A DNA stretch of 32,043 bases, taken from contig JAIXUQ010000030.1 in the NCBI GenBank assembly GCA_027483465.1, forward strand, positions 1 to 32,043, in the 5' to 3' direction. The notes below the pieces were generated by a model that did not search any database, was not told the origin of the DNA, and saw only the letters and a list, made by a program, of their open reading frames with translations. Position numbers and translations under genes: made by a program. This document shows positions 1 to 32,043 of the stretch, one piece after another. How positions within the stretch are numbered: the first letter of the stretch is position 1; every line of letters starts with the position of its first letter. The DNA is from Sphingomonadales bacterium (GTDB taxonomy: Bacteria; Pseudomonadota; Alphaproteobacteria; Sphingomonadales; Sphingomonadaceae).

Positions 1-1070
1 ATGTCACGCGCCTCGCGGGCGATGGCGAGGGCCTTGCCGCAATTGTTGCGCTTCAAGAGGCTGATCGCTTCGGGGGCCAGCGCGTGGGCGTCCATCAGCC
101 GGCCGCCGGCCAGCGCCGCACACAGGCCCAGGGTGATTTCGGTCTGCATGTCGGCCAGTTTCTTCTGCACCAACTGGGTGGCGGCCAGCGGCCGGCCGAA
201 CTGCTTGCGGTCAAGCGTGTATTGCCGCGCGGCGTGCCAGCAAAACTCGGCGGCGCCCATCGCGCCCCAGGCGATGCCATAGCGCGCATTGTTGAGGCAG
301 CCGAACGGGCCGGCCAGACCCTCCACGCCCTTCAGGATACGCTCTTCGGGCAGATGCACATCGGCCAGCACGATCTCCCCGGTGACACCGGCGCGCAAGG
401 AGAATTTGCCCTCGATCTTGGGCGTGGAGAAACCGGCGTCGCCGCGTTCGACGATGAAGCCCCTGATCTTGTCGTCCTCGCACTTGGCCCACACCACCGC
501 GACATCGGCCAGCGGTGAATTGGTGATCCACATCTTGGCGCCGTTGAGCAGCCAGCCGCCCTGCACGCGCTTCGCGCGGGTCTTCATGCCCGCCGGGTCC
601 GATCCGGCGTCAGGCTCGGTCAGGCCGAAACAGCCGACAAGCTCGCCACTGGCCAGGCCGGGCAGATAGCGTTCGCGCTGCGTCTCGGAGCCATAAGCGT
701 AGATCGGATACATCACGAGGCTCGACTGCACGCTCATCGCCGAGCGATAGGCCGAATCCACCCGCTCCACCTCGCGCGCGATCAGGCCATAGGCCACGTA
801 TGAGGCGCCGGCGCAGCCATAGCCCTTGATCGTCGGCCCCAGCAGGCCGGCGGCGCCGAACTTCTTCATCAGCGCCGGATCGAACGTCTCGTGGCGGTTG
901 GCCAGTTTCACCGCCGGCATCAGCTCCGCATCACAAAAGGCCCGCGCCGCATCACGGATCATCGTCTCCTCATCACCCAGTTGGGCAGCCAGCAGCAGCG
1001 GGTCCTCCCAGGTGAACTTCGGCCATTTCGGCGCGAAATGCTGGATATCGGCGGCGACGGCGGTGGCCAT
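1..1070 (-). CDS. gcdH: Glutaryl-CoA dehydrogenase, 3' end cut by the window edge
   Basis: This FAD-dependent matrix-type acyl-CoA dehydrogenase oxidises and decarboxylates glutaryl-CoA to crotonyl-CoA in lysine, tryptophan and benzoyl-CoA-type catabolism. About 356 residues are visible and match the GcdH subfamily closely: the N-terminal [15 protein letters not shown] near residue 81, [15 protein letters not shown] near 104-118, [14 protein letters not shown] near 147-159, the WITNSP segment, and [16 protein letters not shown]. This block is specific to GcdH rather than to generic acyl-CoA dehydrogenases. The reading frame runs off the left edge at [16 protein letters not shown], so roughly 40 C-terminal residues, including the catalytic glutamate, lie outside the window. 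The start at 1070 has an AAGGGAG ribosome site about 7 nt upstream. It is divergent from the next gene across an 88-bp gap, which should hold both promoters. Confidence 0.95.
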
Positions 1071-1158
1071 GGTGAAACTCCCTTTGCGCCTGTCTTAAGC
1101 CGGCAAAAGCGCCGCGCCAAGGCTTGCCAGCCGCGGCAAACCGGTCCAGCCTTGCGCC

Positions 1159-2166
1159 ATGAAGCTCGCATCGCTGAAATCCGGCCGGGATGGCCGCCTC
1201 GTTGTTGTCTCCGACGATCTGGCCTGGTGCGCCGCGCCGCCACCGATGTACCCCACGCTGCAATCGGTGCTGGATGATTGGGAGCGGGCGGCCCCGGTGC
1301 TGGAAGGGGTGGCGCTGTCGCTCGCCCACGATGCCGTGCCGCACGCCCGTTTCCACGAACGCGATGCCGCCGCCCCGCTGCCGCGCGCCTATCAATGGGC
1401 CGATGGCAGCGCCTATGTGAACCATGTCGAATTGGTGCGGCGGGCGCGCGGGGCGGAATTGCCGGCCAGTTTCTGGCATGATCCGCTGATGTACCAGGGC
1501 GGCAGCGACGAATTCCTGTCCCCCCGTTGCGCGCTTCCGTTCCACGATCCGGCCTGGGGCCTTGATCTTGAGGCCGAGGTGGTGGTGGTGACCGGCGACG
1601 TGCCCAGGGGCGCCACCCGTGAACAGGCGCTGGCCGCCATCCGCCTTGTTGGCCTTGTCAACGATGTCTCCCTGCGCGGGCTGATCCCCGATGAACTGGC
1701 CAAGGGCTTTGGCTTCGTCCAGTCCAAGCCGGCCTCGGCGCTTTCCCCCGTGCTGGTCACGCCGGCGGCGCTGGGCGCGCGCTGGCAGGATGGCAAGCTG
1801 ATCGGCACGCTGAGCATCGATCTCAATGGCCAGCCCTTTGGCCGGGTGGAAACCCACACGGACATGACCTTCGATTTCGGCACGCTGATCGCCCACCTGG
1901 CGAAAACCCGCAACATCGGCGCCGGCAGCATCATCGGTTCGGGCACGGTGTCCAACCGCGATGCCGATGGCGGGCCGGGCAAGCCGGTGGCGCAGGGCGG
2001 GCGCGGCTATGCCTGCATCGCCGAACAGCGCATGGTCGAAACCATTCTGTCAGGCGCGCCCGCCACCCCCTGGCTCAGCCCCGGCGACGTGGTGCGCATC
2101 GAGATGCTGGACGAGCGGCACCACAGCATCTTCGGCGCCATCGAACAGGTGGTGACGCCAGCTTAA
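1159..2166 (+). CDS. Fumarylacetoacetate hydrolase family protein
   Basis: This 335-aa protein is full length for the two-domain FAH family (an N-terminal FAA_hydrolase_N-type domain followed by the catalytic FAH fold), whose members cleave C-C bonds of diketo acids or hydrate/decarboxylate 2-oxo acids. Visible family signs are YQGGSDEF in the middle, the metal-binding acidic pair in LDLEAEVVVVTGDV, VNDVSLR, KGFGFVQSKPASALSP, and the C-terminal block IIGSGTVSNRD with GYACIAEQR. The domain arrangement resembles bacterial fumarylacetoacetases and relatives in aromatic-acid catabolism, but the substrate cannot be told from sequence alone. The gene is divergent from gcdH and convergent with the tRNA-binding protein gene, whose stop codon interlocks with its own at 2163-2166. 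No strong ribosome site is seen before the ATG. Confidence 0.9.
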   Translation: MKLASLKSGRDGRLVVVSDDLAWCAAPPPMYPTLQSVLDDWERAAPVLEGVALSLAHDAVPHARFHERDAAAPLPRAYQWADGSAYVNHVELVRRARGAELPASFWHDPLMYQGGSDEFLSPRCALPFHDPAWGLDLEAEVVVVTGDVPRGATREQALAAIRLVGLVNDVSLRGLIPDELAKGFGFVQSKPASALSPVLVTPAALGARWQDGKLIGTLSIDLNGQPFGRVETHTDMTFDFGTLIAHLAKTRNIGAGSIIGSGTVSNRDADGGPGKPVAQGGRGYACIAEQRMVETILSGAPATPWLSPGDVVRIEMLDERHHSIFGAIEQVVTPA

Positions 2167-2534
2167 AAGAGGCGCCCGCCGTTGGGCACCGCCTGGTCGG
2201 GGGCAAACAGCACCACCTCGCCATCGGCATCGGGAAAGCCCAGGGTCAACACCTCCGACATGAACTTGCCGATCTGGCGCGGCGGGAAATTCACCACCGC
2301 CGCCACCTGCCGGCCCAGCAGCGCGGCGGCGTCATAATGGCGGGTGATCTGCGCGCTCGATCGTTTCGTGCCGATGGCCGGGCCGAAATCGATGGTCAGC
2401 TTCCACGCCGGCTTGCGCGCTTCGGGAAAGGCATCGACCGCGATGACCGTGCCCACCCTGATGTCCACCTTCAGGAAATCGTCAAAGCCGATGGCCGGGG
2501 CCGCCGGCGCCAGCGGATCATGATGGGCGTGCAT
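2163..2534 (-). CDS. csaA: CsaA-type tRNA-binding domain protein
   Basis: This 123-aa single-domain protein has the EMAP-II/Trbp111-like OB fold that binds tRNA. In Bacillus, CsaA is also described as a secretion-related chaperone. Diagnostic stretches are FDDFLKVDIRVGTVIAVDAFPEARKP, the KRSSAQITRHY segment, and VVNFPPRQIGKFMSEVLTLG, with the NFPPRQI/SEVL pattern typical of CsaA. Its length equals the usual family length of about 110-120 residues plus a short His-rich N-terminus. The start at 2534 is supported by an AAGGAGG ribosome site about 9-10 nt upstream. Its stop shares bases with the stop of the convergent FAH-family gene. It appears to be monocistronic housekeeping and shows no link to the catabolic genes. 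Confidence 0.9.
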   Translation of the reverse strand: MHAHHDPLAPAAPAIGFDDFLKVDIRVGTVIAVDAFPEARKPAWKLTIDFGPAIGTKRSSAQITRHYDAAALLGRQVAAVVNFPPRQIGKFMSEVLTLGFPDADGEVVLFAPDQAVPNGGRLF

Positions 2535-2837
2535 GGGTGTTCAGCCTCCTTGCGCCCCGCGCCCGGGGCCGTTCCCGACCCGTCCGGCCCATGGTCATCG
2601 CCCGGCCGCGCGCCCCCGCCGGGGCCGGCCTGCCGGCGTGCCGGCGGTCCGAATCGGTCAGCACCGCTCTAGGCCGTCAGCGCATGAATATCACCCCCTG
2701 GCATGACCAGACGGGCCACGCCCGCCCGCATGCGTGCCCCGCCGCCGGCCGGGTGCCGGAATTGCGCCAGATGCCCGGCAGTGCACGGCAGACAGACCAC
2801 ATCATCCTTCCGAGAGGATTGCAAATCATTGTCCAAA
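2535..2837. other. Intergenic region, no gene seen
   Basis: About 300 bases separate the start of the csaA-like gene (minus strand) from the GGDEF-EAL gene (plus strand). The left part is very GC-rich and holds the leader of csaA. The last 40 bases turn AT-rich, with a TTGCAA box at 2819 and TTTTAT about 18 nt further on, which would be a passable promoter but overlaps the proposed start. Frames crossing this region have no recognisable product and read antisense through the GGDEF gene. I see no terminator with a T-run. Confidence 0.5.
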
Positions 2838-4244
2838 ATGGTTTTTATTTTCACCATGGATCGCGACGAGGCCCCCAGAGCGGATATTCTTGACCCCTTG
2901 ACCGGGCTGCTCGTGCGGCGCGGGCTGCGCGCCGTGATGGCAGAGAGCCTGGCCCGGCCGGCCGATCCGGAGATGAAGCCCACGCTGCTGGTGCTTGATC
3001 TTGATCGGTTCAAGACGGTGAACGACAGCGCCGGGCATGACACGGGGGACGGCGTGTTGCGGCGCGTGGCCGATCGCATCCGCCGGGCGGCCGGCCCCGG
3101 TGCCACCGTGGCACGCACCAGCGGCGATGAATTTGCCGTGTTCCTGCCATCAGGCGAAGGCGTTGCCGCGCTTGCGCCCAGGCTGCTGGAACTGGTTGGC
3201 CATCCCTATGTGGTCAACGGCCATGCCATCACCATCAGCGCCAGCATCGGCATTGCGCAGGCCCCGGACGACGGCACCGATGCCGATGCGCTGTTGCGCT
3301 CGGCCGCCATTGCGCTGCACCAGGCCGAACTGGAAGGCCGCAACCGCCAACGCCGGTTCGAACCATCGATGCAGGATCGGGCCCGGTTGCGGCTGGCGAT
3401 GGAAACCGATCTGCGCGCCGCGCTGGCGCTGCAGCAGGTGGAACTGCGCGAGGCCTTCACGCTGGATCAGTTCGCCGTCCATTATCAACCGATGGTCGAT
3501 CCGTCGTCCGGGCGGCTGACCGGGTTCGAGGCGCTGCTGCGCTGGCAGCATCCCACCCGCGGCCTGTTGAACCCCGGCGATTTCGTGCCGCTGGCCGAAG
3601 GCATCGGCCTGATCGGTGCGCTGGGCAGTTGGGTGTTGCGCCGGGCCTGCCAGGATGCCGCCCACTGGCCGGTGCCGGCGCATGGCACGCCACTGCTGGT
3701 TTCCGTCAATGTCTCGCCGCACCAGTTGCGGGAAGGGCCAGCCCTGATCGCCGGCATCGAGGAGGCCTTGCGCGCTGCCGGCCTGCCGGCCCAGCGGCTG
3801 GAAATCGAAGTCACCGAAAGCGCGATGACGGATGGAGGCGCCAAGGCGCTGGAGGCCATCCACGGGCTGGGTGCGCGGCTGGCGATTGATGATTTTGGCA
3901 CCGGCTATTCGTCACTCAGCCGGCTGGCGCAGTTCAGTTTTGACCGGATCAAGATTGATCGTTCGTTCATCGAGGTTGTGGGTGGCACCGGGCGGCCGGC
4001 TCGCGGCGGCGCCCAGAGCGGCGCCGCCTGGATGATCCGTGCCATCGCGGCACTGGGCACCGGGCTGGGCATTTCCACGGTTGCCGAAGGGGTGGAAACC
4101 AGCGCCCAGGCCAGCGTGGTGTGGGAAGCCGGCGTGACCGAGATGCAGGGCTATCTGGTCAGCATGCCGGTTCCGGCCGATGCCGTGCCCGAACTGATCG
4201 CGCGGCTTGAACAGAACGGCCCATATTGGGGTAGGCGGCAATGA
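2838..4244 (+). CDS. GGDEF-EAL cyclic-di-GMP signalling enzyme
   Basis: A cytosolic enzyme of about 468 aa with a GGDEF domain (residues ~15-170) followed by an EAL phosphodiesterase domain (~205-460); it has no membrane segment and no PAS domain. The GGDEF signature reads SGDEF (residues 95-99), preceded by LDLDRFKTVNDSAGHDTGD. No RxxD inhibitory site is visible upstream, so cyclase activity is uncertain. The EAL domain looks catalytically complete: FEALLRW (E231), NVSPHQL, EVTES, AIDDFGTGYSSL (D351, D352), KIDRSF (K372) and AEGVET (E417). It therefore probably hydrolyses c-di-GMP. The start is uncertain: ATG 2838, ATG 2856 and TTG 2829 are all in frame, and AGAGGA at 2813-2818 best fits TTG 2829. 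Its stop overlaps the ATG of the BLUF gene by 4 bp, so the two are probably translated together and the BLUF protein is the likely input sensor. Confidence 0.93.
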   Translation: MVFIFTMDRDEAPRADILDPLTGLLVRRGLRAVMAESLARPADPEMKPTLLVLDLDRFKTVNDSAGHDTGDGVLRRVADRIRRAAGPGATVARTSGDEFAVFLPSGEGVAALAPRLLELVGHPYVVNGHAITISASIGIAQAPDDGTDADALLRSAAIALHQAELEGRNRQRRFEPSMQDRARLRLAMETDLRAALALQQVELREAFTLDQFAVHYQPMVDPSSGRLTGFEALLRWQHPTRGLLNPGDFVPLAEGIGLIGALGSWVLRRACQDAAHWPVPAHGTPLLVSVNVSPHQLREGPALIAGIEEALRAAGLPAQRLEIEVTESAMTDGGAKALEAIHGLGARLAIDDFGTGYSSLSRLAQFSFDRIKIDRSFIEVVGGTGRPARGGAQSGAAWMIRAIAALGTGLGISTVAEGVETSAQASVVWEAGVTEMQGYLVSMPVPADAVPELIARLEQNGPYWGRRQ

Positions 4245-4708
4245 GTGACCATCTGTACAGTCTGGCCTATTTCAGCCGCAACGCCATGACCGGCCCGCCC
4301 GAGGTGATCGAGGCCGGGATCAGCGAGATCCTGCAGGTGGCGCGCGAGAAGAACCGCCGCGCCGGCGTCACCGGCGCCCTGCTGTACAGCGGCGGCTGTT
4401 TCGCCCAGGTGCTGGAAGGCCAGCAGGCAACGCTGGAAGACCTGTTCGAAACCATCCAGTATGATCCCCGCCACGACGATGTGACCGTGCTGCATTTCCA
4501 CCCGATCGAGGCGCGCAGCTTTGCCGGCTGGTCGATGGCCTATGCCGGGCAGGCCGACGACATGCGGGAACAGGCGGTCGCCGCCAACGCCCTGGCCACG
4601 CCCGGCGAAATCGAGACAGAGGCGCAGGGCCAGGGATTTCTGGCCGTGCTCACCGATTATATCCGGCGCAGCGAGCAGGCCGGCGCCCTGAAACCCGCGC
4701 AGGGATGA
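4241..4708 (+). CDS. Stand-alone BLUF blue-light sensor protein
   Basis: This 155-aa protein has an N-terminal BLUF (sensor of blue light using FAD) domain at residues ~4-100 and a short, mostly helical tail without a known output domain. The photocycle residues known from AppA are all present: Tyr10 in LAYFS, Asn38 in AREKNRRAGVTGALLY, Gln56 in CFAQVLEG, and Trp97/Met99 in FAGWSM, with the conserved DPRH at 75-78. The expected chemistry is flavin-dependent rewiring of the Tyr-Gln hydrogen-bond network on blue-light absorption, followed by protein-protein signalling. It overlaps the upstream GGDEF-EAL gene by ATGA, which makes that enzyme the likely partner, as a two-polypeptide version of BLUF-EAL fusions such as BlrP1. 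The partnership is inference; the BLUF assignment is secure. Confidence 0.95.
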   Translation: MSDHLYSLAYFSRNAMTGPPEVIEAGISEILQVAREKNRRAGVTGALLYSGGCFAQVLEGQQATLEDLFETIQYDPRHDDVTVLHFHPIEARSFAGWSMAYAGQADDMREQAVAANALATPGEIETEAQGQGFLAVLTDYIRRSEQAGALKPAQG

Positions 4709-4881
4709 AGGCGGCCTGCGTGCCGGCCGGCCCCGCCCGTTGCGGCGACCGGAGCCGCCGGGGCAGGCCGGGCCACCACGGCGGCGGCTGACATTTCCGG
4801 CCGGAATGCCCCCGGCAGCGGCAGGGCCGGCGGCGTGACAAGTGGCGGCGGGGCAAGTGGCGTGACGGGAGGCAGCGGGCA

Positions 4882-5547
4882 ATGGGCGGCACGGACACGG
4901 CAACAGACTGGCAGGCGCGGTTCCGCGATGTGCCGGCCAGCATCGTGCATGATGTGATGCGCGCGCAGGGGCTGGGGCCGAATGTGCTGCCGCCGGCGCT
5001 GCGCCCGATCGCGCCGGGCAGCCGGCTGGCCGGGCCGGCCTTCACCGTTTCCGGGCGCCGGGTGGTGAACCACGATGCCCATGAAACCCTGCTGGCGTGG
5101 ACGGCCATGCTGTCCCGCGTGCCGGCGGGCCATGTGCTGGTGATGCAGCCCAACGACAGCGACGTGGCCCACATGGGCGAATTGTCGGCCGAGGCGCTCA
5201 GCCTGCGCGGCGTGCTGGGGGCGGTGATCGATGGCGGCTGCCGCGATGTGGATCGGGTGAATGCCATCGGCCTGCCGGTGTTCTGCCGCTATTTCACCCC
5301 GCTCGATGTGGTTGGCCGCTGGTTGCCCGATGGCTTTGGCGATCCGGTGCGGATCGGCGATTGCACCATCGCCAGCGGGGACATCATCGTTGCCGACACG
5401 GACGGGATCTGCGTGGTGCCCGGCGCCCATGGCGCGGCGGTGGCCGCGGCGGCCACGGCGGCGATGCAGGCGGAAAACCGGGTGCGCAGCGCGATCCTGG
5501 CCGGGGTCGATCCGGAAACCGCCTATCGCCGCCACGGCAAATTCTAG
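4882..5547 (+). CDS. RraA-family protein, aldolase/decarboxylase-like
   Basis: This 221-aa protein belongs to the RraA-like family, which includes 4-hydroxy-4-methyl-2-oxoglutarate/oxaloacetate aldolases and the RNase E regulator RraA; older databases mislabel it as a menaquinone methyltransferase. The aldolase-type motif is visible: GELSAEALSLRG (about 95-106), then VIDGGCRDVDR (about 114-124), whose Arg-Asp pair binds substrate and metal, and a C-terminal ADTDGICVVP segment. The start at 4882 is preceded by GGGAGG with 9-nt spacing. It sits 173 bp after the BLUF gene, in GC-rich DNA with short permuted repeats (GGCGTGAC and CAAGTGGCG, each twice), and ends 4 bp from the convergent UxaA-type gene. 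A role in cleaving a 2-keto sugar acid or aromatic ring-cleavage product is plausible; the substrate is unknown. Confidence 0.85.
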   Translation: MGGTDTATDWQARFRDVPASIVHDVMRAQGLGPNVLPPALRPIAPGSRLAGPAFTVSGRRVVNHDAHETLLAWTAMLSRVPAGHVLVMQPNDSDVAHMGELSAEALSLRGVLGAVIDGGCRDVDRVNAIGLPVFCRYFTPLDVVGRWLPDGFGDPVRIGDCTIASGDIIVADTDGICVVPGAHGAAVAAAATAAMQAENRVRSAILAGVDPETAYRRHGKF

Positions 5548-5551
5548 CCGC

Positions 5552-6748
5552 TCAGCGGGCGGCGGCCGGCAGGCAGGCGGGGCCGGCCGGGGTGAAGCTC
5601 TTGTAGGTGAGGATGAATTCCTGGTGGCCCAGCGCCTCCGAACAGGTGGGCGCGCCGCCGGCCACGGCCGCCACCAGCGCGGCAATTTCGGCACCCACCT
5701 CGTCCAGACCGGCGCGGCCTTCGAGGATGCGGCCGGCATCGACATCCATGTCTTCGGGCAGGCGGCGATAGGTTTCGGGATTGGCGCACACCTTGATCAC
5801 CGGCGCGATGGCCGAGCCCACGACCGATCCGCGCCCGGTGGAAAACAGGATGACATGGGCGCCGCAGGCGATCAGCTCCACGATCTCGGCATTGTCGGCG
5901 ATGTTGGGAAAGCCGAAGCGCACCTCGCCATCGGGCACCACATCCAGCAGATAGAGGCCGCCGCCCACCGGCTGATCGCCGGGCTTGAGCAGGCCGACAA
6001 TCGGCGAGGCGCCCGATTTTGCATAGGCGCCCATGCTCTTTTCCTCCTGGGTGGTGAGCCCGCCATCGGCATTGCCCACCGCAAAGCTGCCATGGCCCAG
6101 CGTGGTGTAATAGCGGGCGGCCTTCTCCACGGTCGCCACGATCTCGGCCGCGAGTTCTGGCGTCGCCGCGCGGCTGGCCATATGGCCCTCGCAGCCGATC
6201 AGTTCGCCGGTTTCCTCGAAGATGCCGGATGCACCGGCCGCGATCAGCCGGTCAAAGGCCCGGCCGATGGCCGGATTGGCGGTGAGGCCGCTGGTGCCGT
6301 CGGACCCGCCGCAGATGGTGCCCACCACCAGTTCGTGCGGGGCCAGCGCGGTGGTGGGCATGGCGGCGAGCAGCGGCAATGTTTCGGCCACCCAGGCGCG
6401 GCCACGCTCGATCGTGCGGCGCGTGCCGCCGGCAGCCTGGATGACCAGCAGGGACGCCGGCCGGCCGCTGGCGCGCACCACCTCCAGCAGGCGGTTGCGG
6501 GCAAAGCTCTCGCAGCCCAGCGACACCAGCAGCACCGCGCCGACATTGGGATGGCAGCACAGCCGCTCCATCATCATCTGGGCATAATCATTGGGATAGC
6601 AGCCGGGAAAACCGATGAGCTGGACATCACCGCCCGCGTGCCGATCGGCGATGGCCCGCGCGACATGGTGGGCGCATTCCACCAGATAGACGACCAGCAG
6701 CACATTGCGGATGCCCTTGCGGCCATCGGTGCGCAGCCAGCCCCTCAT
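5552..6748 (-). CDS. UxaA-family dehydratase/lyase, large subunit
   Basis: This 398-aa protein matches the catalytic part of the UxaA/GarD/SuyB family (altronate and galactarate dehydratases, sulfolactate sulfo-lyase). Visible blocks are TDGRKGIRNVLLV at the N-terminus, IGFPGCYPND near 45-53, ICGGSDGTSGLTANPAIG, EETGELIGCEGH, ADGGLTTQEEKSMGAYAKSG, and FSTGRGSVVGSAIAPVIKVC. Cys50 and the Cys of CGGSD are in conserved contexts and may ligate metal. The N-terminal SAF domain of altronate dehydratase is missing here and is encoded by the next gene upstream, which overlaps by ATGA. I start it at ATG 6748; an upstream in-frame start would add 21 Arg-rich residues without similarity. With a fucosidase two genes upstream, a 6-deoxy-aldonate or related hydroxy acid is a possible substrate, but this is not determined. 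Confidence 0.88.
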   Translation of the reverse strand: MRGWLRTDGRKGIRNVLLVVYLVECAHHVARAIADRHAGGDVQLIGFPGCYPNDYAQMMMERLCCHPNVGAVLLVSLGCESFARNRLLEVVRASGRPASLLVIQAAGGTRRTIERGRAWVAETLPLLAAMPTTALAPHELVVGTICGGSDGTSGLTANPAIGRAFDRLIAAGASGIFEETGELIGCEGHMASRAATPELAAEIVATVEKAARYYTTLGHGSFAVGNADGGLTTQEEKSMGAYAKSGASPIVGLLKPGDQPVGGGLYLLDVVPDGEVRFGFPNIADNAEIVELIACGAHVILFSTGRGSVVGSAIAPVIKVCANPETYRRLPEDMDVDAGRILEGRAGLDEVGAEIAALVAAVAGGAPTCSEALGHQEFILTYKSFTPAGPACLPAAAR

Positions 6749-7041
6749 GCGCCGTGATCCGCGCCGGGGGTGGCGAGATAATCGCTGGCCAGATTGTGGA
6801 GATGCACCCACTCACCGGCGGCGATGGCACAGGTGGCCGATCCGATCGGGGCGCCATATTTGATGACACGGCCGCCGGCCGGGATGGGATGGCGGGCCAG
6901 CTTGTGGCCCAGCGGCACCGCCTGGCGCAGCCGGATCGCCCGGCCGGCATCCGGCACGATCTGCCCGGCCGCCAGATCGGCAACCGCGATCAGCACATTG
7001 TCCTCCGGGGCGAGCAGCAGGACGGGCGGGGCGTGTGTCAT
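6745..7041 (-). CDS. UxaA-family small subunit, SAF domain
   Basis: This 98-aa protein corresponds to the SAF domain that forms the N-terminus of altronate dehydratase and the separate small subunit (SuyA) of sulfolactate sulfo-lyase. Recognisable features are LAPEDNVLIAVADLAAGQ near the start, IPAGGRVIKYGAPIGSAT in the middle and GEWVHLHNLASDY near the end. The last block resembles the family's GexVHvHN motif, in which the histidines are expected near the active site. It overlaps both neighbours by ATGA (7038-7041 upstream, 6745-6748 downstream), fitting a two-subunit enzyme with the large subunit. The ATG at 7041 is preferred because upstream in-frame codons lie within the fucosidase gene and encode an Arg-rich stretch. 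Confidence 0.87.
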   Translation of the reverse strand: MTHAPPVLLLAPEDNVLIAVADLAAGQIVPDAGRAIRLRQAVPLGHKLARHPIPAGGRVIKYGAPIGSATCAIAAGEWVHLHNLASDYLATPGADHGA

Positions 7042-8471
7042 GCCGCCACCTCCAGCACGGCAAAGGGTGCGCCGGCAAGGGCGGCTGGCGGCTGAAGGAG
7101 CAGATCGCCCCCCTCGCGCCGGCACGGCACGGCCGGCCCATCCAGGATCGACAGGCCGCTGACCATGCCCCAGCCGGCCAGCCGGGCATCATCCGGCAGC
7201 GCGCCGGCCACAAGCGCATAGCGCCGGCCGCCCACCCGCACCGGCAGCACGGCCGTGCCGGCGATTTCGGCCGCCGGCAGCGCCGGATCGGGCCGGCTGC
7301 CGTAGATTGCGTGGCCATTGGCCCTGAGGAACGCGCCCAGCACGCCCAGCGGCCCGGCCTGTTCGGCCGGAATGCTGCCATCGGCGCGCGGGCCGATGTT
7401 GATCAGCAGATTGCCGCCATGGCCGACGATGCGCAGGAACATCGCCACCAGTGCATCGTCGGTGAGGAAATCCGCCGCCGTCTCGTTGGCCTTGTGGCCA
7501 AAGCTGTGGCCAACGCCGCGCACGGTTTCCCAGGCGATATCCCCCATGCCGGCGCTGGTGGCATATTCGGGGGTGCGGTGATCAAACACCGGCGGCACAT
7601 CGGGCGCAAAGGCAAAGCCGGGCGTGCGCAGCGCATCGGCCACCCCCCGGTTGAAGGCGGCGCGGGCGGCGGGATCGGCCATGGCGGCATGGCCGGGGGT
7701 GGGCAGCTGGAAGCGATCGTTGATCAGGCGATCGTCGCGGGCGTTGTAATAATCGGCCAGCAGCGCCCACAGATCATCGGCATCGGGATAGCCGATGTCG
7801 TTCCACAAGATGTCGGGATCGGTGGCGGCAATCAGCTCGCGATAATGATCGCGCATCATCTGCCGGGCGAGCGCACCGGCGGGCAGCGCGGCCCGCATTT
7901 CGCCAAGATTGGCAATGGGCTCCGGATTGAGCGTCCAATCCAGGCCGGCGCTGTAATAGACACCGAAGCGCAAGGAACGGGCCCGCGCGGCGCTGGCCAT
8001 TTCGGCGACCAGATCGCGGGGGGCATGCCAGCCGGCGCCGCGCAGCGGGTTGGCCAGGCGGGTGGGCCACAGGCAATAGCTGTCGTGATGCTTGGTGACC
8101 GGCACGACATAGCGGGCGCCGATGCCGGCGATGAAATCCATCAGCGGCGTGGCCGACCAGCGCGCCAGCCCGGCCTCGAACGCATGGCGGAAATCGCTGT
8201 AGGGCGCATCGCCAAAGCGGGCGCGGTGCTGCTGCGCGGTTGGGCCATCGGCGAATTTCAGGCTGTTTTCATACCATTCGGCATAGGGTGTGAGCTTGAG
8301 GGCATCATCTGGCCGATCGGCCAGCAGCCGGACGACATCGGTGCCGCGCGGCGCAAAGGCGGGCACGGAATAAAGGCCCCAGGTGATCATCACCCCCAGC
8401 TTGGCATCCCGCCACCACGCCGGCACGCCGTGGGCGGCCAGGCTTTCGGGATCGGCGCGATAACGGCTCAT
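7038..8471 (-). CDS. GH29 alpha-L-fucosidase, cytoplasmic
   Basis: This 477-aa glycoside hydrolase is expected to remove terminal alpha-L-fucose with retention. The GH29 barrel is visible from [20 protein letters not shown] (18-37), through [12 protein letters not shown] (125-136), to [12 protein letters not shown], where Asp225 sits at the nucleophile position. [14 protein letters not shown] and [17 protein letters not shown] follow, then a small beta-rich C-terminal domain. No signal peptide is seen, so it should act on imported fucosides. It is translationally coupled to the acyl-CoA dehydrogenase upstream (ATGA at 8468-8471) and to the SAF subunit downstream, so it is built into an operon otherwise concerned with CoA and carboxylation chemistry. 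A second GH29 gene lies at the right edge of the window. Confidence 0.92.
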
Positions 8472-9793
8472 GCCCAGGGATATCCCGGCGCGCCGGGGCG
8501 CAGATGGGCAAAGCGCTGCTCCACCTCCGCCAGCGACAGCACATGGGCATCGCCCCCCGTCTCGCGCGGATCGCTGTTGCGGTGGCGCTTCAGCTCAAGC
8601 CGGGCCAGCTGGTTGCGGTGCACCTCGTCGGGCCCGTCGGCCAGGCGCAGCAGCCGCGCGGTGGCAAAGGCGGCGCTGAGCAGATGATCATTGGCGGTGC
8701 CGCCGCCGCCAAACATCTGCATGGCATGATCCACCACTGTCTGCGCCATCGCCGGGGCGGCGATCTTGATCATGGCGATTTCCGCCCGCGCCGCCTTGTT
8801 GCCCACCGTGTCCATCATGTGCGCCGCCTTCAGGGTGAGCAGCCGGCATTGCTCGATCGCCAGCCGCGCCCCGGCAATGCGCTCCAGCGTCACCGACTGG
8901 TCGGCCAGCGACTGGCCAAAGGGCGTGCGCTGTTCGGCCCGTCGGCACATGCGCTCAAGGGTGCGTTCGGCCAGGCCGATCAGGCGCATGCAATGGTGGA
9001 TGCGCCCCGGCCCCAGCCGCCCCTGCGCGATTTCAAAGCCGCGCCCTTCGCCCAGCAGCATGTTGCCGGCCGGCACGCGCACATCGCGGAACAGCACTTC
9101 AGAGGCGCGATCGGGCACGCCGTAAAAGCCCAGCACCGGCAGCGGCCGCAGCACGGTCACGCCCGGCGTGTCTTTCGGCACCAGGATCATCGATTGCTGG
9201 CGGTGGCGATCGGGGTGATCGGGCGCGGTCTTGCCCATCAGGATGATGATGCGACAGCGCGGATCGGTGGCGCCGGTGGTGTACCATTTGCGCCCGTTGA
9301 TCACATAGTCATCGCCATCGCGCACGATCGCGCAGGCGACATTGGTGGCATCAGACGAGGCGACCTCTGGCTCCGTCATGGCAAAGGAGGAGCGGATCTC
9401 GCCGGCCAGCAGCGGCGCCAGCCACTGCGCCTGCTGTTCCGCGGTGCCATAGCGCAGCAGCACCTCCATGTTGCCGGTGTCGGGCGCGGCGCAGTTGAAC
9501 ACCTCGGGCGCCATCAGCGAGCGGCCCATGATCTCGCACAGCGGGGCATATTGCAGGTTGGTCAGGCCGGTGTGGCCACTGCCGAAATCGCCGGCATGGG
9601 CCGGCAGGAACAGGTTCCACAGGCCCTCGGCCCGGGCAAGCGGCTTCAATTCCTCCACCACCGGATAGACGCCCCACGGGCCCAGCTGCTCGGCCTCGGC
9701 ATAATAGCGGGCCTCGTTGGGATAGATGTGGCGGGCCATGAACGCCTTCAGGCGCCCGGCGAGTTCGCGGGTGACGGCATCAGGCTCGAACAT
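8468..9793 (-). CDS. Acyl-CoA dehydrogenase family protein
   Basis: This 441-aa flavoprotein of the acyl-CoA dehydrogenase fold should introduce an alpha,beta double bond into a CoA thioester. The FAD/substrate region reads [16 protein letters not shown] and the C-terminal substrate-site region reads [35 protein letters not shown]. It belongs to the larger, ACAD10/11-like branch rather than the short-chain branch, and carries a C-terminal extension of about 40 residues after LELKRHR. An AAGGAG ribosome site precedes ATG 9793. It lies 27 bp after the thiolase gene and overlaps the fucosidase gene by ATGA. Together with the thiolase and CoA ligase it points to beta-oxidation of an alkyl side chain. 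The actual acyl group is unknown. Confidence 0.92.
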
Positions 9794-9820
9794 AGTTGCA
9801 GCACTCCTTGTGGCCCGCGC

Positions 9821-10987
9821 TCATGGGCAGCGCTCGATCAGGGTGGCGTTGGCCATGCCGCCGGATTCGCACATGGTCACCAGGCCAAGGCGGCCGCCGC
9901 CGGCTTCCAGCGCCGCCAGGCAATTCAGGAACAGCCGCGCGCCCGATGCGCCCACCGGGTGGCCCAGCGCGATCGCACCGCCCATGGGGTTGACCCGGTC
10001 GGGATCGGCGCCGGTTTCGGCCAGCCAGTGCAGCACCACGCTGGCAAAGGCCTCGTTCACCTCGAACACGTCGATATCGCCGATCGCCAGCCCCGCCCGC
10101 GCCAGCAGCCGCGCGGTGGCCGGCACGATGGCGGTGAGCATCAGTACCGGATCATCCCCGGCAACGGCGAAATGGGTGATGCGGGCCCTGGGCCGCAGGC
10201 CAAGCGCGCGCGCCCTGCCCTCCTCCATGATCAGCACGGCGGCAGCGCCGTCGCTCACCGGGCTGGCATTGCCGGCCGTCACCTGCCAGCCGATGTCGGG
10301 AAAGCGGGCGGCCATCGCATCGCTGTGAAAGGCAGCGGGCAGCGCCGCCAGCCGTTCCAGGCTGCTGTCCGCGCGCACCCCCTCATCGGCCGTCACAATG
10401 CGATCGCCCACCCGGATCGGCACCAGGCCCGGCGCCGGATGCGCGGCGGCCAGCCGGTGGGAGCGCAGGGCAAAATGGTCCATCGCCGCCCGGCTGATCT
10501 GCCCCCGTGCCGCGATCAGTTCGGCCGAAACGCCCTGATGCACCAGCCCGTCGGGATAGCGGGCGGCCAGCGCCGCGCCCTGATTGTCGCGCCCCAGCCG
10601 GTTCGCCCTGGCCGGCACGGTGGACATCATCTCAACGCCGGCCGCCACCACCATGTCACAGGCGCCGGCGATCACCGCGCAGGCGGCAAAATCGATCGCC
10701 TGCTGGGCAGAACCGCACTTGCGGTCAAGGCTGACGGCGGGCACCGTTTCGGGCCAGCCGGCGGCCAGCACGGCCTGGCGGCCGATGTTGCCGGCCTGCT
10801 CGCCGGCCTGGATCACGCAGCCGGTGATGACATCCTCCACCGCGCCCGGATCAATGCCGGTGCGGGCCACCAGCGCGGTCAGGCACTGCGCCAGCAGATC
10901 AACCGGGTGCAGGCCGTGCAGCGCGCCGCCGGGCCGGCCCCGGGCAAAGGGCGAGCGCACGCCATCGACGATCACGGCCCGTCTCAT
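9821..10987 (-). CDS. Thiolase (acyl-CoA acetyltransferase)
   Basis: This 388-aa thiolase has a complete active site: Cys91 in LDRKCGSAQQ, the NEAFA block with His320 nearby, His343 in GGAIALGHPVGASG, and Cys373 in TMCESGGMANA. It should cleave a 3-ketoacyl-CoA with CoA, releasing acetyl-CoA. In the proposed pathway a natural substrate would be an aroylacetyl-CoA made by carboxylation and CoA activation of an aryl methyl ketone; general beta-oxidation is the conservative alternative. Length and motifs are normal for degradative or biosynthetic thiolases. It follows the carboxyltransferase gene after 24 bp and precedes the acyl-CoA dehydrogenase after 27 bp, so all three are probably co-transcribed. 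Confidence 0.93.
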   Translation of the reverse strand: MRRAVIVDGVRSPFARGRPGGALHGLHPVDLLAQCLTALVARTGIDPGAVEDVITGCVIQAGEQAGNIGRQAVLAAGWPETVPAVSLDRKCGSAQQAIDFAACAVIAGACDMVVAAGVEMMSTVPARANRLGRDNQGAALAARYPDGLVHQGVSAELIAARGQISRAAMDHFALRSHRLAAAHPAPGLVPIRVGDRIVTADEGVRADSSLERLAALPAAFHSDAMAARFPDIGWQVTAGNASPVSDGAAAVLIMEEGRARALGLRPRARITHFAVAGDDPVLMLTAIVPATARLLARAGLAIGDIDVFEVNEAFASVVLHWLAETGADPDRVNPMGGAIALGHPVGASGARLFLNCLAALEAGGGRLGLVTMCESGGMANATLIERCP

Positions 10988-11011
10988 GCGGCTGTTCTCA
11001 TGCTGGTGGCC

Positions 11012-12463
11012 TCATCGGCTCAGCTCCACCGAAAGCGTCTCGCCGGCCAGGCGGAAGTGCCGGCTGGAAAGGGTCTTCATCAGGCGGATGACCTGATCGG
11101 CCTCGGCCGAGGAGGCCAGCGGCAGGCTGGTGACCAGCGGGCCGGCGGCGCGCATCCGCTCGATATCGGCCTGCGGCACCAGCGCCCGCAGGAACAGTTC
11201 GTTATCATCATCGGTGCCATGGCGGCGGCGCAGTTCGGCCAGGCTGGGCTGTTCGGGCGGATTGGCCAGCACCTGCCCGGCCTTGGGATCGGCCATGATC
11301 CGGTCAAGCACGTTCGGATCGATGGGGGCCACCGGCTGGCCATAATGGCCGGCGGCATAGGTGATCACCTCCTCGGGAATGATCGACCAGCGCTGACCGG
11401 TGACGATGTTGAGCACCGCCTGGATGCCGACCAGCTGGCTGAACGGCGTGGCCATGCCCGGCCAGCCCAGTTCGCGGCGCACCTGCGCCACCTCGGCCAG
11501 CACCTCGCCCAGCCGGTCGTCCATGCCATGCTGTTTCAACTGGGCCTTCAGCGTGCCCACCATGCCGCCGGGGATCTGGTGGGCCACGGCAAACAGATCA
11601 TATTCGGCATGGGCGTTCACCGTGAAGCCGCAGGCGCGGCCCACCGCCTCGAAATGGGCGGCAACCGGCGGCAGGCAGGCCAGATCCAGATCATGGCTGT
11701 GGCCCAGATGGGCCAGATTGGCGGCCATGCATTCGGTGGAGGGCACCGACGGGCCATTGGCCATCGGCCGGCTGGCGGTGTGCAGGATGCTCACGCCCAG
11801 TGCCAGCGCATCGCAATAGGCCTTGGCCGATTGGCCCATCAGATTGTTGGCATGAAATTCGATCGGCTTGCCGCGCGCCTCGGCAACAATGGCGGGCAGC
11901 AGCGTTGACAGCCGCTCCTTCTCCAGCACCCCGGCGGTGTCATAGAGCAGCAGCGTGTCCACCTCGGGCAGCGCCGCCAGCGCCGCCGCCTTCTGCGCAT
12001 AATAGGCATCGGTGTGCACCGGGGAGAGGGTGAACATGATGGCGCCGGCCACTTCGGAGCCGAATTCCTTGGCCACCTGCGCCAGCCGCCGGGTGCGCCC
12101 GATATCGAACAGCACGTCATAGATCCAGAAACTGCGGGCGCCGTGGCGGTTGAGCTGGCGCATCCACAGATCCATCAGCGCATCGGGCGTGGTGCGAAAG
12201 CTGATGGCGGCATTGGCGCGCATGCCCGAACGCAGCACCGTGCGCGGCATGGCGGCGGCCAGCGCATCCATCATCGCCCAGGGATTTTCGCGGCAATGGC
12301 GCACCAGCACCTCGAAATGATGCGATCCGGTGAGATCGATCACCCGGAACCCGGTGCGGTCCAGCGCCGCGCAGGCCGGCAGGGCGTGGCGGGCCTGCAT
12401 GCGCATGCCCCACAGCGATTGCTGGCCATCGCGCAGCGTCTGATCAAGAAATTCCACCTTCAT
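11012..12463 (-). CDS. Divergent pyruvate-carboxylase-type carboxyltransferase subunit
   Basis: This 483-aa protein resembles the carboxyltransferase domain of pyruvate carboxylase, oxaloacetate decarboxylase alpha and the transcarboxylase 5S subunit. It opens with LDQTLRDGQQSLWGMRM (D7 at the metal position), keeps SRPMANGPSVPSTE late in the barrel, and has the helical PYC_OADA-type region with IPGGMVGTLKAQL and the AVLNIVTGQRW block. It would move CO2 from biotin to an acceptor. Unusually, the motif that normally reads KDMAG reads YDTAG, so the carbamylated metal-binding Lys is Tyr, and the HxH of the HTHD motif reads HAN, so one ligand His is Asn. The usual pyruvate-binding environment may therefore be changed. 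The gene overlaps the biotin carboxylase gene by ATGA. The fold call is firm; the acceptor is unknown and probably not pyruvate. Confidence 0.85.
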   Translation of the reverse strand: MKVEFLDQTLRDGQQSLWGMRMQARHALPACAALDRTGFRVIDLTGSHHFEVLVRHCRENPWAMMDALAAAMPRTVLRSGMRANAAISFRTTPDALMDLWMRQLNRHGARSFWIYDVLFDIGRTRRLAQVAKEFGSEVAGAIMFTLSPVHTDAYYAQKAAALAALPEVDTLLLYDTAGVLEKERLSTLLPAIVAEARGKPIEFHANNLMGQSAKAYCDALALGVSILHTASRPMANGPSVPSTECMAANLAHLGHSHDLDLACLPPVAAHFEAVGRACGFTVNAHAEYDLFAVAHQIPGGMVGTLKAQLKQHGMDDRLGEVLAEVAQVRRELGWPGMATPFSQLVGIQAVLNIVTGQRWSIIPEEVITYAAGHYGQPVAPIDPNVLDRIMADPKAGQVLANPPEQPSLAELRRRHGTDDDNELFLRALVPQADIERMRAAGPLVTSLPLASSAEADQVIRLMKTLSSRHFRLAGETLSVELSR

Positions 12464-13812
12464 GCCGCCGACCTGACGCCTGCCATGAACGCGCCCTCCA
12501 GCCAGCGGGTGGACAGCCGGTTGGCGATGAAATCGCCATGGCCGGCGATGCGGCGCAGGAACGGGATGGAGGTGGCGATGCCCTCAACCCGGAAATCCGC
12601 CAGCCCGGCCTGCAACCGGGCCACCGCCAGCGCGCGGGTGGGCGCGGCCACGATCAGTTTGGCCACCATGCTGTCATAAAAGGGCGGCACCTGGCAGCCG
12701 GCGGCAAAGCCGCTGTCGAGCCTGAGGCCGGGCGGCGGCTGCCAGCCGGTGATGCGCCCCGGCGCCGGCCGGAAGCCGCCATCGGCGTCCACCGCCTCGG
12801 CCAGGATGCGCACTTCGATGGCATGGCCGCGCGGCACCAGCCGGGCCGGCGGTTCGAAGCGGCCCAGGGCAAGCGCGATCTGCCATTGCACCAGATCAAT
12901 GCCCCAGACCATCTCGCTCACCGGATGTTCGACCTGGATGCGGGCGTTGACCTCGAGGAAGCGATACTGGCCGCGCGCTGCGTCCCACAGAAATTCCACC
13001 GTGCCGGCACCGCGATAGGCGATGGCGCCCAGCAGGCGGGCGGCGGCCGCCTCCATGTCGGCACGGGCCGCTTCGGGCACCGCGACGGCCGGGGCCTCCT
13101 CCACCAGTTTCTGATAGCGGCGCTGGATCGAACAATCGCGCGTGCCCAGCGTGATCACCCGGCCATCGCCCAGGCCAAAGGCCTGCACCTCGACATGGCG
13201 GGCGGATTCAACAAAGGGTTCCAGATAGATGCGCCCGTCGCCAAAGGCGGCCTCAGCTTCGGCGCGGGCCGCGGCCAGGGCGGCGGCCAGCCCGGTTTCG
13301 GCCTGCACCACCCGCATCCCGCGCCCGCCGCCGCCGGCCGAAGCCTTGGTGACCACCGGATAGCCCAGGCTGCGGGCGGCGCTGGCCGCTGCCCCGGCGT
13401 CTTCCAGGGCATCGCTGGCCTGCCCGGTTTCCACGCCCAGCGTGCGGGCCAGCGCCCGCGCCGCCAGCTTGTCACCCACCGCTGCCATCTGCGCCGGGGT
13501 GGGGCCGCAAAAGGCCAGGCCGGCATCGGCGACACCTTGAGCGAAGGCGGCATTTTCCGACAGGAAGCCATAGCCGGGGTGCAGCGCGGTGCAGCCGCTG
13601 GCGGTGGCGGCGTGCAGCAGCAGCCGGCCATCCAGATAGGATTGGCGGGCCGGCGCCGGGCCCAGCACCAGCGCGCGGTTGGCCGCCCGCGCCCACAGAC
13701 TGTCGCGATCGGCCTCGGACACGCCCACCACCGTCTCGATGCCCAGCGCCTGCGCCGCCGCGATGATGCGGCAGGCGATCTCGCCGCGGTTGGCCACAAA
13801 CAGCCTAGGCAT
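12460..13812 (-). CDS. Biotin carboxylase subunit
   Basis: This 450-aa ATP-grasp enzyme carboxylates biotin on the carrier protein using ATP and bicarbonate. All main motifs are present: FVANRGEIACRII at the N-terminus, LHPGYGFLSENA, the glycine-rich ATP loop KASAGGGGRGMRV, CSIQRRYQKLVEEAP, EVNARIQVEHPVSE with the catalytic Glu/Arg, AIEVRILAE, and YDSMVAKLI near the C-terminus. The chosen ATG 13812 gives the standard N-terminus and overlaps the BCCP gene by 8 bp; an upstream in-frame start would add 16 unrelated residues. The gene lies between the BCCP and the carboxyltransferase, so the three form one dedicated three-subunit carboxylase rather than the acetyl-CoA carboxylase of fatty acid synthesis. 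Confidence 0.95.
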   Translation of the reverse strand: MPRLFVANRGEIACRIIAAAQALGIETVVGVSEADRDSLWARAANRALVLGPAPARQSYLDGRLLLHAATASGCTALHPGYGFLSENAAFAQGVADAGLAFCGPTPAQMAAVGDKLAARALARTLGVETGQASDALEDAGAAASAARSLGYPVVTKASAGGGGRGMRVVQAETGLAAALAAARAEAEAAFGDGRIYLEPFVESARHVEVQAFGLGDGRVITLGTRDCSIQRRYQKLVEEAPAVAVPEAARADMEAAAARLLGAIAYRGAGTVEFLWDAARGQYRFLEVNARIQVEHPVSEMVWGIDLVQWQIALALGRFEPPARLVPRGHAIEVRILAEAVDADGGFRPAPGRITGWQPPPGLRLDSGFAAGCQVPPFYDSMVAKLIVAAPTRALAVARLQAGLADFRVEGIATSIPFLRRIAGHGDFIANRLSTRWLEGAFMAGVRSAA

Positions 13813-14260
13813 CCGGCCTGATCCGGAACAGCGGCTGGCCATGCTCGACCAGATCGCCATCGCTGGCGAGGATGGCGGTGATCACCCCGGCGCATGGCGA
13901 TTGCACGCTGGTGAACAGCTTCATCACCTCGACGAGGCACAGATCATCGCCGGCCGCCACGCGCGCGCCCAGCTGGGTGAAGGGCGGGGCGCCGGGCTTG
14001 GGCGCGCGATAGAAGGTGCCCAGGCTGGGCGCCGGCACCGGCAGGCTGCCATCCGGCGGCTCGGCCGCCAGGGTGGGCGGCGGGGCCGGCGGTGGCGGCG
14101 CGGCGGCCGGAAGGGGTGTGGGCGAAAGGGTTGAGGGCGGGGCGTCACCGTCCTTCGACAGCATGATCTCGATGCCATCGGCCTTCAGATGGATGGTGCG
14201 CCAGTCGCTGGCCTCGAACGTGGCGAGGATGGCATCGATATCGCTGCGGGAAATCGCCAT
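13805..14260 (-). CDS. Biotin carboxyl carrier protein
   Basis: This 151-aa protein carries the biotin that shuttles CO2 between the carboxylase and the carboxyltransferase. It resembles AccB: an N-terminal segment of about 38 residues, a Pro/Ala-rich flexible linker (about 40-70), then a biotinyl domain containing GTFYRAPKPG and the attachment motif EVMKLF with Lys114. The linker is typical of mobile carriers. ATG 14260 is preceded by GGAGG at a somewhat long spacing of about 13 nt, within the 9-bp gap and the end of the dikinase-like gene. Its TAG stop overlaps the start of the biotin carboxylase gene. As a separate carrier beside a pyruvate-carboxylase-type carboxyltransferase it completes an unusual mixed architecture. 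Confidence 0.93.
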   Translation of the reverse strand: MAISRSDIDAILATFEASDWRTIHLKADGIEIMLSKDGDAPPSTLSPTPLPAAAPPPPAPPPTLAAEPPDGSLPVPAPSLGTFYRAPKPGAPPFTQLGARVAAGDDLCLVEVMKLFTSVQSPCAGVITAILASDGDLVEHGQPLFRIRPDA

Positions 14261-14269
14261 GGTTTTGGT

Positions 14270-15706
14270 TCAGCCTCCGCGTTCGGCAAGTGCGGCGAGG
14301 CGCGGCGCGTCGGCCGCCGCCAGCGCCAGCGCACGATAGCGGGCCAAAGCCGGTGCCGGCGGCGGCGCTGCCAGCGGCAGCAGGCCGGCAAACACCCGCC
14401 CGCTGGTGCCGCACACCGTGACCGGCTGCCCGGCGAGCAGCGCCAGCGTGCCGGCGCCGCAGCCAGTGACCACCGGCTTGCCCAGCGCGCGCCCCACCAC
14501 GGCCGCGTGGCTGGTGGCCCCGCCGGCTTCGGTGACGACGGCCACCGCCGCCAGCATGCCGCCCACATCATCCGGGCTGGTGGTGGGGCGCACCAGCACC
14601 ACGGTCTCGCCGGCGGCGGCCCGCGCCTCGGCCTCGGGCGCGCTGGTGACGGCGAGGCCGGCCCCGGCGCCCGGGGAGGCCGGGGTGCCGCTGGCCAGCA
14701 GCGGTGCCGCACCGGGATCGGTCAGCACCGGGGCCAGCATCGCGGCCAGTTGCGCCGGTGTGACTCGCGCCAGCGCCTCCTCACGGCTGATCAGGCCTTC
14801 ATCATGCATGGCCATGGCGATGGTGACTGCCGCGCGCGCCGTGCGCTTGGCGGCGCGGCTCTGCAGGAAATACAGGCGGCCGGCCTCGATGGTGAACTCG
14901 ATATCCTGGGCATCGCGGCCGGCCTGTTCGAGCGCGCGGGCCCCGGCCAGCAATTGGGCATGTGCCTCGGGCAGGGTGGCGGCCAGACGCTCCAGCGGCT
15001 CGGCATTGTGGGTGCCCGCCACCAGCGCCTCGCCCTGCGCGCGGGCCAGCCATTCGCCCCAGGGGGCCGGCTCGCCGCTGATCGGGTTGCGGCTGAACAT
15101 CACGCCGGTGCCCGAACGGTCACACAGATTGCCGAACACCATCGCCTGAACGGTGACCGCGGTGCCCAGATCATCGGGAATGCCGTGATGGGCGCGGTAG
15201 CGGCGGGCGCGGCGGCTGTTCCACGATGCCATCACCGCCGCCACGGCGGCCAGCAGCTGGCTTGGCGCATCGCCGGGCACCGCGCCAACACAGGCGGTGA
15301 ACTGGGCGTGGAAGGCGGCCCGCAGGCTGTCGACAAAGGCGGGATTGCCGGTTTCCGTCGCCAGCCCGGCCGCCACCGCATCGGTGAGGCCCAGATTGAG
15401 CAGGGTTTCCATCATGCCCGGCATCGAGACGGCGGCCCCCGATCGCACCGCGACCAGCAAGGGCCGTTCGGCGCCGCCAAAGCGCCGGCCGGTGGCCGCC
15501 TCAAGCCCGCGCACGCCGGCCATCAGCTGGCCGGCAAAGCCCTCGGGCAACTGGCCGGCCTGCGCCCAGGCCCGCGCCACCGCGGTGGGCACCACGAAGG
15601 CCGGCGGCACCGGCAGCCCCAGCCGTGCCATCGCCAGCAGGGATGCCGCCTTGCCGCCGATGCGATCCGGCCCGGCATCCAGCGTTGCCTCCAGCGGCAG
15701 GATCAT
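14270..15706 (-). CDS. Truncated PPDK-like kinase: ATP-grasp plus phosphohistidine domain
   Basis: This 478-aa protein matches the first half of pyruvate, phosphate dikinase. It has the N-terminal nucleotide-binding part (GGKAASLLAMARLGLPVP at 17-34; VRSGAAVSMPGMMETLLNLG at 87-106), the DIEFTIEAGRLYFLQSR block (268-284), and a swivelling phosphohistidine domain with GGATSHAAVVGRALGKPVV and catalytic His400. The C-terminal PEP/pyruvate-binding barrel of PPDK is absent; the protein ends about 70 residues after the histidine domain. It should take phosphate from ATP onto His400 but cannot phosphorylate pyruvate by itself. Related two-domain or split proteins occur in rifampin phosphotransferase and phenylphosphate synthase. 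It is coupled upstream to a 204-aa unknown by ATGA and followed by the carboxylase genes, which suggests phosphorylation of the carboxylase's substrate. Confidence 0.92.
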   Translation of the reverse strand: MILPLEATLDAGPDRIGGKAASLLAMARLGLPVPPAFVVPTAVARAWAQAGQLPEGFAGQLMAGVRGLEAATGRRFGGAERPLLVAVRSGAAVSMPGMMETLLNLGLTDAVAAGLATETGNPAFVDSLRAAFHAQFTACVGAVPGDAPSQLLAAVAAVMASWNSRRARRYRAHHGIPDDLGTAVTVQAMVFGNLCDRSGTGVMFSRNPISGEPAPWGEWLARAQGEALVAGTHNAEPLERLAATLPEAHAQLLAGARALEQAGRDAQDIEFTIEAGRLYFLQSRAAKRTARAAVTIAMAMHDEGLISREEALARVTPAQLAAMLAPVLTDPGAAPLLASGTPASPGAGAGLAVTSAPEAEARAAAGETVVLVRPTTSPDDVGGMLAAVAVVTEAGGATSHAAVVGRALGKPVVTGCGAGTLALLAGQPVTVCGTSGRVFAGLLPLAAPPPAPALARYRALALAAADAPRLAALAERGG

Positions 15707-16317
15707 TCCACCCGCTCCGTGCCCGACAGGCGCAGCAGATCCTCGTGCAGATCAAACCAAAATGTGTGATAGCTTTCGCAGCCGACATCCGAGACGAAGG
15801 CGATCTCTCCATCCTCCGCGCGTTCAAGCGCGGCCAGCAGCCCGTCGCGCGTGACGGCCAGGCGCGGCACCAGCCCGGCCAGCTGATCGAGCAGCGGGGT
15901 GACACGGTCGTGAAAACGGCCCAACCGATCGATGATGCGGGCATCATGGGCCGGATCGTCATGATCATTGGCCAGGGTGACACCGCCGATGCTGCGGGTT
16001 TGCCAATCGGTCATGAGCGCCTTGAGATCATGGTTGACCACTTCAAACCGGGCCACGGCCGCCACAAAGGCGGGATCGGCACGCAGCGCAGCACAGGTGC
16101 GGGAATAATCGGCCGCCAGCGCCAGGCGGGCCAGCGGCGCCAGCATCAGCCGCTCACCGGCGCGCACCACGCGGCCGTGGGCGGCGGCCAGAACCAGCAT
16201 GGCCTCGGCCTCGGCCGGGTCCATCGCCATGCGCCGCGCCACGTCGGCAGGGGTGGCGGTGCGCAGGATGGCCAGGCCATGCAGGGCCAGGTGCCAGCCG
16301 GGTCCGGGGTTTCTCAT
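15703..16317 (-). CDS. Unrecognised 204-aa protein with winged-helix-like start
   Basis: I do not recognise this protein. From ATG 16317 it opens with about 70 residues that read like a small winged-helix fold (ALHGLAILRTATPADVARRM, then LLVLAAAHGRVVRAGERLMLAPLAR). The remainder is helical, with several charged and aromatic patches such as VNHDLKALMTDWQTRSIGG and SYHTFWFDLHEDLLRLSG at the C-terminus. It has no signal peptide or membrane segment. Its position decides its interest: ATGA overlaps tie it to the CoA ligase before it and to the dikinase-like kinase after it, so it is probably made in fixed ratio with that kinase. It could be a subunit, substrate-binding module or regulator of the phosphotransferase. 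The coding call rests on frame, couplings and normal codon bias; the function is open. Confidence 0.82.
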   Translation of the reverse strand: MRNPGPGWHLALHGLAILRTATPADVARRMAMDPAEAEAMLVLAAAHGRVVRAGERLMLAPLARLALAADYSRTCAALRADPAFVAAVARFEVVNHDLKALMTDWQTRSIGGVTLANDHDDPAHDARIIDRLGRFHDRVTPLLDQLAGLVPRLAVTRDGLLAALERAEDGEIAFVSDVGCESYHTFWFDLHEDLLRLSGTERVE

Positions 16318-17786
16318 GCCGTCAACTCCTGCCCGGCCAGCACGCGCCGTTTCACCTCGCGGCGCAGGATCTTGTTGGCCGGGCTCTTGGGCAGCGCATC
16401 CCACACGTCGATCGCCCTGGGCGCCTTGTATCCGGCCAGCGCCGCCCGGGCGTGGGCCAGCAGGGCGGCGGCATCGATCCCCTGCCCGCTCACCACGGCG
16501 TGTACCCGGTCCCCCCAGGTCTCGTCGGGCAGGCCGATCACGGCGGCCTCCACCACGCCGGGGAAGGCCAGCAGCACGTCCTCCACCTCGCGCGGGTAAA
16601 CATTGTAGCCACCGGAAATCAGCATGTCGCCCTTGCGGTCGAGCAGGTAGAAAAACCCGTCCTCGTCCATGCGGCCGATGTCACCGGTGTGCAGCCAGCC
16701 GCCGCGAAACGCCGTGGCCGTGGCCTCCGGCCGCTCCCAATAGCGGGCCATCAGCTGGGGCCCCTTCACCACGATCTCACCCACCGCGCCGGGCGGCAGC
16801 AGCTGGCCGGCATCGTCCATCACCGCCACCTGCGCCAGCGTGAAGGGCCGCCCGCACGAACCGATCCGGTCATGCTCGTCGGGTTTCAGGCAGGTGATCA
16901 CCATCGGCGATTCCGCCTGGCCATAGGTTTGCGCAAACACGCGGCCAAACCGCTGCTCGGCACGGGCATAAAGCGCCGGCGCAATCGGCGAGGCGCCATA
17001 GGCGATGCGCCGCAACGCCAGATCGGCCCCGGCCAGGGCCGGTTCCTCCAGCAGCAGGGCCAGCATGGTGGGCACCAGGAAGGTCATGGTGGCGCGGCTG
17101 GCGGCCGCCAGCGCCACGAAGGCCGCGGCATCGAACTTCGCCATCACGTGGCTGGTGGTGCCGCGCACCAGCGCCGGCAGGAAGAAGGCGCCGGAGGCAT
17201 GGGCGATCGGGGCAGCGTGCAGAAAGCGGTCATCCGGGCCGATATCGGGCACCAGATCGGTGAGGAAGGCCGACAGTTCGGCCAGTTCCCCGCGCTCGGT
17301 GAGCGTCACCGCCTTGGGCCGGCCGGTGGTCCCACCGGTGAAACCCAGGCGATAGGGTTCATCAAGGCCGCGCGCCACCGTGCAATCGGCATCATCGGCA
17401 TCGGCCAGCAGCGCACGCAGCCGGGCCGGCGGCAGGATGATCTCCACGCCCAGCGCGGGCGCCGCATCGCCCACCAGCACGGCACGGGCGCCCACCTCGG
17501 CCAGCTTGTGGGCCAGATCGGCCGGCGTGTCGCGGCTGTTCAGGCTCACCCGCACCAGCCCGGCCTTGGCCAGACCATAATAGGCGATCAGGCAATCAAT
17601 GCCGTTGGGCAGCAACACGCCCACCCGGTCACCATGGGCCAGGCCAAGCCGCTGCATGGCATGGGCAAAGCGGCTGGTGGCGGCATCGAAGCCGGCAAAG
17701 CTCACCACCCGCTCCCCCTCCACTAGGCAGGGCTTCGGGCCAAACTGGCGGGCGGCGCGGGCGATCAGATCGGCAATCTGGCTCAT
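16314..17786 (-). CDS. AMP-forming acyl/aryl-CoA ligase
   Basis: This 490-aa ANL-superfamily enzyme activates a carboxylic acid through an acyl-AMP to the CoA thioester. Visible motifs are the ATP loop GFTGGTTGRPKAVTLT, the YGASPI and YGQAES segments, LHTGDIGRMDEDGFFYLLDR, the hinge KGDMLISGGYNVYPREVE, and the C-terminal catalytic lysine in LPKSPANKILRREV. Length and layout match medium-chain and aromatic acid ligases such as benzoate/cinnamate-type enzymes. It is coupled by ATGA to the 488-aa unknown upstream and the 204-aa unknown downstream. In the proposed pathway it would activate the 3-oxo acid produced by the carboxylase before thiolysis; a plain aromatic or fatty acid is the alternative. 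The substrate cannot be read from sequence. Confidence 0.94.
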   Translation of the reverse strand: MSQIADLIARAARQFGPKPCLVEGERVVSFAGFDAATSRFAHAMQRLGLAHGDRVGVLLPNGIDCLIAYYGLAKAGLVRVSLNSRDTPADLAHKLAEVGARAVLVGDAAPALGVEIILPPARLRALLADADDADCTVARGLDEPYRLGFTGGTTGRPKAVTLTERGELAELSAFLTDLVPDIGPDDRFLHAAPIAHASGAFFLPALVRGTTSHVMAKFDAAAFVALAAASRATMTFLVPTMLALLLEEPALAGADLALRRIAYGASPIAPALYARAEQRFGRVFAQTYGQAESPMVITCLKPDEHDRIGSCGRPFTLAQVAVMDDAGQLLPPGAVGEIVVKGPQLMARYWERPEATATAFRGGWLHTGDIGRMDEDGFFYLLDRKGDMLISGGYNVYPREVEDVLLAFPGVVEAAVIGLPDETWGDRVHAVVSGQGIDAAALLAHARAALAGYKAPRAIDVWDALPKSPANKILRREVKRRVLAGQELTA

Positions 17787-19249
17787 GCCAGCGCCCCCGG
17801 ATAGGCCAGCGTGGTTTCACAGCGGAAATTCGCCGCCGGCTGGCAGGCGGCCGGCACGAAGGCCCGCGCCGCTTCATTGTAGGCCGCCAGGCTCAGCACG
17901 CCGCGCGTGGTGCGATACCGGTCGTTCTTGGGCGGCAGGTGGCTGCCGCCTTTCTGGGGCGGGGCCACGCGCGGCAGATAGGGGGCGCCATTCAGCACCG
18001 ATAGCGGCAGCGGCGTCAGCACGCGGGTTGGCTTGTCCGACCATTTCATCAGGCCGTGCGGTGCCGTCTGCTGGCTGGGCAGGGTCAGGCTGCCCACCAG
18101 TTCGCCCAGGGCCTGGTCGGCATAGTCATCCGAGAGCAGCGGCCGGAAGCGTTCGGCGCGCGGATCAATCTCCAGCCAGTCGGCCGGATCGAACACACCG
18201 GCGATATGGGCGATTTCCTTGCAGATGGCATAATAGCACAGGGCGCCGGCATCGATCAGCTGGTCACGCCGCCAGCCCGCCATGCGCAGCCACAGCCGGT
18301 CGGTCGCCGCCTTGGCCCGGTCCGACAGGTCGTGCAGCATGGCGGCGAGCGTGGCCGGGCTGTCCATGCCCACCGGCTGGTGCCCCTCGCTCAGCGTGTC
18401 GGAGGTGTAGAGGCCGATGCCGGTCAGCCGGTCGGGCGTGAATTCGGGCGTCGCCTCGAAGCTGCCCCAGTCGTCCACCAGGTGGAAATGGCAGCCGGTC
18501 ACCGCCATCGCCACGGTGAGATTGTTGTACGGCATGTCGGCGGCGATATCATCCAGCCAGGGCAGGGAGGTCTCGCCCAGATCCATGAAATCCCGCATCA
18601 GCAGCTGGCGATCGTCATCCAGCCGGTACGGGCCGGAATTGGTGAGACTGATGCGGCTTTCGGCGCTGACCAGAAAGCCATATTGCGAGACGGTGGCGAG
18701 GAAGCGCTGCGCCGCCACCGACAGCGCATCGCCGGGCACCACCGGGTGCAGTTCGCCGGCAAAGCGCTGCACGGCGGCATGGGGCAGGATCTGGGCGCGC
18801 TGGTTGTAATCGGCGTTGGTCAGATGCCCGTCGTTGCGGTGCCACGCCAACTGGAACCGCTTCCAGAAATCCATCACCGTGATCACGTCGTCCAGCGCAT
18901 CCTGCGGGCGCAGAAAGCCCAGGTTGATCAGATATTCCCGGCCCAGCAGGTAGAAACAGGGCAATGCCCAGCCGATGCTGCTGTTTTGCGCCTTCACGCC
19001 CATCTGGCGGGCCCGGTCGGCAATGGCCTCGGCCGGCATCACCGCCTCCACCTTCCGGATCAGGCTGGGATAGCGGTAGAAGGCGTTGAGATAGGAGAGC
19101 AGGATATAGGCCGACACCGGATAGAGTTTCGAACCCTGCACGGTGCGGGTGAGGCACAGCCAATAGGTGCTGTCACCACAGGCCTGGATCAACTGGTTGG
19201 TTTCCAGCAACCGGGCATAGCTGATGGCCGGGCGGACCGGAGCGCTCAT
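17783..19249 (-). CDS. Unrecognised 488-aa protein of the phosphotransfer/carboxylation operon
   Basis: I cannot place this protein in a family. From ATG 19249 it is 488 aa, soluble-looking and rich in aromatic residues and tryptophan. Conspicuous patches are TNQLIQACGDSTYWLCLTR, YILLSYLNAFYRYPSLIRKV, SIGWALPCFYLLGREYLI, MDFWKRFQLAWHRNDGHL, VTGCHFHLVDDWGSFE, and a Pro/Lys-rich stretch before the C-terminus. No nucleotide-binding loop, heme motif or signal peptide is seen. ATGA overlaps bind it tightly to a small phosphohistidine protein upstream and the CoA ligase downstream. Phenylphosphate synthase of Thauera has a large subunit whose C-terminus carries the phosphohistidine; this gene plus its 241-aa neighbour could be a split equivalent, with this part holding the organic substrate. 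That idea is inference only. Confidence 0.85.
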   Translation of the reverse strand: MSAPVRPAISYARLLETNQLIQACGDSTYWLCLTRTVQGSKLYPVSAYILLSYLNAFYRYPSLIRKVEAVMPAEAIADRARQMGVKAQNSSIGWALPCFYLLGREYLINLGFLRPQDALDDVITVMDFWKRFQLAWHRNDGHLTNADYNQRAQILPHAAVQRFAGELHPVVPGDALSVAAQRFLATVSQYGFLVSAESRISLTNSGPYRLDDDRQLLMRDFMDLGETSLPWLDDIAADMPYNNLTVAMAVTGCHFHLVDDWGSFEATPEFTPDRLTGIGLYTSDTLSEGHQPVGMDSPATLAAMLHDLSDRAKAATDRLWLRMAGWRRDQLIDAGALCYYAICKEIAHIAGVFDPADWLEIDPRAERFRPLLSDDYADQALGELVGSLTLPSQQTAPHGLMKWSDKPTRVLTPLPLSVLNGAPYLPRVAPPQKGGSHLPPKNDRYRTTRGVLSLAAYNEAARAFVPAACQPAANFRCETTLAYPGALA

Positions 19250-19971
19250 GGCAGTTTCCAGATGCGGGCCGGCATGTCGGTGCCGGTGAGATAGGATTCG
19301 GCGGTGCGCGCCGCGGCGCTGGTTTCCAGCCGGATGCGGTCGCCATCCTGCACGCCGGCCAGCCGCACATTCATCAGGCAAGCGATGCCATGCTCGCGCG
19401 CCAATATGCCCAGGTGGGAACGCACGGTGCCGCCGGCACACACCAGCCCGGCAAAGCGATCGAGGATCGGCGCGGTGAGCGTGCCGCCGCTGTCATCGAT
19501 GATGGCGATGCTGCCAGCGGGGACGCCGCTTTCCATCAGGGCGATCACCTGGGCTGCCGATCGCACATAGCGGGCGATGCCCTCGATGTCGGCTGCGGCC
19601 TGCACCACATTGTCGCCTGCGCCGCACAGCGATTTGCCCTCGGCATCGGGCGGCGCCGTCGGGGCATCGGGATGGGCAAAGCCGCCATCCAGCGCGGCCA
19701 GGCCCTGATAGGCCTCCGGCCGCTCCACCGCCGAAATGGTGGCGGAAAAGGCATAACGGTGGCCGGTGGCCAGGATGGCGGCATCGATGGCGGCCAGGTC
19801 GGGCGCGGTGATGCACCGGTCGATCGGCCCGGCAACAAAGGCCTCCCAATCCAGCCCGCTTTCGGCCAGGCGCCGCCGCACCAGATCGCGCACCGAAAGA
19901 TGCACGGCCGCCACCAGCGGCGAATCCGGCTCGCCGCCCCACAGGCCATTGTCGGTGGGCAGCAGGCTCAT
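19246..19971 (-). CDS. PEP-utilising-enzyme mobile (phosphohistidine) domain protein
   Basis: This 241-aa protein ends in a swivelling phosphohistidine domain of the PEP synthase/PPDK type (about 140-225): SGVPAGSIAIIDDSGGTLTA, then LVCAGGTVRSHLGILAREHG with His186 at the phosphorylated position, followed by IACLMNVRLAGVQDGDRIRL. Compared with the canonical GGxTSHA motif it has one extra residue before the Ser-His pair. The first 135 residues form an unfamiliar domain. No ATP-grasp is present, so it must receive phosphate from elsewhere, most likely from the dikinase-like kinase six kilobases downstream in the same operon. Overlaps by ATGA with the ene-reductase gene upstream and the 488-aa gene downstream support joint production. 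It may be the acceptor half of a phenylphosphate-synthase-like complex. Confidence 0.85.
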   Translation of the reverse strand: MSLLPTDNGLWGGEPDSPLVAAVHLSVRDLVRRRLAESGLDWEAFVAGPIDRCITAPDLAAIDAAILATGHRYAFSATISAVERPEAYQGLAALDGGFAHPDAPTAPPDAEGKSLCGAGDNVVQAAADIEGIARYVRSAAQVIALMESGVPAGSIAIIDDSGGTLTAPILDRFAGLVCAGGTVRSHLGILAREHGIACLMNVRLAGVQDGDRIRLETSAAARTAESYLTGTDMPARIWKLP

Positions 19972-21029
19972 GCCCGCGCCTCCCGCGCGCCCGGATCGGC
20001 CATCATCAGCAGGGTGCCGTTGTTGCGGCCCTGGAACAGGTCGCAGAAATGCTGCGGCAATTCGGCAAAGCCTTCGCGCAGATCATCGCGATAGACGATG
20101 GCGCCGCTGTCATAACCGGCCTTCAGGTCGGCCCGCGCCAGATCCCATTCGGCGGCGAAATCCCCCACCAGAAAACCGCGCATGGTGATGCTGCCATAGA
20201 TCAGCCGCATCATGTTGGCCGGCCCGCGCATGCCGGTGCCATCATAGCCGGCGATCTGCCCGCACAGCACGATGCGGCCCATCCGGTTCATCGCATCAAC
20301 GGCGGCATCCAGCGTGCTGCCGCCAACATTGTCGAAAAACACGTCCACCCCGCCGGGGCAGGCACGGGCAATGGCTTCGGACAGGTGCCCGGCATGATAA
20401 TCGATGGCGGCATCGGCACCGGCCACATCGGTGAGCCAGCGGCATTTTTCCGGCCCGCCGGCAATCGCCACCACCCGGGCACCGGCCAGCCGGCCCAGTT
20501 GCACGGCGATGCTGCCCACCGATCCGGCCGCGCCCGATACCAGCAGCGTTTCCCCGGCGCGCAGGGCGCCGATGCGGTGGATGCCGAACCAGGCCGTGAG
20601 CGGATTGATGCCAAAGCGGCCCATGGCATCCACCAGGCTGAGGCCGGCGGGCACCAGCAGCGTCTCGCTGCCGGGCAGGCGCAGGCGGCCCTGCCAGCGG
20701 CCAAGGCAGGTGACATCGGCGCCCACCGGCCGTTCGGGATCAGCCGACGCGACGATGCGGCCGCCAGCCGGCGCCAGCATGGCCGCCCCCAGCGGCACCG
20801 ACGGGTAAAGGCTGTTGCCGGGCGGGTCCATCCAGTTGCGCATGGTGGGCGCGCACAGGAACAGCCGCAGCGCCACATCGATTTCGCCGGGCGCCAGCGG
20901 TTCATCGCTGGCTGGCTGCGGCTGGAGGCTGAAGATGTCGGGGCGCAGGCGGCCTTCGGGCCGGCGCGCCAGGACCCACTGCCGGTCGGTCACGGCTGCA
21001 CCGCGCGGCCGGACACCGGCTCTGCCCAT
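19968..21029 (-). CDS. CurA/LTB4DH-type NADPH-dependent ene-reductase (MDR family)
   Basis: This protein of about 353 aa belongs to the zinc-free medium-chain reductases that reduce the C=C bond of alpha,beta-unsaturated ketones (leukotriene B4 dehydrogenase, curcumin reductase). It shows the family N-terminus TDRQWVLARRPEGR, the NADPH loop LLVSGAAGSVGSIAVQLGRL, GGPEKCRWL, DVFFDNVGG and LCGQIAGYD. The start is uncertain: ATG 21029 has GGAAG about 7 nt upstream, GTG 20993 matches the usual family N-terminus best, and GTG 21077 is the outermost possibility. It is the first gene of the long minus-strand operon, facing a divergent promoter region, and is coupled to the phosphohistidine gene by ATGA. 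An aryl enone feeding an aryl ketone pathway would fit this position, but the substrate is unproven. Confidence 0.9.
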   Translation of the reverse strand: MGRAGVRPRGAAVTDRQWVLARRPEGRLRPDIFSLQPQPASDEPLAPGEIDVALRLFLCAPTMRNWMDPPGNSLYPSVPLGAAMLAPAGGRIVASADPERPVGADVTCLGRWQGRLRLPGSETLLVPAGLSLVDAMGRFGINPLTAWFGIHRIGALRAGETLLVSGAAGSVGSIAVQLGRLAGARVVAIAGGPEKCRWLTDVAGADAAIDYHAGHLSEAIARACPGGVDVFFDNVGGSTLDAAVDAMNRMGRIVLCGQIAGYDGTGMRGPANMMRLIYGSITMRGFLVGDFAAEWDLARADLKAGYDSGAIVYRDDLREGFAELPQHFCDLFQGRNNGTLLMMADPGAREARA

Positions 21030-21110
21030 TTGCGACTTCCGTCCATCCGGACTCTCCCCATGGCCGCCGTGCTTCACTTCACTGGTGAAACACTGATTTA
21101 TCGCTATCTA

Positions 21111-21129
21111 AGCATGGTCCTGCCATGCT
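21111..21129. promoter_or_regulatory. Perfect inverted repeat, candidate operator
   Basis: AGCATGG and CCATGCT form perfect 7-bp arms around a 5-nt centre (TCCTG). The 19-bp site lies in the divergent promoter region, about 80 bp upstream of ATG 21029, where a dimeric regulator could control the long minus-strand operon. It could instead form a small hairpin in the leader RNA; no T-run follows, so it is not a typical terminator. Confidence 0.45.
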
Positions 21130-21195
21130 GGCAACCCGCCTTTGCCGCTGCGGCATGGGCACGCCCCGGCCCACTTCGCCCCTTGCAGTTGCCTG

Positions 21196-21205
21196 TCATG
21201 CATGA
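21196..21205. promoter_or_regulatory. 10-bp palindrome TCATGCATGA in the plus-strand promoter
   Basis: The palindrome falls between the proposed -35 and -10 boxes of the aldo/keto reductase promoter, a common place for a repressor site. It is short, so chance cannot be excluded. Confidence 0.3.
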
Positions 21206-21242
21206 AATGATAGTTCAAATATAAAAAAGGGGAGAGCGGATC

Positions 21243-22232
21243 ATGGAATATCGCACGCTGGGCAACACCGGATTGTCGGTGAGCCTGTTGTCGCTGGGCG
21301 GGTTGTTTGTCTCGGCCGCCGGCGGGCCGTTCGAGCGCGCCCGCGCGGCGGCGCATCATGCCATCGCGCGCGGGGTGAATTACATTGACACGGCGCCGAT
21401 GTATCTCGACAGCGAGGAGGTGCTGGGCCGCATCCTGACCGATGCGCCGGCGCCGGTGATCCTCTCCACCAAGCTGGGATCACGGCCGCAGCCCTTCAAC
21501 CCGCGCGATCCGGCGGCGCTGCTCGAATCATTTGAAACCAGTTGCCGGCTGCTGGGCCGCGACCAGATCGACATATTGATGATCCACGAGCCCGACCGGC
21601 CGCGCCAGTTTGATTGGTGGGAGGCGATGGACGAGGCGCGCGGCCCGGTGATGGAGGTGATTGACCGGCTGAAGGGCGAGGGCCGCATCCGCTTTGCCGG
21701 TCTGGGGGGCACCACCGCCTATGACATGGCGCGGTTGATCCGCACCGGCCGGTTTGACGTGGTGCTCACCGCCTTCAACACCAGCCTGCTGTGGCGGGAG
21801 GCCTGGCACGAGGTGATCCCGGCGGCGGCCGATCATGGCGTGGGGGTGGTGGCGGGATCGCCGCTGCAGCAGGGCGCGCTGGCGCGGACGTGGCGCGCGG
21901 AGGTGGAGACCGCCCCCTGGTTGTCGCGGCCCCGGCGTGAGCAGTTCCGCAAGCTCTATGCGCTGGTGGACGAGGTGGGCATTGGCGTGGCCGAACTGTC
22001 GCTGCGCTTCCTGCTGGCGGAACCGCGGATCGCCACCATCCTGATGGGCGCGCGCAGCGTGGAGGAGGTGGACGCCAATGTGGACGCCATCGCCCGGGGG
22101 CCGTTGCCGGCCGACCTGATGGCCCGGCTCGACGAGATTGCCGCGATGGTGCCGTTCCGGCCGCACGACGAGCCGTTCGCCCTGCCCTTCGGGCGCGCCT
22201 ATGCCGGCACGCCGGCGGCCGGCCCGGTTTGA
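21243..22232 (+). CDS. Aldo/keto reductase
   Basis: This 329-aa NAD(P)H-dependent oxidoreductase has the (beta/alpha)8 AKR fold. The catalytic tetrad is visible as Asp49 and Tyr54 in YIDTAPMY, Lys77 in LSTKLG, and His115 in MIHEPD. It belongs to the branch that includes D-threo-aldose/L-fucose and galactose 1-dehydrogenases (LGNTGLSVSLLSLGGLF opening, ILMGARSVEEVDANV near the end). It may oxidise a sugar at C1 or reduce a keto sugar. ATG 21243 has a strong GGGGAG ribosome site. It is the first gene of the plus-strand group and is followed after 11 bp by a zinc-type dehydrogenase, so the two probably form an operon. A second AKR at 27658-28647 is the better candidate for the core L-fucose dehydrogenase. 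Confidence 0.9.
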   Translation: MEYRTLGNTGLSVSLLSLGGLFVSAAGGPFERARAAAHHAIARGVNYIDTAPMYLDSEEVLGRILTDAPAPVILSTKLGSRPQPFNPRDPAALLESFETSCRLLGRDQIDILMIHEPDRPRQFDWWEAMDEARGPVMEVIDRLKGEGRIRFAGLGGTTAYDMARLIRTGRFDVVLTAFNTSLLWREAWHEVIPAAADHGVGVVAGSPLQQGALARTWRAEVETAPWLSRPRREQFRKLYALVDEVGIGVAELSLRFLLAEPRIATILMGARSVEEVDANVDAIARGPLPADLMARLDEIAAMVPFRPHDEPFALPFGRAYAGTPAAGPV

Positions 22233-22243
22233 GGAGACACGCC

Positions 22244-23278
22244 ATGCGCGCTGCCGTTGTCGAAGCCCCCGGCCGTCTGGTCATCCGCCACCTGGCCGAT
22301 CCGGTGCCGGGCCCCTATGAAGCCCTGACCCGGCAATTGTTCGGCGGGATCTGCGCCGCCACCGATCGCCACCTGGTGGAAGGCAAATTGCCCATTCCGG
22401 GGATCAGCTACCCGCTGATCCTGGGGCATGAGGCGATCGGCGAGGTGGTGGCGGTGGGGGCAAAGGTGCGCAACCTGAAGCCCGGTGACCTGGTGACCCG
22501 CACCGGCGCGCCGGCCACCGATGGCTGTGCCGCCTATTGGGGCGGCTTTGCCGAATTGGGCCTGGCCCGCGATTTTGCCGCCATGCGCGATGATGGCCTG
22601 CCTGCGGCCGAATGGCAGCCGCACAGCATCAACCGCGTGCTGCCGCCGGGCACGGATGCGGCGGCGGCCACCATGATGATCACCTGGCGCGAGACGCTCA
22701 GCTATCTGAACCGGCTGGGCCCGGTGCGCGGCAAGCGGCTGCTGATCATCGGTTCCGGCGGCAATGGCTTTGCCTTCCTGGCGCTGGCGCGGGCGCTGGG
22801 TGCCGATGCGGTGGCCATGATCGGCAATCCCGGCTGGGCCGGCCACGCGGCGGCCACCGGTGCGGCCGGCTTTGCCGATTATCAGGACAAGGATGCCATT
22901 GCCGGCCTGCGGCAGGTGGCCGGCCCGGCCGGCTTTGACCTGCTGGTGGACGCCGTGGGCCACACCGGCGGGATCGAGGGGGCCCTGCCGCTGATGGCGA
23001 CGGGCGCCGCCATCGGCCTGTATGGCATCGAGGCGCTGGGCGAGCGCATGGCCGCCCTGCAGACGATAGCGGCACTGGGCCACCGCGTGCACGGGCCCGG
23101 CGAATATGCCGAGGGCGAGGCGCATGACGAGGCCGTGGCGCTGATGGCCAGCGGCGCGCTTGATGCCCGGATCTGGTTCGATCCCGCTGCCCCCTTCGCG
23201 CTGGACCGGATCCATGACGCGCTGGCCGCGGTTGCCGCGCGCCAGAGCCTGAAGGCGGTGGTGCGCATCGCGTCGTGA
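22244..23278 (+). CDS. Zinc-type medium-chain alcohol/polyol dehydrogenase
   Basis: This 344-aa protein has the medium-chain dehydrogenase fold. The zinc-ligand and proton-relay region reads GICAATDRHLVEG followed by LGHEAIGEVVAVG (the GHE motif), and the NAD(P) loop is IIGSGGNGFAFLALARALGA. The four-cysteine structural zinc cluster is not evident, and the lobe between residues 90 and 120 is divergent, as in some sugar dehydrogenases. Oxidation of a sugar or polyol hydroxyl is the likely role, perhaps a step after or parallel to the adjacent aldo/keto reductase. I choose ATG 22244, which has GAGGAG 7 nt upstream, over an earlier TTG overlapping the previous gene. Confidence 0.88.
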   Translation: MRAAVVEAPGRLVIRHLADPVPGPYEALTRQLFGGICAATDRHLVEGKLPIPGISYPLILGHEAIGEVVAVGAKVRNLKPGDLVTRTGAPATDGCAAYWGGFAELGLARDFAAMRDDGLPAAEWQPHSINRVLPPGTDAAAATMMITWRETLSYLNRLGPVRGKRLLIIGSGGNGFAFLALARALGADAVAMIGNPGWAGHAAATGAAGFADYQDKDAIAGLRQVAGPAGFDLLVDAVGHTGGIEGALPLMATGAAIGLYGIEALGERMAALQTIAALGHRVHGPGEYAEGEAHDEAVALMASGALDARIWFDPAAPFALDRIHDALAAVAARQSLKAVVRIAS

Positions 23279-23334
23279 AGGCTTGTCTTTCGCCCTGACA
23301 GTGCCAAGAGTGGCCCTGCAGCAAGGTGGCAGGC

Positions 23335-24126
23335 ATGAGTGAAACGGCAACGCGCTATTCGGCTCCGGCCCTCGACAAGGGCCTCGACATATTGGAACTG
23401 CTGGCCGAGAGCAGCCAGCCCCTGACCATGGGCCAGATCGCCGATCGGCTGAGCCGGTCGAAGGGCGAGATCTTCCGGATGCTGGTGGCGCTGGAACGGC
23501 GGCGCTACATCCTGCGCGACGAAGCGACCGACGGCTTCCTGATCGGCAGCCGCCTGTTCGAGATGGCGATGAAGACCGCGCCCACCCGCAATCTGGTGGC
23601 AACGGCGATGCCCCACATCGGGGCGGTGGCGCATGCGCTTGACCAGTCCTGCCACCTGACCGTGCTGTCTGACACGCAGATCGTGGTGATCGCGCGCGTG
23701 GAGGCGCCGGGCGAACTGGGCTTTGCCGTGCGGCTGGGCTATCGCCGCCGTGTCGATCATTCCGCCTCGGGCCGTGTGCTGGCCGCCTTTGCCAGCCCGG
23801 GCGACCGGCAACGCCTGATTCGGCGGCTGGAGGAAAGCCACGCCGACTTTGACCGGCCCGGTTTCGAGGCGCGGATCGAGCGGATCGCCAAGCTGGGCCA
23901 CGAGAAGAGCCCCAGCCGCACGGTGCGCGGCGTGACCGATCTGGGCGCGCCGATCATTGGCGAGACCGGCTGGGCGGTGGGCGCGCTGACCGTGCCCTTC
24001 ATCCTGCGCGACGATGCCCAGAAGGGGCTGGACGATGCCGCCGCCGTGGTGGTGCGCGAAGCCGCCGCCATCTCGGCCGATCTGGCGGTTGGCATGCCCG
24101 GCGCGACGACCGCGATCAGCGCCTGA
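23335..24126 (+). CDS. IclR-family transcriptional regulator
   Basis: This protein of about 263 aa has an N-terminal winged helix (ALDKGLDILELLAES, then LTMGQIADRLSRSKGEIFRMLVALERRRYI) and a C-terminal IclR effector domain with VDHSASGRVLAAF and GAPIIGETGWAVGALTVPF. IclR proteins sense small catabolic intermediates and repress or activate adjacent operons. ATG 23335 has AAGGTGG upstream; a GTG 9 nt earlier is also in frame. It lies 56 bp after the dehydrogenase, between the reductase genes and the sugar transporter, so both the divergent region at 21078-21242 and the inverted repeat at 24144-24164 are plausible targets. The effector is unknown; a deoxy-sugar acid or aromatic acid would fit the neighbours. 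Confidence 0.94.
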   Translation: MSETATRYSAPALDKGLDILELLAESSQPLTMGQIADRLSRSKGEIFRMLVALERRRYILRDEATDGFLIGSRLFEMAMKTAPTRNLVATAMPHIGAVAHALDQSCHLTVLSDTQIVVIARVEAPGELGFAVRLGYRRRVDHSASGRVLAAFASPGDRQRLIRRLEESHADFDRPGFEARIERIAKLGHEKSPSRTVRGVTDLGAPIIGETGWAVGALTVPFILRDDAQKGLDDAAAVVVREAAAISADLAVGMPGATTAISA

Positions 24127-24143
24127 ATTCGCGCATATGTGAA

Positions 24144-24164
24144 GTTGCATTTTATTTCTGCAAC
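24144..24164. promoter_or_regulatory. Inverted repeat upstream of the symporter gene, candidate operator
   Basis: GTTGCA and TGCAAC form perfect 6-bp arms around a 9-nt AT-rich centre, in the only AT-rich part of the 124-bp gap between the IclR gene and the symporter. Size and symmetry fit a dimeric or tetrameric IclR site. A hairpin terminator is less likely because no T-run follows the second arm. Confidence 0.45.
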
Positions 24165-24250
24165 GGCCATCATCCTCGGCAAGGTGCCCGCGGCCTGACC
24201 GGATCAACCCCGGCGCGGCGGCGGCGCACGTTGAGGGGAGATCCGCCAGC

Positions 24251-25663
24251 ATGGATGCGCAGCCCACGGGCAACACCGGCAGCACGCGCGACGCGGCAAC
24301 GCCCACGGGCTTCCGCTTCTTCCTGTTTGCCTCCCCGCAACTGGCGCTGGCCACGCTGGGCCTGCCCATCGTCATCTATCTGCCGGCCTATTATGCCGGG
24401 CCGCTGGGCCTGGGTCTGGCGGCCACCGGCTTCATCTTCATGATCACCCGGTTCTGGGATGTGTTCACCGATGGCCTGCTGGGCTGGGCGGTTGATCGTT
24501 TTCCCACCCGCTGGGGCCGGCGCAAGGTGTGGATGCTGGTTTCCACCCCGCTGATGGTGCTGGGCACACTGGCCATCTGCTTCCCGCCCGCGGGCGCCGG
24601 CACGCTCTACCTGCTGTTCTGGCTCACCTTCATCTATATCTGGTGGACGCTGATCCACCTGTGCCACATCGCCTGGGCCGCCGAGCTTTCCGACCGCTAT
24701 GACGAGCGGTCGCGCATCCAGAGCCGGGTGATGGCGGTCTATTTCTCCGGCCTGCTGCTGGTGTTGACCGCGCCGCTGGCCGTGGGCGCCATCATGGGCG
24801 ACACCGGCCTTGAAACCAAGGTGCAGGCGATGGGCATCTATGCCGCCGTGCTGTTGCCGATCAGCGTGGGAGCCGCCCTGCTGGTGGCGCGCGAGCGGCC
24901 GCCGGCGCCACGCGCCACTGACGAGCCGCTGATGGGCTTTGGCGAGGGCCTGCGGCTGGCGGCGCGCAATCCGGCCCTGCTGCGGTTGCTGGCGGTCGAC
25001 ATGCTGGCCGGCCTGGCTGGCGGCACGGCCAGCGGGCTGTTCGTCTATGTCACCACCGAATTGTTCCGCCTGCAGGGCGCGTTCAGCATCGCCGGGGTGG
25101 TGCTTGATCCCGGCGCGCTGCTGATCTTCACCTATGCCGGCGCGTTTTTCGGGGTGCCGCTGTGGCTGAAGCTTTCCTATCGGGTGGGCAAGCACCGCGC
25201 GGTGGCCGCTTCGGCGCTGCTCACCATCCTGGGCTTTCTCTACACGCTGATCATGCCCAGGGGCGATTTCCTCGCCGCTTCGCTGTTCTATCTGGTCAAC
25301 GGCATCGCCTTTGGCGCGGCGCCCTTCCTTGATCGCGCCATGCTGGCCGATGTGGTGGACCTTGACCAGACCCAGAGCGGCGAGCAGCGCACCGGCTTTT
25401 TCTTTGCCCTGATGTCGATGACCAACAAGATCGGCTATGCCCTGCCGGTGGGCGTGATCTACCCGGCGCTGGCGCTGGTCGGCTTCAACCCCAACGGCGG
25501 CAATGGCCCGGAGGCCATCGCCTGGCTGGCGGCCATGTTCGTGGGCGTGCCGATCGCCTGCAAGCTGCTGATCGTGGCCTTGACGTGGAATTTCCCCATC
25601 ACCCGCGAAACCCAGGCCGCGCTGCGCGCCCGGCTGCAGGCCGAAGACCGGGCTTCGGCCTGA
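24251..25663 (+). CDS. GPH-family sugar:cation symporter (MFS)
   Basis: This 470-aa integral membrane protein has about 12 hydrophobic segments and belongs to the glycoside-pentoside-hexuronide:cation symporter family (MelB, XylP). Family signs are the N-terminal MITRFWDVFTDGLLGWAVDR with acidic residues in helix 2, TRWGRRKVWMLVSTPLM in the first cytoplasmic loop, IAWAAELSDRYDERSRIQS, and FLDRAMLADVVDLDQTQSGEQRTGFFFA late in the protein. It should import a glycoside or free sugar using a cation gradient, which fits the cytoplasmic GH29 fucosidase and the L-fucose pathway. GAGGGGAG lies 10 nt before the ATG. It ends 16 bp from the convergent SDR gene. Confidence 0.93.
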   Translation: MDAQPTGNTGSTRDAATPTGFRFFLFASPQLALATLGLPIVIYLPAYYAGPLGLGLAATGFIFMITRFWDVFTDGLLGWAVDRFPTRWGRRKVWMLVSTPLMVLGTLAICFPPAGAGTLYLLFWLTFIYIWWTLIHLCHIAWAAELSDRYDERSRIQSRVMAVYFSGLLLVLTAPLAVGAIMGDTGLETKVQAMGIYAAVLLPISVGAALLVARERPPAPRATDEPLMGFGEGLRLAARNPALLRLLAVDMLAGLAGGTASGLFVYVTTELFRLQGAFSIAGVVLDPGALLIFTYAGAFFGVPLWLKLSYRVGKHRAVAASALLTILGFLYTLIMPRGDFLAASLFYLVNGIAFGAAPFLDRAMLADVVDLDQTQSGEQRTGFFFALMSMTNKIGYALPVGVIYPALALVGFNPNGGNGPEAIAWLAAMFVGVPIACKLLIVALTWNFPITRETQAALRARLQAEDRASA

Positions 25664-25679
25664 TCCGGCGGGGCCGGGC

Positions 25680-26417
25680 TCAGTTGCTCCAGCCCCCGTC
25701 GATCACATGGGCCTGGCCGGTGGTATAGCTGGCCTCGTCCGACGCCAGATAGACCGCAAGCGCCGCCACCTCCTCCGGCTTGCCCAGCCGGCCCATCGGC
25801 TGGCGGGCGATGAAGGCGGCGCGCGCGGCCACCGGATCGGGCTGGGCATTGATGCGCCCTTCCAGCGAGGGGGATTCCACGGTGCCGGGGCAGATGGCAT
25901 GGGCCCTGATGCCCTGCGCCACATGATCGGCGGCGATCGCCTTGGTCAGGCCGATCACCGCCGCCTTGGTGGCGCCATAGGCAAAGCGGTTGGGCACGCC
26001 GCGGATGGACGATGCCACCGACGCCATGTTGATGATGGTGCCGCTGCCGCGCGCCAGCATGCCGGGCAAGGCGGCGCGGATGGTGCGCACCATGCTGCTC
26101 ACATTCAGATCCCAGCTGAACGCCCAGTCCGCCTCGCTCATGTCGAGCACGGTGCCGTGGTGGACAAAGCCGGCGCAGTTGAACAGCACATCGGGCGCCG
26201 GGCCGGCCAGGGCGGCGGCCACGGCCGCCGTGTCCCGCACGTCAAGCCGGGCGGTGGTGATGCCCGGCTGTTCGGCGGCCAGGCTGGCCAGGGCGGCCTC
26301 GTCAATGTCGGTGGCGGTGACCTGCGCGCCTTCGCGGGCAAAGGCCAGCGCGGTGGCCCGCCCGATCCCTGCCCCGGCTGCCGTCACGAACGCGCGCTTG
26401 CCTGCCAATCGATCCAT
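25680..26417 (-). CDS. SDR dehydrogenase, probable 2-keto-3-deoxy-L-fuconate dehydrogenase
   Basis: This 245-aa short-chain dehydrogenase has the NAD loop VTAAGAGIGRATALA (11-25), LFNCAGFVHHG (78-88), and the catalytic triad Ser133, Tyr147 and Lys151 in NMASVASS and YGATKAA. Its details (the AGFVHHGTVLDMSEADW stretch, CPGTVESPSLEGRI, and the terminal VIDGGWSN) match the BDH2-like branch that contains the 2-keto-3-deoxy-L-fuconate 4-dehydrogenase of Xanthomonas. It should oxidise that intermediate to the 2,4-diketo acid. The start at 26417 excludes a long Pro/Arg-rich extension. It is the last gene of the minus-strand fucose group, 70 bp after the mutarotase gene, with a strong hairpin in the gap. 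Confidence 0.9.
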   Translation of the reverse strand: MDRLAGKRAFVTAAGAGIGRATALAFAREGAQVTATDIDEAALASLAAEQPGITTARLDVRDTAAVAAALAGPAPDVLFNCAGFVHHGTVLDMSEADWAFSWDLNVSSMVRTIRAALPGMLARGSGTIINMASVASSIRGVPNRFAYGATKAAVIGLTKAIAADHVAQGIRAHAICPGTVESPSLEGRINAQPDPVAARAAFIARQPMGRLGKPEEVAALAVYLASDEASYTTGQAHVIDGGWSN

Positions 26418-26441
26418 GTCCTGTCTCTTTTCCTTGCTGGG

Positions 26442-26461
26442 GCGCGGCGCATCCGCCGCGC
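26442..26461 (-). other. Intercistronic hairpin
   Basis: Perfect 8-bp arms (GCGCGGCG and CGCCGCGC) surround a 4-nt loop between the mutarotase and SDR genes. All stem pairs are G-C, so it should be very stable in the mRNA. No T-run follows in the direction of transcription, and the next gene's ribosome site lies shortly after it. An mRNA-stabilising or partial-attenuation role is more likely than full termination. Confidence 0.5.
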
Positions 26462-26487
26462 AAATCCGGGCCGGGCCGATCCGGCGA

Positions 26488-26814
26488 TCAGTCCATGTGG
26501 AACACGCATTCCATGTCAGACCACCATTCCCCCGGCTGCGCGGTCGGCCATGGGGTCTGGCAGGGATCGGTGAAGCTCCACCAGCGCTGGGTCTCGGGAT
26601 CGGCGGCCACCTTCGCCATGTCGGCCGCCCAGTCGCTGCCGCTGTATTCAAGATAGCCGAACAGCACATCATCCTTGAGGAAGATCGAGTAGTTGGCGAC
26701 ATTGGCGGCCTTCAGCGCGGCCAGCACGCCGGGAAAGGGCTTGGCATGCAGCGCCTTGTATTCCTCCAGCTTTTCCGGCTTCACCCGGATCACCATCGCG
26801 CGCCGTTCCATCAT
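26488..26814 (-). CDS. L-rhamnose/L-fucose mutarotase family protein
   Basis: This 108-aa protein is of the RhaM-like mutarotase family (alpha/beta barrel dimer), which interconverts sugar anomers so that dehydrogenases receive the right form. Family hallmarks are the opening VIRVKPEKLEEYKALHAKPFPGV with His23, ANYSIFLKDDVLFGYLEY, and the QRWW motif near residue 76, followed by a C-terminal VFHMD. Its place directly after the fuconolactonase gene (ATGA overlap at 26811-26814) and within the fucose genes makes L-fucose the likely substrate. An alternative second-codon Met start changes nothing of substance. Confidence 0.92.
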   Translation of the reverse strand: MMERRAMVIRVKPEKLEEYKALHAKPFPGVLAALKAANVANYSIFLKDDVLFGYLEYSGSDWAADMAKVAADPETQRWWSFTDPCQTPWPTAQPGEWWSDMECVFHMD

Positions 26815-27647
26815 CGCGTCTCCAGCCTGTAGAACCGCCGGGCGGTTTCGCCCAGCACGTCCGCCTGCGCCGCGGTGTCAAGGCCGGCCAGCAATTGCCC
26901 GCTGGCCGCCACCCACGGATCATAATCACCGGCCAGGTTGAGCACCGGCCAGTCGCTGCCCCACATCAGCCGTTCCGGGCCAAAGGCCGCCAGCAGCGTT
27001 TCCACCACCGGGCGCAGATCATCCACCTGCCAGTCCGGGCCGGCTTCGGTGACCAGGCCCGAAAGCTTGCAATGGGTCAGGCCATCATCCGCCACCAGCG
27101 CCAGATCGCGCGCCCACCGGGCCAGATCACCGCCGGCGATATCGGGTTTGGCGGCATGATCGATCACGATGTGCAAGCCGGGATGGCGTTGCCGCAGCGC
27201 CTGCACCCGCGGCAGGTGGCGCGGGCGGATCAGTGCATCCAGCGCCAGGCCATGCGCCGCCATCGCCGCCAGCGCCGGCTGCACGGCGGGCGCCAGGATG
27301 GCATCATCATCGGGCAGATCCTGCAACATCGGGCGCAGGCCCACCAGCAGCGGATCGGCCGCCAGCGCGGCGATACGGCCGGGCGCATCAGGCGCGGCCA
27401 GATCGGTCCAGCCAACCACGCCCCACAGGAAGCGGTGCTGCCGGGCCAGGGCGAGCATGTAGGCGGTTTCCGCCTCGGTTGGCGCCGCCTGCACCAGCAC
27501 CGTGCCGGCAATGCCATGCCGATCCAGCAGCGGCGCCAGATCAGCGGGCAGGAAATCACGCCACAAGGGGGGCAGCGCCGGGGTCAGCCAATCATAATCG
27601 CCCCGCTCCCGCAGCCAGAAATGCTGATGGGCATCGATGCGCATCAT
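26811..27647 (-). CDS. Amidohydrolase-fold lactonase, probable L-fuconolactonase
   Basis: This 278-aa protein of the amidohydrolase superfamily (COG3618 type) should open L-fucono-1,4- or 1,5-lactone to L-fuconate. Visible features are the metal-type motif DAHQHFW (His7, His9), GVVGWTDLAAPDAPG, VGLRPMLQDLPDDDAI, HIVIDHAAKPDI with His164, and LMWGSDWPVLNLAGDY with Asp232. This set is typical of the fuconolactonase/rhamnonolactonase branch. I start it at ATG 27647, behind a GGGGGG purine run; the frame is open further upstream into the aldo/keto reductase gene without conserved residues. It overlaps the mutarotase gene by ATGA and follows the fucose dehydrogenase gene by 10 bp. Confidence 0.92.
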   Translation of the reverse strand: MMRIDAHQHFWLRERGDYDWLTPALPPLWRDFLPADLAPLLDRHGIAGTVLVQAAPTEAETAYMLALARQHRFLWGVVGWTDLAAPDAPGRIAALAADPLLVGLRPMLQDLPDDDAILAPAVQPALAAMAAHGLALDALIRPRHLPRVQALRQRHPGLHIVIDHAAKPDIAGGDLARWARDLALVADDGLTHCKLSGLVTEAGPDWQVDDLRPVVETLLAAFGPERLMWGSDWPVLNLAGDYDPWVAASGQLLAGLDTAAQADVLGETARRFYRLETR

Positions 27648-27657
27648 CGCCCCCCGA

Positions 27658-28647
27658 TCAGGCCGGCACCGGGGCATCGGCGCGGATCAGGCCCGCGGCC
27701 TTCAGCTCCGCCCACAAGGCAGCCGGGATGGGATGCGCCAGATAAGCGATGTTGGCGCTGATCTCCGCCGCCGAACGGGCACCGGGGATCACGCTGGCAA
27801 CGGCCGGATGCGCCAGCGGAAACTGCAGGGCCGCCGCCGGCAGCGGGACATTGTGGCGCGCGCAGATCGCGCCCAGCGCCTGCACCCTGGCTGCGATCGC
27901 CGGCGGCACCGCGCCATAATCATAATGGGGATTGCCGGCCAGCACGCCGGAATTGAACGGGCCGCCGATGATGATCTTCACGCCGCGCGCGGCGCACAGC
28001 GGCAGGAGATCATCCAGCGGCGCCTGTTCCAGCAACGTGTAGCGGCCGGCGAGCAGGATGACATCCAGATCGATCCGGGCCAGCACCTCAAGGCAGATCG
28101 CCACTTCGTTGACCCCAAGGCCGATGGCCCGCGTGCGCCCGGCAGCCTTCAGCGCGTCCAGCGCCGGAAAGGCGCCATCCAGCGCGATGCGCAACTGGCG
28201 CGGGTGATCATCGCCGTGGGTGAGCGCGCCCAGATCGTGCACCAGAAGCACATCGACCGCGGCAACGCCCAGCCGCTCCAGGCTTTCGGCCAACTGGCGC
28301 TCCACCGCCGGCCCGGAATAATCGAAATAGGGCCGGGCCGGCGCCGCATCGACAAAGCCGGTCTCACCGGGCGGCTCGCCATGGGCCAGGCTGCGGCCGA
28401 CCTTGGTGGACAAGAGCGGCCGCACCGGCGCCTCGGCCAGAAAACGGCCGAGCCGGCTTTCCGACAGGCCATGGCCATAATAAGGTGCGGTATCGAAAAA
28501 GCCGATGCCGCCGGCTGCCGCCGCCCGCAGGCAGGCCAGCGCCGCATCATCGCCCATCGGCGCGTACAGATTGCCCAGCGCCGCACAGCCCATCCCCAGC
28601 GGCGGCAACGGCGGCAGGCTCAGTTCATTGGTAAAATCCTGGTTCAC
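27658..28647 (-). CDS. Aldo/keto reductase, probable L-fucose (D-threo-aldose) 1-dehydrogenase
   Basis: This 329-aa AKR has the full catalytic tetrad Asp52/Tyr57 (FFDTAPYYG), Lys82 (LSTKVG) and His137 (LLVHDLG). The substrate loop contains FVDAAPARPYFDYSG, and the sequence LLSTKVGRSL with ARPYFDYSG is characteristic of D-threo-aldose 1-dehydrogenases, which oxidise L-fucose to its lactone. Late blocks GPFNSGVLAG and ASVIPGARSAAEISANI complete the family pattern. The first codon is GTG at 28647 with no clear ribosome site; the frame is fixed by the conserved LGMGCAALGNLY opening at residue 17. It heads the minus-strand fucose operon (dehydrogenase, lactonase, mutarotase, SDR) and is divergent from the L-fuconate dehydratase gene. 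Confidence 0.92.
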   Translation of the reverse strand: MNQDFTNELSLPPLPPLGMGCAALGNLYAPMGDDAALACLRAAAAGGIGFFDTAPYYGHGLSESRLGRFLAEAPVRPLLSTKVGRSLAHGEPPGETGFVDAAPARPYFDYSGPAVERQLAESLERLGVAAVDVLLVHDLGALTHGDDHPRQLRIALDGAFPALDALKAAGRTRAIGLGVNEVAICLEVLARIDLDVILLAGRYTLLEQAPLDDLLPLCAARGVKIIIGGPFNSGVLAGNPHYDYGAVPPAIAARVQALGAICARHNVPLPAAALQFPLAHPAVASVIPGARSAAEISANIAYLAHPIPAALWAELKAAGLIRADAPVPA

Positions 28648-28775
28648 GTCTGATTAGAACCACGACTGCCGGCCGGAGGCAACGCCAAAAAGACATCCGA
28701 AAGCGGCCCGCGGGCGGATTTTTCGGCGAGAGGGGCTTGCCGAGAAGGTGGTTTATGGGTGAAATAGTGGTTCAT
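28641..28775. promoter_or_regulatory. Divergent fucose promoter region with repeated GTGGTTYAT boxes
   Basis: The gap between the fucose dehydrogenase and fuconate dehydratase genes holds two direct copies of GTGGTTYAT, at 28748-28756 and 28767-28775, spaced 19 bp start to start (about two helical turns). An inverted copy, GAACCAC, lies at 28657-28663, and GGTTC at 28641-28645 pairs with GAACC at 28657-28661. A weak promoter, TTGCCG (28737) with TGAAAT after 17 nt, overlaps the direct repeats. This pattern fits a regulator binding both divergent promoters. No regulator gene is adjacent, so IclR or an outside protein may act here. Confidence 0.5.
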
Positions 28776-28800
28776 CCATATACGTTCAGAGGCGATCTCG

Positions 28801-30138
28801 ATGAGCATTGACCAAGCTGGCGCCTTGCTGCGCCCCGGAGTGGCGCCGGGGCCGCGCATCATGCATGCCAGCACGGCCGACATCCGATTCCCGACCTCGC
28901 GCTTCCTTGATGGTTCGGACGCGATGAACCCTGATCCCGATTATTCGGCGGCCTATGTCATCCTCAGCGCCGACGGGCTGGAAGGCCATGGCCTGGCCTT
29001 CACGCTGGGTCGCGGCACCGATCTGGTGGTGGCCGCGATCGAGGCGCTGCTGCCGCAGGTGATCGGCCGCAGCCTTGACGGGATCGAGAATGATCTTGCC
29101 GGGTTCTGGCGCGGCCTGGTGGGCGACAGCCAGTATCGCTGGCTTGGCCCGGAAAAGGGCATCATCCATCTCGCCACCGCTGCCATCGTGAACGCCGTGT
29201 GGGACATGCTGGCCCGCCGCGCCGGCAAGCCGCTGTGGCGCTATCTGGCCGACATGCCGCCCGAACAGATTGTTTCGGCCATCGATTTCCGCCACATCGC
29301 CGATGCGCTGCCGCCCTCGCTGGCGCTGGAGCTGTTGCAGCGCAACCTTGCCGACAAGCCCGCCCGCATCGCCCGGCTGATCGCCGATGGCCATGCCGCC
29401 TACACCACCTCGGCCGGCTGGCTGGGCTATGATGACGACAAGATCCGCAGGCTGGCCAGCGCCGCCGTGGCCGATGGCTGGTCGGCCATCAAGATGAAGG
29501 TGGGCGGCAATCTGGCCGACGATATCCGCCGCTGCAGCGTGCTGCGCGACGTGCTGGGCCCCGACCGGCTGTTGATGGTTGATGCCAACCAGGTGTGGGA
29601 TGTGGATCAGGCGATCGATTGGGTGAAGGCGCTGGCGCCGGCAAATCCCTATTGGATCGAGGAGCCGGTGAGCCCCGACGACATATTGGGCCACGGCCGC
29701 ATCCGGCAGGCGGTGGCGCCGGTGCGCGTGGCCACCGGGGAGCATTGCCACAACCGCATCATGTTCAAGCAGTTCCTGCAGGCCGGCGCCATCGATGTGG
29801 TGCAGGTGGATGCCTGCCGGCTGGGCGGGGTCAACGAGGTGCTGTCGGTGCTGCTGCTGGCGGCCGCCTTTGACAAGCCGGTGTGCCCGCACGCCGGCGG
29901 CGTGGGCCTGTGCGAATATGTGCAGCATCTGAGCTTCTTTGATGCCGCCGCCATCGCCAGCAGTGCCGACGGCCGCATGATCGAGCATGCCGGCCATCTG
30001 CACGAGCATTTCATCGATCCGATCCGCATCCGCGCCGGCCGCTATCTGGCGCCGGAGCAGCCGGGCTACAGCGTGGAAATGAAGGCCGCCTCGCGCGCGG
30101 AATATGCCTTTCCCAACGGCAGCGCCTGGCAAGCCTGA
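28801..30138 (+). CDS. fucD: L-fuconate dehydratase (enolase superfamily)
   Basis: This 445-aa Mg-dependent dehydratase converts L-fuconate to 2-keto-3-deoxy-L-fuconate. The N-terminal capping segment contains DIRFPTSRFLDGSDAMNPDPDYSAAYV in family-specific form (stated here as residues 27-53), and the barrel carries Lys231/Lys233 (IKMKVG), Asp261 (VDANQ), Glu287 (WIEEP), Glu314 (TGEH) and His364 (CPHAGGVGLCEYVQHL). These sit at a constant offset of 13 from the catalytic residues I recall for the Xanthomonas FucD, so the assignment is strong. Compared with that enzyme it has about 13 extra N-terminal residues; Met21 is an alternative start, but AGAGG at 28788-28792 supports ATG 28801. It is divergent from the fucose dehydrogenase operon and convergent with the hydrolase gene. 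Confidence 0.96.
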   Translation: MSIDQAGALLRPGVAPGPRIMHASTADIRFPTSRFLDGSDAMNPDPDYSAAYVILSADGLEGHGLAFTLGRGTDLVVAAIEALLPQVIGRSLDGIENDLAGFWRGLVGDSQYRWLGPEKGIIHLATAAIVNAVWDMLARRAGKPLWRYLADMPPEQIVSAIDFRHIADALPPSLALELLQRNLADKPARIARLIADGHAAYTTSAGWLGYDDDKIRRLASAAVADGWSAIKMKVGGNLADDIRRCSVLRDVLGPDRLLMVDANQVWDVDQAIDWVKALAPANPYWIEEPVSPDDILGHGRIRQAVAPVRVATGEHCHNRIMFKQFLQAGAIDVVQVDACRLGGVNEVLSVLLLAAAFDKPVCPHAGGVGLCEYVQHLSFFDAAAIASSADGRMIEHAGHLHEHFIDPIRIRAGRYLAPEQPGYSVEMKAASRAEYAFPNGSAWQA

Positions 30139-30152
30139 GGCCGCCGGCGGCC
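30139..30152. terminator. 14-bp GC palindrome between convergent genes
   Basis: A perfect 14-bp palindrome (GGCCGCCGGCGGCC) begins directly after the fucD stop and lies 7 bp before the convergent hydrolase stop. It could form a stem in either transcript, but no T-run follows on either strand and the loop would be minimal, so termination is only a possibility. Confidence 0.3.
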
Positions 30153-30159
30153 GTGTGGT

Positions 30160-31002
30160 TCAGGCCGGCACGGTGCGCTGGCGCTGCTCGCCCAGCCCGG
30201 CGATGCCCAGCCGCACCTGCTGCCCGGCGCGCAGATAGACCGGCGGCCGTTGCCCCAGGCCCACTCCCGGCGGCGTGCCGGTGGAGATGATGTCGCCGGT
30301 TTGCAGGGTCATGAACTGGCTGATGTAGGATATCAGGAACGCCACGCCATAGACCATCGTGCGGGTGTTGCCGTTCTGGTAGCGGTGGCCGTCCACCTCC
30401 AGCCACAGATCGAGCGCCTGGGGATCGGGCACCGCGTCGGGCGTGACCAGATAGGGGCCGATCGGCCCGAACGTGTCGTGGCTCTTGCCCTTCACCCACT
30501 GGCCCTGCCGCTCCATCTGGAAGGCGCGTTCCGACACATCATGCACCACGCAATAGCCGGCGACATGGGCCAGCGCATCGGCCTCGGCCACATATTTCGC
30601 CGGTTTGCCGATCACCACGCCCAGTTCCACCTCCCAATCGGTGCTGGTCGATCCGCGCGGGATTTCCAGATCGTCATTGGGGCCGCAGATGGCATTCACC
30701 CCCTTCATGAACAACACCGGTTCGGGCGGCACGGTGGCCCCGGTTTCGGCAGCGTGATCGGCATAGTTGAGGCCGACACAGATGAACTTGGGCACCTGGC
30801 CCACGCAGGGGCCAAAGCGGAAGCCGGGCGCAAGCAGCGGCAGCCCGGCCGGATCGATGCCGCGCAGCCGGTCAAGCCCTTCGGCCAGCAGCGTGGCGCC
30901 GGCCAGATCGGGGATCACACCCGAAAGATCGCGGTGACTGCCATCGGCGGCCACCAGGCCGGGGCGTTCGGCGCCGGGGGCGCCATGGCGGAACAGCTTC
31001 AT
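30160..31002 (-). CDS. FAH-family hydrolase, probable 2,4-diketo-3-deoxy-L-fuconate hydrolase
   Basis: This 280-aa single FAH-domain protein should cleave the diketo acid from the fucose pathway to pyruvate and L-lactate. Visible signs are the lid and entry motif PKFICVGLNYADHAAETGA, the metal ligands in TDWEVELGVVIG, HDVSERAFQMERQGQW, the catalytic KSHDTFGPIGPYLV, and GDIISTGTPPGVGLG. This pattern matches the ureidoglycolate lyase/diketo-deoxyrhamnonate and -fuconate hydrolase branch. ATG 31002 overlaps the fucosidase stop by ATGA; upstream in-frame codons lie inside that gene. It is coupled to the fucosidase rather than to the dehydratase, which it faces. It is distinct from the longer FAH-family gene at 1159-2166. 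Confidence 0.93.
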   Translation of the reverse strand: MKLFRHGAPGAERPGLVAADGSHRDLSGVIPDLAGATLLAEGLDRLRGIDPAGLPLLAPGFRFGPCVGQVPKFICVGLNYADHAAETGATVPPEPVLFMKGVNAICGPNDDLEIPRGSTSTDWEVELGVVIGKPAKYVAEADALAHVAGYCVVHDVSERAFQMERQGQWVKGKSHDTFGPIGPYLVTPDAVPDPQALDLWLEVDGHRYQNGNTRTMVYGVAFLISYISQFMTLQTGDIISTGTPPGVGLGQRPPVYLRAGQQVRLGIAGLGEQRQRTVPA

Positions 31003-32043
31003 GCCGGGGTCTCCATCGTGGCGGCCGCCGACGCGGTGCGGGCCGGGTCGCAATCAAATTCCAGCACCAGCACCGTCGCCACCGGATCGCGCCAGGCGGG
31101 CGGCACCTCGATCAACACCTCGCCGGGGCCATCGACATGCATCAGTTCATCGATCACCGGGATGCGGGTTTCAAACGGCAGCGGCTCGGCATGGCCCAGC
31201 ACGCGCACCTGCCGCAGGTGGCGCACCGGCACGCCGCGCACCGAGACCGGCGCCACCGGCTGCATCAGCAGATGGCAATAGAGCGTCTGGCCCTTCAGCG
31301 TTGTCGGCCCCGGAAACTGCCAGGGCTTGAGGCCGGCGGTGGTGCCGATGATCGCCTCCCCGTGGCGGGCCATCCAGCGCTGGAATTCGGCCATCCGTTC
31401 GGCCTGCGGCGGCGGGATGCGGCCATCGCCATCCGGCCCGATGTTAAGCAGCAGATTACCGCCCCGCCCGGCCACTTCGCACAGCGTGTGCACCAGGGCG
31501 GCCGGCGATTTGTACCGGTCATCGCCGGCATGGAAACCCCAGCTCATGTTCATGGTGAGGCAGGTTTCCCAGGGCTCGGCCGGCGGTTCGGGCGGCACGA
31601 ACTGTTCGGGCGTCGCGAAATCGCCATGGCCCGGCAGACGGTCGTTGATCAGGATATCCGGCTGCAGGCGGCGGATCAGCTGCGCCAGCCCGTCCACATC
31701 CCACATCTCGGGGCTGCGTTCCCAGGCGCCATCAAACCAGATCATGTCGATGGTGCCGTAATTGCTCAGCAATTCGCTCACCTGCCCGCGCACATGGGCC
31801 AGATAGTCGGCCCAGCCCCCGGGGGTTGGCGCCGGATAGCCGCCGAACACATAGGGCCGCATGGCATCGGTGAAGGCGGGATAGGCCGGGTGATGCCAAT
31901 CGGGCAGCGAATAATAGAGCCCCACCTTGAGGCCGTGGCGCCGGCAGGCCGCAACAAAGGCCCCGACAATGTCCACGCCCGGCGCGGTCTGGCCCACGCC
32001 ATGCCCGCCGGATCGGCTGGGCCACAGGGCATAGCCATCATGG
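30999..32043 (-). CDS. GH29 alpha-L-fucosidase, 5' end cut by the window edge
   Basis: At least 347 residues of a GH29 fucosidase are visible; the start lies beyond the right edge. The frame enters at HDGYALWPSRSGGHG, the family's substrate-binding HHDG segment. It continues through VGLYYSLPDWHHPAYP and TIDMIWFDGAWERSP, whose WFDG Asp is the expected nucleophile, and GGNLLLNIGPDGDGRIPPPQAERM. The C-terminal beta-rich domain ends with VLVLEFDCDPARTA. Whether it is secreted cannot be judged without the N-terminus. It differs clearly from the fucosidase at 7038-8471, whose nucleophile region reads WNDIGYP. Its ATGA overlap with the diketo-fuconate hydrolase gene places it in fucose release and catabolism. 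Confidence 0.94.
   Translation of the reverse strand, partial: HDGYALWPSRSGGHGVGQTAPGVDIVGAFVAACRRHGLKVGLYYSLPDWHHPAYPAFTDAMRPYVFGGYPAPTPGGWADYLAHVRGQVSELLSNYGTIDMIWFDGAWERSPEMWDVDGLAQLIRRLQPDILINDRLPGHGDFATPEQFVPPEPPAEPWETCLTMNMSWGFHAGDDRYKSPAALVHTLCEVAGRGGNLLLNIGPDGDGRIPPPQAERMAEFQRWMARHGEAIIGTTAGLKPWQFPGPTTLKGQTLYCHLLMQPVAPVSVRGVPVRHLRQVRVLGHAEPLPFETRIPVIDELMHVDGPGEVLIEVPPAWRDPVATVLVLEFDCDPARTASAAATMETPA

What the first reader, a model, noticed from the sequence alone, without database searches (positions are those of the whole stretch)
9821..21029. Operon joining a dikinase-like phosphotransferase to a dedicated biotin carboxylase, CoA ligase and thiolase
Seen directly: kinase (14270-15706), phosphohistidine protein (19246-19971), BCCP, biotin carboxylase and carboxyltransferase (11012-14260), AMP-forming ligase and thiolase in one chained operon. 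Known: the Hpe (Rhodococcus) and Acv/Vce (Sphingobium) pathways phosphorylate the phenol of acetovanillone or 4-hydroxyacetophenone, carboxylate the methyl ketone with a biotin enzyme, then cleave the aroylacetate. Inference: this operon encodes an aryl-ketone pathway of that kind, possibly for a different ketone because it also has an ene-reductase and an acyl-CoA dehydrogenase. No obvious phosphatase is seen in the window.
Basis: partly seen in the sequence, partly recalled or inferred. Interest (0 to 1): 0.88.

Follow-up and report, generated by a model that had tools for sequence, protein, structure and literature searches.

The report
Four-part kinase feeding a biotin carboxylase
A twelve-gene bacterial operon appears to tag an unknown molecule with phosphate using an unusual kinase built from several separate proteins, one of them without a match among solved structures, then add carbon dioxide and break the molecule down.

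Summary
The operon is real: twelve minus-strand genes (7038-21029), seven of eleven junctions with 4-nt overlaps. It encodes an ene-reductase, phosphohistidine swivel protein, 488-aa protein, CoA ligase, 204-aa helper, truncated pyruvate phosphate dikinase, three-part biotin carboxylase, thiolase, ACAD11-like dehydrogenase and GH29 glycosidase.

The donor is a VadK-like half-PPDK with its own histidine. The 488-aa partner has no profile match to HpeH and, despite a confident model, no PDB fold match. Its carboxyltransferase group is sister to Hpe-type ones and has lost a catalytic lysine (Tyr or Glu in 62 of 62; Lys in 9 of 9 HpeHI- or Tm-1-linked comparators). A thiolase replaces the hydrolase; no HAD phosphatase was found.

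A nine-gene module recurs in Alpha-, Beta- and Gammaproteobacteria and Actinomycetota. A natural swivel-488-helper fusion suggests one kinase. Best reading: a phosphohistidine relay phosphorylates a hydroxyl on a ketone, which is carboxylated, CoA-activated and thiolysed; the ACAD11-like enzyme may then expel the phosphate. Substrate unknown; nothing points specifically to phenols. Kinase activity, substrate and order of steps are inferred.

The parts
19968..21029 (-). MDR ene-reductase (prostaglandin reductase / double-bond reductase type), first gene; an upstream GTG at 21077 is also possible
   Evidence: Pfam ADH_N_2 + ADH_zinc_N; PDB matches include double-bond and prostaglandin reductases; 81% in G008 and G304
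19246..19971 (-). Stand-alone phosphohistidine swivel protein (241 aa, His186 in RSHLGI)
   Evidence: PEP-utilizers 6.9e-07; hhalign to HpeH-type swivel E 1.3e-07; RSHLGI kept in 74 of 74 long hits in 84 module loci
17783..19249 (-). 488-aa presumed substrate-binding component of the kinase; no fold match found
   Evidence: No Pfam/NCBIfam match; AF2 pLDDT 92.1, pTM 0.92; best PDB match E 0.45; fused to swivel, and to swivel and helper, in other genomes
16314..17786 (-). AMP-forming acyl-CoA ligase
   Evidence: AMP-binding 6.4e-73; homolog of about 60-68% next to the 488-type gene in many proteobacterial relatives, 35-40% in others
15703..16317 (-). 204-aa helper of the kinase: winged-helix-like N-terminus and conserved helical C-terminus
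   Evidence: AF2 pLDDT 95.2; PDB matches mostly winged-helix regulators, best E 0.031, none at 0.001; directly upstream of the kinase in 54 of 55 kinase hits
14270..15706 (-). Truncated pyruvate phosphate dikinase: ATP-grasp plus His swivel, no pyruvate/PEP domain (VadK-like)
   Evidence: NCBIfam PRK05878 580 bits over cut-off 456; aligned to PPDK 1vbg residues 22-522 only, with GGxTSH motif
13805..14260 (-). Biotin carboxyl carrier protein (EVMKLF motif)
   Evidence: Biotin_lipoyl 8.6e-17; sequence
12460..13812 (-). Biotin carboxylase
   Evidence: CPSase_L_D2, Biotin_carb_N and _C; start chosen at ATG 13812, 8-nt overlap with BCCP
11012..12463 (-). Carboxyltransferase, pyruvate-carboxylase-B type, with Tyr174 for the usual Lys and Asn206 for the second His
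   Evidence: PYC_OADA 5.4e-26; tree; active-site columns
9821..10987 (-). Thiolase
   Evidence: Thiolase_N/C; TIGR01930 over cut-off
8468..9793 (-). ACAD10/11/LvaC-type acyl-CoA dehydrogenase
   Evidence: 453 bits to ACAD11 and 444 to the unnamed relative 4hr3, then 138 bits; R259, H267, R270, D386 at the ACAD11 phosphoacyl-CoA residues
7038..8471 (-). GH29 alpha-L-fucosidase-like enzyme, last gene, overlapping ACAD by 4 nt
   Evidence: Alpha_L_fucos 1e-57; 81% in the same place in G008 and G304

Best explanation
The operon encodes a catabolic pathway for a hydroxylated ketone. (1) A truncated PPDK, with its helper, autophosphorylates its histidine from ATP. (2) The phosphoryl group passes to the stand-alone swivel protein. 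(3) The swivel phosphorylates a hydroxyl of a small molecule held by the 488-aa protein. (4) The biotin carboxylase adds CO2 next to the ketone. (5) The ligase makes the beta-ketoacyl-CoA. (6) The thiolase releases acetyl-CoA. (7) In this sub-branch the ACAD11-like enzyme may expel the phosphate from a 4-phosphoacyl-CoA, which would make a phosphatase unnecessary. The ene-reductase (before) and GH29 (unmasking a fucoside) are accessories. Shown: gene content, families, synteny, fusions, conserved residues. Inferred: the relay, the substrate class, the order of steps and step 7.
For: Families and spacing. Module conservation in 43 loci with full flanks: swivel 43, ligase 42, helper 41, PPDK-half 40, BCCP 41, BC 39, CT 41, a thiolase of either kind 41, from Alpha-, Beta-, Gammaproteobacteria and Actinomycetota by record titles. 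Fusions: an R. opacus B4 793-aa protein = swivel (18-109) + 488-type (210-549, 4.8e-48) + helper (610-789), in a cluster with a PPDK-half about 7 kb away on the other strand; an R. oxybenzonivorans 542-aa protein = swivel + 488-type. Histidine motifs: RSHLGI in 74 of 74 long swivel hits; GGxTSH in 59 of 63 PPDK-half hits. The truncated PPDK VadK of M. tuberculosis autophosphorylates on its His and is more soluble with its operon partner Rv1126c (PMC13400623, passages). CT is sister to Hpe-type CTs. A biotin synthase gene lies near the module in three genomes. ACAD key residues, with ACAD10/11 acting on 4-phosphoacyl-CoAs and LvaC the bacterial homolog (PMC12440821, passages).
Against: No substrate is known. 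Two of 43 loci (L122, L125) carry swivel and 488-type genes without the carboxylase, and four loci (L042, L046, L049, L050) carry CTs of the same wider clade without the kinase set in the 20-30 kb read, although the plasmids of L042 and L046 hold PPDK-halves elsewhere. So the coupling is not strict. The carboxyltransferase has changed canonical active-site residues and might do other chemistry. Of 102 swivel hits of any length, 79 have SHLGI; the seven others that were printed read SHLA or were cut after the His. For step 7: an ACAD homolog of at least 50% identity is in only 9 of 87 loci, while matches to two Y_phosphatase3 proteins are in 14 (both in two Rhodococcus loci, next to an APH gene in L006 and a short APH match in L005), so other branches probably use a phosphatase. 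The own genome also has two further close ACAD homologs (61% and 50%), seven APH matches and one Y_phosphatase3 elsewhere.
Confidence: 0.55

Rival explanations
1. One reading: a hydroxyaryl ketone (hydroxyacetophenone/acetovanillone type, or a raspberry-ketone-like arylbutanone after ene-reduction) is phosphorylated on its phenol and handled as in Hpe/Acv.
For: Same enzyme classes in one operon; CT sister to Hpe-type CTs; ene-reductase of the superfamily that includes zingerone synthase; the pathway shape fits a methyl ketone.
Against: Kinase of another make and 488-aa protein without HpeH match; CT active site differs from 5 of 5 HpeHI-type and 4 of 4 Tm-1-type CTs; no HAD phosphatase found; thiolase, not hydrolase. 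The neighbours sampled in other loci show no consistent aromatic signature.
Confidence: 0.15
2. The kinase parts are a regulatory histidine phosphorelay, as proposed for VadK, which controls pathway enzymes rather than phosphorylating the substrate.
For: The PPDK-half is VadK-like, and VadK is reported as a regulatory kinase interacting with methylcitrate-cycle enzymes (PMC13400623, passages); the helper N-terminus is winged-helix-like.
Against: A swivel domain fused to a 488-type domain resembles substrate-handling dikinases; the set is kept with one pathway across phyla; matches to Y_phosphatase3 proteins are in 14 of 87 loci.
Confidence: 0.15
3. The relay phosphorylates the enol of the ketone, making a PEP-like enol phosphate, and the carboxylation step uses this activated form.
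For: The ATP-grasp half is of the PPDK type, whose natural product is an enol phosphate; changed CT active-site residues suggest altered enolate chemistry.
Against: The characterised small-molecule relatives HpeHI, PpsAB, CreHI and RPH phosphorylate hydroxyls (PMC12167813, sections read); an enol phosphate would not need a phosphatase, yet 14 of 87 loci have a match to one.
Confidence: 0.08
4. Step 7 alternative: the ACAD is an ordinary dehydrogenase of a later acyl-CoA and the phosphate is removed by a phosphatase encoded elsewhere in the genome.
For: One Y_phosphatase3 gene elsewhere in the genome; most module loci lack this ACAD in the DNA at hand, though many contigs are short.
Against: ACAD10/11 had no activity on ordinary acyl-CoAs under the published conditions (PMC12440821, passage), and all four key residues are kept.
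Confidence: 0.4

Closest known systems
Hpe (R. rhodochrous GD02) / Acv (Sphingobium SYK-6) hydroxyphenylethanone pathway
   Same: Kinase of the swivelling-dikinase superfamily, three-part biotin carboxylase with PC-B-type CT, and (in Hpe) an AMP-forming CoA ligase in one operon
   Different: Kinase built of other parts; CT in a sister clade with Tyr/Glu for Lys and mostly Asn for the second His; no HAD phosphatase found; thiolase instead of hydrolase; ACAD11-like, ene-reductase and GH29 added. Compared with stand-in loci of the same gene set, not with GD02 or SYK-6 themselves
VadK (Rv1127c), truncated PPDK of mycobacteria
   Same: ATP-grasp plus His domain without the pyruvate/PEP domain, with a small operon partner
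   Different: Here in a catabolic operon with a second swivel protein and a 488-aa partner, which offers a candidate acceptor chain; VadK and its partner were known to me from passages of the paper only and not compared by sequence
Rifampin phosphotransferase, PpsAB, CreHI
   Same: ATP-grasp, histidine swivel and separate substrate-binding part
   Different: Substrate part has no detectable sequence match to the HpeH kind and no significant PDB fold match; two swivels instead of one
ACAD10/11 and LvaA/LvaC 4-hydroxy acid catabolism
   Same: ACAD with the phosphoacyl-CoA residues R, H, R and catalytic D
   Different: No APH-type kinase among the window ORFs scanned; the phosphate would come from the relay

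Membership tests
Hpe/Acv pathway | Two-component kinase HpeH (substrate part + swivel) and HpeI (ATP-grasp) | tested here: not met
   488-aa profile vs HpeH-type profile: hhalign probability 0.4%, with thin profiles; only the swivel matches; the ATP-grasp protein is PPDK type with its own swivel
Hpe/Acv pathway | Three-part biotin carboxylase with CT of the Hpe clade | tested here: inconclusive
   BCCP, BC and CT present; CT is in the sister clade, not inside the HpeHI/Tm-1 clade
Hpe/Acv pathway | CT keeps the catalytic Lys and H-x-H as in HpeHI-type loci | tested here: not met
   Tyr174 and Asn206; Lys in 5 of 5 HpeHI and 4 of 4 Tm-1 CTs; Tyr in 53 and Glu in 9 of 62 split-kinase CTs
Hpe/Acv pathway | HAD phosphatase (HpeD/AcvF) in the cluster | tested here: not met
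   No phosphatase family in 30 scanned window ORFs; no match to the HAD phosphatase of L045 at E 1e-12
Hpe/Acv pathway | Growth and induction on hydroxyphenylethanones | not testable with these tools
   Needs culture and enzyme assays
Swivelling-domain dikinases | ATP-grasp domain and phosphohistidine swivel | tested here: met
   PPDK_N 3.7e-40, PEP-utilizers 2.7e-20; RSHLGI 74 of 74 long hits of the second swivel
Swivelling-domain dikinases | Substrate-binding domain of a known kind | tested here: inconclusive
   Confident model without significant PDB match, best E 0.45; a missing Foldseek match does not prove a new fold
VadK-type truncated PPDK | PPDK without C-terminal pyruvate/PEP domain | tested here: met
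   478 aa aligned to PPDK 22-522 only; NCBIfam PRK05878 over cut-off
VadK-type truncated PPDK | Operon partner homologous to Rv1126c | not tested
   Rv1126c sequence was not fetched; a helper homolog lies beside the PPDK-half in M. branderi
ACAD10/11/LvaC | Phosphoacyl-CoA residues R626, H634, R637 and catalytic D753 (mouse ACAD11) | tested here: met
   R259, H267, R270, D386 in the phmmer alignment, assuming the chain numbering is one lower than the paper's
ACAD10/11/LvaC | Activity on 4-phosphoacyl-CoA | not testable with these tools
   Needs purified enzyme

The most novel reading that the evidence does not exclude
A PTS-like phosphohistidine relay for one small molecule: a PPDK-derived donor with helper passes phosphate to a second swivel protein and on to a substrate bound by a protein of new fold; the product feeds a biotin carboxyltransferase whose metal site has been rebuilt (Lys to Tyr or Glu), and the phosphate later serves as leaving group in an ACAD11-like elimination. 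This would be a complete, widely scattered and so far undescribed catabolic module.
Probability: 0.35. Interest if true: 0.8.

Novelty: new variant of a known kind. Interest (0 to 1): 0.62.

Why it matters
If right, it describes a conserved but apparently uncharacterised pathway type found in Alpha-, Beta- and Gammaproteobacteria and Actinomycetota, a kinase assembled from separable parts, and a biotin carboxylase with altered catalytic residues. It also gives a physical model for what truncated PPDKs of the VadK kind may hand their phosphate to, which the passages of the VadK paper that I read treat as regulatory interactions. The substrate class can be sought by induction tests in cultured carriers such as Sphingobium estronivorans AXB, Roseiarcus fermentans DSM 24875 or Novosphingobium resinovorum SA1.

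Tried and rejected
Considered and rejected: (a) 488-aa protein as the substrate part of HpeH or RPH: no profile match to HpeH-type and no significant fold match. (b) Helper as a mere transcription regulator: fused with kinase parts in R. opacus B4 and with an AMP-ligase in Rhodococcus LW-XY12, and directly upstream of the PPDK-half in 54 of 55 kinase hits. (c) Benzophenone-3 or PET as substrate, because carriers R. oxybenzonivorans and R. pyridinivorans P23 are known for these: the listings and passages of one paper gave no link to this cluster; the benzophenone-3 pathway paper itself was not read. (d) Tyrosine-phosphatase-like enzyme as core: matches in only 14 of 87 loci. (e) Cyanobacterial carotenoid fucosides as substrate, suggested by GH29 and by the nearest relative ULC179bin3 (that ULC is a cyanobacterial collection is recalled): no evidence beyond neighbourhood. 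Searches for a description of this module were judged from listings only (3 papers; 15 of 140; 8 of 11), so a description elsewhere is not excluded. The MarK paper is not held; a review searched for it had no mention. Rows dropped before counts: the CT tree left out short or duplicate loci L001-L003, L009, L010, L018-L040 and second copies L060, L097, L116; the two structure models used only window rows and rows from the genome-contig scan. Three of the 87 loci are second copies (L048/L060, L051/L116, L052/L097).
Full report
What is there. The minus strand from 21029 to 7038 carries twelve genes: ene-reductase, swivel protein, 488-aa protein, AMP-forming ligase, 204-aa helper, truncated PPDK, BCCP, BC, CT, thiolase, ACAD, GH29. 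Seven of eleven junctions overlap by 4 nt, three gaps are 9, 24 and 27 nt, and BCCP/BC overlap by about 8 nt if ATG 13812 is the start. The window is contig C75 of a 3.58-Mb draft genome. That it belongs to the Sphingomonadaceae group is inferred: genomes of the same family as the window match named contigs by length (G276 = Sphingobium estronivorans, G243 = Novosphingobium rosa, G318 = Sphingopyxis sp.). G008, of the same genus, matches the MAG ULC179bin3 in the same way.

The kinase. The 478-aa protein has the PPDK ATP-grasp and histidine domains and lacks the pyruvate/PEP domain. A second histidine domain is a separate 241-aa protein whose motif RSHLGI is kept in 74 of 74 long hits in 84 module loci; counting short and paralogous hits too, SHLGI is in 79 of 102, and the seven others that were printed read SHLA or were cut after the His. 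It matches the HpeH-type swivel by profile (E 1.3e-07). The 488-aa protein shows no profile match to HpeH-type proteins (hhalign probability 0.4%, with thin profiles). A model from 69 rows is confident (pLDDT 92.1, pTM 0.92), yet the best PDB match has E 0.45, and TM by query length is 0.13 or less in the 50 rows shown; viral models give nothing at E 0.001. The helper (pLDDT 95.2) matches mostly winged-helix regulators (best E 0.031, none at 0.001) and has a conserved helical C-terminus. That these form one machine is supported by fusions: a 793-aa R. opacus B4 protein holds swivel, 488-type and helper in a row, with a PPDK-half about 7 kb away, and a 542-aa R. oxybenzonivorans protein holds swivel and 488-type. 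In M. branderi, Diaphorobacter and Rhodococcus LW-XY12 the PPDK-half with helper stands near a protein like the C-terminal third of HpeH, so the pair looks like a general phosphoryl donor unit. VadK of M. tuberculosis, a truncated PPDK, autophosphorylates on its histidine, and co-expression with its operon partner improved its solubility (PMC13400623; passages); I did not compare those sequences.

The carboxylase. In a tree of 81 carboxyltransferases the 62 from split-kinase loci, with a few others, are sister to the HpeHI- and Tm-1-linked ones (95/81 and 100/100), with three oxaloacetate-decarboxylase subunits outside; the drawn root is the midpoint. Four loci of the wider split clade (L042, L046, L049, L050) have no kinase set in the DNA read, though the plasmids of L042 and L046 carry PPDK-halves elsewhere. 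The usual Lys is Tyr in 53 and Glu in 9 of 62 split-kinase CTs, and the second His of H-x-H is Asn in 50 of 62, while 5 of 5 HpeHI, 4 of 4 Tm-1 and the three oxaloacetate-decarboxylase rows keep Lys and His. Among the ten rows without a kinase label, Lys is kept in 6, Tyr in 2, Glu in 2. That this Lys is carbamylated and binds the metal in pyruvate carboxylase and its kin is recalled. So the enzyme is related to, but not the same as, Hpe-type carboxylases.

Distribution. A scan of genome contigs (one genome for each of 84,980 species) with two peptide patterns gave 115 encoding loci; 80 were kept. In the 43 loci with full flanks (39 of those 80, plus the window and three plasmid loci) the module is nearly complete; they were chosen by the 488-aa protein, so that gene is 43 of 43 by construction. 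L122 and L125 lack the carboxylase; L061 and L123 lack a detectable PPDK-half and/or BC. In broad samples it is rare: 3 of 60 relatives, counting the own genome and one distant 26% match, and 1 of 398 in the phylum sample at E 1e-60, the own genome. Carboxyltransferases of this and the Hpe kind together were in 23 of 296 genomes of the order.

Phosphate disposal. The ACAD is ACAD11-like: 453 bits to ACAD11 and 444 to the unnamed relative 4hr3, then 138 bits, with R259, H267, R270 and D386 at the residues described for 4-phosphoacyl-CoA recognition and catalysis (PMC12440821 passages). That would let the phosphate leave by elimination. It is an inference: an ACAD homolog of at least 50% identity is seen in 9 of 87 loci and a match to one of two Y_phosphatase3 proteins in 14; both in two Rhodococcus loci, with an APH gene beside the ACAD in L006 and a short APH match in L005 (three of the 87 are second copies, and many contigs are short). 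The own genome has two further close ACAD homologs (61% and 50%, each read with one TGA in the frame), seven APH matches and one Y_phosphatase3 elsewhere.

Substrate. Not known. Among the loci read, the ene-reductase and GH29 belong to the module only in the window, G008 and G304; weaker ene-reductase-like hits (34-35%) lie near it in L124 and L130. In these three genomes the same neighbours for 6-deoxysugar breakdown lie next door, so an alpha-L-fucoside of the substrate is conceivable. Transport-related genes near other copies range from ABC to TonB and MMPL types, which argues against one obvious compound.

Comparison. Hpe details come from PMC9618137 (part 1 of 3 of the results, and the discussion) and PMC12167813 (abstract, structure section, discussion); PMC13101465 (passages) adds a single-component kinase, MarK, in Novosphingobium and says kinase and carboxylase genes clustered in 52 of 836 cases. 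Verdict: works like Hpe/Acv in outline, not a member; a new variant.

Noticed in passing
It may be the MarK kind of single-component kinase or another; not compared.
   Followed up: partly
L139 6929-13613: Cnuibacter plasmid operon CT-BCCP-BC-BioY-SCOT A/B-thiolase beside a 2,4'-dihydroxyacetophenone dioxygenase family gene: looks like a biotin-dependent ketone carboxylation route without kinase.
   Followed up: no
L015 12001-15827, L014 9592-13476, L016 7334-13374: PPDK-half plus helper stands near HpeH-like PEP-utilizing enzymes in Mycobacterium branderi, Diaphorobacter and Rhodococcus LW-XY12, suggesting acceptors for VadK-like kinases.
   Followed up: partly
window 21243-31997: Likely 6-deoxysugar (L-fucose type) breakdown cluster: aldo-keto reductases, MFS_2 carrier, SDR, amidohydrolase, MR_MLE enzyme, FAA hydrolase and a second GH29-like stretch near the window end; most of these genes kept beside the operon in G008 and G304.
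   Followed up: partly
L048 12966-14012, L060 19891-20934, L004 14893-15837, L065 3044-3970: A biotin synthase gene lies near the module in three genomes, which fits demand for biotin.
   Followed up: no
L017 11908-14442: Methylibium petroleiphilum PM1 plasmid carries a long PPDK-like gene (about 844 aa) inside a bacterial microcompartment gene cluster.
   Followed up: no
window 2703-4708: A GGDEF-EAL protein gene overlaps a BLUF photoreceptor gene by 4 nt (2703-4244 and 4241-4708).
   Followed up: no
L123: A Rhodocyclaceae MAG has three carboxyltransferase genes in one module locus.
   Followed up: no
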